Positions 1-64,000 of a stretch of DNA of 64,000 nt are shown here, in pieces; position 1 is the stretch's first letter; every line of letters begins with the position of its first letter. The position numbers were made by a program, and so were the translations under genes. The notes under the pieces are model-generated. The model ran no database searches. It saw only the letters and a list, made by a program, of their open reading frames with translations, and was not told the DNA's origin. The stretch is from NCBI GenBank assembly GCA_019912315.1, contig JAIOJA010000037.1:1-64000 (forward strand), given 5' to 3'. Source of the DNA: Planctomycetota bacterium. Its GTDB lineage: Bacteria > Planctomycetota > UBA8742 > UBA2392.

Positions 1-1107
1 CCAGTTGATACTGGAGGTGCTGTTGTTCTTGAGTGTGACGCGGATGTCCTTGTTGGTACCGGTGTTGACCTGGCCGAAATTTCGCCACGGCGCGCTGGTG
101 GCGGCATCGCCGCTGTAGAAGCGCACGGGCGTCACGGTGGGTGGCTCGTCGGATTCGAGCGCCTCGAGGTTCGGCGCCTTGATGTCGATGGTAAACAGCT
201 TCTGGTGTGAATCAGGTGGAGTCGAGCTGTCCTGGACCGTGACAAGGAACTGATAGGTACCTGTGGTCGTTGGCGTACCGGACAGAATCAGGTCGTTACC
301 CAAGGTAGAAGCAACGACGCCTGGCGGCAAACCAGAACCCACTGTCCATGATAAGGTCCCGGTGCCGCTCACGGCCTGAATGGTCTGGTTGTACGTGAAG
401 CCGTCAATGCCCTCCGGCAGTGGGCTCGGCGTGCTGATAATGACAGTACCGGGCGCGTAGTTGAGCTGGATGGTGGGGACCATGTTTGAATTGCCTTGGG
501 ACGTGATCGTGTCATGGGGAAATGCCGAACCAGAATCCTGATAGCCGTAGCGACAACGATTCGTGCCTGCTGTACGGACGTAGCACCCTCCACCAGACGT
601 GTAGCTGGTCCCGGTTGTAGAAAAGTCGAGAACAAGGTTCTGCGTCCCGTTCCACATAAACGGAGTAGAGAACGTGTAGATGTTCCAGTTGCCCACGCTG
701 TAAGCGGTCGTCTGGAAGGTCTGCGGTCCAAACACCTGCGTCAGATTGGCCGAAGTCGTGTAGGTGGTCACCGCCGTATTCGAAGTATGCCCGACTCGGA
801 CGCGGAAATTGGCTACCGCCTGGCCTGGTACCTCCGCGCAACGCAGGGAGACGGAATTGATCATCGCGCCAGGAGTAACCCCGGCTGCGTTCAGATCGGC
901 AACGGTGTAAATCGCCTCGCATCGCTGGCTGTAGTACCAGGTACTCATGGGCCAGCCGCTGGCGTAAGACGGCAGCCCCGGCGCCAGTGCGTCCGTACCG
1001 CTGGGAACAATGGCCGTCAATTGGGCCGGCAGTGAGCCCGCGAAAAGAACCACGCCTAGAACCAAAAGGGCGCCGGTGAGCCTGCCTGCTGTCTGTCCGT
1101 ACCGCAT
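1..1107 (-). CDS. secreted Ig-domain (He_PIG-like) protein, 3' part cut off by window edge
   Basis: An open frame of 369 codons runs from an ATG at 1107 off the left edge of the window without a stop. The start is preceded by a good AGGAGA ribosome binding site. Residues 1-28 form a signal peptide (RLTGALLVLGVVLFAGS, then a likely Ala-containing cleavage site). The middle is a beta-rich extracellular domain with no family I recognise. Residues about 225-315 look like a putative Ig domain of the He_PIG type, with the typical phrases LSWTVGSGLPPGV and LSGTPTTTGTYQFLVTVQD. It lies 153 bases downstream of a TrmB-like regulator on the same strand, an arrangement repeated at 56451-58358. It is probably a cell-surface or exported protein; its ligand is unknown. 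The C-terminus is missing, so any anchor cannot be judged. Confidence 0.85.
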   Translation of the reverse strand, partial: MRYGQTAGRLTGALLVLGVVLFAGSLPAQLTAIVPSGTDALAPGLPSYASGWPMSTWYYSQRCEAIYTVADLNAAGVTPGAMINSVSLRCAEVPGQAVANFRVRVGHTSNTAVTTYTTSANLTQVFGPQTFQTTAYSVGNWNIYTFSTPFMWNGTQNLVLDFSTTGTSYTSGGGCYVRTAGTNRCRYGYQDSGSAFPHDTITSQGNSNMVPTIQLNYAPGTVIISTPSPLPEGIDGFTYNQTIQAVSGTGTLSWTVGSGLPPGVVASTLGNDLILSGTPTTTGTYQFLVTVQDSSTPPDSHQKLFTIDIKAPNLEALESDEPPTVTPVRFYSGDAATSAPWRNFGQVNTGTNKDIRVTLKNNSTSSINW

Positions 1108-1260
1108 GAAATCTCCTCAGTTGCTGCTGTCGCATGCCCCACGCATGCCGGCTGTCCTCATTCCGCGTGAACAAGAACATTCCACGCCTCGCGACGTGGT
1201 CCAGCGCGCCCCCACAGGCGCACTGGCGGATAGTCCCGGCCCCCAAGCCCAAGCTATCCG

Positions 1261-2133
1261 CTAACGACTCATGACCACTTGCCGAACGCCTTCGGGAAGT
1301 TGATCCAGTGTCTTTGCCCGCTCCCACAAACCGTCGAACAGCACTTGCATGTTCTCAGCCAGTCCACGGTTCGGCACCACCAGACCCATCGTTGAGCCGT
1401 CGTTTTCTGCAAGCTCCACGATGGCCGTGCGGCCATCTATCACCATGAAGCGCAAAGGAACGTTTTCAATGAAACGAACTGCGCCATTGGTCTCTTCCGC
1501 ATTTTCGATAATCTGCGGGGCGTAAACTGCGTCATTGAGCACCGACGAGTCTATCAGGTAGCGCAGTTTCACGCCGCGCCCCATCATTTCGAGGTCTTTG
1601 TCGGTGTCCGGCCCCATCACCATGGGCGCCCGCACGGCGATGACCAGCTCGTTCTCCACCGTGTCGAAGGCGTCCGAGACCACGCCGACGATCTGCCCGG
1701 AGCGCACGAGGCGAATGCTGAGACTGCCCGGGTCATCCGATGGCGAATCCGGTGCCTTGCGGGCCAGTTCCACCATGTCACCGCGGGAGTCAGCCAGGGA
1801 CTCCTCCACACTACGACGATAATTTTCGAAGGCCTGTTCGGGCGCGATGCCGCGATACAGCTTCAGGTCACCGAGCACCAGTTCGGCGAAACCGCGCTCA
1901 ACCAGGCTGCTTAACGCGCCGTAAACCTTGCTTTGCGGCACACCGGATTTGCGCACGACGCGCGAGGCTGGCGCACGCGTTTCGCCAAGTAACGCGAGGT
2001 ACACCTGGGCCTCATAACCGCTGAGCCCCATTTTCTTGAGTTTCTGAATCCACTCGTCACGATTCACAAAGATCTCCGACGTCAGATACGACATTGCCGA
2101 GTGACCGACGATGGTCCCTCGAAACGGTGTCAT
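1261..2133 (-). CDS. TrmB-like winged-helix transcriptional regulator
   Basis: The N-terminal 100 residues form a TrmB-type winged helix: MGLSGYEAQVYLALLGE, then SGVPQSKVYGALSSLVERGF. A helical linker and a C-terminal alpha/beta domain follow (LVIAVRAP, RFMVIDGRTAIVEL, GLVVPN), resembling the effector or dimerisation domain of TrmB/HTH_51 regulators. It is clearly paralogous to the regulator at 57531-58358: both contain the stretch VERGFAELVLG. Two in-frame ATGs (2133 and 2094) are possible; neither has a convincing Shine-Dalgarno, so the exact start is uncertain. An imperfect inverted repeat lies about 150 bases upstream (2282-2331). The secreted Ig protein at 1-1107 is next downstream on the same strand and is the likely target. 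The effector is unknown. Confidence 0.85.
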   Translation of the reverse strand: MTPFRGTIVGHSAMSYLTSEIFVNRDEWIQKLKKMGLSGYEAQVYLALLGETRAPASRVVRKSGVPQSKVYGALSSLVERGFAELVLGDLKLYRGIAPEQAFENYRRSVEESLADSRGDMVELARKAPDSPSDDPGSLSIRLVRSGQIVGVVSDAFDTVENELVIAVRAPMVMGPDTDKDLEMMGRGVKLRYLIDSSVLNDAVYAPQIIENAEETNGAVRFIENVPLRFMVIDGRTAIVELAENDGSTMGLVVPNRGLAENMQVLFDGLWERAKTLDQLPEGVRQVVMSR

Positions 2134-2281
2134 CTCACGTGGGAAATCACTCGTTCAGTGCCGCCCGGGAACATTCCTGGCGAGCGAAGCACATGCCCGT
2201 GTCACGGGTCTTGGCGGATCGGTACTCGTTCAGAAGGTGACGCATTGCACCGCTTCTACTCTGGCCCACGTGTCGGTACAA

Positions 2282-2331
2282 CCATTTTCGCTGAATTTCA
2301 CTTCATTCACCAGTGAAATATCGAAAAGTGG
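2282..2331. promoter_or_regulatory. inverted repeat, candidate TrmB-regulator operator
   Basis: The core is ATTTCACT (2296-2303 region), a 9-base spacer and AGTGAAAT. Outer arms TTTTCG/CGAAAA and CCA/TGG extend it, with unequal 4- and 2-base gaps between inner and outer arms. It lies upstream of the TrmB-like gene that starts at 2133 or 2094. The half-site TTTCACT is the same as in the perfect palindrome upstream of the paralogous regulator at 58372-58407. I infer an autoregulatory operator. Confidence 0.5.
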
Positions 2332-2390
2332 CCCACAGTAGGGCGGGAAAGCCGGGGGAATGCGCCGGAAGCAGGCGCGTGCGACCAGAC

Positions 2391-2410
2391 ACCGGGCTAA
2401 CCGGTTTTTT
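2391..2410 (+). terminator. Rho-independent terminator-like hairpin
   Basis: The stem ACCGG / CCGGT with loop GCTAA is followed directly by a T run. It is oriented for a plus-strand transcript, but no plus-strand gene lies upstream in the window, so it may end a small RNA. Confidence 0.45.
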
Positions 2411-2602
2411 AGAAACGAGCAATTCTGAGTCCCGCCCGAGACCGGAATCGTTACGCCCGTCACGAGGCACAATGGGATGCCAGAGACGCCGAGAGCCCCC
2501 TTGCGGGGGCTCCGGATGCGCGGGTTTGAGCCCGTGCGTGTGCTAGAGGCCTTGCGTCGTGGAAACAGCCTTCCACTCAAACGCGCCGTTGGGTTGCTGT
2601 CC

Positions 2603-2624
2603 CCTGGGCACGTCCCGGGTTTTT
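2603..2624 (+). terminator. Rho-independent terminator-like hairpin
   Basis: The stem CCTGGG / CCCGGG (one U-G pair) with a five-base loop is followed by TTTTT. It comes after three consecutive hairpins (2493-2576) and may mark the 3' end of a structured small RNA on the plus strand. Confidence 0.45.
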
Positions 2625-2906
2625 ACACCCGATGGCAGTTGAGCGGCGTCGACTCCGCTAAGGTCTGACCAGTGCTCGCCTGACTCTCGTCTTGCGCTCA
2701 CCTGCCTGCTCGAAGCAGGAGGTCAAACCCCGGAGAGAAAACTTGCAGGCTCTCTCTCCGCAACCCGGTACTGCACTACCGCGCTGCACAGGAGTAACAG
2801 TACCCCACCAGAAAGCGAAATCCAGCCGTGTCGGTCTATAGTTGACATGGGGACAAAAAGACGTTTGCCGACACACTCATCGGCGCTTTCCGACATTCCA
2901 TCGGCT

Positions 2907-3908
2907 CTACTGAGGCTTCTTGCCGTTGGTCTTGGCGTCGCTGGCTTCGTAGGCATCGATGATGCGCTGCACCATGTCGGCGCGGACGATGTCGCTATTA
3001 CCGAGGCGGCAGACGCTTACGCCTTCTACTCCGTCCAGGCGACCGATGGCATCCAGTAGCCCCGAACGTTGCCCTTCCGGCAGGTCCGTCTGGCTTACGT
3101 CGCCCGTGATCACGGCCTTACTGCGACGCCCGAGGCGGGTCAGGAACATCAGCATCTGCTTGGCCGTCGTGTTCTGCGCCTCGTCCAGCAGGATGAACGC
3201 GCGGTCCAGGGTGCGCCCGCGCATGTAGGCCAGGGGCGCGACTTCGATGACGTCGCGTTCCATGTAGCGTTGAATCTGCTGCATGGGAAGCATCGCACCC
3301 AGCGCGTCGAAAATCGGGCGCAGGTACGGGTTCACCTTTTCCTGGAAGCCGCCGGGCAGGAAGCCCAGCTTCTCGCCGGCTTCCACGGCCGGTCGCACCA
3401 GTACAAGCTTGCTCACGTTGCCGTGAATCAGCGCGGCCACGGCCATGCTGGTCGCCAGGAACGTCTTGCCCGTGCCGGCCGGGCCGACACCGAACACGAC
3501 GTTGTCGCGTTTGATCGCGTCGAGATACAGCTCCTGCCCCGGCGTCATGGGCTTTGCGCCCTGTAAGCCTAGCGGCGCGATTTCCGGGTTGCTGTCACCG
3601 TCAGGGGTGTCGAGTTTCAGGAGAGCGCTTTCGACATCCTGGGTACGGATCTGCCCGTACTTGCGGACCTTTTCGATCAGCGCCAGCAGCGCGACGTAGG
3701 CGTCGAGCACGCCCTGCTCTTCACCCGCAATGCGCAGGTTGTTGTCGCGGGCGAATACTTTGACATCAAAGTGCCCACGGATGATTTTGAGGTGGCGGTC
3801 GCGTTCGCCGAAGAGGGCGTAGGCCTCTTCCTTGTCGCGTAGACGAATCGATTTTTCCATGAAATTAGAAGAACGGTTGGAGCGGCGACGCTCTAGTGTT
3901 TTTCCCAT
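2907..3908 (-). CDS. phoH: PhoH-like ATPase
   Basis: This is a PhoH/YbeZ-family cytoplasmic P-loop ATPase, a family linked to RNA metabolism and ribosome maturation, often next to ybeY. Walker A GPAGTGKT is at about residues 142-149, and Walker B with FILLDEAQNTT starts at about 238. The conserved stretches VRPAVEAGEKLGFLPG and VITGDVSQTDLP are diagnostic. The N-terminal portion (about 15-110) is the short domain found in PhoH proteins. A second Met at residue 17 (MEKSIRLRD) is an alternative start. No ybeY follows in this window; cdsA lies 1 kb upstream on the same strand. The length of 333 residues is normal for the family. Confidence 0.95.
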   Translation of the reverse strand: MGKTLERRRSNRSSNFMEKSIRLRDKEEAYALFGERDRHLKIIRGHFDVKVFARDNNLRIAGEEQGVLDAYVALLALIEKVRKYGQIRTQDVESALLKLDTPDGDSNPEIAPLGLQGAKPMTPGQELYLDAIKRDNVVFGVGPAGTGKTFLATSMAVAALIHGNVSKLVLVRPAVEAGEKLGFLPGGFQEKVNPYLRPIFDALGAMLPMQQIQRYMERDVIEVAPLAYMRGRTLDRAFILLDEAQNTTAKQMLMFLTRLGRRSKAVITGDVSQTDLPEGQRSGLLDAIGRLDGVEGVSVCRLGNSDIVRADMVQRIIDAYEASDAKTNGKKPQ

Positions 3909-4005
3909 GTGCTTATTCTATCGCTTCAAGGCGTTTCTGCCACACCCCATCCGGGCTGTTAGCCGCCTGTGGAAGGGTTGTGCGAACCGCTGCCGCCCCC
4001 CACTA

Positions 4006-4920
4006 TTACGCCGGCCACAGGGCCAGGATCACCAGTATTAACGGCCCGGTTAACATGAAATTATCCATGATATCCATGATGCCGCCGAAACTTGGCACGA
4101 GCTGCCCACTGTCCTTGATGCCTGCGGCGCGCTTGAAAGCGCTCTCCACAAGGTCTCCGGACTGGGCCGCGATCCCGACAAAGAAGCCGAAAACCGCCCC
4201 GTACCACCAGTGAACGGCAATGGGTTGCAGCGCACCCGTCGCCCATTGCGCCCAGGCGAAAGCAATCAGTCCGCCGCCGGCGCTGAACAGCAGGCCAAAG
4301 ATCGCGCCCTCGATGGTTTTGCCCTTGCTGAGGTGCGGGATCAGCTTGTGACGCCCGAATGCGCTGCCCATCAGGTATGCGCCGACGTCGCCGAGGCGGC
4401 TGGCCGCGAGCAGGAAGTACACCAGCCACTCGCCGGCTTCGGGGATGCGCCGCAGCCACAGGATCAGCCCGATCGGGAAGATCACGTACAGGAAGATGCC
4501 CAGGTTGTTCGTGATGCGGGCACTGATGTTGGAGACATCCGCGCGCGTCAAGCCGATCATCGGATAGATCACGCAGGCCAGCACCGGCAGCAGCAGCGTG
4601 AAATTGCGGAACGCGGGCGGCAAGGAAAACAGGTAGTCAGGCTGCCCCTCGCCCCACAGAGATCCAAACGCGCCGATGGTCGGCGGCTCCGCCACGAGTT
4701 GCACGTAAGACATGACGATGATGACGCTGACGTAGAGCAGCCCGGTATCGAGGGGAAGCCCGCGATACCGGAACATGCGCCCAAGTTCATACACGCCGCC
4801 GCAGCCCATGATGAGGCAAATCGCAAACAGCCCCCACGTAAAGTGCAGGTAATGATCGAGTGCCAGCACACCGATCAGCGCAAAAAACAGCGAAAAACCA
4901 AACAGGAACCGTGTGCCCAT
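4006..4920 (-). CDS. cdsA: phosphatidate cytidylyltransferase
   Basis: CdsA makes CDP-diacylglycerol from phosphatidic acid and CTP at the inner membrane, feeding phospholipid synthesis. The protein has several membrane segments and, near its C-terminus, the family signature: SAFKRAAGIKDSGQLVP followed by FGGIMDIMD. Compared with the classic signature, the His before GG is Phe and the Arg after the first Asp is Ile, so it is a variant form. The key K-D and paired Asp positions are kept. I chose the ATG at 4920 (MGTRFLFGF) because the frame can otherwise only be extended to a TTG at 4956; neither start has a clear ribosome binding site. Neighbour phoH is 97 bases downstream on the same strand. 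Confidence 0.88.
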   Translation of the reverse strand: MGTRFLFGFSLFFALIGVLALDHYLHFTWGLFAICLIMGCGGVYELGRMFRYRGLPLDTGLLYVSVIIVMSYVQLVAEPPTIGAFGSLWGEGQPDYLFSLPPAFRNFTLLLPVLACVIYPMIGLTRADVSNISARITNNLGIFLYVIFPIGLILWLRRIPEAGEWLVYFLLAASRLGDVGAYLMGSAFGRHKLIPHLSKGKTIEGAIFGLLFSAGGGLIAFAWAQWATGALQPIAVHWWYGAVFGFFVGIAAQSGDLVESAFKRAAGIKDSGQLVPSFGGIMDIMDNFMLTGPLILVILALWPA

Positions 4921-5001
4921 CGCGCCGAACGATAACCGCGTCAGGTGTCCGGGCAAGACGCTGTTGAGGATTGAGGACTACTCGGGCAGGGCTGGCGCCG
5001 C

Positions 5002-7557
5002 TTATTCGTCCGACGAACCTGTGCGGAATTCCAGGCGGTCGTTGAGGCGCAGGGGCTCCAGATAAAACTCCTCGGCCAGCCGCGGCTTCAGCTCCGGGCT
5101 TTGTTTCAGCAGCGCACGCACTTCCTCAAGGGCCGGTTCGTCGTCGCCGAGTTGCGCCATGGCGCAGGCCTTGTAGTAGCGTGGCTCCATGCGGGTTGGG
5201 TAGTCCACCAGCAGCGTATCGGCGCTGTGCAGGGCTTCCGTGAAATCCTCGTACTGCAACAGTCGATGCACTTTGGCAATCTCAAGTGCGAACTTGCGCG
5301 CATCTTCTGTTTCGTCGCTCTGCTCAAGTTCGCCGTTCAGCATGTGTACCCACGCCTTCATACGGTATGCGCGCTCATCAAGGGGCGCGGCTTTCAGCAT
5401 CACTTCAAGCTGCATCAGCGCGCCCGTGTGTTCTTCTCGGGTGAATTCGATGCGGGCCATATGATACCTGGCCTCCACGGCGTCGGCGGCGTGCGGGTCC
5501 AGGTTCTCGACGATCTCATTGAGACACTTCCAGGCTTTCTTGTTGTGTCCCAGCAGGATCTCCGCCCGCGCAAGCTGGAGCATCCCAAACGTAGTAATGC
5601 GGTCGTCTTCAAGCTCCTGCATGATCTTGCGCGCCAGCTTCGGGTTGCGGCGTGCCAGGTGCAGGGCGGCCGTCAGCTCCGCGGCGCGGGCATCGATATG
5701 CGGGTCCAGGGCCGCGTTTCCCTCCACCACATCGTCGATCAATTTGGCGGCTTCGGCGCGGTCGCCGACGGCAAGGTGAGCCTCGGCGAGGTCCAGGCGC
5801 ACTTCCAGTTGCAGCACGCCCTGTGCCTCCAGTCGACTAAAGCAGGCAATCGCCTCGCCGTAGCGCTGCAATGACAGATAGCAGTGCCCGATATCCCGGT
5901 TGATGCTGACATCGCCGGGACGGTCTTCCAGCACCCTTCGATAGTAACTCAGGGCCCGGTGGGGCTGCCCGTGGTCGAAGTACAGGTCGCCGAGGTTCAG
6001 CAGCACGCTGGCGTTGTTCGGGGTGATCTCGAGCATCCGGCGATAGCATTCGACGGCTAGGTCGGGGCGCAGCTTACCTTCGGCCAGGGCGACGGCCTTG
6101 ATCCACAACGCGCCGACGAAGTCGCTGCTTTCCGCCAGGGCTTCGTCGGCGTGGTGGATGGCAAGGTCGTCATCTTTCAGCTCATAGAAGGCGAACTCGG
6201 CCTTCAGCTTGTGGGCCGGCGCCTTGAAGGGCGAAGTCTTTACGGCGCGGTCCATCAACTCGGACAGTGCCTTGCGCACTTCGTCCAGTTTCAGCCCTTC
6301 CAGTTGCTCCATGCGCTGCAGGCGCCACAGGGCCAGGCCTGCCGCGGCACTGACCAGGTCTGCCAGCCCGGCGTGCTCGTGTCCTGGCGGGACCTTGCGG
6401 ATCAGGTCAATCAGGCGACGAATACGGTCCTCGGCGCGGTTGTCGTCCGGAGCCGGCGACTCGACGTCGAGAAAGTCCGGGTGCAGGCTGACGGCTCCGC
6501 GGTGTGCGATCAACGCCCCCAGCCAGTCGCCCTCAACTTCCGCGCGCAGGGCCTCGCGATTGCGCATTCGGGCGACGGCTTCGCGCCCCTCGTTGGTGCG
6601 GCGCTCGTCGTCGGTGAGAGTGTGCAGCAATTCGGCGGCGTCGGTGAACAGACCCATCTGGCTCAACAGGTCCAGTTTGCGCAGCTTGGCGTCGAGATCC
6701 ACGGGGTTGGACTCGATGACGGTGTCGTAGTCCTTCAGGGCTTCGTCGAACAGCTCAAGGCGCTCGAGGGTCAACGCGCGGTTGTAGTAAGCCACGCTGC
6801 GGTTGGCGTCGCGGGCGATGGCGTTGGTCAGGTGGTCAAGGCTTTCCTTGTAGCGACCCATTTCCCGCAGCAGGTTCCCGTAGTCGTTGTGCAGGCTGGG
6901 GTCTTCGGGCAGGCGCTCCAATCCCTTCTGGTACCACTCTTCGGCGCCACTCAGGTCGCCCGTAAAACGGAAGGAGTCGGCAATCTCGTTGTAAGGGCCT
7001 GGATGCTCAGGGGCGAGTTCGTAGGCCTCGAACATCAACTGCATACCCTCGGGGCGGCGTCCCAGGCGGGTCAGGCTGCGTCCCTTCCACATCAGGACCT
7101 CGGCCAGGGCTTCGACTTCCGGATCGGCCTGGCCGCGCAGGATTTTCTCGGCGGCGACAAAGGCCTCGAGTGCTCTGTCCGGGCTGCCAATCTCGGACAG
7201 CGCCAGCCCGCGCTTGAAGTGTGCCTCGGCGTGTCCCGGGTCCATCTCAAGCACGCGGTTAAACGCGCTGATGGCCCGACGCGTCTTGCGCAACTCCAGG
7301 TAGCACGAGCCCTTCCATAGCAGGATATCCAGCGGGGGGATGCCCGCGGTGCCGGCCTTGGTGAAGTGGTCCAGCGCGTCCTGGTAGCGCCCGATCTCGA
7401 ACAGCGCCTCGCCCATGGGCAGGTGTATGTCAGGATCGAAATAGTCGCGTTGGACCGCGCCTTCGAAGTATGAGACGGCCTCGGAGTACTTGCCGCTTTC
7501 GAGGGACTCCATGCCCCTGTGGAAGTAGTCCGAGGGCGTGATCAGGTTGTCATCCAT
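5002..7557 (-). CDS. large tetratricopeptide-repeat protein
   Basis: About 850 residues are made almost entirely of TPR helix pairs. Repeats such as YQDALDHFTKAG, TRRAISAFNRVLEMDPGHAEAHFKRGLALSEIG and NNASVLLNLGDLYFDHGQPHRALSYYRRVLE are obvious. There is no signal peptide or membrane segment, so it is probably a cytoplasmic scaffold. The frame opens at a TTG (7650), but the ATG at 7557 (MDDNLITPSDYFHRG) is the more likely start because repeat-like sequence begins right after it; no strong ribosome binding site decides this. The gene is divergent from the HTH/receiver gene at 7812 and lies just upstream of cdsA on the same strand. Its partner is unknown. Confidence 0.85.
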   Translation of the reverse strand: MDDNLITPSDYFHRGMESLESGKYSEAVSYFEGAVQRDYFDPDIHLPMGEALFEIGRYQDALDHFTKAGTAGIPPLDILLWKGSCYLELRKTRRAISAFNRVLEMDPGHAEAHFKRGLALSEIGSPDRALEAFVAAEKILRGQADPEVEALAEVLMWKGRSLTRLGRRPEGMQLMFEAYELAPEHPGPYNEIADSFRFTGDLSGAEEWYQKGLERLPEDPSLHNDYGNLLREMGRYKESLDHLTNAIARDANRSVAYYNRALTLERLELFDEALKDYDTVIESNPVDLDAKLRKLDLLSQMGLFTDAAELLHTLTDDERRTNEGREAVARMRNREALRAEVEGDWLGALIAHRGAVSLHPDFLDVESPAPDDNRAEDRIRRLIDLIRKVPPGHEHAGLADLVSAAAGLALWRLQRMEQLEGLKLDEVRKALSELMDRAVKTSPFKAPAHKLKAEFAFYELKDDDLAIHHADEALAESSDFVGALWIKAVALAEGKLRPDLAVECYRRMLEITPNNASVLLNLGDLYFDHGQPHRALSYYRRVLEDRPGDVSINRDIGHCYLSLQRYGEAIACFSRLEAQGVLQLEVRLDLAEAHLAVGDRAEAAKLIDDVVEGNAALDPHIDARAAELTAALHLARRNPKLARKIMQELEDDRITTFGMLQLARAEILLGHNKKAWKCLNEIVENLDPHAADAVEARYHMARIEFTREEHTGALMQLEVMLKAAPLDERAYRMKAWVHMLNGELEQSDETEDARKFALEIAKVHRLLQYEDFTEALHSADTLLVDYPTRMEPRYYKACAMAQLGDDEPALEEVRALLKQSPELKPRLAEEFYLEPLRLNDRLEFRTGSSDE

Positions 7558-7811
7558 GGCTACCGCAGACTTTCGAACTGTTTCCAAAGTACCGTCCGGC
7601 GACGGGTTTGGAAGGACAAGGTCGGTATTCCGATGGGCTGCCGAAGGCAACGAAACCGGCGACGCACTGCGTTGGCGAGATAATTCTGACGCACAGATTG
7701 CAGCGATTGGGGCGGGTGATTCATATTTCGCAGTTTGTGGAAAAGTGGTTCCCTATGCGTGTTTTATGTTTTATCGTTTTGATCGCTCACTTACCAGAAG
7801 CCGGTGCGGAC

Positions 7812-8402
7812 ATGGCGGTACGACGCAAATCTCTATCAACGGGCGATATTGCCCGACACTGTCAGGTAACGCCTGCGACTGTTGTTAACTGGATCAAGGG
7901 CGACAAGCTTGATGTCTACACCACACCCGGCGGGCAGTACCGCATGGACGTTGGCGACTTCGTGGACTTCCTGCGTGACAACAAGCTGCCCATACCCGAA
8001 GAGCTTCAACCCAGCAACGAGCGCCGTCTGCTGCTGATCGACAACGACCCCGAGGTGTTGGAGAAGGCCACACAGACCATTGCCCAGTCCTTGCCGACAG
8101 TCATCCTTGAGGAAAGCGACAACGGCTATGACGGGCTGATCAAGCTGGGTGGTTTCAGGCCGCACGCGGTAGTGCTGGATCTGAACTTGCCGAACATCGA
8201 CGTGGCGGAGGGCGTGCGGCGCCTGCGCGCGAACCAGGACACGCGCAACATGTTTGTGATAGCCGTGGGTGGTGACGATACGGACGCTGACGTGATGCGC
8301 AGGGTGCGGCGCATTGGCGTGGACGCGATGCTGAACCGCCCGCTCAAGTACGACGAGCTGACCCGCACGCTGGCGAGGCTGTTGAAGCTGCCGCTGGGGT
8401 AA
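7812..8402 (+). CDS. HTH (MerR/excisionase-like) - receiver domain protein, non-canonical receiver
   Basis: An N-terminal helix-turn-helix of the MerR/excisionase type (STGDIARHCQVTPATVVNWIKGDKL, about residues 6-50) is joined to a C-terminal CheY-like receiver domain (about 75-190). The acidic pocket and phospho-acceptor Asp are present (LLLIDNDPEV and VVLDLNLPN). The usual switch Thr/Ser is Gly (IAVGGDD) and the invariant Lys of the KP motif is Arg (LNRPLKY), so phosphorylation or switching may be altered. The start at 7812 is chosen because the HTH begins there; upstream ATGs at 7755 and 7770 are possible. pilT and pilB follow on the same strand after 212 bases, so it may regulate pilus or secretion ATPases (inference). 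Confidence 0.82.
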   Translation: MAVRRKSLSTGDIARHCQVTPATVVNWIKGDKLDVYTTPGGQYRMDVGDFVDFLRDNKLPIPEELQPSNERRLLLIDNDPEVLEKATQTIAQSLPTVILEESDNGYDGLIKLGGFRPHAVVLDLNLPNIDVAEGVRRLRANQDTRNMFVIAVGGDDTDADVMRRVRRIGVDAMLNRPLKYDELTRTLARLLKLPLG

Positions 8403-8565
8403 AGTTCTGCGTTTCGCGCTGACTGCCTCCGAATTGTGGAACCTGAACTCTGGACTGGAAAAGGTGACGTAACCAACGGACCGCCTTGCCTTTGCCCCCA
8501 ATTGCGCCTTGTCGGAGGTTTCCCGGTTCGTATCTTGTGCGTTCCCCTGTACGAGTCCTGAATCG

Positions 8566-8583
8566 GCCCCCACGCACGGGGGC
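8566..8583 (+). other. hairpin in the pilT leader
   Basis: The stem GCCCCC / GGGGGC with a six-base loop ends about 30 bases before the pilT start codon. No T run follows, so it is not an obvious terminator. It could affect mRNA stability or translation. The rest of the 8403-8614 gap shows nothing I can name. Confidence 0.3.
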
Positions 8584-8614
8584 ATAACCCGACATAAACC
8601 GCGGAGATTTCCGG

Positions 8615-9799
8615 ATGGCCATCACCCTGAATCAACTCATGGACTTCATGGTCGCGCAGGGCGCCAGCGACTTGCACTGTGCGGTCGGGCGAAAGCCTGT
8701 CATCCGCAAGTCCGGGCACCTCAAGGACGTCAACGCGCCGGAGCTCACGGCCGCCGACACCATCCGCCTGGTCAAGGAAATCGCCCCCGAAAAGAACATG
8801 AAAGAGTTGCAGGAAAACGGCAGCACGGACTGGGGACACGCCTTCGGCGACAAGGCCCGCTTTCGCTGCGCCGCCTTCAAGCAGAAGAATCAGGTCGGCA
8901 TGGTCATGCGCCAGATTCCGAACCGCCTGCTGACGTTTGAGCAGATCGGGCTGCCTGAAAACACCAAGCGCCTGCTGGACCGCCCCCGCGGTCTGATTCT
9001 CGTGACGGGCCCCACCGGCTCGGGCAAGACCACCACGCTAGCCACGATGATCGACTGGATTAACACGAATATCGACCACCACATCATTACGGTCGAGGAC
9101 CCGATCGAGTACTACCACCAGCACAAGAAGTCGATCATCACCCAGCGCGAACTCGGCAACGACGTGCCGAGCTTCGCCGAGGGTCTGCGCAGGGCGTTGC
9201 GCCAGGACCCGGACGTGATCCTGGTCGGCGAAATGCGCGACCTCGAAACCATCGGCGCCGCCATCACCGCCGCAGAAACCGGGCACCTTGTGTTCGGTAC
9301 GCTGCATACCACCGGCGCCACACGCACGGTTGATCGTATTATCGACGCCTTCCCGACCAACCAGCAGGAGCAGGTCCGCGCCCAGCTTGCGGTTTCCATG
9401 ATCGCGTGCATCAGCCAGGCCATCATGCCGAAGGTCGGCGGCGGGCTGATTGCGGCCTTCGAGGTCATGGTCAGCACCAGCGCCGTAGAAAACCTGATTC
9501 GCGAAGCCAAGACCTACCAACTGAACTCGGTGATCCAGACCGGCAAGAAGGAAGGCATGGTGCTGCTGGACGATTACCTGTGGGACCTCTGGAACGCCCA
9601 GAAAATCACGCGCCTCGATATGTTCCGTAAGGCCAGCAACGTCAAGGAATTGCGCGAAAAGTACGACGCCTTCCGCCGCGGCAAGGGCAAACTCTGGGAT
9701 GACGCCCTGGTGGCGGAGGAAGAAGCCAAGATCAGCGGCGCGGTCGCCGCGCCGCCGGCCGCTGCTGCTGCTGCTGCCTCACAACGTCGCGCCAACTAA
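8615..9799 (+). CDS. pilT: PilT-type retraction ATPase
   Basis: PilT is a hexameric AAA-like ATPase that drives retraction of type IV pili (twitching) from the cytoplasmic side of the inner membrane. Walker A GPTGSGKTTT is at about residues 132-141. The Asp box region with DPIEYYH, Walker B DVILVGEMRDLET and the His box GHLVFGTLHTTGA are all present, as is the PilT-typical stretch VDRIIDAFPTNQQEQVRAQLA. The C-terminus ends in an alanine-rich tail. The gene sits 33 bases upstream of pilB, so the two are probably co-transcribed. Confidence 0.93.
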   Translation: MAITLNQLMDFMVAQGASDLHCAVGRKPVIRKSGHLKDVNAPELTAADTIRLVKEIAPEKNMKELQENGSTDWGHAFGDKARFRCAAFKQKNQVGMVMRQIPNRLLTFEQIGLPENTKRLLDRPRGLILVTGPTGSGKTTTLATMIDWINTNIDHHIITVEDPIEYYHQHKKSIITQRELGNDVPSFAEGLRRALRQDPDVILVGEMRDLETIGAAITAAETGHLVFGTLHTTGATRTVDRIIDAFPTNQQEQVRAQLAVSMIACISQAIMPKVGGGLIAAFEVMVSTSAVENLIREAKTYQLNSVIQTGKKEGMVLLDDYLWDLWNAQKITRLDMFRKASNVKELREKYDAFRRGKGKLWDDALVAEEEAKISGAVAAPPAAAAAAASQRRAN

Positions 9800-9832
9800 C
9801 GTAGGATACACGCAACAGGACGGAGCATTCCC

Positions 9833-11554
9833 ATGGCCAAACGCCGCAAGCTGCTGGGGCAGATATTAAAGGAAATCGAACTCGTCACCGAGGGTGATAT
9901 CCAGGAAGCCTTGGCCCGCCAGAAGAAAGAGGGCGGGCTGATCGGCAAGATCCTCGTCGGCATGGGCTGCTGCTCCGAGGGCGACATCACCATGGCGCTC
10001 GCGGCCCAGAACGACATGAACTTCGTTGATTTGAGTGAGCTCGACATCCCCATCGAGCTGCTTGACCTGGTCACCGAAGCCCAGGCCCACACCTACCGCG
10101 TGATTCCGCTCGAATTCGACAGTGACACCAAGACTCTGGTGATCGCCATGGACGATCCCACCAAGATCGTCGTGTTCGACGAGCTGCAGTTCGCGCTACA
10201 AAGCAAGATTCCCGGCGTACGCATTCATGGTGCCCTGGCCAGCGCCGAGGACATCGACAGTGCCTTGCAGAACTTCTACACGGAAGGCGGAGGCAAGGGC
10301 GGCTACGAAGATGACGACTTGGCCGAGTTCATTGAAGAAGGGCAGTACAAGAAGGACGCCGTAACCCTCGATGCCGACGAAGCGGACGCGCCAGCCGTCG
10401 TGAAGCTGCTCAATTTCCTGCTTGCGACCGCAATTCGTGACCGCAGCAGTGACATTCACCTTGAGCCCTTCGAGGACCGCTTCCAGGTGCGCTATCGCGT
10501 GGACGGCGCCCTGCTTGCCATGGAGAACCCGCCCAAAGAGCTGGCCCCGTCGTTGATCAGCCGCATCAAGGTGCTCAGCAAACTGGACATCGCCGAGACG
10601 CGCCTGCCGCAGGACGGACGCATTGAGCTGGTGCTGGAGGGTCGCAGCGTTGACTTGCGCGTAAGCACGCTGCCGACAATGTTCGGTGAGAGTTGCGTGA
10701 TGCGTATTCTCGACCGCAGCAACGTCAGCCTTGATCTCGACAACCTTGGCATGAGACCCGAGGACAACGAGATGATCAAAGCCCTGATCGCCAAGCCTAA
10801 CGGCATCGTGCTGGTTACGGGCCCCACGGGCTCCGGCAAGACCACCACGCTGTACTCGTGCCTCAACTACATGAACAGCCCGAACATCAAGATCATCACC
10901 ACGGAAGACCCCGTGGAATACGACCTGCCGGGCGTCATGCAGTGCCAGGTGAACGAAGAAGTCGGGCTGACCTACGGGGCCGCACTGCGTTCCATTCTGC
11001 GCCAGGACCCGGACATGATCCTGGTGGGCGAAATTCGCGACCGCGAAACCGGCGGCATCGCGGTAGAAGCGGCCCTCACAGGCCACTTGGTACTCAGCAC
11101 CCTTCACACCAACGACGCGCCCAGCGCCACCACCCGTATGCTTGATCTCGGGCTGGAGAGTTTCCTGATCGCTGCGACGCTTGAGGCGATCGTCGCTCAG
11201 CGCCTCGTGCGCAAGATCTGCAACAACTGCAAGGACTACTACGAGCCCGAGGCAGAACATGCCATGGAACTCGGACTGCGTCCCGAGGCCATCGCTGGCA
11301 AGAAGTTCGCCTACGGCAAGGGTTGCTCGCGCTGCAACTCCACTGGCTACAAGGGTCGCATGGCACTGTACGAAATGTTCCGTATCAACGATGAAATCAA
11401 GCAGATGATCATGGACGACGCCAACGTTGCCGCGTTGCGTGAGGCCGGTCGCCGCCACGGTATGCGCACCCTGCGCGAGTCGGGACAGCTTGCGATCTAT
11501 GATTGCGCGACGAGCATCGACGAGGTGATGCGCGAAACGCTGGTCATGGAATAA
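9833..11554 (+). CDS. pilB: PilB/GspE-type assembly ATPase
   Basis: This is the extension ATPase of type IV pili or type II secretion (the two families are hard to separate by sequence). The N-terminal MshEN/GspE_N domain covers about residues 1-150, and the catalytic core has Walker A GPTGSGKTTT at about 329-338 and Walker B DMILVGEIRDRETG. The tetracysteine zinc motif CNNC ... CSRC is at about 462-500, characteristic of PilB/GspE and absent from PilT. Pairing with pilT argues for a pilus role. No pilC or pilin gene is in the window, although a GspC-like PDZ protein occurs at 39896. Confidence 0.92.
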   Translation: MAKRRKLLGQILKEIELVTEGDIQEALARQKKEGGLIGKILVGMGCCSEGDITMALAAQNDMNFVDLSELDIPIELLDLVTEAQAHTYRVIPLEFDSDTKTLVIAMDDPTKIVVFDELQFALQSKIPGVRIHGALASAEDIDSALQNFYTEGGGKGGYEDDDLAEFIEEGQYKKDAVTLDADEADAPAVVKLLNFLLATAIRDRSSDIHLEPFEDRFQVRYRVDGALLAMENPPKELAPSLISRIKVLSKLDIAETRLPQDGRIELVLEGRSVDLRVSTLPTMFGESCVMRILDRSNVSLDLDNLGMRPEDNEMIKALIAKPNGIVLVTGPTGSGKTTTLYSCLNYMNSPNIKIITTEDPVEYDLPGVMQCQVNEEVGLTYGAALRSILRQDPDMILVGEIRDRETGGIAVEAALTGHLVLSTLHTNDAPSATTRMLDLGLESFLIAATLEAIVAQRLVRKICNNCKDYYEPEAEHAMELGLRPEAIAGKKFAYGKGCSRCNSTGYKGRMALYEMFRINDEIKQMIMDDANVAALREAGRRHGMRTLRESGQLAIYDCATSIDEVMRETLVME

Positions 11555-11615
11555 GTCAGGTTCCAGAGGATCGCCAGCGGCGATGTTTGCTGGGTCTTGT
11601 CCTGCAAGACCGCAA

Positions 11616-11710
11616 AGGTTTCAGGGGTCAGGGCGAGAAGTTCCGCGCCCCACTGAATCCTGACCCCTGCTTTTCCCTGAAACCTGACACCTGAAACCTG
11701 TAACCTGAAT
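11616..11710 (+). repeat. CCTGAAA-type heptamer repeat element
   Basis: Degenerate heptamers run in tandem before the next start codon: CCTGAAA, CCTGACA, CCTGAAA, CCTGTAA, CCTGAAT (11676-11710). The left side holds the reverse complement (AGGTTTCAGGGGTCAGG at 11616-11632), which can pair with CCTGACCCCTG at 11659-11669 and with CCTGAAACCT. The array abuts the ATG of the DUF445 gene and replaces any ribosome binding site. It resembles the short tandemly repeated repetitive (STRR) heptamers known from cyanobacteria. Confidence 0.7.
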
Positions 11711-11713
11711 TCA

Positions 11714-12883
11714 ATGGCCGAATCCCCTAAATCTGCACACGGCAACGCGATTCTCGCCGCCACCGGGCTTACACTCGCGGCGCTCACGATCGCCGGTGCG
11801 GTGCTGCGTTACACTTTCGATGACGCACTGTGGACGCAGGTTTTCTTTGCCGTTTCCATCGGCGGACTGGTGGGTTTCTCGACCAACTGGGTTGCCATCA
11901 AGATGCTGTTTCACCCCCGCGTCCGTGTCTTCGGCGTGCAGGGTGTCGTGCCCTCGCGCCGCCTGGAACTCGCCCGCAGCGTTGGCATCACTCTCGAAGA
12001 GCACCTGATCAGCGGCGACCGTATGCACAAGCTGCTGGTCGGCAGTGGCGCGATCGACGAAGCCATGAACCGCCTAGCCGCCGGGCTGCCGCAACTGCTG
12101 GACGACCCCGACACGCGAGAGCTGGTGTCGCGCGAAGTCGGCAGCACGATCCAGGAAACCATGGGCGACGTGATCGTCGCCGCCAAGTCCAAGCTGAAGG
12201 AAAAAGCCCGTGGTAATTTCGCCGCCATTGTCGGCGGCGGAACCGCGGCCGCGTCCTTGGGCCCACTTGCCGGCGTGATGGCTGCCGGCGCAATTAAGAG
12301 CGGTATGCTGGACAGTATCGTCGACAAACTGATCGACAACATGGCCGATGAAATGCGCAAGGACGGCGGCATGGACGGCGCGGCCCGGGGCATCGTGAAA
12401 GCGTTGCCGGCGCGGGCCGAAGAGATTCTTTCGGACAGGAAGCTGCGCGCGAAACTGAGCGAAGTCTTCGGCGGAATGGCCGAGGAACTGGTGAACGCGA
12501 TCGACGTGGCCGGGCTGATCGAGCAGGAACTGCTCGCCCGCGACGAAGGCGAACTGGAAGCGCTGATCGACCGTGTCGCCGCCAACGAGCTGAGCTTCAT
12601 CCAAGTGGCGGGCGGCGGGCTCGGCATGGTGGCAGGGCTGGCGCTGGTCTGGCCGTGGCTGTTGATCCCCATCGCGGGAGTGTTCGGCATCATGGTGCTG
12701 GTGGCGCGCATGGCAGAAAAGAAACACGCCCTGAGGCGCGAAGCCGAGCAGTTCGCCGACGCGGTCGTGCAGCACGTACCAGCGCAGCCCGAGTTGCCAG
12801 CGCCGCATGACCATCCGGAGCAGATGCCTGCACCCGAAGAGTCTGAGCCGGTAAGCGCATCCACCGAAAGCGAATCGTCCTGA
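11714..12883 (+). CDS. DUF445 family membrane protein
   Basis: The first 75 residues contain two membrane segments and the family's characteristic stretch VGFSTNWVAIKMLFHPR. The long amphipathic middle has repeated helical segments (for example MNRLAAGLPQLL, ELVSREVGSTIQE), and a C-terminal membrane region (about 305-335, GGGLGMVAGLALVWPWLLIPIAGVF split by Pro) precedes a Pro/Glu-rich tail. Members of DUF445 are inner-membrane proteins of unknown function. The start codon directly follows a heptamer repeat array, with no Shine-Dalgarno visible, so translation may depend on an unusual leader. It follows pilB by 159 bases on the same strand but need not be part of the pilus operon. Confidence 0.85.
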   Translation: MAESPKSAHGNAILAATGLTLAALTIAGAVLRYTFDDALWTQVFFAVSIGGLVGFSTNWVAIKMLFHPRVRVFGVQGVVPSRRLELARSVGITLEEHLISGDRMHKLLVGSGAIDEAMNRLAAGLPQLLDDPDTRELVSREVGSTIQETMGDVIVAAKSKLKEKARGNFAAIVGGGTAAASLGPLAGVMAAGAIKSGMLDSIVDKLIDNMADEMRKDGGMDGAARGIVKALPARAEEILSDRKLRAKLSEVFGGMAEELVNAIDVAGLIEQELLARDEGELEALIDRVAANELSFIQVAGGGLGMVAGLALVWPWLLIPIAGVFGIMVLVARMAEKKHALRREAEQFADAVVQHVPAQPELPAPHDHPEQMPAPEESEPVSASTESESS

Positions 12884-12911
12884 TTGGAGCGCGAAGCGTG
12901 AGCGAGCGGCA

Positions 12912-12948
12912 GTCGCCGAAGGCGACACCACTTCGTCGCTTCGCGACG
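12912..12948. terminator. paired hairpins between convergent genes
   Basis: Two perfect hairpins, GTCGCC-GAA-GGCGAC and CGTCGC-TTC-GCGACG, occupy the 75-base gap between the convergent DUF445 and DUF3047 genes. No clear T run follows on either strand. They probably act as a bidirectional transcription end (inference). Confidence 0.4.
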
Positions 12949-12958
12949 CCCCCCTCGC

Positions 12959-13906
12959 TTACCTTGAATCGGCTTCCGATTCATCGGCAAGTTCGACCTT
13001 GTCGAATGCTTCGGGCTCCAAGACCTTCGAGTTTCGCCGAAGCCAGAACCAGACACCGGCTGTGCCTGCGGCGGTTACGCCGGCCACTGCGACGATGATC
13101 CAGACTAACGGGGGTGCGCGCCGATCGGGTGGGGCGGGCAGGACGCGCCGGAATTGCTCGTAGGCCTCTGGCGGGTAGACGGTGATGTCGTCAAACCAAG
13201 CATGGGCCCTCACTTTCATGCGATGGCTGTCGCAGCCAAGCCCTAAGGCCATCACGGGCGGGGCGGGCTCGCGGAAGACGGCCTGGTAGTCGCCGGCGAT
13301 GTCGCGCACTTCGTGGAACCAGCCTTCGCCCTTCGTGCGCAGATTGATCACGACAATGCGCCCTTCACCGAAGGTCGCATCCACGGCCTCCGTCGACGAT
13401 AGATCACCCCCGAACGTATAGCAGATCGCTCGCGAAGGCGGCGTCACGCCGGTGGCGTCCCCGACTTTCTTGCGCCAGCTGAGCGCGGCGGGCCCGGCGT
13501 CGTCCCAGCCGGCGTCGAAGCCCACCAGCAGGCGGGCGGGGAAGTTGTCGAACTCGGGGGAGAACGGGCTGGATGCGTCAAACGTGCGCGCAACTTTCCA
13601 GCGCCATGCAATCAACGGCTCGGCGGTGGGGTCGAAGTCGAAGGCGCGCCACAGCAGCCCGGCACTTGAATCGCTCGACAGTTGCAGCACTCCATCGACG
13701 ACAGCGTGCCGCAATGGATGGATCGAACCTTGAACGTTGTACAGCTTCCAGTGCTCAGCCGCACTTTCGTCCGGAAAGTCATCCAGTACGCGACCCTTGA
13801 TCGGCACGGCGGGCGGTACGTCCAGCGCCTCCGTGGTAACGGCATGGCGGGACTGCTGACCGGTGCAGCCCGCGACGAGCAGTAACAATACCAGCCAACG
13901 CTTCAT
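12959..13906 (-). CDS. DUF3047-like lipoprotein with C-terminal membrane segment
   Basis: The N-terminus MKRWLVLLLLVAGC is a lipoprotein signal with lipobox VAGC. The start at 13906 is chosen for this reason over an upstream GTG at 13936. The body, with IAWRWKVARTFDAS, FPARLLVGFDAGWDD and AICYTFGGD, matches the DUF3047 pattern of beta-sandwich exported proteins of unknown function. A C-terminal hydrophobic segment (VWIIVAVAGVTAAGTAGVW) followed by basic residues looks like a membrane anchor, which is odd in a protein already predicted to carry lipid. It lies downstream of the sigma factor operon on the same strand, 69 bases after the 851-residue protein, and may belong to that operon. Confidence 0.75.
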   Translation of the reverse strand: MKRWLVLLLLVAGCTGQQSRHAVTTEALDVPPAVPIKGRVLDDFPDESAAEHWKLYNVQGSIHPLRHAVVDGVLQLSSDSSAGLLWRAFDFDPTAEPLIAWRWKVARTFDASSPFSPEFDNFPARLLVGFDAGWDDAGPAALSWRKKVGDATGVTPPSRAICYTFGGDLSSTEAVDATFGEGRIVVINLRTKGEGWFHEVRDIAGDYQAVFREPAPPVMALGLGCDSHRMKVRAHAWFDDITVYPPEAYEQFRRVLPAPPDRRAPPLVWIIVAVAGVTAAGTAGVWFWLRRNSKVLEPEAFDKVELADESEADSR

Positions 13907-13975
13907 GCCCGCAGTTTCACTCAATCTGGAAACCACGAAAGCACCAATCCGCGAATTGCACGCCCCCTGCAGCGA

Positions 13976-16531
13976 TCAGTCGGGGTTTACTTCGTCCTTC
14001 ACGCCGTCGTTGGTTTCCTTCTGGTCGTTCAGCAGGTTGCGGAAGCCGTGCAGGATGTCGTCCAGCCCCTCCCACTTCTTCACCTGTTCCTGAACGGCCT
14101 CGATGATGTCCGCGCTCAGGCGCTGCTGCTTTTGAAGCTCGACAAGAATCTCGCGCCGCTCGTTGGGCTTCATCCCCACTTCCAGCACGCTTTCAAACAG
14201 CGCCCGCGAGCGCTCCATGCTGCCTGGGGTGAACAGCCCCGTTTCCTGCAGCAGGCGCCCGAAGGCGGCCGGGTTGAAATTGGCGTCGGGCCTGGCGCGC
14301 GGAAGTTCGAGTTTCAAGTTGGCAATCAGATCGCCCGTATGACGCGGGACGTCCGCCTCATCGGCCTCCTCGAGGCGCACCAGGGGCGAGTTCAAGCGCT
14401 GTTGCAGGTCGCGTTCCGCGGCGCCGATCGCCAGCAGCATCCGCACGGCCTGGATGCGGGACTCCTGCGGCTTGTTCTGATCTTCGCGCTCAAGAAAGTT
14501 GTAGCGGTACACCTGAGCGAACACTCCGAAGCGGCTGAGTACAACTTCCGCATCACGTAGCAACTGGTTCTGGCGCTTGTAGGCTTCATCCAGGTCATTG
14601 CGCAGGCGCGAGCCCTCCTCATCGCGGAAGTCGAGCAGGTTGGCCTTTTCCAGCGTTTCGCGGGTGGTGGTGATCAGGTCGTCCTGCAGGCTGGCCATGC
14701 CGCTGATCGTGGTCTTGGTCTGGCGAATCTGGCTGCTGACCTTGGCCCGCAACTCGTCCATTTCATACAGCTCGTAGGTCAGAATGGTGTGGTGCTTGCT
14801 GCCCTGGAACTGTGGCGGCGATTCCTCATCGACCTTCACCTGGTTCAGGTCAAAGCCCTGCACGTATATCTGCACGGCTGGCCGCGTGCCGGCCGGTATG
14901 CGCTCGTCACCGATCAGTCTGGCGAAGTCGAGTGTGAAATCCGTGCGGACTTCCTTCAGCGGCTTTGTTTCCAGGTGCTTGAAAGACTCCGCGAAGGGCA
15001 GGTACTCGCGGAACTCGGTTTCGATCTGGAACCGCCAGAACAGTTTCGCGGCGCCGATGCCGTAGTCATCCACCAGTTCGAGCTCGATGGGCAGCACGGC
15101 ATCTTTGGTGATGTATACCAACTGGTTTGAAACCAGCGGGTCGCCGCTGAACAACACGCGGACGGTGGGTGCGGTGTCCTCCTTCACCTGCATCAGGTCG
15201 CCGATCGTACGGCTGTTTTCGATGCCCTGGTCATCCACCAGCTTCAGGCGGTAGCGCGACATGCCGAGGCGCAAAGCCGGGATGCGCGTTTTGTAGTGGT
15301 TGGCACCGGCGCCCTGGTCCGTGTCGATGGCAAACCGCTCGCTGCTGCCGACATTGTAATCCACGGTCAGTATGGCGGCGTCGGGGCCCTCAAGCTTGAG
15401 GGGCTTTGTCGTGCTGAACTTGAACTCGACCTCCGTGCCCGCGACGGCGTCAATCGGCAGGTCCTGCGTCGTGTGCGACGGTATCACCAAGTATTCGGGG
15501 TACTTGAAGGTCAGCTCAAGGGGGCTGTCGAGTTCGGGCGCGGGGATCACACGAAGGGTGTACGGCCCGGCCACCGCGTCGCCCGCCTTGACGGTGATCT
15601 GCTCAAGGGGATTGATGATGCTCATCTTGTTGTAAGAAAAGAACACGGACTCCGTGTCGTCGGCACCCATGGTCGTGCTGCGCTCCATCGGGCGGGTGAT
15701 TTCACGCCCCACCTGTACGTAGCGCCCGGACTGCGGGTCTTTCTGGAAGGTGCTGATGACGATTTCGGCCTTGTCGGGTGTTTTGCCGCTTGGCCTGGCA
15801 ATGAAGCGCAGGTCGCTGTTGGCGGCGACTTCGTAAACGCCGGTTACGCCGAGCTCGTCGATGCGTTCCTCTGGGTCGAAGGTGAAGTTGATGACAAGGT
15901 CTTCGCTGGTCGGGTACTGCGACACCTGGTCGCGGGTAAGCACCAGCACCTCGAGCTGTGTCTGCGTCGGCCATTCCGGGCCGCCGCCAAGGGCGCGTTT
16001 GACCCACGTGCTCATGCTGTCGCGCGCAAACCAGGCGTGCCCGAACAGCAACACCATCGCCAGTAGACTGCCGGTCACCATGTACAGCAGGCGGCGTGAC
16101 GCCACGGCTTCGTTGAATTGGAGGCGCCCGGCGATGTCAAAGGACTCACCCACGACGACGCGAATCATGTCCTCGCTGGCGGCGTCCTTGTAGCGTTCCT
16201 GATTCTTCAGCATCTGGAGCGAGCTGATCAGGCGGTCGTTCAAAAGCGGGTACTCGCGCTCGACCAGCAGCGCCAGGTCTTCATCGCTGAGCGTCCGCGT
16301 GAGGGGGTAAATCAGCGAACGAACCGCGACTACCAGCAGAATCACAATCGCCACGACCAGGAACGCCAGGCGGATCCCGCCCGGCAGCTTGAGCAGCAGG
16401 TCGGTGTAATACAGCCACAGGGTCAGCCCGGCCGCCCAGATGGTCAGCTTGGCCAGCCCCCACGAGAAGAACATCAGGCGGATGTGCCCGCGAAGCTGTC
16501 CGAGTTTTTTCTCAATCAGGGTCAGACTCAT
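13976..16531 (-). CDS. large membrane protein of the sigma / anti-sigma operon (DUF4175-like layout)
   Basis: This is an 851-residue protein with two N-terminal membrane segments (about 28-48 and 54-74) and a third at about 149-167. A long extracytoplasmic stretch with Ig-like beta character follows (LELTFKYPEYLVIPSHT, PTVRVLFSGDPL), then a C-terminal coiled-coil-rich region with many Glu/Arg/Gln residues. The layout recalls DUF4175-type proteins, but I cannot confirm membership. It begins exactly one base before the stop of the FecR-like anti-sigma gene, so the two are translationally linked. It may be a membrane or surface component controlled by, or feeding signal into, the sigma factor. 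Function unknown. Confidence 0.75.
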   Translation of the reverse strand: MSLTLIEKKLGQLRGHIRLMFFSWGLAKLTIWAAGLTLWLYYTDLLLKLPGGIRLAFLVVAIVILLVVAVRSLIYPLTRTLSDEDLALLVEREYPLLNDRLISSLQMLKNQERYKDAASEDMIRVVVGESFDIAGRLQFNEAVASRRLLYMVTGSLLAMVLLFGHAWFARDSMSTWVKRALGGGPEWPTQTQLEVLVLTRDQVSQYPTSEDLVINFTFDPEERIDELGVTGVYEVAANSDLRFIARPSGKTPDKAEIVISTFQKDPQSGRYVQVGREITRPMERSTTMGADDTESVFFSYNKMSIINPLEQITVKAGDAVAGPYTLRVIPAPELDSPLELTFKYPEYLVIPSHTTQDLPIDAVAGTEVEFKFSTTKPLKLEGPDAAILTVDYNVGSSERFAIDTDQGAGANHYKTRIPALRLGMSRYRLKLVDDQGIENSRTIGDLMQVKEDTAPTVRVLFSGDPLVSNQLVYITKDAVLPIELELVDDYGIGAAKLFWRFQIETEFREYLPFAESFKHLETKPLKEVRTDFTLDFARLIGDERIPAGTRPAVQIYVQGFDLNQVKVDEESPPQFQGSKHHTILTYELYEMDELRAKVSSQIRQTKTTISGMASLQDDLITTTRETLEKANLLDFRDEEGSRLRNDLDEAYKRQNQLLRDAEVVLSRFGVFAQVYRYNFLEREDQNKPQESRIQAVRMLLAIGAAERDLQQRLNSPLVRLEEADEADVPRHTGDLIANLKLELPRARPDANFNPAAFGRLLQETGLFTPGSMERSRALFESVLEVGMKPNERREILVELQKQQRLSADIIEAVQEQVKKWEGLDDILHGFRNLLNDQKETNDGVKDEVNPD

Positions 16532-17836
16532 CTACCGTTTCCTCAGGTCCAGCTTCAGGTAATTGCTTTCAATCTGCATTCGTGCTTCGCCGGGCGGGCC
16601 GTACAGGTTGCCCTTGTAGGTGAGGATCAGCCAGTGTGTTACGGGCGGCGAGTTCTTGATCACCGACGAAACATCGAACCGGAACGTGTAGTACTCACCA
16701 GGGTCCAGCCAGACTTCGCCCGAGTGGTCCACGGACGGGTCCGCCATCGGGGTGACGGGCTGCGGGCGAATCAGGTTGTTCTCGGCCCATTTTTTGTCAG
16801 GCAGGTATTCCGATCCGTATGAGCCCGAGATCATGTACACCGGGCGCCCGAACGCGTCGCTGGCGTCAATGGCGCGGTTGACCTTCACGGGCACATAGCT
16901 GTCGTTCACAAGCGTCGCCTTGAGTACCTCGAGTTCGCCGGGAGTGGACTCGATCATCAGCTTCAGCAGCGGGCGCGGCGGGTTAGGCAACTGCCCCCGC
17001 TCGACCGAAGTACAACGCCCTTCGCCGATGACGAAGCCCTGGTCCGAGTCGAGCCCGTATACGCTTGCGCTGCCCTGCCCCACGGAAATCTGGGTTTCTA
17101 CGCCGTCGCGTGTGATGCCGATACTCAGCCCGCCCTGCTCGATTTCAACGCGGCAGTGCGGCGTAATTACCGTGAACGGGCCTTCGCCGATGCCGCCCGG
17201 TTGAATTTCGAGGCGCCGCATGAAGCCCGCGTCCAGCCTGGCCGTCCGGGTCTGCGTGAACCGGAACTTTGTGTTCTGGGCCAGCTCAATTGTTGAGTAC
17301 GTGTTGTTCACACCGGTCGGCAGCCAGACGTAGGCGTCGTAGGCCCCTGTGTCCGGCGGCTGATCGCCCTCCCGCCAGATGTGCAGCTCGGAGCTCTGGA
17401 CGACGGCGCGTCGCTCGCCAATGCTGAGCGACGGGTTGTGGTACATGATCTGCCCGATCACGTCCGGCGCGTCCGTGCCGACACCGGGGCGGCCCACGGC
17501 GATCAGCACCGCGATGGCCGTAATCCCGACCAGGAACGCCAGTATGAACGAACGTCGTGCCATCGCGTGGACGCCCGGAATTGCGCCCTGAAACTGGCCT
17601 TCCTTTTTCATGCGCGCGCTCAGGCGCTCAAAGCTGCCCCGACGCGGTGCGACTTTGCGGACCGCCTGGTGGATCTTCAGGTGTTGCCGGATTTCTTCGA
17701 GTTCTTCCTTTAATGCGGGCTCGCTCTCGATGCGCTTTTCGAGGCTTGTTTGCTGGTCGCTGTCCAGTTCACCCAGGGTGTAGCCAAGCAGGCTGACGCC
17801 GTGCAGGGGCTGTGTTGCGCGCTCGTCGTCAAGCAT
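16532..17836 (-). CDS. FecR-like anti-sigma factor
   Basis: The N-terminal 85 residues are a cytoplasmic helical anti-sigma region (LLGYTLGELDSDQQTSLEKRIESEPALKEELEEI). A single membrane segment follows at about 93-113 (SFILAFLVGITAIAVLIAVG). The periplasmic part carries a FecR-type beta domain (FTVITPHCRVEIEQGGLSIGI, TQISVGQGSASVYG) and a further C-terminal beta domain. Its ATG overlaps the last codons of the ECF sigma gene by 8 bases, the classic arrangement of a sigma factor and its membrane anti-sigma. No His-x3-Cys-x2-Cys zinc motif is present in the N-terminal region. The periplasmic signal is unknown. Confidence 0.85.
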   Translation of the reverse strand: MLDDERATQPLHGVSLLGYTLGELDSDQQTSLEKRIESEPALKEELEEIRQHLKIHQAVRKVAPRRGSFERLSARMKKEGQFQGAIPGVHAMARRSFILAFLVGITAIAVLIAVGRPGVGTDAPDVIGQIMYHNPSLSIGERRAVVQSSELHIWREGDQPPDTGAYDAYVWLPTGVNNTYSTIELAQNTKFRFTQTRTARLDAGFMRRLEIQPGGIGEGPFTVITPHCRVEIEQGGLSIGITRDGVETQISVGQGSASVYGLDSDQGFVIGEGRCTSVERGQLPNPPRPLLKLMIESTPGELEVLKATLVNDSYVPVKVNRAIDASDAFGRPVYMISGSYGSEYLPDKKWAENNLIRPQPVTPMADPSVDHSGEVWLDPGEYYTFRFDVSSVIKNSPPVTHWLILTYKGNLYGPPGEARMQIESNYLKLDLRKR

Positions 17837-18518
17837 TCTTCACCCCCTGCGCGGGTGCCTTCACGAAGCGCTTCAGTTTGTCACGCAGCTTTTTCTCGGC
17901 GTAGTAGACACGCGACTTCACCGTTCCAAGCGGAATCTCAAGTGCCTCCGCTATCTCGCTGTAGGTCATGCCCTGATAGAAACTCATGACCAGCACCAGC
18001 CGGTGCATCGGGTCAAGGTCCAGCAGTCCGCTGCGCACGCCGTCCTCTATTTCGCGTTTTTCGGCTTTCGTGTCCGGCGCTTCTTCCTTGCCTGCGGCCA
18101 TTTCCTCGATCAGTTGGACCGGACGGACGGCCGCGTAACGCCCACTGGTTGTGGCGCGCGGGTCGTTTTCGGACAGCGCGTCCACGCGCCCGGAATCAAG
18201 CAGACTGTCACTCTCGATGTCGACGGCCCGGCGCACCGATTTGCGGCGGGCTTCCAGGTCGATCCAGCAGTTACGTCCGATGCGGTAGACCCAACTGGAG
18301 ACTTTCAGGTCGTCGCGGAAGGTCATTGCCCCGCGCCACACCCGCATGAAGGTCTCCTGAAGCAGGTCCTCGGCGCGCCCGTCGTCCCATGAAAGGCGGT
18401 AAAACAACGCGTAGATGCGGCGGTAGTACTTGTAGAACAGTTGCTCAAACGCCTCCATGTTGCCTCGTTTGATTGAGGCCATGAGCTTGCGGTCCTGGTT
18501 TTCGGAGGCCGTTGCCAT
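17829..18518 (-). CDS. ECF-type RNA polymerase sigma factor
   Basis: Sigma region 2 (FEQLFYKYYRRIYALFYRLSWDD, then AEDLLQETFMRVWRG) and region 4 (RLVLVMSFYQGMTYSEIAEALEIPLGTVKSRVYYAEKKLR) are clear. The linker between them is long (about 75 residues, acidic), more than in most ECF factors. The ATG at 18518 is chosen because GGAG precedes it at good spacing; the frame is open to an ATG at 18539 that lacks one. It is followed, with overlap, by its likely FecR-like anti-sigma and then a large membrane protein. A candidate ECF-type promoter lies upstream (18543-18570), suggesting autoregulation. Confidence 0.93.
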   Translation of the reverse strand: MATASENQDRKLMASIKRGNMEAFEQLFYKYYRRIYALFYRLSWDDGRAEDLLQETFMRVWRGAMTFRDDLKVSSWVYRIGRNCWIDLEARRKSVRRAVDIESDSLLDSGRVDALSENDPRATTSGRYAAVRPVQLIEEMAAGKEEAPDTKAEKREIEDGVRSGLLDLDPMHRLVLVMSFYQGMTYSEIAEALEIPLGTVKSRVYYAEKKLRDKLKRFVKAPAQGVKNA

Positions 18519-18542
18519 GCTGCTCCGTGCAATGTGCAAAAC

Positions 18543-18570
18543 TAATACGCGCCGCGGTGGCCCACGGTTC
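18543..18570 (-). promoter_or_regulatory. candidate ECF-type promoter of the sigma operon
   Basis: On the minus strand GAACC (18570-18566) is separated by 16 bases from CGTATTA (18549-18543), which fits the general shape of ECF promoters (GAAC-type -35, CGT-type -10). It lies 25-52 bases before the sigma start codon. The match is by eye only. Confidence 0.3.
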
Positions 18571-18671
18571 GCGTAAATCCAAGATCACATCCAATTTAGG
18601 CCTTCCGTCCGCCATCCACAAGCGCCCTGACGTGCTTGACGGCACAGTCCACGGGGGCTTTCATAGTCCTC

Positions 18672-19391
18672 ATGAAACTGTTATTCCGCCTGATTGGGCT
18701 GTCTCTGCTGCTTGTAGCGACTGTGGTCGCTACCGCCGGAATCAAGGCCCAGCTTTCCGACCACCTTCCAGCGCCCAGCTACGTCAACGCCGTCAGCTAC
18801 AAGGATGGCGACTGGAAGTGGAGCGAGGCGAAACAGGGCACTGTTAAAGGAAGGGCCACTTTCAGTGCCCGCCGCCCACAGCAGCCCCTGGTGATATATC
18901 TGGTTCGAATCGGCGATGACGGCAAGCCCACGGAGCAAGGGCTGTTCGACGCGCCTGCCACACTGGATGTCAGCCAGCAGGGTGGGAAGTTCGAGCCCCC
19001 GTTTGCTGTGCTGGTGCGCAAACAGAGCGTGAAGTTTCTGAACGACGAGGAAAAAGAGATCAGCCACAACGTCTACTTCCTCGGCGATATCGAGGCCGAC
19101 CTGGGCATCTTCGATCAGGGCGACAGTCGCGAGCACGAATTCAAAGAAGCCGGGGAAGTCAGCGTCCATTGCAGCATTCACAAGCGCATGGACGCCAAGT
19201 TCTACGTTGCACCCAGCCCTGCCTACGCCGTAGTCGAGGCAGACGACAGCAGCTTCGAGATCAAAGGCGTGCCGGCAGGGCGTTACAGACTCCACACCTG
19301 GCAGAAGCAGAAGCGGTTTAAGGATTTCGAAACCACGGTAGAGGTGACGGACGGCGGAACAGCCAACGTGACCGTGGAGATGAAGCGATGA
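18672..19391 (+). CDS. exported cupredoxin-like protein with C-terminal carboxypeptidase-regulatory-like domain
   Basis: A signal sequence (MKLLFRLIGLSLLLVATVVAT) leads into a domain with a full set of type 1 copper ligands in the correct order: His132 (EISHNVYF), then Cys167, His170 and Met173 in the motif VHCSIHKRM. The C-terminal region (SSFEIKGVPAGRYRLHTWQ) is a carboxypeptidase-regulatory-like beta sandwich. The arrangement is that of MauL-like / plastocyanin-like periplasmic proteins, so it probably binds copper and carries electrons or senses copper (inference). The start at 18672 gives a clean signal peptide; the frame could open at a TTG at 18636. Its stop overlaps the next start by ATGA, so the genes are translationally coupled. 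It is divergent from the ECF sigma operon. Confidence 0.82.
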   Translation: MKLLFRLIGLSLLLVATVVATAGIKAQLSDHLPAPSYVNAVSYKDGDWKWSEAKQGTVKGRATFSARRPQQPLVIYLVRIGDDGKPTEQGLFDAPATLDVSQQGGKFEPPFAVLVRKQSVKFLNDEEKEISHNVYFLGDIEADLGIFDQGDSREHEFKEAGEVSVHCSIHKRMDAKFYVAPSPAYAVVEADDSSFEIKGVPAGRYRLHTWQKQKRFKDFETTVEVTDGGTANVTVEMKR

Positions 19392-20161
19392 ATCGGATTC
19401 AGCTTCTTCTCGTTGGCCTCGCCCTCACGGCGATTTCAGGCTGTGCCAGCGCGCCTTCGTACCCGCCGCCGAAAGCGGACAGCGGGCAGATTCTCGTACA
19501 GTTGAACGGCAAAGCAAAAGAAGGCGTCGGCGGGCCCAAGCGCGAAACCGTCGAGCAGGAATATTCCCGTACCCGCGAAAGCGTGGAACAAGGCAAAGCC
19601 TTCGAACGCGTGGACTACGAAGAGCTTGAAGAAGTCATCGTTGTTGTCAGTTCGGGTTTGCCGATACTGGAAGACACGCCGATAACGGATAAGGCGACCG
19701 TGACCCTCACAGTCAACGGAGATGGCTTCGATCGGTCGCAGGTGGTATCGGGGCCACTGTCCGTTTTCCGAAAAGTGCTGTCGGGCATCAGGATTCGAAA
19801 CGAACTTGATCATCCGTTGCTCATCTATGGATTCAGCAAAGACGGGGATTCTTTCGAAGTCGAGGTGCCGGCCAACGGCGAGGCTCAGGCGAACGTGATC
19901 CAAGCCGGGATCTACGAAGTCTACTGTGAGCAAGACGAATCGATGTCCTGTGTCTGGCATGCAGTCACCCGCGGAAAGGTGTGGTCAGGGCCCTCGGACG
20001 AACAGGCATTCTTTGACCGGCTTCCGGCAGGCACATACGAGGTACTCGTGTACCCACCGCGTCTGCCCGTTTGGTCGAGAACTATCACTGTGACAGCCGG
20101 CAAACGCGAAACCGTAACCGCCGACCTCACTGTCAACGACCTGCCTAAAGTGGGTGAATGA
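19388..20161 (+). CDS. lipoprotein, degenerate paralog of the preceding cupredoxin
   Basis: A lipoprotein signal ends at ISGC (residue 19). The C-terminal half can be aligned by eye with the upstream cupredoxin: a conserved His (ELDHPLLIYGF), then VYCEQDESM where the upstream protein has VHCSIHKRM, then FDRLPAGTYEVLVY in the place of IKGVPAGRYRLHTW. The CxxHxxM copper motif has become CxxDxxM, so copper binding is probably lost or changed. The start overlaps the upstream stop (ATGA) and the stop overlaps the cyclase start (ATGA), so the three genes form one coupled operon. It could be a sensor partner of the cyclase. Function unproven. Confidence 0.75.
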   Translation: MNRIQLLLVGLALTAISGCASAPSYPPPKADSGQILVQLNGKAKEGVGGPKRETVEQEYSRTRESVEQGKAFERVDYEELEEVIVVVSSGLPILEDTPITDKATVTLTVNGDGFDRSQVVSGPLSVFRKVLSGIRIRNELDHPLLIYGFSKDGDSFEVEVPANGEAQANVIQAGIYEVYCEQDESMSCVWHAVTRGKVWSGPSDEQAFFDRLPAGTYEVLVYPPRLPVWSRTITVTAGKRETVTADLTVNDLPKVGE

Positions 20162-22188
20162 GTCTTCGCTACAAGGCGCTGATTGCCGTGGTTGTGCTGG
20201 TCGCATTCCTGACCGGCTTCCTTGTGGTAAGCAGCAGCACGCTGTTCGAGAAAGACGCCCGCGAGCGCATCAACGAGGACCTGCAAAAAGACCAGCGCAT
20301 CCTCGACGAGCGCATCACCTTCTCGGCCGAGATCTCCAAGCAGGGCATGCGCGCCGCGGCCGCCGACCAGGGGATTGTCGAGTTCATCCGGGATTCCCGC
20401 TTCGGTGATCTCGGTGACAACCTTATTCGATTCGCCCCGGACTGGCGCCGCGATGCCGGCGCCGAAATCGCCATCTTTGCGGTCGATGTATTCACCGCAG
20501 AAGATCGAAACGCGACGGTGCTGGCCAAGGTCACGGAAGATCTTCTGATCGTCTGCTTCAACACGGAAACCGAGGCGGACCAGGGCCGAATCATGCAGGA
20601 CCCGGAGTTGCTGAAGTTCATGCGCGACTTCTTTCAGCCGGCCTGGGACGCGGGTACGGCCAAAGACCTGCCGACCTCCAAGGCAGCCGTCCTGCCCGTC
20701 GCGGGCAAAGTTTACCTTGTCGTGCAGAACTACCTGTGGGTCAGTATCCAGGCGATGGAGCCGGTGGGGGTTGGCGTTGTCCTGACCGAGCTGTCGCGCG
20801 ACTGGTTGCTGCGCAGCGCGGACGATGAGGATCCCGATGATATTGAAAAGATCATCTTCACAGGCGACGCCGTTGCTTCCTCTACCCTGGACGAGCATCA
20901 GCAGGCGGAGGAGATCGTCCAGCACGCCCGCGACTCCGGCATGATCAAGGAAGACCACGTGCGGCGCGACTTCGAATTTGAGGTCGACGGGGAAACCTAC
21001 CTCGGCGTGGCCTTCAGCAGCACTCTGTCGCCGCAGGACATGCCGAACCGCCCGGGCTTTGTGGCATTCAAGAGCCTCGACAAGGAGCTGCAGCCATTTG
21101 TGGAGCTGCGGCAACAGGTGTTTCTGATCGGCGCGGGACTGGGTCTGCTGGCGGCCGTCCTAGCGTACTTCGGGGCCTATCTCGTGATTCGCAAACTGCG
21201 ACGCCTTGAGATTGCCACCACTCACATCAGAGAAGGAAAGTTCGACACGCAGGTTCGCATTCGCGGTCGCGACGAGTTGGCCAAGCTTGGCAAAGCTTTC
21301 AACGACATGACCCACGGGCTGAAGGCCCTGGGCATGTACACACACGACACTCTGGCCCGCAGTGTGATGGACAACCCGGCCTTGCTGGGAACCACCAGTA
21401 CACGCGAAGAGGGCAGCATTTTCTTCAGCGATATCAAAGGCTTCACCAGCATCAGCGAAGGCATGAGTGCCGAAGACTTGACGAGTCAACTGAACGAGTA
21501 CTTCGCGGCCCTTGGGACGAAGCTGAAAGACGAACGCGGCTACGTCGACAAGTTCATTGGCGATTCGATCATGGCCTTCTGGGGCCCGCCCTTCGTAAAG
21601 GAAGGCGACTACGCCGTGCGCGCCTGTGCGACCGCCATTGAGTCGTTCAAGGTTGCGGCCCGTCTGCGCGAAGAGTGGGGCAGGCAGAACAAGCCCCTGT
21701 TTTACCAGCGCATTGGAATCGCGACCGGCGAAGTCGTGGTCGGCAACATCGGCACGGATACGAAGAAGAATTTCACCGTCATCGGCGACAGTGTGAACCT
21801 TGCCAGCCGCCTTGAAGGAGCGAACAAACTGTACGGAACGGAAATTCTTACTGACGAGCGGACGTTTGAACTGGCGAAGGCGTTCGTGCTCTTTCGCGAA
21901 GTAGACCAGATCAGGGTCGTCGGAAAGAACAGGCCTGTGCGGGTGTTCGAGCCCTTTGCGCTGGTGGGTGGCGAGACGGCCGTGTACGCCACGCAGTTCA
22001 CGGGCTATGAGCAAGCCTTGGTGCACTATCGCGCGCGCGAGTTTTCCCAGGCCGTGGACACGCTGGTTAAGTTCCTGGAAGCACTCCCGAACGACGGCCC
22101 CGGCAACTGGCTGCTGGAGAAGTGTCGCGAGCTTCAGGGATACACGCCGGAGAACTGGGAACCGGTCACGATCGCGACCAGCAAGTGA
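20158..22188 (+). CDS. membrane adenylate/guanylate cyclase with extracytoplasmic sensor
   Basis: This is a class III nucleotide cyclase. Membrane segments at about 7-27 and 321-342 enclose a 290-residue periplasmic sensor region; a HAMP domain follows (about 343-395) and then the catalytic domain (about 418-605). The two metal-binding Asp are in FFSDIKGFTSISEGM (425) and FIGDSIMAFWG (469), and the transition-state region NFTVIGDSVNLASRLE is intact. Substrate choice between ATP and GTP cannot be settled by eye, though Lys in YVDKFIGD fits adenylate cyclases. The C-terminal 70 residues form a short helical tail. It is the last gene of the coupled trio with the two cupredoxin-like proteins, which may supply its signal. 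Confidence 0.9.
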   Translation: MSLRYKALIAVVVLVAFLTGFLVVSSSTLFEKDARERINEDLQKDQRILDERITFSAEISKQGMRAAAADQGIVEFIRDSRFGDLGDNLIRFAPDWRRDAGAEIAIFAVDVFTAEDRNATVLAKVTEDLLIVCFNTETEADQGRIMQDPELLKFMRDFFQPAWDAGTAKDLPTSKAAVLPVAGKVYLVVQNYLWVSIQAMEPVGVGVVLTELSRDWLLRSADDEDPDDIEKIIFTGDAVASSTLDEHQQAEEIVQHARDSGMIKEDHVRRDFEFEVDGETYLGVAFSSTLSPQDMPNRPGFVAFKSLDKELQPFVELRQQVFLIGAGLGLLAAVLAYFGAYLVIRKLRRLEIATTHIREGKFDTQVRIRGRDELAKLGKAFNDMTHGLKALGMYTHDTLARSVMDNPALLGTTSTREEGSIFFSDIKGFTSISEGMSAEDLTSQLNEYFAALGTKLKDERGYVDKFIGDSIMAFWGPPFVKEGDYAVRACATAIESFKVAARLREEWGRQNKPLFYQRIGIATGEVVVGNIGTDTKKNFTVIGDSVNLASRLEGANKLYGTEILTDERTFELAKAFVLFREVDQIRVVGKNRPVRVFEPFALVGGETAVYATQFTGYEQALVHYRAREFSQAVDTLVKFLEALPNDGPGNWLLEKCRELQGYTPENWEPVTIATSK

Positions 22189-22247
22189 ACGAATCGCGGG
22201 AACCAGTGAATCACGTTGTGCGTCTAGTTGCTGAAGGGATCAGAGCC

Positions 22248-23372
22248 ATGACGCTCAGCGATGCACAACAGGAACTGCTTCACGCCTGGGTTGATGGTGA
22301 GACAACCGCCGTGGAAGCACATGTGGTCGCCGGAGTTCTTACCACCCCCGCCACCGCTCAAGATGCCGCAGAATACATCCGCGAACTCAAGCGCGTTCGC
22401 GAACTGCTTGCGACACACGGCGGCGTGCCCGCACCGGAGGGGCTAACCGAGCGCGTGCGGCAGGCGCTGCGCAAGGATCGCCCCGAAGATGCCCCGCTGC
22501 TCCGATTTCCCATCACCAACTGGCGCACGGCCCTTGTCGCGGCGGCGGCGGTCGTTGTTGTCGCGCTGGCGCTGGTGTTCGCGCCGCCGACCGGCCAGAC
22601 CGTAGCGCTTCCAGAGGTTGCCTCGATTGCGCCGCCGGCCGCCGCGCCCGACCAGCACGGTGACAACGGTAGCGCGCCGCAGGATCGCGGAGGCGCGCCG
22701 AGCGAGACCAAGCCGGAAGACACTGCGCCGCCGCCTGCGCCTTCGCGCGACGAGTACGAGCGGGCAGCGCCGGGCGTGCTGCGTCTGGACAAAGGGTATG
22801 ACGCGCCCCTTGAGGTCAGCATCAATATGAATCGCTCGCGCCGCGCCGGCGTGCTGCAGGTGTACAACGACATGCTGGTGGTAGGCAGTCTTCATGGCGA
22901 CGCGCGACTGCTTGATGAGGGCTCGTCAGGCGGTGACTGGAACGACGGTGACGACTTCGCGGGCTACGACTTCAGCGTGTATGATGGCGTGGAAATTGAC
23001 GTACCGTCTGAACGTCTTCCCGGGCTGCTGTCCGCTCTGAACCGCATGACCAACGACCAGGGGTACGGCGAGGTGATTCTGCCCGGCTACATGCGCGCGG
23101 AGGTTGGAACCCTGAGCACTGAGGTTCACGCGCTGCAATCCGCAACGAATGATCTCGCGTTCACGGGTGACAGCGGCAAGGAAAGCGCGGCCGGCGCCCA
23201 GGGCTACCTTCCGAACGACGTGCAGCGCGAAAGCCTGCGCCGCCTCGCCGATGACCTCGACGCCGTGAAACTGGACGCGCGCCTTTCCCGCCTGCTGGAT
23301 GATGACGAAACAGACACGCGCCATATGGCGGCCGTATCTCGTAAAGTCAAACTTGTCATACACTTGCGCTGA
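22248..23372 (+). CDS. anti-sigma-like single-pass membrane protein (tandem copy A)
   Basis: The start at 22248 (MTLSDAQQELLHAWVDGE) follows an AAGGGA-type site. The N-terminal 80 residues resemble the cytoplasmic part of membrane anti-sigma factors (DGETTAVEAHVVAGVL), without a zinc-binding His/Cys set. A membrane segment follows at about 93-111 (ALVAAAAVVVVALALVFAP), then a Pro/Ala/Asp-rich linker and a C-terminal domain with GDARLLDE ... VEIDVPSERLPGLLSALNRM ... DQGYGEV and the closing KVKLVIHLR. The same architecture and motifs recur in the next gene, so the pair arose by duplication. No sigma gene is adjacent. The partner and signal are unknown. Confidence 0.75.
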   Translation: MTLSDAQQELLHAWVDGETTAVEAHVVAGVLTTPATAQDAAEYIRELKRVRELLATHGGVPAPEGLTERVRQALRKDRPEDAPLLRFPITNWRTALVAAAAVVVVALALVFAPPTGQTVALPEVASIAPPAAAPDQHGDNGSAPQDRGGAPSETKPEDTAPPPAPSRDEYERAAPGVLRLDKGYDAPLEVSINMNRSRRAGVLQVYNDMLVVGSLHGDARLLDEGSSGGDWNDGDDFAGYDFSVYDGVEIDVPSERLPGLLSALNRMTNDQGYGEVILPGYMRAEVGTLSTEVHALQSATNDLAFTGDSGKESAAGAQGYLPNDVQRESLRRLADDLDAVKLDARLSRLLDDDETDTRHMAAVSRKVKLVIHLR

Positions 23373-23486
23373 TTTCGCCGATTGCCGCGAATTTTCCCCG
23401 CGAGGCGGAACCAGATTGCCCCGATTGCCGTCATACAAGTACGGTGGAACCCCTTCCGCCGTGTGGCAGAAAAGTAAGGTGAGGCA

Positions 23487-24893
23487 ATGCACGACCCCTT
23501 GAATGAATCCCAGCGCGAGTTGCTGTCCGCTTTTCTCGACGGTGAGGTCACCGACGCGGAGAAGCAGGTTGCCGTTGAGCTACTGAAGCGTGAAGACGCG
23601 CGCAACTACCTTGATTCACTGCGCGCCACCGCCGCACTCGTCACGAACAACGCTCCTGTGCGCGCCCCGGTCGGCTTGTCCGGGCGCGTAATGAACAGTC
23701 TGAAGAACGACTTCAAACAATCCGTGGACCCGGGCTCCGAGCCTTTCACCGCGATTCCGCGTATTAGTTGGCAGGCGCCGATCTGGGCGGCGGCGGCTGT
23801 GGTAATCGTCAGCGTCGCGATCATGTTCGCCCCGGGACTGTTCAACAGTAAGCCAGAGTCAAGCTCGATCGCGCGGGATGTGCTGGACAACCTGCCGACC
23901 GGAGCCCCCGTTGTAGATGGCGAACCGTCTGATCAGGGTCCCGTATCGGAGTTCGGGCGCGAGCTCGAGCTTGAGAAGTTGTCCGAAAGCGAGCGCGAAC
24001 TAGGCGAGAATCTGCACAGTGCCGCATCGCCGGAGCATGCCGCGGCCGATGAAGTCACGAACGATGCGTCCGAGCCCGCCGTCAACAGCCGTGCCCGCCG
24101 TGCCGGCGCGCCGAAAGGTGCTGGTGACGATGACTTGCGCAAGGAGAGCGCCGAGGAACGCGGCAAGAACGCGGGCGAAAAGAAAGAAGACTCCAAGACC
24201 GAAGGCGGCGAATGGGACGGTGTCGGCACCGGCGGTGGCGGCCGCGCAAAGGCCGGCAAGGGCGACAAGGATAAGGATCACACCGGGGGAGAAACACCTC
24301 CGCCTGCCGTACCCTCACCTCCGGCCAATCGTGACGGCGGCGACGATCAAGCGGATGATCCCAACACGGACTCTTCCCGCAGGGAGCTCGACCGCGCCGC
24401 CGACGAGGAGGAAGAGGACCAGCAGCCCCGGCGGAATCAGGCCCCGAAGGGGGATGCCGCCCCCGGTGATCAGGCGCCGGAACAGCAGCCGTCGACCATT
24501 GAGTTGAGCCTGACCGAAGGCGCGACTCTGGCTGCGCAGACCGACGTGCTCTGGATCAGCAAACTGTACGGCGACGCCAGACTCGACGACGCCGACAACG
24601 AAGTTGAAAGTGTGGAAGTTGAGGTTGACGCCGACAAGTTGCCCGAGTTGATGGCGGCCCTGCGAAAGCTGGCCGTGGACCAGGGCTACGGCAGCGTCGA
24701 AGGCGGAGCAACCCATGATGCCCTCAAGGCGCCTGCCGACGACGCCCGCGAGCCCGAAGAATCAGCGGACAGTGCCGGCGCGGCACACCGCATTTCCGGC
24801 TATCTGCCCACGGACGATGCTTCCGGGCGTGAGGACCAGGCGCTGAAGTCCGAGAGCAGCGGGAAGGTCCGCGTCGTCATCCGGTTGAATTAG
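23487..24893 (+). CDS. anti-sigma-like single-pass membrane protein (tandem copy B)
   Basis: This is a paralog of the preceding gene. The N-terminal region NESQRELLSAFLDGEVTDAEKQVAVELLKREDARNYL, shown here only as the motif LLSAFLDGEVTDAE, is typical of membrane anti-sigma factors but lacks zinc ligands. A membrane segment lies at about 95-113 (APIWAAAAVVIVSVAIMF). A long, highly charged, low-complexity periplasmic linker (about 150-330; Gly/Lys/Asp/Glu rich) separates it from the C-terminal domain with GDARLDD, VEVEVDADKLPELMAAL, DQGYGSV and the closing KVRVVIRLN. A GTGAGG-type site precedes the ATG. A strong terminator follows at 24935. Function inferred only from architecture. Confidence 0.75.
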   Translation: MHDPLNESQRELLSAFLDGEVTDAEKQVAVELLKREDARNYLDSLRATAALVTNNAPVRAPVGLSGRVMNSLKNDFKQSVDPGSEPFTAIPRISWQAPIWAAAAVVIVSVAIMFAPGLFNSKPESSSIARDVLDNLPTGAPVVDGEPSDQGPVSEFGRELELEKLSESERELGENLHSAASPEHAAADEVTNDASEPAVNSRARRAGAPKGAGDDDLRKESAEERGKNAGEKKEDSKTEGGEWDGVGTGGGGRAKAGKGDKDKDHTGGETPPPAVPSPPANRDGGDDQADDPNTDSSRRELDRAADEEEEDQQPRRNQAPKGDAAPGDQAPEQQPSTIELSLTEGATLAAQTDVLWISKLYGDARLDDADNEVESVEVEVDADKLPELMAALRKLAVDQGYGSVEGGATHDALKAPADDAREPEESADSAGAAHRISGYLPTDDASGREDQALKSESSGKVRVVIRLN

Positions 24894-24934
24894 AGGCGCG
24901 AGGAGTTCAGGGCGCGTAGCCCGCGTGATTAGTG

Positions 24935-24971
24935 AACGGGACAGGCGCGATGGCGTCTGTCCTGTTTCATT
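24935..24971 (+). terminator. Rho-independent terminator after the anti-sigma-like pair
   Basis: A 14-bp stem with two G-U pairs (AACGGGACAGGCGC against GCGTCTGTCCTGTT, loop GATG) is followed by TCATTT. It ends transcription of the tandem anti-sigma-like genes before glnE. Confidence 0.75.
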
Positions 24972-24992
24972 TGGCCGGTTTACACTTGCCCC

Positions 24993-27900
24993 GTGAGTGA
25001 GCCCGACCCAAGAACATTCGACTGGCCGATCCCCGAGCCCGGCAGCCCCGATGAAGAGGCGCTGAACGAGTCATTGCAGTACGCGGGCGAAGGCATCCAG
25101 GAAGACCTGCGCGAGTTGCCCGGTGACACGGCGGCGGCGTTCGTCGGGCTGTTGTCGGGCTGCTTTGATGAATCACCCGCGCCCACGGAATCCGTCACGG
25201 CGCTTGAGCGCCTGTTCGCCGGGGCCGACGATATCGGCGAGTTTGTACGCCTTGCCCTCACGCACAAGCAGGGCTTTCGCCGGTTGTTTCAACTTCTGGG
25301 GCATTCCCGTTGGCTCGGCGGCTACCTGGTGCGCCACGGGTGGCGTGAGTTCATAGCGGCGGACGTCGAAGAACTGAACGCGCCCGTCACGCGCGAGCTT
25401 GCAGCCGCATCCGCCCGTGAACGCATTCGCGACGGGGAGGAAACGGGCGCCGCATTGCGCCTGAACCACCGGCGTCTGCTCACGCGCGTGCTGTACCACG
25501 AGGTCATCGGCAGACGAGGTATCGAGGAAATCACGCGGGAAATCAGCGAACTCGCCGATGCCGCGCTTGAAGTCGCCCTTGAGCAGGCCTACGCGACGCT
25601 GGAAAGCAAACGCGGGCTGAAGCGCGCGCCGGACTTCCGCTTTTGTGTGATTGCCATGGGCAAACACGGCGCCAATGAGCTCAATTATTCGTCCGACATC
25701 GACGTGATGTTTCTGTTCGACGGCAGCGGCAGCGGACGCCTGGACGGGCAGGGCTATGCCGTCAAACTGGCTGAGACGCTGATTCCGCTGCTGGATACGG
25801 CGACCGAACACGGCAACGTATTTCGTGTGGACACACGCCTTCGCCCCGAGGGTTCGCGCGGGCGCCTGACGCGAGGGCTTGAGGCAACCGTTCAGTACTA
25901 CTACAGCTTCGGACGAACATGGGAGCGGCAGGCCCTGATCAAGGCCCGCGCCTGCGCCGGTGACCTTCCGCTTGGCAATGAGCTGATCCGCCGCCTGCAG
26001 GGGTGGATCTACCGCAAGTACCTGACGATTGAGGAAATCAACGAGATCAAGGGGCTGAAGCGCCGCATCGAGCAGCGCACCAGCGATCGCGACGAGGCCT
26101 TCGTCGATGTGAAAACCGGCTTCGGCGGCATTCGCGATATCGAGTTCGCCACCCAGTTCCTTCAGTTGCTGAACGGTGGACGCATTGAAAGCGTGCGCCA
26201 GAGCGCCACATTGCCTGGCCTGCAGGCGTTGGCCAGCGCCGGCGCATTGCGCGAGGACGAGGCAAAGACGCTCGCCGACGCCTACCGCTTTCTGCGCGGC
26301 GTGGAGCACCGCCTTCAGGTCTGGGACGGCTTCCACACCCACGCCCTGCCCGGTGACGCCGCCGAACTGAAGCGGCTGGGGCGCGCCATGGGCTACGGCG
26401 GTGGCACACTGGACCCTGCCAGGCGCCTGGTACACGACCTGCAATCCCACACGCTTCGCGCGCGAGGACTGATGCTGCGCCTGTTCGCAGATCTGTTCGA
26501 ACAGCACCCCAGCGCCGCAGAAAGCAGCCTGGTTCTTGACCCTGACCTGAATGAGCAGCAGGCCGAGGCTGTGCTCCGGGGTTACCGCTTCAAGGATCCC
26601 GGCGTGGCCTTCCGCACCATTCGGGAGCTCGCCCGCGAGAGCGAGGCCGGCGTCTACGAGGCGCGCGCGCGCAAGTACCTGGCGTCAATCATGCCGGCGC
26701 TGCTGGGGTATTGCGAGAATTCGCCGGACGCCGACTTCACCCTGCGGAATTTTGAGCGCATTACGTCGGCGCTGGGCGCCAAGACGATTCTGTTCGAGCT
26801 GATCGCCGAGGACCCGCGAGCCCTTGCGGTGTTCGGCGCGATCGCCGCCAACTCGGACTGGCTGACAGACATTTTGTCGCGCCGTCCGGGGCTGGTGGAC
26901 GAGTTTCTGGACGAGTTGCAGACCTTTGGTTCTCTGGACCGCGCGGCCCTGCGGCGTCAGCTTGCGCAGCGGATGCAGTTCGCAAGCGACGCGCTCGATG
27001 CGTTCTTCTGGGAGCGCGACGTTGAGTTGCTGCGCATCGGCCTGTTTGATTTGACGGGGCGTACGCCCTTACCCGAAACCTTGCGCGAACTGTCGGCGCT
27101 TGCGGAGGTGATGATTGACGCCGCGCTCGATGTCGCGATTGGCGAAGTACTGGACCGCGCCGGGCTGACGTTGTCCGGCGACCCGCGCGAGCACCTGGCG
27201 GTGATTGGCATGGGCAAGCTCGGCGCCGGCGCCATGAACTACGCCAGCGACCTCGACCTCGTGTTCGCCTACGATCCGGGCGCATTTGAGGACCATGGGA
27301 CCGCCCAATCGTTCTATGCCAAGGTCGTGCGCAAGGTGCTGAACCTGCTTAGCTCAACGGGCGAGCGCGGCAAGCTGTACGAGGTGGACCTGCGCCTGCG
27401 CCCTCGGGGCGGCGCCAGCACCCTGGCGGTCACGCTGGAAGAGCTTGAGCGCTACCTGAAGACCGAAGCGGGCTTCTGGGAACGCCTGGCGGGCTGCCGC
27501 GCGCGGGTGCTGAACCCGGACGGCGTCGCCGGCTCGCAGGCCGTGCGGATTTTCGAGGCGTTCGTGTACGGCGGCGAGAGCGATGCCGGGCAGACGCTTG
27601 CCATGCGGCATCGCCTTGAGCAGGAGTCGTCAAGCAGCGCGCTGAAACGCGGCGTGGGGGGGACGCTCGACATCGAGTTTCTTCTCGCGCACCTGCAGCT
27701 CAAGCACGCGAAGTCGTTTCCAGCCCTGCGCCAGCCTGATCTGTGGGAAGTTCTGGAAGTCGCGCGCGAGCACGAAATTGTGGACGCGCGCGCTTACGAC
27801 ATGATCGCGGGCTCGTACGCGTTCCTGCGGCAGGTCGTCAACCGCGTGCAGATTCTCGACGGCGTGTCGCGCCACGAGTTGCCCGAGGACGAGGCGCTGG

Positions 27901-28025
27901 AAGTGTTCGCCATGCGCATGGGCTACCGTCCCGGAGGCGGGCTGAGCGCGAAAGACCAATTGATGGAAGAACTGGATTGGCACCGCGGCAACGCGCGCGC
28001 GGCATTTCAGCGGTTCGTGGTGTGA
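24993..28025 (+). CDS. glnE: bifunctional glutamine synthetase adenylyltransferase / adenylyl-removing enzyme
   Basis: GlnE reversibly adenylylates glutamine synthetase in response to PII, tuning nitrogen assimilation. Both nucleotidyltransferase domains are present with their metal-binding DxD motifs: the N-terminal adenylyl-removing domain (GANELNYSSDIDVMFLF, near residue 230) and the C-terminal adenylyltransferase domain (LGAGAMNYASDLDLVFAYD, near residue 745). Each is followed by its helical domain (GFGGIRDIEFATQFLQL and VGGTLDIEFLLAHLQL). The length of 1010 residues is normal. The start is a GTG at 24993 with only a weak ribosome binding site. It ends one base from the stop of a convergent gene. 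No glnA or glnB is in view. Confidence 0.95.
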   Translation: MSEPDPRTFDWPIPEPGSPDEEALNESLQYAGEGIQEDLRELPGDTAAAFVGLLSGCFDESPAPTESVTALERLFAGADDIGEFVRLALTHKQGFRRLFQLLGHSRWLGGYLVRHGWREFIAADVEELNAPVTRELAAASARERIRDGEETGAALRLNHRRLLTRVLYHEVIGRRGIEEITREISELADAALEVALEQAYATLESKRGLKRAPDFRFCVIAMGKHGANELNYSSDIDVMFLFDGSGSGRLDGQGYAVKLAETLIPLLDTATEHGNVFRVDTRLRPEGSRGRLTRGLEATVQYYYSFGRTWERQALIKARACAGDLPLGNELIRRLQGWIYRKYLTIEEINEIKGLKRRIEQRTSDRDEAFVDVKTGFGGIRDIEFATQFLQLLNGGRIESVRQSATLPGLQALASAGALREDEAKTLADAYRFLRGVEHRLQVWDGFHTHALPGDAAELKRLGRAMGYGGGTLDPARRLVHDLQSHTLRARGLMLRLFADLFEQHPSAAESSLVLDPDLNEQQAEAVLRGYRFKDPGVAFRTIRELARESEAGVYEARARKYLASIMPALLGYCENSPDADFTLRNFERITSALGAKTILFELIAEDPRALAVFGAIAANSDWLTDILSRRPGLVDEFLDELQTFGSLDRAALRRQLAQRMQFASDALDAFFWERDVELLRIGLFDLTGRTPLPETLRELSALAEVMIDAALDVAIGEVLDRAGLTLSGDPREHLAVIGMGKLGAGAMNYASDLDLVFAYDPGAFEDHGTAQSFYAKVVRKVLNLLSSTGERGKLYEVDLRLRPRGGASTLAVTLEELERYLKTEAGFWERLAGCRARVLNPDGVAGSQAVRIFEAFVYGGESDAGQTLAMRHRLEQESSSSALKRGVGGTLDIEFLLAHLQLKHAKSFPALRQPDLWEVLEVAREHEIVDARAYDMIAGSYAFLRQVVNRVQILDGVSRHELPEDEALEVFAMRMGYRPGGGLSAKDQLMEELDWHRGNARAAFQRFVV

Positions 28026-28026
28026 A

Positions 28027-28782
28027 TCAGTCGGTCTTGTAGCTCTCGCCCTCTTTCAATTTCACGGGGCGGTCCTGCGCGTCCAGAATGGTCGCGATCA
28101 TGACCTCGTTCGTGGCGCCGGGGTACGTGAAGTCGATTCGCACTTCGCGCCCGCCGAGGTCCTTCATGGTCTGTCCTGACGCGTCGCCGAGCGTTTCACT
28201 GCTGGTCTCACGTGTTTCCGCCACGCCGATATCGAGCTTTAGCAGACGCGGACCAAGGCGAAAGTCCTCAATGGTATCCAGGTCCGGTACGTAGCTCAGG
28301 TCGCCAATCGGGTCGCCCGGTTTGTGGATGAACCGGGAGGACACGCGCCGCCCGCGCCGGAACATCATCACCTCAAACAGTGCGCGATCGACCGAGCCTC
28401 CGATGAACGTGATTCGGGCGCTGTCGCCGACCGTCACTTCAACGTGCCCGGAAATCCCGCTGTTCTTCGCGCCCTTCAGGGTCTGGATGCGGTACTCGTA
28501 TGTGCGTCCAAGGGCGACATCCTTGTCGGTCCATTGCAGGTCGCTGCCGTTGACTCTCGCCACTTCCGACAACCCCGCCGCTTCCTTGCCGCTGCGGTAG
28601 ATCACCACCATGTCCACTTTGGGCGCCGGCGGCAGGCTCCATGCCAGGCTGACCGTCTCTCCGCCTGCCAGCGCCAGCGGTGCGTCAGGCATCGGCAACT
28701 CCGCAGGCTGCGCGTTTGTACGCGTTCCCAGCACGGCGAACGCCGCCAGACACATCAACAGAAGTGGAAATCGTGCCGTCAT
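28027..28782 (-). CDS. exported protein with fibronectin-III-like N-terminal domain
   Basis: The ATG at 28782 gives a signal peptide (MTARFPLLLMCLAAFAVLG, cleavage near TNAQ). The frame stays open much further upstream, but that extension is antisense to mgtE and not real. Residues about 35-115 look like a fibronectin type III domain (VSLAWSLPPAPKVDMVVIYR, GRTYEYRIQTLKG). The rest is a beta-rich domain with no family I recognise (ARITFIGGSVDRALFEVMMF). It is convergent with glnE (stops one base apart) and divergent from mgtE (51 bases). Probably periplasmic or outer-surface; function unknown. Confidence 0.75.
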   Translation of the reverse strand: MTARFPLLLMCLAAFAVLGTRTNAQPAELPMPDAPLALAGGETVSLAWSLPPAPKVDMVVIYRSGKEAAGLSEVARVNGSDLQWTDKDVALGRTYEYRIQTLKGAKNSGISGHVEVTVGDSARITFIGGSVDRALFEVMMFRRGRRVSSRFIHKPGDPIGDLSYVPDLDTIEDFRLGPRLLKLDIGVAETRETSSETLGDASGQTMKDLGGREVRIDFTYPGATNEVMIATILDAQDRPVKLKEGESYKTD

Positions 28783-28833
28783 AGCCCCGATTGTGGCTTG
28801 TAGTGGACCCGTCGGGAATGCCAAATCCACACC

Positions 28834-30210
28834 ATGGCACTGGGACGACTGATTACACCCGAGATTTCCGAGATGCTGCAATCCGGTGATTACACCGGCT
28901 TTCGCGCGCTCTCGGATGAACTGCACCCGGCCGACATGGCTGAGGTAATCGAATCCGTGCCCGCCGAGCGCCTGCTGGTGGCGTTTCTTGCCCTGGCTCG
29001 CAACCGCCAACCGGAAGTGTTCGAGTACCTCGACCCGAACACCCAGACCCGCCTGCTGGATGACTTCAACCCGGACGTCATGTCCCGCCTGCTGAATGAC
29101 CTGTCCGACGACGTGCGCACGGACCTGCTTGGTGAGTTGCCGGCCCAGGTAACCCGCCGATTGCTGGAATCCCTGAGCCCCGAGCAGCGCAAGCGCGCCC
29201 TGGCGCTGCTCGGCTACCCGGCCGACAGCGCCGGGCGCCTGATGACGCCCGAGTTTCTCCACGTGAACGCCGACGCGACCGCCCTGGATGTGCTGGCCAA
29301 GGTACGCCGCCTGGCCGACGAAGTGGAGACGGTGTACGTGATCTACGTGATTGACTCCGCCAACACGCTGCTCGGCACCGTCAGTTTGCGCGACGTTGTG
29401 ATCGCCAGAGAGCACCAGAAGGTCCGCGAGTTCATGACCGAGAACGTCGCGCACGTCACAACGCACGAAGATCGCGAAGACGCCCTGACCCTGATGCGCG
29501 ACTACGACCTACTGGCCGTGCCGGTGGTTGACTCGCAAGAGCGGCTGGTCGGGATCGTGACTTTCGACGATCTTTCCGACGTGCAGGAAGACGAAGCCAC
29601 GGAAGACATTCTGAAGATGCACGGTGTGGCGACACAGCAGGACGACTACTTCACGGCCACGTACTTCAAGCGCTTTCGCAGCCGCGTGATCTGGCTGGTC
29701 GCCCTGGCGGTGGTCGGAACCGGCAGTGTGCTGGTGCAGCAGGTATACAACCCGGTGATCGCGCAGCTTTCGTTGCTGGCGGCGTACATCACGCTGCTTA
29801 CCGCGAGCGGCGGCAACGTCGGCACGCAGAGCGCAGGCATTCTGATTCGCGCGATTTCCACCGACGAAGTGGACCGCCCGCGCCTGACCCGCATCTTCTT
29901 CGGCGAAATCCTGATCGGTGTGGCGCTGGCGCTGACCCTGGCGGCCATCGGCACCGGGCTTGTCTTCGCCCGTGGCGCCGATCCCAACGTACTGGGCGGC
30001 CACGACGTATGGGAAGTCGCGACCATCGTAGGCGTTTCAATGTTCATGGCGGTTTTGACCACGAACACGCTGGGTGCGGCCATTCCCCTCATCATGCGGC
30101 GCATCAAGGTGGACCCGGCCGTTACCGCCGGTCCGTTCATCACGACGGCGGCGGATATTGTGACGGTGCTGGTGTACTTTAACGTGGCCCAGGCGATCTT
30201 GCTGGACTGA
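28834..30210 (+). CDS. mgtE: MgtE-family magnesium transporter
   Basis: This is a dimeric Mg2+ channel/transporter of the inner membrane, gated by cytoplasmic Mg2+. The MgtE N domain (about 1-130, a superhelix with LHPADMAEVIESVP and SPEQRKRALALLGYP) is followed by a CBS pair (about 133-255) with VGIVTFDDLSDV. Five membrane helices follow, including the pore-motif region LLTASGGNVGTQSA and the conserved KVDPAVTAGPFITTAADI. Length and domain order are those of the family. Its stop abuts the stop of a convergent gene at 30211 with no intergenic DNA. No Mg2+ riboswitch leader is possible, since only 51 bases separate it from the divergent gene. Confidence 0.95.
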   Translation: MALGRLITPEISEMLQSGDYTGFRALSDELHPADMAEVIESVPAERLLVAFLALARNRQPEVFEYLDPNTQTRLLDDFNPDVMSRLLNDLSDDVRTDLLGELPAQVTRRLLESLSPEQRKRALALLGYPADSAGRLMTPEFLHVNADATALDVLAKVRRLADEVETVYVIYVIDSANTLLGTVSLRDVVIAREHQKVREFMTENVAHVTTHEDREDALTLMRDYDLLAVPVVDSQERLVGIVTFDDLSDVQEDEATEDILKMHGVATQQDDYFTATYFKRFRSRVIWLVALAVVGTGSVLVQQVYNPVIAQLSLLAAYITLLTASGGNVGTQSAGILIRAISTDEVDRPRLTRIFFGEILIGVALALTLAAIGTGLVFARGADPNVLGGHDVWEVATIVGVSMFMAVLTTNTLGAAIPLIMRRIKVDPAVTAGPFITTAADIVTVLVYFNVAQAILLD

Positions 30211-31755
30211 TCACCGGGCGTTGAGCGTGGCCTTCTTGAACAGGTCGTCCCAGGCGGCGATAACGCCCCGGGCCTTCAGGTCTTCCCCGCTTCGCAGCTT
30301 GCCGATCTGGTCGTTGCGCTCTTTCGGGAAGCGCATACTGACCTTGGTGTCACCGCCCTTGACGTGCGCCTCTACCGTTTTGCCGTCGCGCAGGTTGTCG
30401 GGCGTGTCGAAACCCCAGGTGGAATCAACGCGCTCGACCACCAGTTCGACTTCAAAGCTGGTGCTCCTGTTCGCCTCGATCAGTTTTTCGCGGTCGCCCG
30501 ACATTTTCGAGCTGTCGAGCAACTGAGCGAGAATCGAATCGAAGCTGCCTCCCGCAACGGGTGCCGGCTCTGTGGGGGTCTGCACCGGCGTGGTTTCAAT
30601 CGGCACCGGATCATCAAAGGCGTTGCCAGCGTCGGGCTCGTCGAACGCGCTCTTGCCGGTGTCGCGCTCGATAGCCTTCGAATCCCAGGCGTCCATGGGG
30701 TTGTAGGCGTCCAGGGCGTCGCGACCGCCAGTGTTGCTGGCGGCGAACACGTCCGAAACATCCTGGTCGGCAAACGCGTTGCTTGCGGCGTTGTCCATGG
30801 AGTCAGACCGTGCCACTTCATGCAGCACGTCCGGGCTCACTTCGCCCTTCTCAAGCTTCTGCTCATACTGATGCAGCACGTCGGCCATCTGGCTCATCGC
30901 GCCGGCGCGTGTCGCCGGGTCTTCGTCCGGGGCAGCCTGGCGCGTTTTGGTCGCCCCGCGTCGCGCCTGCTTGTCGAAGAACTCGCTTCCCAGTATTTCC
31001 GCGGCGGCGGCGCTGCTTGAAACGGGCGTCTGGCGGTTTGACTTCGGGGCCGCTTTGACGGCCGGCTTTGACGCCTTCTTGCCGCCACCCTGGCGATCCA
31101 GCAACTCCTGGTACGCGGCGTCGAAGGTCTGCACCAGGTAGGAGAGGTCGCTGAACATGGCGTCCAGTTTCGTGAGGTCGCCGGTCATGCCGCTGTGTTC
31201 GACCAGTATCTTGCGCTGGTCAATACGAATACCCGGGTGGCGCGCCACCACGTACAACAAGGCCTGTTTGACCTGCGGCATGTTCAGCAGGTCGTGAATC
31301 CCCAGCAGGTCCTGGCCCTTGATGATGAACGCGTCATCGAGCTGGCGGTCGCCGGTCTGCACGTCCTGCCCGCCGAGTGCCTTGCCTACCTTGGAGAAGA
31401 AACCTTCCTTATAGAGCACAAGTCCCTGCGGCATGGGCGCGTTTACAGTTGCGTGGTGCTGCGTGTAAGTGCTGCGGTTCTTGCCGCTGCCGCGGACGAC
31501 CGTGTTGAGACCGATCCAGGTGGGGCCGAACCACCCCTGGATGGTCGGGCGGTTTGTCGCCCCCTGCACCTGCAAGTTGTGGTTGCGGGCGAATTGCAGC
31601 CACGCTTCACGGATCTTCTTCTGATGATTGACGGACCAGATCACCAGGGCGATGACACCGGCAATGACGGCAAAGACAAAGCACATGCCGATGGAGTCGC
31701 CGACCAAAATAATGGAAGCAAGTGAGTGCATGGAGTCAGTGTACATTTCCGCCAT
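30211..31755 (-). CDS. membrane-anchored protein of unknown function
   Basis: One membrane segment near the N-terminus (about 20-42, GMCFVFAVIAGVIALVIWSV) is followed by a globular domain (about 45-235) with IREAWLQFARNHNLQVQG. This stretch resembles the start of DUF3137-like proteins, though I am not certain. The middle (about 240-410) is low-complexity, rich in Ala, Asp, Ser and Thr and probably disordered. A C-terminal domain (about 415-510) has VELVVERVDSTWGF and VKGGDTKVSMRFP. Of three nearby ATGs I keep 31755 because GGAG lies about 10 bases upstream; 31746 and 31731 are alternatives. It is convergent with mgtE. Confidence 0.7.
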   Translation of the reverse strand: MAEMYTDSMHSLASIILVGDSIGMCFVFAVIAGVIALVIWSVNHQKKIREAWLQFARNHNLQVQGATNRPTIQGWFGPTWIGLNTVVRGSGKNRSTYTQHHATVNAPMPQGLVLYKEGFFSKVGKALGGQDVQTGDRQLDDAFIIKGQDLLGIHDLLNMPQVKQALLYVVARHPGIRIDQRKILVEHSGMTGDLTKLDAMFSDLSYLVQTFDAAYQELLDRQGGGKKASKPAVKAAPKSNRQTPVSSSAAAAEILGSEFFDKQARRGATKTRQAAPDEDPATRAGAMSQMADVLHQYEQKLEKGEVSPDVLHEVARSDSMDNAASNAFADQDVSDVFAASNTGGRDALDAYNPMDAWDSKAIERDTGKSAFDEPDAGNAFDDPVPIETTPVQTPTEPAPVAGGSFDSILAQLLDSSKMSGDREKLIEANRSTSFEVELVVERVDSTWGFDTPDNLRDGKTVEAHVKGGDTKVSMRFPKERNDQIGKLRSGEDLKARGVIAAWDDLFKKATLNAR

Positions 31756-31807
31756 CCGGATGCCGCTCCAACTGTGGGTGTCGTTTGTAGCGTTCGTGGT
31801 GTCCGGC

Positions 31808-32506
31808 TCAATGAGCTGTCGGGTCTGTCAGACTCCAGGGCCCGCGCCTGGTTGGCATCGCCAGCGCCTCTTGCAGGCTCACAAGATATTCCGCCCGCGG
31901 AATCTCGCGCGCGCCGAAACGCTCCAGGTGGTCGGTGTGCACCTGAGCGTCCACAAAGTGAAAGCCCCACAACTTGAGCTGGTTGACCAGGCTGACAAAG
32001 GCGATCTTGGATGCGTCCGGTGCATGGGCGAACATGGACTCGCCAAAAAACGCCCCGCCCAACGACAGCCCGTACAGCCCGCCGACCAGCTTGCCATCCT
32101 GCCAGGCTTCGGCGCTGTGGGCGAAACCCAGCTCATGCAGTCGCGTGTACGCCTGCGCCAGTTCATCCGTGATCCAGGTGCCCTTCTGCCCGCGCCGTCG
32201 GGTTTTGCCGCAGGCCTCGATCACGCCGGCAAAATCCGTGTCGAGCCGGATTTCATAGGGCGCCTTGCGCATGGTCTGGCGCAGGCTGCGGGAGACCCGC
32301 AAATCGTTCAGCGGCAGCACCATGCGCGGGTCCGGGCTGAACCACAGCAATGGCCAGCCCTTGTGGGGCCAGGGAAAGATACCGACGGAGTACGCGGCCA
32401 ACACGCGCTCCGGCGAAAGGTCACCCCCGACAGCCAACAGCCCGTCCGGCTCGGCTTCGCAGGGGTCGGGAAAAGCGATTTCGGACGGAAGCTCGTAGAC
32501 GGGCAT
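31808..32506 (-). CDS. aat: leucyl/phenylalanyl-tRNA--protein transferase
   Basis: Aat adds Leu or Phe to N-terminal Arg/Lys of proteins, marking them for ClpS/ClpAP degradation by the N-degron rule. The family hallmarks are all present: GLLAVGGDLSPERVLAAYSVGIFPW, LLWFSPDPRMVLP, TWITDELAQAYTRLHELGFAHSAEAW, LVGGLYGLSLGGAFFGESMFA and AQVHTDHLERFGAREIPR. The length of 232 residues is typical. The enzyme is cytoplasmic. It stands alone between two unrelated genes, and clpS/clpA are not in the window. Confidence 0.96.
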   Translation of the reverse strand: MPVYELPSEIAFPDPCEAEPDGLLAVGGDLSPERVLAAYSVGIFPWPHKGWPLLWFSPDPRMVLPLNDLRVSRSLRQTMRKAPYEIRLDTDFAGVIEACGKTRRRGQKGTWITDELAQAYTRLHELGFAHSAEAWQDGKLVGGLYGLSLGGAFFGESMFAHAPDASKIAFVSLVNQLKLWGFHFVDAQVHTDHLERFGAREIPRAEYLVSLQEALAMPTRRGPWSLTDPTAH

Positions 32507-32629
32507 TGGTACAGGTTACCCGCCGACACGACACGGAACACTATGGGGCCGCGCGCGGTATTCCTGTCAGGCGGTGCACGCCGGCGGTACTTAATGGCAC
32601 AATGCTGCGCCCTATAAGTGAGGTTACCC

Positions 32630-33472
32630 ATGCGTATTTTCGAGCCGCACATCCACATGATCAGCCGCGTCACGGACGACTACGAGAAAATGGCCGCGGC
32701 CGGCATCACCCACATCACCGAGCCGGCCTTCTGGCTGGGTCAGCCGCGCACCAACGTCGGCACCTTCGTTGACTACTTCAAACATTTGACCGAGTACGAA
32801 GTCGCCCGCGCCGCCGACTACGGCATCAAACACTTCTGTACAATCGGGCTGAATCCGAAAGAGGCCAACGACGACCGCGTGAACAAGGACGTCATGGCCA
32901 TCATGCCGGAGTGGGTCAAACACCCGCTGTGCCTGGCGATCGGCGAAATCGGGCTCGACTCACACACGGAAACCGAAGAGGAATTCCTGCGCCAGCAGCT
33001 CGACCTCGCCAAGACCAGCAAGATGCCGATCATGGTGCACACCCCGCACCGCGAGAAGTTCAAGGGCACCCAACGCATCATCGACATCTGCAAAGACGTC
33101 GGCATGGACCCGGACTTCTGTTTGATCGACCACAACAACGAAGAGACGATTCCCATCACCAAGGAAGCGGGCTACTGGGCCGGACATACCGTTTACCCGG
33201 TAACCAAGCTGAGCCCGGAGCGTGCTACGAACATCCTCAAGAAATTCGGCACAGAGCGCATGATGTTGAATTCTTCAGCCGACTGGGGCCCCAGCGACTG
33301 CCTCAATGTACCCAAGACCGTCGGCGAACTTCGCCGCAACGGCTTCACCGAAGAAGACATCCAGCGCGTGGTATGGGACAACCCGTTCAACTTCTACGCC
33401 CAGTCAGGCAAGCTCAACGAAGAGCGCGAAAAGGTCAAACACACCTTCCTGCCCGAAAGCGTGGCGGTGTAG
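32630..33472 (+). CDS. TatD-family metal-dependent hydrolase, EboB-like
   Basis: The start at 32630 has GAGG at good spacing. This is a TIM-barrel amidohydrolase of the TatD group: FEPHIHM near the N-terminus (first metal site), GEIGLDSHTETEEEF (Glu site), MVHTPH and LIDHNNEETIP (His sites), and a late SSADWGPSDCL (Asp site). The phrases HMISRVTDDYEKMA, EPAFWLGQPRT, GTFVDYFKHLT, WAGHTVYPVTKLSPER and NPFNFYAQSG match my recollection of the TatD-like EboB proteins of the ebo metabolite-transport clusters. No other ebo gene is next to it. Substrate unknown. It has its own terminator. Confidence 0.85.
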   Translation: MRIFEPHIHMISRVTDDYEKMAAAGITHITEPAFWLGQPRTNVGTFVDYFKHLTEYEVARAADYGIKHFCTIGLNPKEANDDRVNKDVMAIMPEWVKHPLCLAIGEIGLDSHTETEEEFLRQQLDLAKTSKMPIMVHTPHREKFKGTQRIIDICKDVGMDPDFCLIDHNNEETIPITKEAGYWAGHTVYPVTKLSPERATNILKKFGTERMMLNSSADWGPSDCLNVPKTVGELRRNGFTEEDIQRVVWDNPFNFYAQSGKLNEEREKVKHTFLPESVAV

Positions 33473-33484
33473 CACAAGCCAAGG

Positions 33485-33517
33485 AGCCCCTACCGCAAGG
33501 TCGGGGCTTTTTCTTTG
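33485..33517 (+). terminator. Rho-independent terminator of the TatD-family gene
   Basis: The hairpin AGCCCC-T-ACC-GCAA-GGT-C-GGGGCT is followed by TTTTCTTT, beginning 13 bases after the stop codon. It is a classic intrinsic terminator with a GNRA-type loop. Confidence 0.85.
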
Positions 33518-33540
33518 TCAGGCTCTGCGGTCCCCGATTG

Positions 33541-33909
33541 CTAAACGGTGAAGTATTCGATCAGGGCGATCACGAGCCAGACTAACGAAACAATGCCTAT
33601 CACAGCCGGTATGGCGAGAATGAGCATGCAACTCAGATCACCGCCACACCCTCGGGCAGTCTGATTTTGAACCGACTCAAAGTCCTGCGCCATCCAGTCC
33701 GCTAGAAAATCTGGCGGATACTCAAACTCGCCGCCTGTCTTGATCAGCGCCGAGACCTGTTTCAGAGACTCCGGTGGCATATGGTGGTCAGTCAGAATGA
33801 CGGACTTCGCCATCTCCTCGTCCGTCTCCGGCATGAAATCGCACTTGGAACATGGCGTCCACGCGCCGAATTTCTCTTCCCCACACTTGATGCAGACAGC
33901 CATCGTCAT
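33541..33909 (-). CDS. small zinc-ribbon membrane protein
   Basis: This is a 122-residue protein with an N-terminal zinc ribbon (Cys6 and Cys9 in CIKC, Cys20 and Cys23 in CSKC). A short soluble region rich in acidic residues follows, then a C-terminal hydrophobic segment (about 93-118, SCMLILAIPAVIGIVSLVWL). The layout is a cytoplasmic zinc ribbon tethered to the membrane. It matches no family that I recognise. The start could be Met1 (33909) or Met3. The gene lies 35 bases downstream of the DUF1015 gene on the same strand, so it may be read through from the serine cassette, with no evident functional link. Confidence 0.65.
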   Translation of the reverse strand: MTMAVCIKCGEEKFGAWTPCSKCDFMPETDEEMAKSVILTDHHMPPESLKQVSALIKTGGEFEYPPDFLADWMAQDFESVQNQTARGCGGDLSCMLILAIPAVIGIVSLVWLVIALIEYFTV

Positions 33910-33944
33910 GATGCGATGCTCTCAATTGCGGTTTTGCAGAACAA

Positions 33945-35162
33945 TCAGAACGTGTGAATGAACAGGCCTGAGCGCAGTTTGGGTTCGAACCAGGTGCTCT
34001 TGGGGGCCATGATCTGGCCGGCGTCGGCTATGTCCATTAGCTGCTGCACCGTTACCGGGTACATGCTGAAGGCCGCGGCGGCTTGGCCTGAGTCAACCAA
34101 CTGCTTCAGGTGGTCCGTGCCGCGGATGCCGCCTACGAAGTCGACGCGGTCGCTGGTTCTTGGGTCGTCGATGCCGAACAGGGGTGTGAGAATCTGCTCC
34201 TGCAAAATCTGTACGTCCAGGCGTGACACCGGGTCGGCATCTGCGGGCGCGTCGAGCTTCAGCCCGTGCCACTTGCCGTTCAAATACATGCTGACGCGCC
34301 CGGACTCTGTGGGCGTGGGGTCGGCGTCTTCGGTCAGCTCGCACGTGAAGCCGACCTCGTCGAGCATCTCCTCGGCGCTGCGCCCGTTCAGGTCATGCAC
34401 CGCGCGGTTGTAGGGCAGAATCTTCAGCTCGCTGCCGGGGAACATCACGGTCAGAAACCAGTTGTAGTCTTCTTCGCCCGTGTGGTTCGGGTTGGCCTTG
34501 GCTCGCTCGTTGGCGACGCGCACGGCGCTGGCCGTGCGATGATGCCCGTCTGCTACGTACAGCGCGGGGACATTCGCAAAGGCGGCGGCCAGGCGGTCGG
34601 CATGCTGCGCGCGCCAGACGGTGTGTTGAATCCCGTCCGGCGCGGTGAAATCAAACAGAGGCGCGTTGGCAATAATGGCTTCCACGGCCGCGGTGACTTC
34701 CTTGTCGTCCTTGTACGTGAGAAACACCGGCCCAGAGTTCGCGTTCAGGTCGCTTGTTAAACGCGTGCGGTCATTCTCTTTGTCCGGGCGCGTTTTCTCG
34801 TGACGCTTGATCAGCCCGGCCCCGTAGTCGTCTGCATGGCACAGCCCGACAACGCCGCGCTGCGTGTGGTCGCCCATCTTCTGCTGATAGACGTACAGGG
34901 TGGCTTCGCCCTCGCGCACGAGCGCGCCTTCACTCTGCAGGCGTTTGAAATTCTCGACAGCCTTGGCGTAGACCGCGTCGCTGTGCGGGTCCGTGCCGTC
35001 GGGCAGGTCGATCTCCGCGCGCACGACGTGCAGCATGCTCAGCGGGTTGCCCTCGGCCAGCTTGCGCGCTTCCTCGGTGTTCACGACGTCGTAAGGCAGC
35101 GACGCCACCTTCGGCGCGAGCTCCGGTGTTGGTCGTAGGCCTTGGAAGGTACGAATGCGCAT
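33945..35162 (-). CDS. DUF1015 family protein
   Basis: Family hallmarks are the start MRIRTFQGLRP, ASLPYDVVNTEEAR, GLIKRHEKTRPDKENDRTRL, the motif VADGHHRTASA and LPYNRAVHDLNG. The protein is cytoplasmic and has no enzymatic assignment that I can state with certainty. DUF1015 genes commonly lie next to serA, as here: the start codon overlaps the last base of serA, so the two are translationally coupled, with a class V aminotransferase upstream. That context suggests a role in serine biosynthesis or its regulation (inference). The length of 405 residues is normal. Confidence 0.9.
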   Translation of the reverse strand: MRIRTFQGLRPTPELAPKVASLPYDVVNTEEARKLAEGNPLSMLHVVRAEIDLPDGTDPHSDAVYAKAVENFKRLQSEGALVREGEATLYVYQQKMGDHTQRGVVGLCHADDYGAGLIKRHEKTRPDKENDRTRLTSDLNANSGPVFLTYKDDKEVTAAVEAIIANAPLFDFTAPDGIQHTVWRAQHADRLAAAFANVPALYVADGHHRTASAVRVANERAKANPNHTGEEDYNWFLTVMFPGSELKILPYNRAVHDLNGRSAEEMLDEVGFTCELTEDADPTPTESGRVSMYLNGKWHGLKLDAPADADPVSRLDVQILQEQILTPLFGIDDPRTSDRVDFVGGIRGTDHLKQLVDSGQAAAAFSMYPVTVQQLMDIADAGQIMAPKSTWFEPKLRSGLFIHTF

Positions 35163-36100
35163 CAGTTCACCCGGCCTACGTAGTCTTTGCCCGCGAGGAA
35201 GTTGCCGACTCCGCGGCAGATGATCTCGCCGACTTTTTCCTGGGCGTCGATCGTGCTTGCGCCGAGGTGCGGTGTGCAGACGACTTTCGGGTGCATCACC
35301 AGCGGGTTGTCCGCGCCGGCCGGCTCTTTCTCATACACGTCCAGCGCGGCGCCGGCGACCTTGCCGGATTCGAGTGCTGCCAGCAGCGCCGCTTCATCCA
35401 CCAGCCCGCCGCGCGCGCAATTGATCAGGCGCATGCCCTGCTTGCAGATCTCGAAGGCGTGCTTGCCGATGATGTGTTTGGTCTCGGGCATCATGGGCGT
35501 GTGCACAGTTAGGAAATCCGCTGCCTTGATGACATCGTCCAGCGGCAGCAGGTCAACACCGATTTCCTTGGCGCGCTCTTCGTCGATCACGGGGTCATAG
35601 CCGATAACTTTCATCTTCAAGCCGAGCGCGCGGTCAGCGACGACTGCACCGATGTTGCCAAGCCCGACCACGCCGAGAGTCTTGCCGGTCAGCTCGACGC
35701 CCTTGTAGCCGCGGTCCCATTCTCCTCGGTGCAGCTTCTCATTCGCCTGCGGGATATGCCGCGCCAGTGCGAACATCAGCGCCAGTGTGTGCTCGGCGGT
35801 CGTGACGGTGTTGCCGCCCGGTGCGATCAACACGGCAATGTCGCGCTCTTTGGCGGCCTTGGCGTCGATATTGTCGTAGCCCGTGCCCGCCCGCCCGATC
35901 ACTTTCAGGTCCGGGGTCTTTTCAAGAATGTCGGCCGTCACCTTGGATTCGCTACGCACGATCAGACCCGCGCAGCCCTTGAGCTTCTCGACCAGCTCGT
36001 CACCGTTCACCGGCGCGATCTCTTCAATCTCAATGCCCTCAAACCCGCGCAGCACATCCACGCCCTGCGGGTTCAACTTTGCTGAAATCAGTACTTTCAT
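35162..36100 (-). CDS. serA: D-3-phosphoglycerate dehydrogenase (short form)
   Basis: It oxidises 3-phosphoglycerate to 3-phosphohydroxypyruvate with NAD+, the first step of serine synthesis. The 2-hydroxyacid dehydrogenase fold is clear: IGRAGTGYDNID, nucleotide-binding GVVGLGNIGAVVADRA, catalytic Arg in LINCARGGLVDEAAL, Glu in the ALDVYEKEP region and His in CTPHLGAST. It has 312 residues and no C-terminal ACT or intervening domain, so feedback inhibition by serine through an ACT domain is not expected. It lies between a class V aminotransferase and DUF1015 on the same strand. Family members acting on other 2-hydroxyacids are an alternative, but the context favours SerA. Confidence 0.9.
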   Translation of the reverse strand: MKVLISAKLNPQGVDVLRGFEGIEIEEIAPVNGDELVEKLKGCAGLIVRSESKVTADILEKTPDLKVIGRAGTGYDNIDAKAAKERDIAVLIAPGGNTVTTAEHTLALMFALARHIPQANEKLHRGEWDRGYKGVELTGKTLGVVGLGNIGAVVADRALGLKMKVIGYDPVIDEERAKEIGVDLLPLDDVIKAADFLTVHTPMMPETKHIIGKHAFEICKQGMRLINCARGGLVDEAALLAALESGKVAGAALDVYEKEPAGADNPLVMHPKVVCTPHLGASTIDAQEKVGEIICRGVGNFLAGKDYVGRVN

Positions 36101-36119
36101 AACGCCACCCTTCGATTCA

Positions 36120-36184
36120 CCACAGAGATCACAGAGGCCACAGAGAACAAAGTTCTACTCCGCGTTCTCTGTGTGCTCTGCGGT
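36120..36184 (-). repeat. CACAGAG-type inverted repeat element
   Basis: The gap between serA and the aminotransferase holds CACAGAG copies about 9 bases apart (36121-36145) and an inverted partner GTTCTCTGTGTGCTCTGCGGT (36164-36184). About 17 of 21 positions pair between the arms. The right arm reaches the stop codon of the upstream gene. Similar CACAGAG repeats are common in environmental bacterial genomes as I recall; their function is unknown. Confidence 0.7.
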
Positions 36185-37335
36185 TACTTTGTCAGTCTCA
36201 GGTACTCAGCCTGCGCCGCCTTCAGTCCCGCGCCGCTTTCGAATTTCAGCCCTGCGTCCGCAAGCACCACTTCCAGTGCCGCCAGCAGACCCATCGTGTC
36301 CACGTAGTCGTAGTTGCCTAAATGCGCGAGGCGGAAGATCTTGCCCTTCAGGTCGTCCTGCCCGTTCGCGATGATCGCGCCGAACTGTGTCTTCAGCCCC
36401 TTGATCACCTTGCTGCTGTCCATGTCACCAGGGGTTCGGACGGCCGTCACGCTGTCGCTTGGCGCGTCGCCAAGCAGCTCAAGCCCTAGTGCCCCCGCGA
36501 ACGCTCGCGACATGCTGGCAAGCTCGCCGGCGTTGCGCACGAGGTTGTCGACACCGGCGTCCAGGATCCACTTCAGGCTGGCTGCTGCGGCCGCGATCAA
36601 ACTGATCGCCGGCGTGAAGGCGGTCTGGTCCTTGGCCTGGTTCTTCAACTCGCGGGCGATGTCGAAGTAAAAGCGTTTGTTGCCCTTGCGCTCGCCGAGC
36701 ATCTTCTCGGCCTTGGCGCTGACACTGAGAAACGCCAGCCCCGGCGGCATGGCCATGGCCTTCTGACTGCCGCAGACCACCAGGTCCAGGTTCCAGGCGT
36801 CGGTCTGTACTTCGTGGGCGCCGATCCAAGTGATGGCGTCGACGCACATCAGGCAGTTGTCGCGCTTGGCCACCAGCGCCGCGATTTCGCGCGCCGGGTG
36901 TACGGTGCCGGTGCTGCTTTCGCTGCCCTGCACAAAGACGGCGCGGCAGTCCTTGTTTTCGTCCAGCGCCTTCTGCACGGCTTCGACGGTGACGGCCCGC
37001 CCGTGCTCGACGACGATTTCGATGACGTTCGCGCCGTAGGCCTTGTTCATCTTGACCCAGCGTTCGCCGAATTTGCCGCCATTGACACAGATGACCTTGT
37101 CGCCTTCCTCTATATAGTTGGCAACGCAGGCCTCGAGGGCGCCGCTGCCGGAGGACGCAAACGTAATCACGTCGCGGTCGGTCTTGAACAACTGCTTCAG
37201 CCCGCCGCGCACAGTGCGGAAGAGTTCGATGAAGGCGTCGGTACGATGGTGCATGGCAGCTTCGGCCTGGGCAATCTGCGCCTCCGGCAAAAGCGCCGTC
37301 GGGCCGGGCGTAAGCACGCGGTTTTTGGGTAGCAT
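36184..37335 (-). CDS. class V aminotransferase (alanine-glyoxylate / serine-pyruvate type)
   Basis: This is a PLP-dependent fold-type I aminotransferase of the AGXT/PucG group. The PLP lysine is in VVCGSQKAMAMPPGLAF, the PLP-stabilising Asp in CVDAITWIGAHEV, and the N-terminal LTPGPTALLPE and FASSGSGALEACVANYIEEGD are characteristic. The start at 37335 has AAGGAG at ideal spacing; the longer open frame is not needed. It lies directly upstream of serA and DUF1015 on the same strand. I infer that it serves as the phosphoserine aminotransferase of the pathway in place of a classic SerC, but serine-glyoxylate or alanine-glyoxylate transamination is also possible. Confidence 0.9.
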   Translation of the reverse strand: MLPKNRVLTPGPTALLPEAQIAQAEAAMHHRTDAFIELFRTVRGGLKQLFKTDRDVITFASSGSGALEACVANYIEEGDKVICVNGGKFGERWVKMNKAYGANVIEIVVEHGRAVTVEAVQKALDENKDCRAVFVQGSESSTGTVHPAREIAALVAKRDNCLMCVDAITWIGAHEVQTDAWNLDLVVCGSQKAMAMPPGLAFLSVSAKAEKMLGERKGNKRFYFDIARELKNQAKDQTAFTPAISLIAAAAASLKWILDAGVDNLVRNAGELASMSRAFAGALGLELLGDAPSDSVTAVRTPGDMDSSKVIKGLKTQFGAIIANGQDDLKGKIFRLAHLGNYDYVDTMGLLAALEVVLADAGLKFESGAGLKAAQAEYLRLTK

Positions 37336-37454
37336 GGCTGTCTCCTTGGGCGCGATAGTAGGGCGACGAGGGCCCTGTGTCCAAGGTTGGAAGCGATTCT
37401 TGGGGCTCGTGCGTTTCAAACTTGAAGGATTCGAACTTTGTCAGGGCCAATCGT

Positions 37455-38483
37455 ATGAAGTTTCAGGATTACTACGAAATCCTCGGTGTGGCGCGAGATG
37501 CGTCTGAGGATGACATCAAGAAGGCCTACCGCAAACTTGCCATGAAGTGGCACCCGGACCGCCATCAGGATGATGATCGGGCGGCGGCCGAAGAGAAATT
37601 CAAGCGCATCAACGAAGCCAAGGAGGTACTGACCGACCCGGAGAAGCGCGCCAAGTACGACAAGTTCGGGCAGAACTGGGAGCACGGTCAGGACTTCCGC
37701 CCGCCTGAAGGCGGCGCCTGGCAGACCATGAACCCCGAAGAGTTCGACAGCATGTTCGGGGGCGGCGGAGGATTCAGCGACTTCTTCGCCAGCATGTTCG
37801 GTGACGACATGCGCGCCAAAGCTCGAGGTGCGCGCGCACACCGGCGCTACCAGGCGCGCGGGGCCGACGTGAACGCGGAGCTGCGCCTGACGGTCAGCGA
37901 CGCGATCGACGGCGGCAAGCGCGAGTTCGGATTGGGCACTGTGCAGGCGTGTCCCACCTGCGGCGGGACAGGCGAGTTGGACCAGCACGTCTGCTACACG
38001 TGCGCCGGCATGGGGCGCGTGCGCGGGCGCAAGACGGTCGAGCTGAAGATACCCAAAGAAGTGCGTGACGGGCTGGTGCTGCGCCTCAAGAGTCTGGGCG
38101 AACCGGGTGTGGGCGGGGGCGAGACCGGTGACCTGTACCTGACGATCCGCCTGCAAGGCGACGCTAACTATCGGCGCGAAGGCGCGGACATCTACGCTGA
38201 CGTGCCGGTCGCGCCATGGGAAGCCCTGGAAGGTGCCAAAGTCGACCTGCGCACACTCGACGGCACGGTGACACTGAACGTTCCGCCGGGCACCAGGTCC
38301 GGGCAGCACCTGCGCATGAAGGGACTGGGGCTGAGTCACGAGCAAGGCGGCCGCGGCGACCTGTTCGCCGTGATTCGACTCGCCCTGCCCGAAGAGCTCA
38401 GCGATGAGCAGAAAGAGCTGATCAAACAACTCAAGCAGGCCGGGGCGACCGAAGTGAAGGGCGGCGCCAGGAGGCAGGCATGA
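37455..38483 (+). CDS. cbpA: CbpA-like DnaJ co-chaperone
   Basis: The J domain occupies residues 1-68 with the HPD motif (KWHPDRHQ), which stimulates the ATPase of DnaK. A Gly/Phe region ([17 protein letters not shown]) follows. There is then only one pair of zinc-binding repeats ([11 protein letters not shown] and [10 protein letters not shown]) instead of the four of DnaJ. Two beta-sandwich substrate-binding domains end with [23 protein letters not shown]. The layout is intermediate between DnaJ and CbpA. The adjacent MerR-like cbpM gene, overlapping by ATGA, supports CbpA. The start at 37455 is chosen because the J domain begins there. Confidence 0.9.
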
Positions 38484-38731
38484 ACCTGATTACGATCCGG
38501 GGACGAAGCTACATCACGCTGACCGAAGCGGCCGAGTGTTATCGCGTTCAGGTGAGTTGGGTTGAAGAAGTCTACGAGTACGGGCTGCTGGGTGCGGGCG
38601 AAACTGTGGAAGAAGAGATTGCCGTGCCCACGGAAATGCTGGATCGACTGGCTGAAATCCGGCGTCTGCAAAACCAGCAGGGGGTCAACCTGGCCGGCAT
38701 CGCGATCATTCTTGATTTGCTTGGGCGGTAG
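38480..38731 (+). CDS. cbpM: CbpM-like chaperone modulator (MerR-like)
   Basis: This is an 83-residue protein with a MerR-type helical fold: [28 protein letters not shown] (recognised through YITLTEAAE and VYEYGLL), then a C-terminal helix pair ([29 protein letters not shown]). CbpM binds the J domain of CbpA and blocks its activity with DnaK. Its start overlaps the DnaJ stop by ATGA, so the two are co-translated. The last 26 bases overlap the 3' end of a convergent gene on the other strand. Confidence 0.85.
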
Positions 38732-39656
38732 CACGTGCGGAACGCAGGCGTGTGACGACCGCGAGCGCTGTTAATGCACCCAGCAGAACCAGCAGTCCGC
38801 CGGTGTTTTCGCCCGTGCTGCAGGCGTCGTTGTCGCCGCCGTCGCCGTCGGGCACGCCCACCAGGCCTAGGTCCACGCCGCACGGGGCGTTCACCACCCA
38901 GTTAGCGTTGCCGGTGGCGCCAACCTGTGCCTGCACGTTGATGCGCAGGCTGGCCTTGCCGGAATGCGTCATGGGCACGGCCGCGACATCACCGGTGCCA
39001 GGGTTCGTGAATGTCGCAAGTATGGTTCCGGTGCCGCCGGTGGTGTCGATGAATTCGATCTTCTGGATATTTGTGCCGGTGCCTTCGAAGCGCAGGAAGA
39101 CGGTCTGGCTGCTTGAGCCAAAGTCCAGTTCAAGGCTGTTGGCGCGGGTACTGCCGGACGGGACGCTGCCGCTCCAGAACGCGAACTTGCCGACGGCCAG
39201 TTTGAGCCCGCCGGCGGACTTCACAAATTGATCCTGCTTATCGAAAGAAATGGCGCCCGCGCTGGTGGTGATACTGCCATCGTAGTCGCTGGCGGTGGTG
39301 CCCTGTGCCGTTTCGATCTCGATTGCGAAACAGTGCACCCCGGAGTAGCTGCCATTGAGTGTGACGACAGCGGTGCCAGGCGCGGTAACGCTGGCGCTGT
39401 CAATGCTGGTGGGGCTGGTCTGGGCGCTGCTGGCGAACCCATCCACGTCGATCAGACTGATGAGCAATCCTGAAGACGCGCCGGTTTGCAGGCTAACGTT
39501 GAGGGTCCAGCTTTGCAGGGTGCCCCCGAAGTCAACGTCGTACAGGTAAGTCAGACGCCGATCGGAAGGCACGGAGCCATTGAGGGTATCGCTGGACTGG
39601 GCGGCCAGGATGCCGGCACAGGAGAGGGTGAGGCAGACGAGGGCCAGGCGCAGCAT
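38706..39656 (-). CDS. exported protein with MYXO-CTERM-like C-terminal anchor
   Basis: A signal peptide (MLRLALVCLTLSCAGILAA) is followed by about 250 residues of Ser/Thr/Gly-rich beta-type sequence with proprotein-convertase-like or lectin-like character that I cannot assign. The C-terminus has the tripartite form of a sorting signal: a Cys/Gly motif (DACSTGENTGG), a hydrophobic helix (LLVLLGALTALAVV) and a basic tail (RLRSARA). The same form ends the protein at 56451. It is convergent with cbpM with 26 bases of overlap. The SRP RNA gene begins about 100 bases upstream on the other strand. Confidence 0.75.
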   Translation of the reverse strand: MLRLALVCLTLSCAGILAAQSSDTLNGSVPSDRRLTYLYDVDFGGTLQSWTLNVSLQTGASSGLLISLIDVDGFASSAQTSPTSIDSASVTAPGTAVVTLNGSYSGVHCFAIEIETAQGTTASDYDGSITTSAGAISFDKQDQFVKSAGGLKLAVGKFAFWSGSVPSGSTRANSLELDFGSSSQTVFLRFEGTGTNIQKIEFIDTTGGTGTILATFTNPGTGDVAAVPMTHSGKASLRINVQAQVGATGNANWVVNAPCGVDLGLVGVPDGDGGDNDACSTGENTGGLLVLLGALTALAVVTRLRSARATAQANQE

Positions 39657-39720
39657 GTTTCTCCGATCTGTACCGGGTATTCAACGAAGTTACAACGCCA
39701 GAGTTGGGCCTTACCATCCC

Positions 39721-39748
39721 TTGACCCCGAAACGCCCGTGGATACAGT
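39721..39748 (+). promoter_or_regulatory. sigma-70-type promoter of the SRP RNA gene
   Basis: TTGACC (39721-39726), a 16-base spacer and TACAGT (39743-39748). The mature RNA would begin at 39755, seven bases after the -10 element, which is the expected spacing. Confidence 0.65.
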
Positions 39749-39754
39749 GATTCC

Positions 39755-39834
39755 GGTGGGTGCGGCGTGACGCCGTGAACCTGGTCAGGCCGGAAACGGA
39801 GCAGCCATAGCGGGCTGTTGCGGGTGCGCCCACC
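39755..39834 (+). ncRNA. ffs: signal recognition particle RNA, bacterial small type (4.5S)
   Basis: The 80-base sequence has the conserved SRP Alu-less apical domain: TCAGGCCGGAAACGGAGCAG contains the symmetric and asymmetric internal loops that bind Ffh, with a GGAAAC-type tetraloop region. The ends pair as a long stem (GGTGGGTGCG against CGCCCACC). It forms a single hairpin as in E. coli 4.5S RNA and acts in co-translational targeting of membrane proteins with Ffh and FtsY. It has its own promoter and an intrinsic terminator. It is the only RNA gene I could identify in the window. Confidence 0.92.
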
Positions 39835-39842
39835 ACCTATTC

Positions 39843-39873
39843 AAGCGGATGAGCGATGCTCGTCCGCTTTGCA
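39843..39873 (+). terminator. terminator of the SRP RNA gene
   Basis: A 12-bp stem (AAGCGGATGAGC against GCTCGTCCGCTT, one U-G pair) with a three-base loop starts eight bases after the RNA and is followed by a T-rich stretch. Confidence 0.75.
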
Positions 39874-39895
39874 TTTGCCGGTTGCCTGCGGTGCG

Positions 39896-41227
39896 CTATT
39901 TGTCGCCGTTGTTCTTCTTGGGCGGGACCTTGAAAATCTTGGTGCCGGGAACACCCTCGCGCTCGAACGTGACGACGAATTCCTGCACGCCTGCGTTGTA
40001 GTCGGTGCGGACAATGCGGCGCACGTCGCTCATGCTGGCGACCGGCTTGCCGTTGATGGCCTTGATGATGTCCCCCTTGCGCCCGCCGCGTGAGACCACC
40101 GTGTGGTCGTCCGGCACGTCGTCGGTGATCTGGATGCCGAGCGGCTTGCCCTCGCGGTCATGCACGACCTTGGCGTACTTGGCCATGTCGTCCACGTCGA
40201 TGTTCTTGTAGTCATCGGTGCCAAGCGTCCAGGTATCGGTTGCTTGGTCATAGACAGATTCTTTGGGGCGGGTGTCAACGACTTCGACGTCCGGGTTGGG
40301 CGGGGTTTCCTCGGGCAACTTCAGCTTGCTTTCGCGGGGCTTTACGGACTTGCCCATGCTGTTGATGTCCGGCAGTTCAAAAATCTTGGGGTCGGGTGAC
40401 AGCTTCACTTCATAGTAGCGGTCCTTGTACTTCGGATTCCGCGAAGGAGCCTTCATCAGCACGTGGTCCCAGTTGATCTTCAGCACCTCAAGGTCATGGG
40501 CCGCAAGCTTCTTTACTTTGTCGTCCATGGCTTCGGCGTATTCTTTGAAGTGCATCCCGCTTTGCAGGATCAGCGTTGCATTGCCGGCCTCTTTGGAAAT
40601 CACGATTCCCTTGGCGACGCTTTCGGGGCCGGTCCAGAGGCGCAGCACTGTAAACTGGGAATTGAGCCACTTCTCCAGCTCGGCCTTGAGCTGTTCGTCC
40701 GTGGGCTCAGGGTCCACTTTCTCGGAGAAACTCAGAGTGTAAGTGCCCTCGGCGGTTTCGCCGGTGGTGCCATTGGCAACACGCACGGTAACAACCGATT
40801 CCTGCGGAGTGGACTTGTTGAAGCGCAGGTTGACCGTGCGCCCGCTTTTGGCGCTCAACGACACGCCCGCCGGCACGGCCCCTTCCAGCGTCCAAGTATA
40901 CGCGGGAGTGCCGGAGCCGCCGGCGGCCGTCAGGGTAGCTTCCTTGCCAAACGTGCCGGCCGAAGGCGAAACCGATACCGCATCCGGGCGCGCAAGGGGG
41001 GACAGCATTGTGTCGCGATAGAATTCGTGGTCGGCCACCCCGGCGACATCCTGTGTCTGGGTCCAGCTTTTGCGGGGCACTTTGGTTTTCGGGGATTCCA
41101 CGCGCGCAAGCACGTCGGCCCGGTCTTCCTCAACATCGGAGAAGAACGTGTAGCCCGCAAATGCGCCGCCAGCCAACACGATCAGGTTGGCTAGCCAGAT
41201 CAACGCGCTGAGTTGCGGTCCTTTCAT
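39896..41227 (-). CDS. single-pass membrane protein with C-terminal PDZ domain, GspC-like
   Basis: Residues 8-28 form a membrane anchor (ALIWLANLIVLAGGAFAGY). Next comes a putative Ig domain (about 80-170; TLTAAGGSGTPAYTWTLEGAVPAGVS), a helical region (about 175-330) and a C-terminal PDZ domain (about 355-440). The PDZ motif is VVSRGGRKGDIIKAINGKPVASMSDVRRI. A short N-terminal cytoplasmic piece, one membrane helix and a terminal PDZ domain is the layout of GspC of type II secretion, but the Ig domain is not typical, so I call it GspC-like only. The adjacent 53-residue membrane protein, 37 bases upstream, is probably co-transcribed. pilB/pilT are 28 kb away. Confidence 0.72.
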   Translation of the reverse strand: MKGPQLSALIWLANLIVLAGGAFAGYTFFSDVEEDRADVLARVESPKTKVPRKSWTQTQDVAGVADHEFYRDTMLSPLARPDAVSVSPSAGTFGKEATLTAAGGSGTPAYTWTLEGAVPAGVSLSAKSGRTVNLRFNKSTPQESVVTVRVANGTTGETAEGTYTLSFSEKVDPEPTDEQLKAELEKWLNSQFTVLRLWTGPESVAKGIVISKEAGNATLILQSGMHFKEYAEAMDDKVKKLAAHDLEVLKINWDHVLMKAPSRNPKYKDRYYEVKLSPDPKIFELPDINSMGKSVKPRESKLKLPEETPPNPDVEVVDTRPKESVYDQATDTWTLGTDDYKNIDVDDMAKYAKVVHDREGKPLGIQITDDVPDDHTVVSRGGRKGDIIKAINGKPVASMSDVRRIVRTDYNAGVQEFVVTFEREGVPGTKIFKVPPKKNNGDK

Positions 41228-41264
41228 TGATGTTCTTTTACTTTCTACGCTGTTTCAGCGCGAC

Positions 41265-41426
41265 CTAGCGACTCATTTCGGCTGCGGGGCTGACCGGCTT
41301 CTGGGCCGGCTTCGTCCCGTCGTCCTGAAGCATGAACCAGGCGCCCAGCACGAGGCACGCCATCAGCCCAAACAGTGACAGCAGCACCACGCCCGTGTTT
41401 GTTTTCCTGCCTGCCGCGTTGTTCAT
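41265..41426 (-). CDS. 53-residue single-pass membrane protein
   Basis: This short gene opens with ATG at 41426 preceded by GAGG at eight bases. The product begins MNNAAGRKTNTG, has one membrane helix (VVLLSLFGLMACLVLGAWFML) and ends in a short Lys/Pro-rich tail. The topology is probably N-in, C-out. It lies between obg and the PDZ protein, 37 bases before the latter. It may be a partner of the PDZ protein. The good ribosome binding site and clean membrane helix make it credible despite its size. Confidence 0.65.
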   Translation of the reverse strand: MNNAAGRKTNTGVVLLSLFGLMACLVLGAWFMLQDDGTKPAQKPVSPAAEMSR

Positions 41427-41486
41427 CCCGGATCCTCAAGTTGCCCGTGATTGATACGCCCGGCGGGCAAACCCGTTGCCGGAAAT

Positions 41487-42614
41487 TCAGTCTTCTTTGC
41501 GCAGCGCGGTCAATTTGTGATGAATGGCCCATAGCAGCTCCTTCAGCCCTTGCCCGCTGACACCACTGATCAGGTGGACGGGCTGATCCAGCAGTCCGGA
41601 CAGGGCTGCTGCGCGTTCGTTGGCACCGGGTATGTCCGCTTTGTTCGCCACGATTATTCGGGGTTTGGCCGCCAGATCCTGGCTGTGGTCGCGCAACTCA
41701 TTCAGGATCACGTCGTGATCCTGCTTCAACTGTTCGGGCTCGCCTTCGCTGACGTCGATCATGTGCAGCAGCAGACGGGTGCGCTCCACGTGGCGCAGGA
41801 ACTGGTGCCCGAGCCCGCGCCCCTGTGCGGCGCCGGCAATCAGCCCTGGGATGTCCGCCATGACGAAGCGGTTGTCCTGGTCCAGCTCAACAATACCGAG
41901 ATAGGGGGACAGGGTGGTGAAAGGGTAGGCGGCGATCTTCGGGCGCGCGTGAGTGCAGCGTGCCAGCAGTGTGCTTTTGCCGGCGTTGGGCAGCCCCACA
42001 AGCCCCACATCGGCGATCAGCTTGACTTCAAGGCGCAGCTTGCGTTCTACGCCGGGGTTGCCGTCCGTGTGCTCGGTGGGGGTCTGGTTGGTGGACGTGG
42101 CGAATTGCTTGTTGCCGAAGCCGCCTTTGCCTCCGCGGGCGACGACAAATTCCATATCCGCATGGTCCAGGTCGGCGATCTGGACGACTTCGGTTTCGAC
42201 CCGCTGCTCTACAACGTCTTCGCCGGACGCGCCTTGCTCCGTGAAGGCTTCTTCCGGGGCGTTGGCCAGGTCGAGGTCGTCCGTCGCAGACGGATCGTCC
42301 GGGCCGTCCACCTTTTCGCGCAGGTCGTAGATGATGGTACCGACGGGCACTTCAACGACTTTGTCCTTGCCGTTCTTGCCGTGTTGATTCTGCGCGCGCC
42401 CTTTTTCGCCGGGCTCGGCCTTGATTTCACGGATGTTCTGGAGGTTGCCCAACCCGTTCAGGTGGTGGCTGGCGCGGAATATGACGCTGCCGCCGCGCCC
42501 GCCGTCGCCGCCGTCGGGTCCGCCCTTGGGCACGCGGGACTCACGCCGGAAGCTGACGGCGCCATCGCCGCCGCGCCCGCCTTTGACACGCAACTCATGC
42601 TCGTCAACAAACAT
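41487..42614 (-). CDS. obg: Obg/CgtA GTPase
   Basis: This is an essential GTPase linked to 50S ribosome assembly and stress control. The N-terminal Obg fold is glycine-rich (ELRVKGGRGGDGAVSFRRE, GGPDGGDGGRGG), and the G domain has G1 GLPNAGKST at about 207-215, the TLSPYLGIV switch I region, G3 DIPGLI, G4 NKAD and a G5-like SGVSGQG. An acidic insertion of about 40 residues (about 100-142, rich in Asp/Glu) interrupts the Obg fold and is not usual. There is no C-terminal OCT domain; the protein ends shortly after the G domain. rplU/rpmA, the common upstream neighbours, are absent. Confidence 0.95.
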   Translation of the reverse strand: MFVDEHELRVKGGRGGDGAVSFRRESRVPKGGPDGGDGGRGGSVIFRASHHLNGLGNLQNIREIKAEPGEKGRAQNQHGKNGKDKVVEVPVGTIIYDLREKVDGPDDPSATDDLDLANAPEEAFTEQGASGEDVVEQRVETEVVQIADLDHADMEFVVARGGKGGFGNKQFATSTNQTPTEHTDGNPGVERKLRLEVKLIADVGLVGLPNAGKSTLLARCTHARPKIAAYPFTTLSPYLGIVELDQDNRFVMADIPGLIAGAAQGRGLGHQFLRHVERTRLLLHMIDVSEGEPEQLKQDHDVILNELRDHSQDLAAKPRIIVANKADIPGANERAAALSGLLDQPVHLISGVSGQGLKELLWAIHHKLTALRKED

Positions 42615-42733
42615 GGCAGGAGAATAGCAAGCAAAGCGGCGAACAGGAGCCCGGGCGAAGGGTATCGATCGAGACGCCGGTTTGCCTTCTACGCGTGAGC
42701 CCCGCCACGTTTGTTGTCGACGCTCTGGATTGT

Positions 42734-44362
42734 CTATCTGCGCCCGGTGGGCAACGTGTAGCCTTTGCGGTCGGCGGGAGCGTGGAAGTAGCCGCTTTGG
42801 GGCTTGCCTTCCAGCCCGCTGATGTGGGTGACTTTGTCGCCGACGTATTTGCGGAATTCGTCGAACGTCACCAGTCCGTCGCGGTTGGCGTCCCCCTCGC
42901 CGCCCAGGGCCTCGAGCGCGTAGCTTGAAAACAGCCCGTGGTTCAGGTCGTCGATTTCGAGCGCGGGCATGTGGTTTTCCGATTCCACCTGCGCGTCTGT
43001 TGCGCTCAGGACGATGCAGCTTGTGCCGCGGGCCTGCACGTTCGCGATCAACGGATCAAACAGGCTGCCCGTAGTGCCCCTTTCATGCAAGGCCGCCAGT
43101 TGCGCATCGGTGATTGCGCAACGCTTGTCGCCGGGCGTCACGAAGCTGCAATCAAGCACCAGGGTCAACGTGCGCGGGTTGTTTTTGAGCAGCGCATCGA
43201 GCAGATCCTCGATGGCGATCAGCTCAAGTTCTTTGGCGCCGGGGGGCTGTGCCGTTACCAGGGCCGGGCGGAGTTGCGCGTCCACGGTGCCAAGCCCCGA
43301 AAAGACCAGGTAGACGTCGTCATTGTAGCGAGCCAGGGGCGCGAGTTCGCCCGCGGCATCCAGCACGGAGCGCCTGCTTGCGCGTGGTCCCGTAAGCGAG
43401 CGCAGCGCGCCCTCGGGCACGGAATCGTTCCGCGCGTCGATTAGCTGTGCCGCGAACGCCTGGGCGTCCTGCGTGGCGAAGCGGCTCAGGGGCAACGGGG
43501 GTTGTCCGGTGCCATCGACACCAATCACCAGGGCGACGCGACGCCGTATGCCCTCAAGGAACTCGGGTGTTCGCGACGTGTCTGCCAGGTCGCCTGTGAC
43601 GTAGCGAAGGGCGGATTTCTTGGCCTCATTTTCCGCGATGGGCATCAGCAGCCCGGCGATGCGGGTCCAGTTTTCCTCGTCAAAGTGTCCGGGTGTGCTG
43701 TAAATGCTGAACAGGTTCCAGCCCTCATCCCAGTCGTCGAGGCTGCGGATTATGGTCTCGGGCGGTTGCAGGCGGAAGCTGTCGAGCTCGATGTCGCGGG
43801 TGGTGGGGTAGGCGCGCAGGTCCACGTGCAGGTTGGCGTCGAAATCCTCGTCGGCGACCCACCAGGAGATGATCGGGCTGACCATCCACCAGATGAACAT
43901 GTTCCAGCCATAGGCGCCGTTGCTGTCCACGTAACCGACGTCCTGGCGACGCAGTGTCGGCACGATCACGACATCAAGCCCCTGGCGCAGGGCGGCGGTC
44001 TGCAAGTCTTCGCGCGGGGTGTCGGGCGTCGCGCCCTCGATCGCCTGGATCGACTCGAACATGCGGTACTTGCGCATGGTGTCGAGCAACTGCGCGTGCA
44101 GCCCGTCGGTGCCGTTGAGGCGTGCTTCGTCGGGGACCAGCACCCAGCGTGTGGTGTCTTCGACGTTGTAGCGTTTTTCGTCGAGTTCCAGTGCGCTGCG
44201 GAAAGGGGCGAGCCCGACCCGCAGTTTCAGGGGCTGCCAGCCCTCGGGGATGATCTTTTCCTCCTTCACGTCGGCATCGAGGTCCGGGACCTCGACATTG
44301 CTGCACGCGCCGAACACGCAAAGGGCCGCCGCCAATGTCAGGAGCGCCGCCAGCTTAGTCAT
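42734..44362 (-). CDS. lipoprotein with caspase-like domain lacking the catalytic His, plus EF-hand-like motif
   Basis: A lipoprotein signal ends at VFGAC (Cys20). Residues about 40-260 are a domain of unknown type. Residues about 273-505 follow the caspase/metacaspase (peptidase C14) pattern: RRVALVIGVDGTGQPPLPLSRFATQDAQ, read as IGVDG then FATQDAQAFAAQL, then DDVYLVFSGLGTVD and LTLVLDCSFVTPGD. The catalytic His of SGHG is Leu357 here, while Cys405 in LDCS remains near the expected Cys position, so protease activity is doubtful. HGLFSSYALEAL and DANRDGLVTFDEF (491-503), a canonical EF-hand loop, match the C-terminal part of bacterial caspase-fold proteins. The gene overlaps the upstream kinase gene by eight bases and is the last of the Kelch-kinase operon. 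Confidence 0.78.
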   Translation of the reverse strand: MTKLAALLTLAAALCVFGACSNVEVPDLDADVKEEKIIPEGWQPLKLRVGLAPFRSALELDEKRYNVEDTTRWVLVPDEARLNGTDGLHAQLLDTMRKYRMFESIQAIEGATPDTPREDLQTAALRQGLDVVIVPTLRRQDVGYVDSNGAYGWNMFIWWMVSPIISWWVADEDFDANLHVDLRAYPTTRDIELDSFRLQPPETIIRSLDDWDEGWNLFSIYSTPGHFDEENWTRIAGLLMPIAENEAKKSALRYVTGDLADTSRTPEFLEGIRRRVALVIGVDGTGQPPLPLSRFATQDAQAFAAQLIDARNDSVPEGALRSLTGPRASRRSVLDAAGELAPLARYNDDVYLVFSGLGTVDAQLRPALVTAQPPGAKELELIAIEDLLDALLKNNPRTLTLVLDCSFVTPGDKRCAITDAQLAALHERGTTGSLFDPLIANVQARGTSCIVLSATDAQVESENHMPALEIDDLNHGLFSSYALEALGGEGDANRDGLVTFDEFRKYVGDKVTHISGLEGKPQSGYFHAPADRKGYTLPTGRR

Positions 44363-47300
44363 CAGAGCCTTCGTCTTCGCTTAGCTTGAAATCGTTCGCG
44401 CAGCGGAAGCCGCGCCCGTAGCTGCGGTCAAGCAGTTGCGCCACACTGTTCTTTGCGCGCCGGGCGTACCGGAAAAACAGCTCCGGTCGCAGGCCCGGCT
44501 CGGCGCCCTTCACTACGGCGTGGTTGTCCCTGATGTCGCCCGTCCATTCCGCCACGTTGTTGCCCAGGTCCCGCACGCCGAGCGGGCTGTGGTCCCATTC
44601 CGTGGTGCCGACTTCGCGAGGTTCCGACACGCCGCTCACGGGGCCGTCTTCGCGGGCGCCGAAAGGGTAGTCCCGGGTTTCCGCGAGTCCGCCCTGGCGC
44701 GGCGCGCCGGCGGCAATTTCCCATTCGTCGGCGCCGGGCAGGCGCCGCCCGCTCCAGCGCGCGAAAGCGTCCGCTTCGTACCAGCTGACGCCGGCGACCG
44801 GGTGTTTTGCAAGGCTGGTGTCATAGCCGCCCTCGGCCCAGGCGGCCGGCCCGGGTTGTCCCGTGCTGTCCTTGAACAGCGACAGATAGGGGCGGGCGTC
44901 GGCGTGCCACAATTTTTCTTTGGTGTATCCGCCGTCGTCGATAAACGCCTTGAACTGCTCGTTCGTCACGAGGTAGCGATCCATGAACACGAAGCTCTGG
45001 TGGTCCACCGTTCGCTGGGGGTTGCTGTCACCTTCGCGATTGCTGCCTACAATGAACGACCCGAGCGGCAACAGCACCAGTTGCTCCGACACGGATTCCG
45101 TGGCTATGCTCAACTTGATAGTCGTCAGGTCGGCGCGGATTTCTGCGATCACGGCCTTGTCGGTAATGTACTCCAGCGCGCGCTCAAGCAACTCGCCCTT
45201 CACGCGGTTGTCCTCCGCTTCCGTGCCTTCATTGTACAGGGCCAGCCCGAGGCGTCGCCGCGCGTCGTCGCGGTATGCCAGCGCGCGTGACTTGAAGTCC
45301 GGGTCGGTCAGGGTTGGAAGCATTTCCACATAGCCGTTGTAGACCTCGGTTAGTTGCTCGGACGTCGTGGCGCGCGTGTCCGTGAGGTGCAACTCTTCCA
45401 GTTTGGCCAGTTGCAACATGCGCGTGAGCTCGGCGCGGTCTTTGTCCGTGGCGTATTCGCTGGTTTCGGCTTCCTTGAGCGCCGCCAGGATTTCCGATTG
45501 CGCAAGCCCCCAAGCCTCTTCCGCGACGGCATTGCGGGCGCCCGACAGCAGACGGTTGAAGCGGGACTGTTCCTCGACTTTCTTGTTGAGGATCGTGCGG
45601 GTGTCATCGATTTCCGGCGCAAGGCGTCCAGTGCCGGCGGCTGTGTTCAGCATCAACTCGGCGACGTCGTAGCGGTTGGTGTCCATGGCGCGTATTGCGA
45701 AGCGCAGGGCCGCCTGCGCCTTGATGGTCAGTGCGTCGGCGCGCAGCTTGTCGCCGGCGTTGCCTGACACGTTGATGGCGATCGCCTGGTCGGCCAGCGT
45801 GATGGTCTGGTTCAGGTTGTGGGTGGCCTCGCTGTACTTCGACGCGTCAAGGGCCTGCGCGGCCTTGAGGGCCGTGTCGGCGCTGGTAACCAGCGCGCGC
45901 AGCTTCTTCAGGTCTTCGGCTGTGTTTTTGCGCTGTTCAAAATCGTCGAGCCAGTTGTCGATCTCGTTGATTGCCTTCAGGGCCTCCGCCTTTTCGTCGT
46001 CAGCGCCGTCGACGCGAATCGCGCCAACGGCCTCGAAGCCCGAGCGCGAGGCGCGGTAGGCCTCGTCCAGCGTCGCCAGATCTTCACCGTTGCGTTCGCG
46101 GTCTTTGGCTGTCGTCAATTTGTCGTTCGCTGAGGCCAGGGCGTCTCGGAGCTCGCTCAGGCGACGTTCGCGTTCCCGGGCTTCCGCGGCGGTGTCGGCC
46201 TGCTCGCGCAGGGTCGTCTTGACGGTGGCGATAAGAACGTTGGCGTCCACCTGAAGGGTCTGCGCCTCCTCGCTGTCCGGGTTCAGCGCCAGCGCACTGC
46301 TGGCTGAGCGACTGACATCGAGCCCCAGGTCCTCGGCCCTCGAGTAATCACCGGTGTCGAAGGCCGTTTGTGCTTCCCGATATTTGTTCCTGGCGCCCGC
46401 AACCAGCTCGTCGGACTGCTGCACTTTCTGTTGCTGGAAATACTGCGCCACGCCGATGCCGCCGGCAATCAGCGCGCCGAGTACCAGCAGGCTGGTGATC
46501 ACCATGACCTTGTGGCGCACGATCCATTTGCCGATCAACTGCCCGATCGAGTATTCGACGGCCGCCAGGGTGCCGCCGGCCTGCCAGCTTCGCAGGTTGT
46601 CAATCAGTTCCTCGGCCGTGGCGATACGCTTGTGCGGCGCTTTCACCAGACACTTCATGGCCAGTTGGTCGAGTTCCGGCGGGATGCGCCGGTCGGGCGC
46701 GCGCTTGGTCGGCGATTCTGGATCGTGGTTCTTGACCTGGTCCAACACCTGCGCGCTGGTCTGTGCTGTCCATGGAGTCTGCATCGCAAGCAGCTCATAC
46801 AGGATGACACCAAGACTGAAGATATCCGCCTCGGGACCCATGCTGTTGACTTCGCCGCGGGCCTGCTCGGGGCTCATGTAGCTGGGTGTGCCGAGGATGC
46901 TGCCCACCATGGTGCGCGCGGCGTCGTCGTCCTGGCGGTCGCTGCGCACCTCGCGGTCGGCGGTGTCTTCCTTGCGCCCGACGATCTTGGCAACGCCCCA
47001 GTCCATGATCTGCACTTCGCCGAAGCGCCCAACCATGATGTTGGCGGGCTTCAGGTCGCGGTGGATGACGCCCCGGGAGTGCGCGAATGCCACGCCTTCG
47101 CAGACCTTGATGAAGACATCGACCAGCCGCGCGAGGGGGTAAGCGCGGATGGCGCTGGGATCCTTCTTCTTGAGTCGCTTGATGATACTGGACAGCTCCT
47201 CGCCCTCTACCAGCTTCATGGTGAAGTACAGGTTGCCGCGCCCGTCCACACCAATTTCATGGACTGGCACGATGTTCGGGTGCTCAAGCTGCCCGGTGAT

Positions 47301-49097
47301 CTGGGCTTCTTCAAGGAAGCGTTCCACGAGGTCCTTGCGGTCGAGCATTTCCTTGCGCAGGACTTTCAGCGCGACGCTGCGGCGCAGATCGTTGTCCTCG
47401 ACCTCGATGACTTTGCCCATGCCGCCGCGGGCGATTTCGCGCACGACAGAATAGCGCTTCTTTTTGCTGGTTTTCTTGAGGCGCGCCAGCGCGCCGCCTT
47501 CGGGGCTGCCGATCTTGACGCCCTGGCCCAGGCCCATCTGCTGGCGCAGGTCGGCCAGGGTCATCTCCTTGCCGGTGATGACATCGCTGCCCGCGCCAGA
47601 TTCACTCTCGTACCCGAGCTTACTATCTGTACGGTTGCGCAGTCCGGGGCGTGCGATTTCGCCCGTCGCGAACGCCGTGCGGCTTCCCGTGGTCACTTCG
47701 CTTACACCGGAGTCGTCGGCGATCTCCTCCATTGTGACGCTGTTTTCGTCAAACTCCGTGCTGGCATCCGTCGGGAACTCACCGGGCAGCGTGACGCTTA
47801 CATCGACGTCGGAATCGTCTTCAATACCGCTGGCCGGTTCCCCCATGTCGCCTCTCGGCGGAGCGGTCGCCACGAAATCTTCGGGTTCTTCGTGTTCTTG
47901 GAGATCCTGCTCACCCCTCAGGCTTTCGGAATCAAACAGCGTGCTTTCTTCCATCGGGCGCGGCGGCGCGATGGAGTCTTCCATTAACTCCGGCGGTGTG
48001 ACGCTCAGGTCCGCGGGCGGGCCGAAGTACGCGTCGTCGGCCTGCTGCATGACCTCGCCGACGGCACTGTCAACCAGATGGGCGGAGACTTCGTCGGATT
48101 CGTCGATTTCCGCCGGCACAACCGGGTCATCGTCGCCGAAGGCCGCGAAATCGTCGGTCGCACCCTTGCTGGCGCGCAACTCGAAGGGCGCGGGGGCCAT
48201 GCGTGCGAGGTCGGACTTGTCGACCGTGTCGGTCTTTGTGTCTGTGGCGGTGCGTCCCGGATCGCGCGGATAGGTTGCGGTGTCGCTTCGGGTGTCGCGC
48301 GCGTCGGACTCGAGGGGGCGGGTGGGGCGAAGCTCCGCGACGGCCTCTTCGCCGGTGAAAGTTTCGGCGCTTGAGGGCTCGTCGGCAGCCATGACAACTT
48401 CTTCATCGTCCACGAGGTCGTCAATGTTGAGGTCGCCGAGAGCGGTGTCCATACCGCCGAGGTGCGTGTCGGACACGTCGCTCGCCTGCGGAGTCAGCTC
48501 CTGCTGCCGCCCGAAGCCCTCGACGTAGCGCCCGCTGGGTGTGCGCTCCAGCAAGGCAGGCCTGGCGTCCTCGTTGTCGAAAGCCTCAATCTCGGGGCGC
48601 GAGTCGCTGTCCTCAAAAAGGCTGTCGCCGCTCTGGTCCGCGGGTGGAGGCAGCTCCATTTCAAGATGGGAATCCGCCGACGGCGCGTCCTCCACAGCGT
48701 AGGTTGGCGGCAGGGGCTCCACCAGGCGTGGCACCTCGGCAAAGCCCTCGTCGTCGGGCTCGGGGGAGATTTCCACATCGTGGACAGCGTGAAAGCGCTC
48801 TGTGTCCGGGACACGGGCACCTTCCTCAGGTTCCAGCACGCGGGCGTCGTCGTCGTCCTCATTGCCCAGGCGAGCGGCGAGATCCTCAACCGTGTCCTCG
48901 GGGCGGGCGTCAAGCAGCGCGAGCGCGGCCTCAACGCCTACCCAGCCCTTTTCGACGGCCAGTTCGTGCGCGCCGAGGTCGGGTTCGACGGCGTCGCGTT
49001 CGCGGATTTCATGCCACAGGGCGTCAACCTGGGAGTCGGAAAGCAATCCCCGCTGGCGCGCGCGTGTGAGAAACAACTCGTCGAGCTTCTGGCTCAT
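44355..49097 (-). CDS. transmembrane Ser/Thr protein kinase with C-terminal FGE-sulfatase (SUMF1-like) domain
   Basis: A small helical N-terminal domain (1-75) is followed by about 465 residues of acidic low-complexity sequence. A Hanks-type kinase domain (about 549-840) has GGMGKV, Lys578 in VALKVL, HRDLKPANIM with catalytic Asp681, DWG in place of DFG at 699, and GTPSYMSPEQA. A membrane helix lies at about 863-884 (KVMVITSLLVLGALIAGGIGV). An extracytoplasmic helical/coiled-coil region (about 890-1340) and an FGE-sulfatase domain (about 1340-1575) complete it; the latter has GSFIVGSNREGD, YLVTNEQFKAFI, HPVAGVSWYEADAFARWSGRRLP and GVRDLGNNVAEWT. The gene starts three bases after the Kelch gene stop and overlaps the caspase-like gene. 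It probably senses an external cue and phosphorylates cytoplasmic targets. Confidence 0.92.
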   Translation of the reverse strand: MSQKLDELFLTRARQRGLLSDSQVDALWHEIRERDAVEPDLGAHELAVEKGWVGVEAALALLDARPEDTVEDLAARLGNEDDDDARVLEPEEGARVPDTERFHAVHDVEISPEPDDEGFAEVPRLVEPLPPTYAVEDAPSADSHLEMELPPPADQSGDSLFEDSDSRPEIEAFDNEDARPALLERTPSGRYVEGFGRQQELTPQASDVSDTHLGGMDTALGDLNIDDLVDDEEVVMAADEPSSAETFTGEEAVAELRPTRPLESDARDTRSDTATYPRDPGRTATDTKTDTVDKSDLARMAPAPFELRASKGATDDFAAFGDDDPVVPAEIDESDEVSAHLVDSAVGEVMQQADDAYFGPPADLSVTPPELMEDSIAPPRPMEESTLFDSESLRGEQDLQEHEEPEDFVATAPPRGDMGEPASGIEDDSDVDVSVTLPGEFPTDASTEFDENSVTMEEIADDSGVSEVTTGSRTAFATGEIARPGLRNRTDSKLGYESESGAGSDVITGKEMTLADLRQQMGLGQGVKIGSPEGGALARLKKTSKKKRYSVVREIARGGMGKVIEVEDNDLRRSVALKVLRKEMLDRKDLVERFLEEAQITGQLEHPNIVPVHEIGVDGRGNLYFTMKLVEGEELSSIIKRLKKKDPSAIRAYPLARLVDVFIKVCEGVAFAHSRGVIHRDLKPANIMVGRFGEVQIMDWGVAKIVGRKEDTADREVRSDRQDDDAARTMVGSILGTPSYMSPEQARGEVNSMGPEADIFSLGVILYELLAMQTPWTAQTSAQVLDQVKNHDPESPTKRAPDRRIPPELDQLAMKCLVKAPHKRIATAEELIDNLRSWQAGGTLAAVEYSIGQLIGKWIVRHKVMVITSLLVLGALIAGGIGVAQYFQQQKVQQSDELVAGARNKYREAQTAFDTGDYSRAEDLGLDVSRSASSALALNPDSEEAQTLQVDANVLIATVKTTLREQADTAAEARERERRLSELRDALASANDKLTTAKDRERNGEDLATLDEAYRASRSGFEAVGAIRVDGADDEKAEALKAINEIDNWLDDFEQRKNTAEDLKKLRALVTSADTALKAAQALDASKYSEATHNLNQTITLADQAIAINVSGNAGDKLRADALTIKAQAALRFAIRAMDTNRYDVAELMLNTAAGTGRLAPEIDDTRTILNKKVEEQSRFNRLLSGARNAVAEEAWGLAQSEILAALKEAETSEYATDKDRAELTRMLQLAKLEELHLTDTRATTSEQLTEVYNGYVEMLPTLTDPDFKSRALAYRDDARRRLGLALYNEGTEAEDNRVKGELLERALEYITDKAVIAEIRADLTTIKLSIATESVSEQLVLLPLGSFIVGSNREGDSNPQRTVDHQSFVFMDRYLVTNEQFKAFIDDGGYTKEKLWHADARPYLSLFKDSTGQPGPAAWAEGGYDTSLAKHPVAGVSWYEADAFARWSGRRLPGADEWEIAAGAPRQGGLAETRDYPFGAREDGPVSGVSEPREVGTTEWDHSPLGVRDLGNNVAEWTGDIRDNHAVVKGAEPGLRPELFFRYARRAKNSVAQLLDRSYGRGFRCANDFKLSEDEGSDD

Positions 49098-49100
49098 GCG

Positions 49101-52100
49101 TTACTTGAATTCCACGGTCCGCAGCACGTTTGTCCCAACTGCTCTGGATAGAATCGTTCGTTCGCCAAACAGCACGTAGTATTGCCCGGTTGACTTGTCA
49201 TACAACCCTGTTGCGCCGGTCGTGTTATTGGCCACTGGCGGGGGGGTCATGTACTGCCAAGTCGGGCCGTTGGTGCCAAGCACGATGGCCTGCAGTCTCT
49301 TACGAGTCGCAGGCGCATGAACTATGCGCGAGTACTCATCATCAAAGAATCCGGCACTGGCGTTTACATCTTCTTCTTGCCCTGTGTTTGCCACACTCAG
49401 CGCCGTCCAACTGCTGCTGCTCAGACTGAAGGAATAGATCTGCCGGTTGGAACCGGAAACGACGCTATGCCCGCCACAGACCAGCACTCGGTTCTTGCGG
49501 CTGTCATAGCCGATTGTCGCACCGTAGCGGGCATCCGGTGCGGATCCGCCTGTGCCGGTAATCTGTTGCCATGTGCCCGGAAGCCCCGCTGATACATCCA
49601 GATACCAGAGGTCATTCTTCGCTCCGCTTGCGTCAACGCCGCCGAACATCCAGATGCGCTCGTTGGTTTCGTCCCAGTAGATTGCGGCGTCGCGGCGGGG
49701 AGAAGGCAGCGTGCCACCCGGGCTCAAGAGGGTCCATACGTCCGTGCTAGTGTCAAAGGCCCATACCCTGTTCTCAAGCCCTGCATTGCCGGAGCCCGGA
49801 GCACCCTTGTCGCCGCCGAACATGACGCAGACGGAGTTCAGTTCATCGAATGTCATGGCCGAGCCCCACAGTGGAGGTGGTAGGGCGCCAGACGCGCTCT
49901 TGCGTTCCCAAACTGGGTTGGTGCCGAAGGTATCAAGCGTCCATAGTTCATTGCTGGGGCCATAGTCGCATAGACCGCCGTAGATCACGCCGATGCCGTT
50001 GTCCATGGTTCCGCATGCGGACTTGCGCCCCTGTGGGCGAATGTCGATGGCGTTCTCGGGAAAGAACTCGTTGGTGCCGCCTTCGTCGAACCACCAGAGG
50101 TCGCCAAATGTCTCACCGCTTTCAAGTTGTCCGCCGTACAGGTACACGTCGCCGAATCCGGTCTTGATGAACGCGGCATCACCGCGGGGGGCCGGCCGCT
50201 CTGCAGTCGGCGTGAACACGGTCCATGCGGCAGTTCCGCTGATGTCGATACGGAACAGGTTACTATCGTAGTTTGTCTGGTTGGATACGCGTCCGCCGAA
50301 CAGGTAGATCTTGCCGCTGTTCCAGTAGCACGAACCGTTGCGAATCCCGACAGTGGGGAAGCTGCCGGTGGAAGTCAGAAGTCGCCACTTGTAGTCCGAC
50401 TCTCGCAATTCCCAAACCTGGTTGATTGCAGAAGTCGTTCCGTCTGCGGCACCGATGAAGTAGCTGCGATTGTTGGAGTCGTCGTAGCAGTGGGCAACCA
50501 GGGAGACGTCTGCCGGCGCCAGCGACTGATCCTGGGTCGTCTCGGGGGTTTTCCACTCGTCTGCGTCGGTATCGTAGATGTACGCAGTTGTCTTGTCCTT
50601 CAGGATGACAGCTTCTTCGCGTCCGAAATCCCACCATGTGTGGAATCTTGTCGTGCCCGAAAGCTTTGGGGCCTTGCTCGTGCTGCCGGGGCTGAGCTTC
50701 GTCCACGCTGGCGGCGACGCGCTAGCAGCACCGGTAAGGTCCAGTTCATACACCTCGACCGGATCAAACGCCCCCTGGCCAATGAACGCAAGCAGGCGAT
50801 CATTGACCTCATCGCTGATGCACATGATGCAGTTCGAGGACTTGGGAAGCACCGTTGATTTCGATACTTCCTCGTACACGCCGAATTCTGGAGCGCTTGT
50901 TATGTCGACCCACAGCGCGGCTTCGTCATGGACCACACGTGCGGTTTCGCTTCTACCACCGACAAACCAGACGCGATCGTTGAATGGGTCCCATACGGCG
51001 CTCGCATCGCCTCGCCCCATGGTCAAGTTGCTAGTTTCTTGCCAACTGTGCCCGTCGCCTGAGATGTAGACGTCGACAAACGCCGTCGGGTTCGGCGAAT
51101 CATTGGCCGTGGCCTGAATCGTCACCAGGCGATCCGTGCTTGTAGGAGCCGGTACGTAAAGTCCGGATGTCGGGTTGATTGTCCCAAATGGTGTGCTGAA
51201 GAAGCTCCAGGTCACGGCCTGGCTGGCCTGTGGCGGCGACACCACTGCGGTGAACTGAATCGGTTGTGATGACTGAGCCGCCGAGATGGTGACGCCTTCC
51301 GACGGAGTGATGGTCACACCAGTGGGGGGTAGTGTGGCATTGGGCTGGAGACTGATCGTAGCTGACGCGGTCACCGTCGGCGCGACAGCGCTGCGGGCGG
51401 TGATGATGATTGACTGAGCCGTCGAGCTGGTGAGGGGCGGTGTATAGAAGCCGAACTGACTGATGTTGCCCGTGGTGGGCCCCGACACCGGGCTCATTTC
51501 CCAGGTCACGGACGTGTTGGCATTGGATGGCACGAAAGTGCCCGTGGTGAACTGCTGACCGGCGCCGCCGGCGTAGACGACTGCCGAAGGCGGGGAAACC
51601 GCAAAGCTGGTCGGCGGAGGTGCTACCAGTTTGATCGAGTAGCCGCCGAACACCGACGCCTGCACCTGGCTGACGGCCTCGATGCGCACGATATCCGGGC
51701 TCGGGAGCGTCGCCGGCGCCGTGTAGAAGCCGAAACTGTTTACGTTGCCGACTGTACTGTTGCCGGAGCCCTGGTCCGCGCCGCCCCAGATGATACGCCA
51801 GTTAACGCCCGATGGGGCGTTGCCCGGCGTGACCGTGGGCGTGAATTGCAGCGACGAGCCTAGCGCCAGGTCCGGGTCGTTCCAGGCGGGAGGGTTGTTG
51901 GGATCGGGCGCGATCGTCACACCGGTTGGGTAGGGCTGGATGTTGATGCTGACCCAGTCGTACGGAATGGTCGGATCAACGCAGAAGCCACGGATCTCGG
52001 CCGAGCCGCCTGGCGGCACAACCGACGGCGCGGTGTACAGCCCAGTCGGGCTGATGGTGCCGTAGGCGCTGCCGTTGACAACGACCCAGTTCACCTGCTG

Positions 52101-54548
52101 AGGAGCGGTCGTGGGAGTAACCTGGGACGTCAACTGCACCTGCGTCGCGACCAGCGTCTCCGGGACCGGCGACTGAATGTCGATCAGGGTCGGCTGGTCG
52201 CCCCAGTACAGCGTGTGATAGTGCCTGACCGTCGTCCAGTACAACGGGTGATCGATCTCGCAGTAGAGGGTCACATACTCCGAGCCCGCGGGCACGACCG
52301 CCGGAGCGTCGTACCGGACCCAGTCTGTGCCGACACCAAAGTCCATCTGGTTCGAAACCGTGCCCGCCGTGCCCGAAAAAACCATGGGCTGCGCCAGGTG
52401 CCGCACGGGATCTAGTGATACCTCGTTGCCGAGTTTACAGGCGATCTGGTGTTGCAGGTTGACCACGCCCCCGCTGGTGTGCGTCGCCGTAATGCGCACC
52501 AGGGGATTGCCGTTGATCGCGTCGGCCAGTGCCGTGCCGGTGTCGTCCGCGTTGCCGGCCGCACCGATATATACGACGGTGGTAAGACCGCCCGTCAACC
52601 CGTTGAAATCGAACTCAAACGCCTGGGGCCCGTTCAGCCCGTCATCGATCGTGAAGGTGTCGCCATCGGTGATAAGCCCAGGTACGTTCACGGTGACCGA
52701 ACCGGTCGCGTATTGCAGACCAAGCCCGGTCGCCGGGTCCAGCAGCGTGCCGTAGTCGGCGCCTGTCTCGAGGATTTTCCAGAACGTCTCAAATCCCACG
52801 GCGCTGGAGGGGTTGATCAGATGGTCAAGGTAAACCGTGCCACCCGGCGTGACGGTGACGATGTCTGTCGGAACGCGGGCGTCATTCGTTGTGAATATGT
52901 CAATGCTGATCGGCGTGGCGCCGGCGGCGTTGTTGATGATTGGAAACGCGCTGGTGATGAAGTACGCGCCGGCCAGTTGCGCGGGCACAATCCCGCCGAG
53001 GGGGTCGTCGGTTGGTCTGACGCGCAGCACCACGGCGGCCTCATTTATGCTGGGGAACGCAAGGTTCGTGTCCCAGACCAGCACGTTATCGGCACCGAAG
53101 GGGCTGGAGACCACGTTGCCGGGATCGCCGAACACGAAGTCTGCGGCATCCAGCGCGGTCCACACCACCGTGCCGGCATTGATGTCTGTGGTGAACTCGA
53201 TTTCAAGACTGACCGGGTGGGAATTCTCGTCAAAGACTTTGAACACGACCGGCACGTTGCCCGAGTCCTGCAGGATATCAACGCTGACGACATCGGGTGG
53301 GGCGTTGCCGATCACGGTGAAGCTGTCGGTGGGCGTGAACAACCCGTCATTCGAATCTCTCGGACGCAGCACCAGCACCACATTCGTTTCCGTGACGGCG
53401 CTGCCGAAATCCGCCAGCGCGTCCCAGATGATCTGATACGGCGTCGGGCTTGGGTTGGTCAGGAAGGGCCCGGCAATGGAGGGCACAAACTGGTTCACCA
53501 ACGTCGCCGGCAGGAAGTTCGCCCCGCCATCGATCGAGTACAACACCTGTACGATCGCGGCGTCAGACTCGTCGTCGGCAAGTGTAATGTTGATCGGTAC
53601 CCGCCCCGTGAACGTCTGTCCGTCGTAGCTGTCCAACAGGCTCAATTGCGGCGGGGCGTTGATGGAGTTGTCGATAGGAAACGGCCCGGCCACGACCGGC
53701 GGCCCGACCGTATCGCTGCTGTATCCGGAAGGCCTGTCCCGTGGCGTCAACTGGATGCGCACTTCGCCGACGAAATCCGACAGGGAAAGCTGGCTCGCCC
53801 AGATGAACTGGCCAGGCGAGCCGGTGGAACTCGTCAGCATGTTGACGGGCGGGTTGCCCAGCAGTTCGTACGTGGGCGACAACGGGTCTGTGTCCACGGG
53901 GATGAAATTCTGCCCCTGGTCGATGGAATACTTCACGTCAATGCTGGCGAGGTCGCTGTTCAGGTCCGTCAGGTTGAAGCCGATCAACACGACATCCGTG
54001 CCCGTGGCCTGCACGCCGCTGATGGACGGCGCTTCGTTGCCTGCGATCTGGTTTGTCAGCATGGCCCAGCTTCCCGCCCCCTGACCGTCATCCGCGCGGA
54101 TACGGATGGTGATATCCTGCGTAACGTCCGGTCCCAGGTCGGCCGCGAAATCCCAGTCAAACACGTGGGGTGTGCCGCCGGCGCTTGAGCCAAGTGCGGT
54201 GGTGCCGTCGCCACCGCCTTCAAAGCATGGCTGAAAAGCGCCCGTCCCTACGGCGTACTGGACATCCACGCTGCACGGGTCGTTGTTGGCGTCGATGATC
54301 GTGTAACTGATGGTCGCGGGTGATACTTCGCGTTGCAGGGCAGTTACGATGACGGCCGGGACGACGTTGGTTGTCGGGGTGGTTGAGCCGCCTCCGTCTT
54401 TCTTCCCGTCGTCGTCGTTGCCGCTGAAGCCGAAGATCGCGCCGACTGAGCCGCCGCCCGCCGCCACAAGTCCCGGCCCGCAACCCGTGGTGAAGACCGT
54501 GCCCCCAAGCGCGCATACGCCAACCAGCATGAGTAAAATGCGCTTCAT
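49101..54548 (-). CDS. giant lipoprotein with Ig-like repeats and C-terminal Kelch region
   Basis: The ATG at 54548 has GGAGGAG before it and begins a lipoprotein signal (MKRILLMLVGVCALGG, lipobox near TTGC). The N-terminal third contains repeats with DLNSDLASIDVKYSIDQGQNF and DDESDAAIVQVLYSIDGGANF-like units. The middle has four or more bacterial Ig-like repeats (GVTIAPDP, PTVTPGNAPSGVNWRI, FGFYTAP). The last 600 residues are Kelch repeats (DRVWFVGGRS, KIYLFGGRV, DVYLYGGQL, RIWMFGGVD, RVLVCGGHS) forming a beta propeller. About 1815 residues in all. It is probably surface-exposed and a ligand- or matrix-binding protein. The kinase gene starts three bases after its stop, so they are co-transcribed and coupled. 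Confidence 0.88.
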   Translation of the reverse strand: MKRILLMLVGVCALGGTVFTTGCGPGLVAAGGGSVGAIFGFSGNDDDGKKDGGGSTTPTTNVVPAVIVTALQREVSPATISYTIIDANNDPCSVDVQYAVGTGAFQPCFEGGGDGTTALGSSAGGTPHVFDWDFAADLGPDVTQDITIRIRADDGQGAGSWAMLTNQIAGNEAPSISGVQATGTDVVLIGFNLTDLNSDLASIDVKYSIDQGQNFIPVDTDPLSPTYELLGNPPVNMLTSSTGSPGQFIWASQLSLSDFVGEVRIQLTPRDRPSGYSSDTVGPPVVAGPFPIDNSINAPPQLSLLDSYDGQTFTGRVPINITLADDESDAAIVQVLYSIDGGANFLPATLVNQFVPSIAGPFLTNPSPTPYQIIWDALADFGSAVTETNVVLVLRPRDSNDGLFTPTDSFTVIGNAPPDVVSVDILQDSGNVPVVFKVFDENSHPVSLEIEFTTDINAGTVVWTALDAADFVFGDPGNVVSSPFGADNVLVWDTNLAFPSINEAAVVLRVRPTDDPLGGIVPAQLAGAYFITSAFPIINNAAGATPISIDIFTTNDARVPTDIVTVTPGGTVYLDHLINPSSAVGFETFWKILETGADYGTLLDPATGLGLQYATGSVTVNVPGLITDGDTFTIDDGLNGPQAFEFDFNGLTGGLTTVVYIGAAGNADDTGTALADAINGNPLVRITATHTSGGVVNLQHQIACKLGNEVSLDPVRHLAQPMVFSGTAGTVSNQMDFGVGTDWVRYDAPAVVPAGSEYVTLYCEIDHPLYWTTVRHYHTLYWGDQPTLIDIQSPVPETLVATQVQLTSQVTPTTAPQQVNWVVVNGSAYGTISPTGLYTAPSVVPPGGSAEIRGFCVDPTIPYDWVSINIQPYPTGVTIAPDPNNPPAWNDPDLALGSSLQFTPTVTPGNAPSGVNWRIIWGGADQGSGNSTVGNVNSFGFYTAPATLPSPDIVRIEAVSQVQASVFGGYSIKLVAPPPTSFAVSPPSAVVYAGGAGQQFTTGTFVPSNANTSVTWEMSPVSGPTTGNISQFGFYTPPLTSSTAQSIIITARSAVAPTVTASATISLQPNATLPPTGVTITPSEGVTISAAQSSQPIQFTAVVSPPQASQAVTWSFFSTPFGTINPTSGLYVPAPTSTDRLVTIQATANDSPNPTAFVDVYISGDGHSWQETSNLTMGRGDASAVWDPFNDRVWFVGGRSETARVVHDEAALWVDITSAPEFGVYEEVSKSTVLPKSSNCIMCISDEVNDRLLAFIGQGAFDPVEVYELDLTGAASASPPAWTKLSPGSTSKAPKLSGTTRFHTWWDFGREEAVILKDKTTAYIYDTDADEWKTPETTQDQSLAPADVSLVAHCYDDSNNRSYFIGAADGTTSAINQVWELRESDYKWRLLTSTGSFPTVGIRNGSCYWNSGKIYLFGGRVSNQTNYDSNLFRIDISGTAAWTVFTPTAERPAPRGDAAFIKTGFGDVYLYGGQLESGETFGDLWWFDEGGTNEFFPENAIDIRPQGRKSACGTMDNGIGVIYGGLCDYGPSNELWTLDTFGTNPVWERKSASGALPPPLWGSAMTFDELNSVCVMFGGDKGAPGSGNAGLENRVWAFDTSTDVWTLLSPGGTLPSPRRDAAIYWDETNERIWMFGGVDASGAKNDLWYLDVSAGLPGTWQQITGTGGSAPDARYGATIGYDSRKNRVLVCGGHSVVSGSNRQIYSFSLSSSSWTALSVANTGQEEDVNASAGFFDDEYSRIVHAPATRKRLQAIVLGTNGPTWQYMTPPPVANNTTGATGLYDKSTGQYYVLFGERTILSRAVGTNVLRTVEFK

Positions 54549-54781
54549 GGTCTCCTCCGGTATGCAGTTGCTTGCGTCACGTAGTTTAGCGGGCGTTTCA
54601 GGGAACGCCAATGCCAGAATCTTACATATAGCCAAACAGTTTCGTTAGATCGCACAGATGTTACTGCCATCTCGCGGATGTTTCGACAATCTTCGTTGGA
54701 TCTCCGCGCTCGGTAGTGAGAGGGGGCACTGCGATGTGTCGCGCGGACTGACGGGAAGGAGTCCCCTCCCCGCACGGGGTT

Positions 54782-56329
54782 CTAGTCAGTGACTTCGCTG
54801 CCGCCGGCAGGTCCGACCAGGTCCTCGAGGCGGCGCAGGTCGTTGATCAGCACCTCGGCGCGCGGAGCGTTTTCCTGGTCCAGCAGGTTCAACTCGTCGG
54901 CGGCTTCCAGCGCGTCCAGTGTTGCCTGGCGCGCGTCGATGAAGTGCCCGCGCTTGAGATGTATGCGCGCAAGGGCCGCCTTGGCCTCGACATATTCAAC
55001 CAGTCTAAATCGCCAGTCTTCACCAAGCAGGCTGATTGACAGCACGGCCTGGGTCTCCGCCGTGGCCAGTCGCCCCAGCGCGAAGTGCACGTGCGCGCAG
55101 TTCAGCGCGCCGCGTGCGGCCTCTCGCATCAGCCCGGCGTCCCGGGCAACTTCTCGGGATTGGTTGTATTCGCGCAGAGCATCCGCATGTCGCCCGGCGT
55201 GTCGATGCAGGTCGCCTGCCATCTCGTGAACCGCGTACGTGTGCAAACGACTGGTTTTCACCGACAGCAGATTGCGGGCAGTACGCAGTTCGCGCTCGGC
55301 CCCGTCCCAATCGCCCTTGCCCATCAAAATCTCGACATTGGCAGGTGCCGTGAAGCCCAGCCAGTGTTCGCGACCCAGGGCTTTGAACTCGGACGCGGCC
55401 AGTGACAGCGGCACGCGCGCCTCGCGCCAACGCCCTTCGTCGATCAGGAGGCGCGCCAGATACAACTCAAGACGGGCCTTGCCGAATCGGTCCCCTGCTT
55501 CGTGGTAGCGATGCATCGTCGTTTCGAAAATCTCGCGCGCCTTGCTGTGCAGCCCGCAATTGGCGAACACGCAGCCCGCGTGCTCCTGGATCTCGGTCCA
55601 GTGCGTGTCGTCGGCGCCTGCCTTGAGGACTCCGTCCACCGCGCGCAGCGCCTCCCGGAACTTGCCCTGCCGGCTCCAAACGTGCGCAGCCACCGCCTTC
55701 ACCAGCAGGCGATACTCGCTGTCCGGGCATTCGTCGCCCAACTCGTCGGCGATGCGGATCGAATCAGCGGCCGCGTCCGGGCGCCCCATCTGGATGAAAA
55801 AGCGTGTGCGCACCAGCGCAAGGCGTAGATGCAGCGCCTTCAACCCAGCCGTCCGGGCCTGGTCAATCAGCCCTTCAACGATCGCAAGTGACTGTTCCGG
55901 GTTCTGCTCGTGGTCAATCCTGATGGCCGCGGAGCCGATCCCCGCCGTGAGCTTCGCGCCAAGGTCGCTATCGGCGTCCGTGACCTGACGGTAGATGCGG
56001 TCGGCGTCTTCGGGGCGTCCTGCGGTTGCATAACAAGCGGCGGCTCGCAAAAGATACGCCGTGGCTCGCTGATGATCCGGTACCAGCGCCGCGAGAGTTT
56101 CGATCAGTGCCGCTTCGCGTCCCGCGTTCTTCAGTGATCGGGCATAGTTAGCGGCAAGTTCAAGGAAGCGGATCTCCAGCCCCAGAAATACAGAAGCCGC
56201 AGGATGAGCAAGGCGTGCCTCGCGTGCCTGCTGCGCCAGCAACTCGGCAAGCGGCGCAAGCTCTTCGGGGTTCTTGGAATCAAGCGAGCCCTGCAGCAGG
56301 CTTTGAATTTCCGACGTGGGCGTCTGCAT
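54782..56329 (-). CDS. TPR-rich cytoplasmic protein
   Basis: This is a 515-residue all-helical protein of TPR or MalT-like repeats (YLLRAAACYATAGRPEDADRIYRQV, LARLLIDEGRWREARVPLSLAASEF, AGDLHRHAGRHADALREYNQS). It has no signal peptide, membrane helix or catalytic domain. It ends in an acidic tail. It lies 233 bases upstream of the Kelch operon on the same strand and may or may not belong to it. The gap between them (54549-54781) shows no clear terminator. Function unknown; probably a scaffold. Confidence 0.75.
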   Translation of the reverse strand: MQTPTSEIQSLLQGSLDSKNPEELAPLAELLAQQAREARLAHPAASVFLGLEIRFLELAANYARSLKNAGREAALIETLAALVPDHQRATAYLLRAAACYATAGRPEDADRIYRQVTDADSDLGAKLTAGIGSAAIRIDHEQNPEQSLAIVEGLIDQARTAGLKALHLRLALVRTRFFIQMGRPDAAADSIRIADELGDECPDSEYRLLVKAVAAHVWSRQGKFREALRAVDGVLKAGADDTHWTEIQEHAGCVFANCGLHSKAREIFETTMHRYHEAGDRFGKARLELYLARLLIDEGRWREARVPLSLAASEFKALGREHWLGFTAPANVEILMGKGDWDGAERELRTARNLLSVKTSRLHTYAVHEMAGDLHRHAGRHADALREYNQSREVARDAGLMREAARGALNCAHVHFALGRLATAETQAVLSISLLGEDWRFRLVEYVEAKAALARIHLKRGHFIDARQATLDALEAADELNLLDQENAPRAEVLINDLRRLEDLVGPAGGSEVTD

Positions 56330-56450
56330 CGCACGGCCGATTGCATAAGGACGGGTTGTTAGAGAATTTACGTTAGCCCGTCGCCCGTGTTAGGCAATGC
56401 AAATAGGGCTTTTTTTGCAGAATACGTGCAGTGTGGTCGCTCACGCTGCC

Positions 56451-57509
56451 TCAGCCCATCCGCCTGCGGAACCCCGCGAAACCTGCCACGCCGATAAGCG
56501 CGAGCCACAGCAAACCGGCGTCTCCACGGGTGGCGCACCCGCCGCCGCCGCCCGTCACGCCTGATACAGGCGGCGACGCCTGGAGTACGTTGATTTGAAA
56601 CTGCTGAACATCGGAGCCGAGGCCGTTGGTGGCTTGGACGGTGATCATGCCGGTCGTGCCAAGGTCGCCCTCGCCTGGCGTGCCTTCGATCGTGTGTCCG
56701 TTCAGCGTCAGCCATCCGGGCAGGCCCAGAACGGTTACGCCGGGAATGGGCGCGCCGCTGACGGCAAAGCTGTAAGACCAGAGCTGTCCGACGTAGGCGT
56801 CAAGTGTCGGCGTCGTCGTGATGGTTGGCGCCGACTGCGGCTCGAAGCGCATGAAGATGTCGCCGGCGTACTGCAGCAACTGACCGTTGTTGTCGAAGTA
56901 GGGGCTGTACGCTCCGTTGATGATCTCCTGTGGGGCGGGGCTGGTCGGTCCGGCGATGCTGGCGCAATACCAGTTTGCATCCGGCTCGGGTGGGCCGCTC
57001 TGGGGCTTGTTGCTGTCGCCGTAGCGGAACTCGATGCTGTTATCGTTCGTGTCCAGCACAACCTGCACGTTGGCGTAGGGCGTCGCGAGCTGGAAGCCGG
57101 TGACGAAGCAGGGCACCTCGTCCCACTCGATGGTCAGTACGCCGCCGCTGAATTCCCAGCCGATGCCGTCGCTGCCGGTGGCATTGGTCGGGTAGAGATC
57201 GCGCCAGAGGGGAGCGATCGTCAGCCCGGGCGCCCAACTGGGGAACGGGATAGAGCTGTCCAAAGTCCCCGCGCCGCCTATGACGATGAAGCCGTTCGAG
57301 CACACCTTGAACTCCGTGTAGGTTGTGCCGAAGTAGTCAAAGCTGAAGCCGTTCGGGCTGATCGCGCTCGACAGTTCGTCGTCGCCCAGCGCAAGCATGG
57401 TCGGGCTGCCGAGGCGTTGAAATGTGCTTGTGCCTGTTGTCAGCGAGTATGACTGCGCATCGAGGCACAGCGGGAAAAGCAGTGTGGCAAGCATGAGGAC
57501 GTACTTCAT
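56451..57509 (-). CDS. exported Ig-domain protein with MYXO-CTERM-like anchor
   Basis: The ATG at 57509 follows GGAGAG and opens a signal peptide (MKYVLMLATLLFPLCLDAQ). The first domain resembles a nidogen-like or similar extracellular fold (FGTTYTEFKVCSNGFIVIGG, then IAPLWRDLYP). Residues about 245-320 are a He_PIG-type putative Ig domain (AYVGQLWSYSFAVSGAPIPGV, GLPGWLTLNG, IEGTPGEGD). The C-terminus GGGGGCATRGDAG, hydrophobic helix LLWLALIGVAGFAGF and RRRMG form a MYXO-CTERM-like sorting signal. It starts 21 bases after the TrmB-like regulator on the same strand and is very probably in its operon. Confidence 0.85.
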   Translation of the reverse strand: MKYVLMLATLLFPLCLDAQSYSLTTGTSTFQRLGSPTMLALGDDELSSAISPNGFSFDYFGTTYTEFKVCSNGFIVIGGAGTLDSSIPFPSWAPGLTIAPLWRDLYPTNATGSDGIGWEFSGGVLTIEWDEVPCFVTGFQLATPYANVQVVLDTNDNSIEFRYGDSNKPQSGPPEPDANWYCASIAGPTSPAPQEIINGAYSPYFDNNGQLLQYAGDIFMRFEPQSAPTITTTPTLDAYVGQLWSYSFAVSGAPIPGVTVLGLPGWLTLNGHTIEGTPGEGDLGTTGMITVQATNGLGSDVQQFQINVLQASPPVSGVTGGGGGCATRGDAGLLWLALIGVAGFAGFRRRMG

Positions 57510-57530
57510 GGTTCTCTCCGTGTGCAAGGC

Positions 57531-58358
57531 CTACGCGCCCCTGCGTTTCTTCGTTTCTGGTTTGATCTGCTCGGCTGGCGTGGCGCTGGCCCACAGGCGA
57601 TCGAACGTACTTGCGAGGGTTTGCGCCATGTATTCGTTAGGCACGATCAGCAGCTGCCATGAGCCGTTGGGCTCCACCATTTCCAGCACGACGACCTTGC
57701 GGTCGTATACGGAAAAGCGCATCGGCAGGTCCGGCGCGAAACGAACATTGCCCATGGCGTTTGCATGGTCCAGGAACCGATCTCGCTGGGCAGGGTCGTC
57801 AAGCAATGACGTCTGCAACAGGAAGCGAGTGCCCTTGAACTTGCTGCGTTCACGTCGCGCTTGTTCGTCGGAAACTTTGGGCACGGCCGGCGGCGTCACG
57901 CACATCAGCGCTTCTTTGCTTTCGCGCGCCAAGTTGCGCTGAAACTCCAGTGCGTGGCGCGACGCAACGAGGCGGATACCGAGATTGGTCGGGTCGCCGG
58001 CGGGCTCGGGCTGCTTATTCGCGACGCGCTCCATGGCCTTGCGTGCGATGTCGAGTTTGAACTCCGACTCGGCCCTCATGTCTTCGATCTGTTGCTCAAG
58101 GCGGCGCTGGTGATTGTCGAGGGCCTGTTGCACCGGCACGCAGCGGTAGGCCTTTTTGGTCCCGAGCACGAGCTCGGCGAACCCGCGTTCTACCAGCCCG
58201 GCCAGAGCTGTATAAACGCCGCCGCTGGGTACGCCGCTGTTGCGCTGGAGGCGGGAGACCGGCGCGGCTTCTTCGCCCTGCATGGCGAGGTAGACCTTCG
58301 CTTCGTACTGGGTCAGGCCGATCTGGCTAAGCGCATCGATGAGTATCTTTTCGGACAT
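57531..58358 (-). CDS. TrmB-like winged-helix transcriptional regulator
   Basis: The winged helix occupies about residues 1-78 (IGLTQYEAKVYLAMQGEE, SGVPSGGVYTALAGLVERGF). A coiled coil (about 80-115, HQRRLEQQIEDMRAESEFKL) is the likely dimer interface. The C-terminal alpha/beta domain (ALMCVTPPAVPK, RFSVYDRKVVVLEMVEP, LLIVPNEYMAQTLASTFDRLW) matches the paralog at 1261-2133. A perfect 16-bp inverted repeat lies 14-49 bases before its start codon, an ideal position for autorepression. The secreted Ig protein downstream shares the transcript. The effector is unknown; sugar sensing is known for archaeal TrmB, but there is no sugar gene here. Confidence 0.88.
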   Translation of the reverse strand: MSEKILIDALSQIGLTQYEAKVYLAMQGEEAAPVSRLQRNSGVPSGGVYTALAGLVERGFAELVLGTKKAYRCVPVQQALDNHQRRLEQQIEDMRAESEFKLDIARKAMERVANKQPEPAGDPTNLGIRLVASRHALEFQRNLARESKEALMCVTPPAVPKVSDEQARRERSKFKGTRFLLQTSLLDDPAQRDRFLDHANAMGNVRFAPDLPMRFSVYDRKVVVLEMVEPNGSWQLLIVPNEYMAQTLASTFDRLWASATPAEQIKPETKKRRGA

Positions 58359-58371
58359 GCCGGGAGAGTAG

Positions 58372-58407
58372 CCATATTTTCACTCTTTGGCAAGAGTGAA
58401 AATATGG
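58372..58407. promoter_or_regulatory. perfect 16-bp palindrome, candidate operator of the TrmB-like regulator
   Basis: CCATATTTTCACTCTT and its exact reverse complement flank the spacer TGGC. It lies 14-49 bases upstream of the regulator start codon. The sequence is much richer in A/T than its surroundings. There is no T run beyond it, and position and symmetry point to an operator rather than a terminator. Confidence 0.75.
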
Positions 58408-58735
58408 AAGGTGCGGATGAGGAACTTCGCTGACCGAGTCACCCTGAGAGAAGCGAGCTCGTGGCGGTGTGTTTCTGTACATCAGTTCGGTCTTTTTCCA
58501 TTGTGCTGAAGAACACGCGCATGAACGTCCGATAAAGCGGCGTACAAGGCACCGTTGCCCCAGGCGATGTGCAAGACGAGGCTCAGATTGTGCAATAAAA
58601 GGGTTGCAGTATTTACCCGCATCGATTCATTAGCAGGTGCTAACTGACAAGCGGGGCGACCGGTCGGCGGCTTTCTCGTAAGCTTCAGCACCGACAACAG
58701 TTGTGACGCCATGCGCGGGATGTCTTGAACACCCA

Positions 58736-58763
58736 TTGACCACCGCTTTCGCGCCGCTAGCAT
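58736..58763 (+). promoter_or_regulatory. sigma-70-type promoter of accD
   Basis: TTGACC (58736-58741), a 16-base spacer and TAGCAT (58758-58763), 31 bases upstream of the accD start codon, which is preceded by GAGGAGAG. Confidence 0.55.
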
Positions 58764-58794
58764 CGTCACACTTCGCTCCACGAGGAGAGAACAC

Positions 58795-59694
58795 ATGAGA
58801 TGGGCACTGACACGCAAGCGCGGCGCGCCTGACGGGCTGTGGATGAAATGCCCGTCCTGCGAGGGCATGGTCTACCGCAAGGTAGTCGAAGAAGCCCACA
58901 ACGTATGCCCTGAGTGTGGGTTCCACTTCCGTATTTCCGCTCAGCAGCGCATCGAATACACCCTGGACGACGGAACCTTTGAGCCACTGTTCGAGAACCT
59001 CGAATCCGGCGACCCTTTGAGCTTCAAGGGCAAGAAGTCCTACAAAGAGAAACTTCAGAAGGCCCAGAAAGCTACCGGGCACAAAGAGGCAGCCCTGTTC
59101 GGCACTGCCGAAATCGGTGGCAAGGAAGTGGTCTTCGGCATCATCGACCCGAACTTCATCATGGGCAGCATGGGCAGCGTGGTAGGCGAAAAGATCGCCC
59201 GTGGCGCTGAACACGCCCTTAAGCACAAGCTGCCCCTGATCATCGTCAGCGGCAGCGGCGGCGGCGCCCGCATGGAAGAGGGCATCCTGTCTCTGTTCCA
59301 GATGGCCAAGACCAGCTCCGCCATCAAGCGCCTGCAGGATGCCGGCGGGGTCTACATCGCCGTGCTGACCAACGCCACCATGGGCGGCAGCATGGCAAGT
59401 TGGGCGGCCCTGGGTGATATCACGATCGCCGAGCCGCAGGCATTGCTGGGATTCGCTGGCCCGCGCGTGATCGCGCAGACCGTGCGCCAGGAGTTGCCGA
59501 GCGGCTTCCAGACCAGCGAATTTCTCGTCGAACACGGGTTTCTTGACCAGGTTGTGCATCGCAAGGAGTTGCGCCAGCGTCTGGTAAGTCTGCTGCGCTA
59601 CACCTGCGCCGACATGAAGGCGTTTGAGAAGCAGACCGTGAAGCAGCGCCAGACCGCCAAAATCAAGGCCGGCCCGGCGCCGGTGCAGGGCTAG
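58795..59694 (+). CDS. accD: acetyl-CoA carboxylase carboxyltransferase subunit beta
   Basis: AccD with AccA transfers the carboxyl group from carboxybiotin to acetyl-CoA to make malonyl-CoA for fatty acid synthesis. The N-terminal zinc ribbon (CPSC ... CPEC, about residues 19-41) and the crotonase-like core are intact: GSMGSVVGEKIARGAEHAL, IIVSGSGGGARMEEGILSLFQMAKTSSA, VLTNATMGGSMASWAALGD and the oxyanion-hole region GFAGPRVIAQTV. Length normal. A perfect terminator follows. accA is not in the window. Confidence 0.96.
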   Translation: MRWALTRKRGAPDGLWMKCPSCEGMVYRKVVEEAHNVCPECGFHFRISAQQRIEYTLDDGTFEPLFENLESGDPLSFKGKKSYKEKLQKAQKATGHKEAALFGTAEIGGKEVVFGIIDPNFIMGSMGSVVGEKIARGAEHALKHKLPLIIVSGSGGGARMEEGILSLFQMAKTSSAIKRLQDAGGVYIAVLTNATMGGSMASWAALGDITIAEPQALLGFAGPRVIAQTVRQELPSGFQTSEFLVEHGFLDQVVHRKELRQRLVSLLRYTCADMKAFEKQTVKQRQTAKIKAGPAPVQG

Positions 59695-59710
59695 CGGCCG
59701 TTCACCAAGC

Positions 59711-59744
59711 AAACGCCCCCGACGTGTGTCGGGGGCGTTTTTGT
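59711..59744 (+). terminator. intrinsic terminator of accD, also positioned for gcvPB
   Basis: A perfect 13-bp stem (AAACGCCCCCGAC against GTCGGGGGCGTTT) with loop GTGT is followed by TT on the plus strand and sits between convergent accD and gcvPB. Its symmetric A/T-flanked form could end transcription in both directions. Confidence 0.85.
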
Positions 59745-61243
59745 TATCCCAGGCACATGGAGCAGTAGAGTTGCGGGTTTGTTGACGCTGTCTTTTCGTC
59801 GACCTTCTTTACCGGTGTGGTGTGTGGGGCCGACTTGACGAGGTCCGGGTTGTCTTTGCATTCCTGGGCGATCTTCTTCATGCAGTCGATGAAGTAGTCG
59901 ATGGATTCTTTTGATTCGGTCTCCGTCGGCTCGACCATCATGGCGCCCTGCCCGCCGGTATTCTGTGGCAGCGGGAAGTAGACCGTCATGGGGTGGATGC
60001 CGTAGTCGATCAGGCGCTTGGCGATGTCCAGCGTGTGGACGCCGTTTTCCTTGTCCTGTTTCTTGTCCGTGAACACGACCTCGTGTGCGTTGGTGCGGTC
60101 GTGGTGGACATGGTAATAGTCGCGCAGCATGACGCGGATGTAGTTGGCGCCAAGCACGGCATTCTCGCTCATGCGCCGCACGCCCTCGCGCCCGAGTTGC
60201 GTCATATAAATGTAGGCCATCACCAGCGCGCCGAAGTTGCCGAAGAAGCTGCGGACTTTGCCGACTGTGTCCGGGCGGTCGTAGTCATAGGCAAAGCTGC
60301 CGTCGCCGTTCTTCTTGATGCGAGGCGTCGGCAGGAATGGTGCGAGGTGTTTGCGCACAGCGATCGGACCGGCGCCGGGGCCGCCACCGCCGTGCGGCAC
60401 GCTGAATGTTTTGTGCAGGTTGAAGTGCATCACGTCGATGCCGTAGTCGCCGGGCTGGACGATGCCGCTGATGGCGTTCATGTTCGCGCCGTCCATGTAG
60501 AGCTGCGCGCCGACGCCGTGAAGCACCTCCGCTATCTCGCGCATCTTGGGCTCGAGAATGCCGAGTGTGCTGGGGTTGGTGATCATCATGCCGGCCGTCT
60601 GGGGGCCGACCTTCTTCTTTAGCTCTTCAATGTCGATGTTGCCGTTGGCCGCTTCCTTCAGCGTCACGGCCTTGAAGCCGGCCATGGCTGCGGTGGCCGG
60701 ATTCGTGCCGTGCGCGGCGCTGGGGATCAGGAACTCCGTGCGCTGGTCACCTTCGCCCTTGGCTTCGAAGTAGGCCTTGATGCACATGACGCCCGTGAGC
60801 TCGCCGTGCGCGCCGGCCGCTGGCTGTAGGGTGACTTCGTCGAGACCGCTGACTTCGCGCAGGTAGTTCTCAAGATTCCACATCAGCTCAAGGTGCCCCT
60901 GTACGTCCTGCTCCGGCAGGTAGGGGTGGGCCTTGGTGTAGCCGGCCTGTGCCAGCAGGGTCACGTTGATCTTGGGGTTGTACTTCATGGTGCATGAGCC
61001 GAGCGGGTAGAAGTTCTTGTCCACGCTGTAGTTCTTGTCAGCCAGGTTTTTGAAGTGCCGTACGAGATCGAGTTCGCCGATTTCGGGCAGGCGGGCGGGC
61101 TCTTTGCGCAGCTTGGCACCCTTGAGGGCGTCGGCGATGTCGACTTCAGGCACGTCCAGCTTCGGAAAAGTCACGCAGCGACGACCGGGCTTGCTCAGCT
61201 CAAACAGCAGGCGGTCGGCGGGGTTGGTTGGGATGTTGCTCAT
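59744..61243 (-). CDS. gcvPB: glycine dehydrogenase (decarboxylating) subunit 2
   Basis: This is the catalytic half of the split P-protein of the glycine cleavage system. It binds PLP through Lys278 in DVMHFNLHKTFSVPHGGGGPG and passes the aminomethyl group to lipoylated GcvH. Other signature stretches are FYPLGSCTMKYNPK, LQPAAGAHGELTG and SAAHGTNPATA. The start at 61243 has GGAG at seven bases; the longer open frame is not used. A tail of about 35 residues, ending YCSMCLG, goes beyond the usual end and carries two Cys. It pairs with gcvPA, from which it is separated by a four-helix-bundle gene and its flanking repeats. Confidence 0.95.
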   Translation of the reverse strand: MSNIPTNPADRLLFELSKPGRRCVTFPKLDVPEVDIADALKGAKLRKEPARLPEIGELDLVRHFKNLADKNYSVDKNFYPLGSCTMKYNPKINVTLLAQAGYTKAHPYLPEQDVQGHLELMWNLENYLREVSGLDEVTLQPAAGAHGELTGVMCIKAYFEAKGEGDQRTEFLIPSAAHGTNPATAAMAGFKAVTLKEAANGNIDIEELKKKVGPQTAGMMITNPSTLGILEPKMREIAEVLHGVGAQLYMDGANMNAISGIVQPGDYGIDVMHFNLHKTFSVPHGGGGPGAGPIAVRKHLAPFLPTPRIKKNGDGSFAYDYDRPDTVGKVRSFFGNFGALVMAYIYMTQLGREGVRRMSENAVLGANYIRVMLRDYYHVHHDRTNAHEVVFTDKKQDKENGVHTLDIAKRLIDYGIHPMTVYFPLPQNTGGQGAMMVEPTETESKESIDYFIDCMKKIAQECKDNPDLVKSAPHTTPVKKVDEKTASTNPQLYCSMCLG

Positions 61244-61255
61244 GGTATGGCTCCA

Positions 61256-61285
61256 GTTGGGAGTTAGGAGGCGGGAGTCGGGAGT
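61256..61285 (+). repeat. left GGGAGTY heptamer repeat of the four-helix-bundle cassette
   Basis: Tandem heptamers GGGAGTT AGGAGGC GGGAGTC GGGAGTG. The core GGAGGCGGGAGTCGGGAGT (61267-61285) recurs inverted at 61705-61723 with 16 of 19 identical positions, so the two bracket the gene between them. Confidence 0.75.
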
Positions 61286-61316
61286 GAACTGCGAACAGCC
61301 GACACGTGTTGCCTGC

Positions 61317-61682
61317 CTATGCTCCGTCAATCTTGTCAATCAGCGACGAGAGCATGCGTCCAATCTCGTCGTACTCTGCAATCAGCTTGCTGCCCCGTTC
61401 TGCATCGACGTACTTGAAGCGCACGCAAAGCTCCAGGGCTGTTTCCATCTCGGCTTCTGACCCGTGTGCCATGATGAGGAACTTCACGTAATCCTTCTTG
61501 TATCGCCTTCGTTTGTAGCCCTCGGCAATGTTCATCGGCACTGACGTTGATGCACGCCGGAGTTGGCTGACCATTCCGTACAGCTCATCCTTCGGAAAAC
61601 TCCGTGATAGCGAGTGGACTAGTTCAGCCGCATCCATCGAACGTTGCCAAACCATCAACCCGCGAAATCCATCTGACGCCAT
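61317..61682 (-). CDS. four-helix-bundle protein (S23 / TIGR02436 family)
   Basis: This is a 121-residue all-helical protein. The family motifs GLMVWQRSMDAAELVH, ELYGMVSQLRRASTSVPMNIAEGYKR and YVKFLIMAHGSEAEMETALEL are plain. The family includes proteins encoded in 23S rRNA intervening sequences and resembles the Avd accessory protein of diversity-generating retroelements; the biochemical role of free-standing members is unknown. It interrupts the gcvPA-gcvPB pair and is framed by inverted heptamer repeats (61256-61285 and 61705-61734), which suggests late insertion of a cassette. No reverse transcriptase is nearby. Confidence 0.9.
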   Translation of the reverse strand: MASDGFRGLMVWQRSMDAAELVHSLSRSFPKDELYGMVSQLRRASTSVPMNIAEGYKRRRYKKDYVKFLIMAHGSEAEMETALELCVRFKYVDAERGSKLIAEYDEIGRMLSSLIDKIDGA

Positions 61683-61704
61683 GGAATTTCCTGTAGTTGT
61701 AGTA

Positions 61705-61734
61705 ACTCCGGTCTCCCGCCTCCAAACTCCAGAC
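61705..61734 (-). repeat. right GGGAGTY heptamer repeat of the four-helix-bundle cassette
   Basis: Reverse-complement copy of the left repeat: on the minus strand it reads GGAGTTTGGAGGCGGGAG then ACCGGAGT. Over 29 positions about 24 match the left copy. It ends about two bases before the gcvPA stop codon. Confidence 0.75.
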
Positions 61735-61736
61735 TC

Positions 61737-63101
61737 TTACGCCAACGCGGCTGCGTATTTGTCGATGTCTTCTTTGGTGGTCAGTTCGGTGATGGCGACC
61801 AGATACTCGCCTGCGCTACCCATGTTGACTGCGTCGAGGGGCAGGCCGCCCATGATGCCTTGCTGAATCAGCTTCTTGTCCAGCCCGGGTTTGGTTTTGA
61901 TTACGAACTCGTTGAAGACGGGCTGGTTGGGGTAGGCCAGCTCTACGCCGTTCACGGCTGTCAGCGTTTTGATTGCGTACTGGGTTTTGCTTACTACTTG
62001 CCGCCCCAGCTCAACGAAGCCGCCCTTGCCCCAGGCCGCCAACTGAATCAGTGCGCGCAGTGCGCAGAGGGCCTGGTTCGTGCAGATGTTGCTGGTGGCC
62101 TTTTCGCGGCGGATGTGCTGCTCGCGTGTTGCCAGCGCCAGCGCGTATGCCCGCTTGCCGTCGCGGTCCGTCGTTTCGCTGACGATGCGACCGGGCATTT
62201 TGCGGACGTTGTCTTTGCGGCTGGCGAAAAAGCCGAAGGCCGGGCCGCCCATGAACATGTGGTTGCCGATGCTCTGGCCTTCGCCGACGCAGATGTCGAC
62301 GCCGGCTTCTGCGGGTGTCTGCAACACGCTGAGGCTGACGGCCTCGGCGATCACCTGCACCAGCATGGCTTCGTTGTCGTGGGTGGATTTGACCAGTGAC
62401 TCGACGTCTTCGATCACGCCGTAGAAATTCGGCGACTGGATCGCGACGACCGACGCCTCGCGTGTGAGCGCAGCCTTCAGCTTGTCCGCGTCAACGCGTC
62501 CATCCTTGCCCGCAGGCACCGTGACCAGCTTCAGCCCGGATGTCTCACAGTAGGTCTTGACCGTGGCCGCGTACTCCGGGTGGATGGCACCGGCCAGAAC
62601 AACTGTTTCGCGGGTTTCCTTGCGGAATGCGTCGGCCGTGAGGCGATAGCCCATCATCACGGCTTCGGCCAGCGCGCTCGCGCCGTCGTACATGCCGGCG
62701 TTGCTGACTTCGAAGCCGGTGAGGGCCGTGATGCAGCTCTGGAACTCGAAGACGGTCGTCAGCGTCCCCTGGCTGCATTCCGGCTGATAGGGCGTGTAGG
62801 CCGTGATGAAGTTGCCGTCGTAGAGGGCGATGTGGTCGGCGAGCGTGCTGACGTGGTGGTTGTAGATGCCGGCGCCGCGGAAGAAGGCGTAGTCGTTCGC
62901 GTTCTTGGTCGATTTCAGCAGCGACTGGATATGCCGCGTGACCTCAAGCTCGCCCATGGAAGGGTTGAGCTTTACCCTGTCGCCGTCGGGCTTGACGCGA
63001 ATGTCGGCGGGGATGTCACCGTACAGGTCATCGATGCTTTTGACACCGATGGCCTTCAGCATGGCCGCGCGGTCTTCGTCTGTGTGCTGGATGAAAGGCA
63101 T
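61737..63101 (-). CDS. gcvPA: glycine dehydrogenase (decarboxylating) subunit 1
   Basis: This is the structural half of the split P-protein, forming a heterodimer with GcvPB. Family stretches are MPFIQHTDEDRAAMLKAIG, FRGAGIYNHHVSTLADHI, YTPYQPECSQGTLTTVFEFQS, YDGASALAEAVMM and GGPAFGFFASRKDNVRKMPGR. The length of 454 residues is normal. It lies downstream of gcvH with a heptamer-type inverted repeat in the gap, and upstream of the four-helix-bundle insertion. Confidence 0.95.
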   Translation of the reverse strand: MPFIQHTDEDRAAMLKAIGVKSIDDLYGDIPADIRVKPDGDRVKLNPSMGELEVTRHIQSLLKSTKNANDYAFFRGAGIYNHHVSTLADHIALYDGNFITAYTPYQPECSQGTLTTVFEFQSCITALTGFEVSNAGMYDGASALAEAVMMGYRLTADAFRKETRETVVLAGAIHPEYAATVKTYCETSGLKLVTVPAGKDGRVDADKLKAALTREASVVAIQSPNFYGVIEDVESLVKSTHDNEAMLVQVIAEAVSLSVLQTPAEAGVDICVGEGQSIGNHMFMGGPAFGFFASRKDNVRKMPGRIVSETTDRDGKRAYALALATREQHIRREKATSNICTNQALCALRALIQLAAWGKGGFVELGRQVVSKTQYAIKTLTAVNGVELAYPNQPVFNEFVIKTKPGLDKKLIQQGIMGGLPLDAVNMGSAGEYLVAITELTTKEDIDKYAAALA

Positions 63102-63110
63102 GTGATCCTC

Positions 63111-63189
63111 AGGGCTTGGGGCTTAGGGCACAGGGCTTGGGGACAAAAGCTGCGGTTTCCCGAAGCCCCATGCCCCAAGCCCTAACCCC
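63111..63189 (-). repeat. GGGCTTR heptamer inverted repeat between gcvH and gcvPA
   Basis: Left arm heptamers GGGCTTG GGGCTTA GGGCACA GGGCTTG (63112-63139) face right arm AAGCCCCATGCCCCAAGCCC (63163-63182) across about 20 bases. The RNA would fold into a stable hairpin within the operon transcript. Confidence 0.75.
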
Positions 63190-63204
63190 GGCGCGCTTGC
63201 GCGC

Positions 63205-63603
63205 CTAGTGCGCTTCTTCTTCGAGTTGCTTCTCGTATTCGGCGAGGCTCTTGGTGCCGTCGTTTAATTCGTCGGCGTTGTCGGGCTTGACCTTGATCAG
63301 CCAGCCTTTACCGAATGCGTCGGTTTTCAGGGCACTGAAGTCGTCGCCGTCGACGTCGCTGTGGACTTCGGTGATCTCGCCGCTTACGGGGCTGATCAGG
63401 TCGCTGACCGCTTTCACGGACTCGATCTCGCCGAAGGCTTCGCCCTTGGTGACTTTGTCGCCTGCTTCCGGCAGGTCGACGAACGTCAGGTCGTTCAGTT
63501 GGTCCACGGCGAAGTCCGTGATTCCGATCGTGACGGTCCCGTCGCCTTCAAGGCGGCCCCATTCGTGGGATTCGAGGTAGCGGGCGTTATCTGGTCTTGC
63601 CAT
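63205..63603 (-). CDS. gcvH: glycine cleavage system H protein
   Basis: This is a lipoyl carrier shuttling intermediates between P, T and L proteins. The lipoylated Lys64 is in GEAFGEIESVKAVSDLISPVSG; the start of the fold is ESHEWGRLEGDGTVTIGITDFA. The ATG at 63603 (MARPDNARYL) has GAGAG upstream and gives a 132-residue protein of normal size; the longer open frame is not credible. It lies between gcvT and gcvPA on the same strand. Confidence 0.96.
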   Translation of the reverse strand: MARPDNARYLESHEWGRLEGDGTVTIGITDFAVDQLNDLTFVDLPEAGDKVTKGEAFGEIESVKAVSDLISPVSGEITEVHSDVDGDDFSALKTDAFGKGWLIKVKPDNADELNDGTKSLAEYEKQLEEEAH

Positions 63604-63653
63604 TTTGGTTCTCTCGTGTTGCGCCCGTCTCCAGGCAGGGTGAATGATGATTG

Positions 63654-63720
63654 AACAGCAAATAGCCAATTACCAATGCACTTGGGGCTTGGCTGAATTG
63701 GATATTGGTCATTCGCTGTT
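63654..63720 (-). repeat. CCAATNA / AACAGC heptamer inverted repeat between gcvT and gcvH
   Basis: Arms AACAGCAAATAGCC...CCAAT (63654-63677) and ATTGGATATTGGTCATT then CGCTGTT (63697-63720) pair at about 19 of 24 positions. A further CGCTGTTGCCT copy follows at about 63730. The units TTGGTCA and CAACAG resemble STRR heptamers described in cyanobacteria. Confidence 0.65.
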
Positions 63721-63744
63721 GCCTTACTTCGCTGTTGCCTAACG

Positions 63745-64000
63745 TTACTTCTTTCCCGGTCGCTTATAAAACGGCAGAGGCACGACGAGTGCCTTCTGCC
63801 CGTTGTCGCCGGGTTTTATGGACTTGGTCTTGCTGCGGAACGGGATTTCAAAACTCATCCCGACTTCGCCCATTGTGGGCGGTACGTAGGCCGTGGCGAT
63901 AATGTCATCCAGCCACGGCGCGAGCGTTCCGCTGCAGATCTCGCCAACAACTTTGCCGTCGCGGATGACTTCCTGGTGCTGGCGCGGAATGCGTTTGCCG
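63745..64000 (-). CDS. gcvT: glycine cleavage system T protein (aminomethyltransferase), C-terminal part
   Basis: The 85 visible codons end in a stop at 63745 and run off the right edge, so the N-terminal three quarters are outside. The barrel-like C-terminal domain is recognised from RQHQEVIRDGKVVGEICSGTLAP, WLDDIIATAYVPP, GEVGMSFEIPFRSK and the closing ALVVPLPFYKRPGKK. The usual VTSGT is ICSGT here. GcvT uses tetrahydrofolate to release ammonia and form methylene-THF. It is first in the visible gcvT-H-PA-PB order. Confidence 0.9.
   Translation of the reverse strand, partial: GKRIPRQHQEVIRDGKVVGEICSGTLAPWLDDIIATAYVPPTMGEVGMSFEIPFRSKTKSIKPGDNGQKALVVPLPFYKRPGKK

Follow-up and report, generated by a model that had tools for sequence, protein, structure and literature searches.

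Planctomycetes carry unusually many Ser/Thr kinases, and we found almost no descriptions of the inputs to which these kinases respond. Among the closest described proteins are planctomycete kinases with SUMF1 domains, which are mostly predicted to be periplasmic (PMC11032199); the text of that study mentions neither caspases nor lipoproteins. The FGE and caspase folds are known to occur together on single chains: of 671 prokaryotic caspase homologues, 33 carry such a fusion (PMC3501461). In ternary conflict systems, about 70% of the caspase domains found in the effector position are inactive (PMC7159879).

Here we analyse a trio of genes in the first 64,000 nucleotides (the window) of contig JAIOJA010000037.1 from a Planctomycetota bacterium (assembly GCA_019912315.1), which brings together an Ig-like/Kelch lipoprotein, a membrane-spanning Ser/Thr kinase with an outer FGE-like domain and a lipoprotein with a dead caspase fold. 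We found no description of this trio in the literature searched, which lay mostly outside subscription papers, and looking there for Kelch lipoproteins of planctomycetes that are linked to kinases returned nothing relevant. The finding is real and goes further than a preliminary description of this DNA had recognised: in planctomycetes the three parts make up a module that includes a dead-caspase lipoprotein and a propeller of changeable type.

Architecture of the three genes

The genes lie head to tail on the minus strand (Table 1). Gene 1 starts with an ATG at 54548, just preceded by GGAGGA, and its stop ends at 49101; gene 2 runs from an ATG at 49097 to a stop ending at 44355, and the ATG of gene 3 is at 44362. 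The resulting spacings are +3 and −8 bases; coordinates, strand and spacing agree with the preliminary description. These three open reading frames are not due to chance, because they are long (1815, 1580 and 542 codons) and have orthologues at approximately 29–75% identity in the family to which the genome belongs (the home family). As the nearest neighbours on the same strand, a TPR gene lies 233 bases upstream and the gene for Obg 119 bases downstream; promoter and terminator scans gave matches at chance level and yielded no operon boundary. Elsewhere in the window, ARAGORN made a single tRNA call, a tRNA-Ile at 17389–17476 whose AAT anticodon is odd for a bacterium and which is possibly a false call.

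Table 1 Features of the trio, in window coordinates.
Feature	Position	Strand	Residues	Remarks
Gene 1	49101..54548	-	1815 aa	Ig-like/Kelch lipoprotein; orthologue upstream of kinase in home family
Gene 1 lipoprotein signal peptide	54483..54548	-		lipobox TTG|C23
Gene 1 Ig-like repeat region	51069..54371	-	60-1160	Big_2 at 789-841
Gene 1 C-terminal Kelch beta-propeller	49104..51056	-	1165-1815	PF24681, 167.7 bits
Gene 1/gene 2 gap	49098..49100	-		3 bases, gene 1 stop to gene 2 start
Gene 2	44355..49097	-	1580 aa	single-pass Ser/Thr kinase
Gene 2 conserved N-terminal helical segment	48873..49097	-	1-75	32-69% identity in home family
Gene 2 variable acidic linker before kinase domain	47463..48872	-	76-545	
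Gene 2 kinase domain	46578..47462	-	546-840	63-91% identity in home family
Gene 2 transmembrane helix	46437..46505	-	865-887	
Gene 2 all-helical TPR-like outer stalk	45093..46415	-	895-1335	AlphaFold2 and Foldseek (TPR proteins)
Gene 2 FGE-like (SUMF1) outer domain	44388..45086	-	1338-1570	no CxxxxC cysteine pair
Gene 2/gene 3 overlap	44355..44362	-		8 bases
Gene 3	42734..44362	-	542 aa	caspase-fold lipoprotein
Gene 3 lipoprotein signal peptide	44306..44362	-		lipobox FGA|C20; C20 invariant in 29 homologues
Gene 3 N-terminal HpaA/PqiC-like lipoprotein domain	43577..44302	-	21-262	AlphaFold2 and Foldseek
Gene 3 Trp-rich insertion AYGWNMFIWWMVSPIISWWVADEDFD	43838..43915	-	150-175	conserved across phylum
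Gene 3 pseudo-caspase domain	42788..43549	-	272-525	model, Foldseek and profile
Gene 3 caspase catalytic His position	43292..43294	-	357	Leu; never His in home family
Gene 3 caspase catalytic Cys position	43145..43147	-	406	Ser; Ser or Ala in home family
Gene 3 EF-hand-like loop DANRDGLVTFDE	42857..42892	-	491-502	

The product of gene 1 has the hydrophobic N-terminal stretch and lipobox cysteine (C23) of a lipoprotein, followed by Ig-like repeats and a Kelch propeller, both matched by Pfam (Big_2 and PF24681). For the comparisons described below, the profile of the Ig part in the home family (IGN) was built from gene 1 residues 60–600. The home genome has a second Kelch-repeat open frame, of 1365 aa, which is located away from the trio (G000:C30:1249-4032).

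Gene 2 has Pfam matches to Pkinase (PF00069, 159 bits) and FGE-sulfatase (PF03781, 102 bits), and one strong hydrophobic segment, at residue 865. The features by which Hanks-type Ser/Thr kinases are recognised, namely the glycine-rich loop, the VAIK lysine, the HRD and DFG aspartates and the APE motif, are all present (GGMG 558, VALK 575, HRDLKP 679, DWG 699 and SPEQ 742) and are conserved across the home family, so the protein is predicted to be an active kinase. No other part of the system is as well conserved as its kinase domain. The linker that precedes it is rich in acidic residues (26% Asp and Glu in residues 76–500). Outside the membrane, the AlphaFold2 model of the ectodomain has a pLDDT of about 90 in the stalk and below 50 in model residues 569–667, which lie in the FGE-like part, and was therefore used for the helical stalk only. 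The FGE fold was identified by sequence, through the PF03781 match and matches to FGE and EgtB structures. Among home-family kinases this domain is 53–73% identical, versus 27–50% for the stalk. The home genome gives more than 25 kinase-domain matches, and the closest paralogue of gene 2, an open frame of 771 aa (G000:C67:157914-159470), is 49% identical to it over gene 2 residues 485–1004.

Gene 3 also encodes a hydrophobic stretch with a lipobox cysteine (C20). An AlphaFold2 model, with 29 homologues in the alignment, reached a pLDDT of 91.4 and was matched by Foldseek to metacaspase 9 (E 6e-10), as well as to HpaA (8t8d), to XCC0632 of DUF330 (2iqi) and to 8z5n. The last three matches probably belong to the N-terminal domain of the model, because those proteins have no caspase domain. 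In a Pfam scan of the 29 pseudo-caspase homologues no named family was found for the N-terminal domain, for which Foldseek alone gave a match. The sequence profile of the gene 3 family finds metacaspases independently (metacaspase-1, E 5e-8) and 10 of the 29 homologues have a Peptidase_C14 Pfam match (best E 2e-12); NF047832, the model for EACC1-associated caspases, gives gene 3 30.6 bits, below its curated cut-off of 140. Judging from profile and model together, the predicted caspase fold is secure.

Caspase catalysis needs a histidine and a cysteine. In the home family the histidine position is occupied by V, L, I, T or M and the cysteine position by S or A, and an active caspase protease was rejected given the loss of this dyad. 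Two further elements of gene 3 are shared by its homologues. The Trp-rich insertion AYGWNMFIWWMVSPIISWWVADEDFD, which sits between two long strands and may contact a membrane or the kinase, is recognisable in all 29 aligned sequences; E172 is the same in every one of them, and N154, W158 and D171 in almost all. The EF-hand-like loop DANRDGLVTFDE is mostly retained, and the caspase fold is possibly calcium-binding.

Conservation of the trio and recurrence across Planctomycetota

Relatives were named by a family-profile scan of genome contigs, all of them from Planctomycetota metagenome-assembled genomes. An orthologue of gene 3 was present in 16 of 16 home-family genomes (its own genome included), and the order gene 1-gene 2-gene 3 was found in each of the 14 with long enough contigs, counting one contig that carries the end of gene 1 only (G002) and one genome whose gene 1 seems to be interrupted by a frameshift (G001); the remaining two, G005 and G008, are cut by contig ends. 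In G001 the Kelch gene lies in two overlapping frames (L052:3703-9215), reflecting either an assembly error or a true frameshift. The preliminary description had proposed that the grouping would prove accidental if the homologues were not neighbours elsewhere; they are neighbours, here and in the more distant loci described below, and the grouping withstands this test strongly. The flanks vary, with Obg adjoining the trio in the two nearest genera only and the upstream TPR gene not found in the relatives retrieved.

The whole trio is duplicated in three genomes of one genus, each with two trios, whose A and B copies separate into the same clades whichever of the three proteins the tree is built from. 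These trees agree at genus level, with minor rearrangements between them in the nearest genus on weaker support, and are consistent with vertical inheritance. Adjacency proves that the genes are inherited together, not that their products touch.

Loci of other Planctomycetota families were scanned with a profile of each part. This gave a distant set of 41 open reading frames in which the caspase fold is accompanied by the N-terminal domain, from 17 families, and a control set of 22 caspase open reading frames without the N-terminal domain of the gene 3 type. A kinase and/or FGE reading frame lay within 600 bases at 25 of the 41 pseudo-caspase loci, compared with 1 of 22 controls (Fisher p 9e-6); the 16 loci that have none count against the sensor proposed below. 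Because the 41 loci are interrelated and several come from the same genomes, the count per family is the safer number: such a neighbour was found in 16 of the 17 families outside the home family. The catalytic dyad has been lost in 39 of 40 readable distant homologues; 20 of the 22 controls keep it. The inactive look of the caspase fold in the preliminary description is confirmed (L357/S406 in gene 3) and extends across the phylum. The only distant homologue with an intact dyad (L084) belongs to f16, which is also the single family in which no kinase neighbour was seen. At this locus (G030 L084:4657-7975) two caspase lipoproteins adjoin, both with His and Cys intact and with no kinase neighbour, and they are possibly active relatives of the dead form.

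The lipoprotein partner also recurs. An adjacent reading frame was matched by the Ig/Kelch profiles at 13 of 41 loci, versus 0 of 22 controls. According to Pfam matches in the adjoining large reading frames, the plan of this partner is constant (Ig/TIG repeats and/or a propeller) and the type of propeller varies: Kelch at L069, L073 (with Big_5) and L087, NHL at L072, L075, L135, L137 and L139, FG-GAP with TIG at L083 and L136, and TIG only at L089 and L146. The partner occurs in either gene order; at L073 the members are the same and the order is altered to kinase, pseudo-caspase, Kelch lipoprotein. At L134 (G062, 3947-8263) a single reading frame joins a matrixin-like domain, TIG domains and a pseudo-caspase part of the lipoprotein type, a fusion which argues for contact between the TIG and pseudo-caspase parts.

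Two other arrangements were seen in these scans. Kinase reading frames at four loci (L139:8440-12318, L142:6928-13113, L143:6589-12996 and L145:3069-6998) each have two separate kinase-domain matches, the first being weaker, and are possible tandem or pseudo-kinase pairs. In G097, one reading frame (L170:6860-11203) combines protein kinase domains with a caspase domain whose His and Cys are intact, in contrast to the split, dead-caspase arrangement of the trio.

A candidate envelope sensor and its alternatives

A signalling role of the trio is likely and, on balance, we think that it forms a three-component extracytoplasmic sensor of the envelope, in which two lipoproteins signal through one membrane-spanning Ser/Thr kinase. 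The preliminary description had spoken of an outside-to-inside signalling system, which is still the best reading. The direction within this reading, as well as the ligand and the contacts, is what we infer; sequence alone does not distinguish it from inside-out control. For both lipoproteins the membrane placement is presumptive, and the surface location that the preliminary description predicted for the propeller is a putative one.

In the sensor that we propose, the propeller of the Ig/propeller lipoprotein would be a recognition head which binds a putative envelope or extracellular ligand, with the Ig repeats as a spacer. The gene 3 product, with its HpaA/PqiC-like domain and dead caspase fold, would be an adaptor. 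It would respond to the state of the head and contact the kinase on its outer portion, most probably via the conserved FGE-like domain at the tip of the long stalk. Binding of ligand to the head could then alter the contact between pseudo-caspase and FGE-like tip, so that the kinase is clustered or released. Once switched on, the kinase would phosphorylate cytoplasmic targets, possibly including its own long acidic N-terminal region. A ligand-gated contact is the most economical mechanism. In this anatomy the head, the non-catalytic adaptor and the kinase tip would share one side of the inner membrane, with the intact kinase on the other. Direct contact between the FGE and caspase folds is further supported by the fusions of the two in other prokaryotes mentioned above.

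More tentatively, the recurrence of these parts may reflect a phylum-wide class of receptors, in which a dead caspase acts as an envelope co-receptor gating a transmembrane Ser/Thr kinase via a non-enzymatic FGE-like domain. If this is true, the exchangeable Kelch, NHL and FG-GAP heads would give different specificities, and a head that changes type on a transducer that stays would inform how receptor systems evolve. The trio is a concrete candidate input pathway for one planctomycete kinase, and a caspase fold that serves for binding alone, in a compartment other than the cytoplasm, would bear on the evolution of this fold outside animals.

The most substantial alternative, which we consider unlikely, is a structural assembly of the envelope that serves adhesion, attachment or secretion. 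Its FGE-like domain would be a non-enzymatic building block of the GldK/PorK kind, and the kinase would control assembly from the inside. The PorK/GldK lipoproteins, which have an FGE-like fold and belong to the type 9 secretion ring, do match the domain weakly; scaffolds and adhesins typically have features such as a TPR-like stalk and a giant Ig/propeller lipoprotein; and the Trp-rich insertion could embed in a membrane. However, genes for secretion, pili or adhesins were not seen travelling with the trio, and a propeller type that varies while kinase and pseudo-caspase stay is a better fit to a changeable recognition head.

The preliminary description had also hinted at a conflict or regulated-death system, in which the caspase fold would be the effector and the FGE and propeller domains sensors of an invader. 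Caspase, FGE and kinase modules do recur in such systems, and the kinase and caspase models of PADLOC match, if generically. We nevertheless regard this function as improbable and the hint as unsupported: the parts of the trio are predicted to be extracytoplasmic or belong to a single-pass kinase, the catalytic dyad is lost, and the trio is present in every sampled home-family genome rather than patchily, with trees that fit vertical inheritance and with no Peptidase_C14 protein detected elsewhere in the home genome. The three genes contain no MoxR, STAND, death-like or effector-associated domains and no NTPase core (MoxR-vWA or STAND), and no repeats of the kind used by diversity-generating retroelements (DGR) lie nearby, there being no direct repeat of at least 40 bases, such as a template/variable pair would give, in 40000–58000. 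Two related candidates were rejected, namely a known defence system, as the PADLOC matches were to generic kinase and caspase models only, and a DGR-diversified FGE domain, as there are no such repeats and the FGE-like domain shows conservation instead of variability.

Inactive caspase domains of bacteria have been suggested to act in a dominant-negative way (PMC7159879), and the dead caspase could on this precedent inhibit an active caspase of its own cell or serve as a decoy for it. This is very improbable, as there is no other Peptidase_C14 match in the home genome (approximately 89% complete), nor any in several near relatives in which the trio is retained, and the pseudo-caspase is predicted to be exported as a lipoprotein.

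An active FGE carries a pair of active-site cysteines (a CHRSYC-like or CxxxxC motif). The clear homology to FGE and EgtB could suggest that the FGE-like domain of gene 2 is an enzyme acting beyond the membrane on a partner protein or on a sulfatase, but there is very little chance of this, since no CHRSYC-like segment occurs in any of 17 aligned family kinases and the cysteine pair has no counterpart in the conserved C-terminal segment of any home-family member.

That the grouping is an accident of synteny among related family members, whose neighbouring genes often stay together, is hardly credible, and the trio is with near certainty a true grouping, as it stays while its flanks change, duplicates as a unit, and recurs as a kinase/pseudo-caspase/propeller association in many other families with gene order altered.

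Comparison with described systems

The trio shares individual parts with several known systems. Its kinase resembles the PASTA kinases (PknB, Stk1 and StkP) in being single-pass with an outer sensor part, and its kinase domain is most like PknA/PknB among solved structures. It differs from them in having a TPR-like stalk, an FGE-like domain and dedicated lipoprotein partners; Pfam found no PASTA repeats in gene 2, and the PASTA kinase model NF033483 matches it over the kinase domain only (239.8 bits, cut-off 450).

The N-terminal domain of gene 3 appears, from Foldseek, to have the same fold as HpaA and PqiC (DUF330), unlike which gene 3 adds the Trp-rich insertion and a C-terminal pseudo-caspase domain. 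A non-enzymatic FGE-like fold outside the inner membrane is shared with GldK/PorK of the type 9 secretion ring, but PorK is a lipoprotein in a secretion machine and the fold in the trio is the tip of a kinase. VMAP and STAND-type conflict systems (PMC7159879, PMC8195603) likewise re-use caspase, FGS/FGE, beta-propeller and inactive enzyme folds; they are cytoplasmic and NTPase-centred, with variable effectors, and the trio is without these defining parts. As in the caspase/FGE-sulfatase fusions (PMC3501461), a caspase fold is paired with an FGE fold; in the trio the two reside on separate exported or membrane proteins instead of one chain, and the dyad is lost. Gene 2 has the architecture of the planctomycete SUMF1/FGE kinases (PMC11032199), with which it shares a cytoplasmic Pkinase domain, one transmembrane helix and an outer FGE-like domain, and from which it is set apart by being tied to two dedicated lipoproteins.
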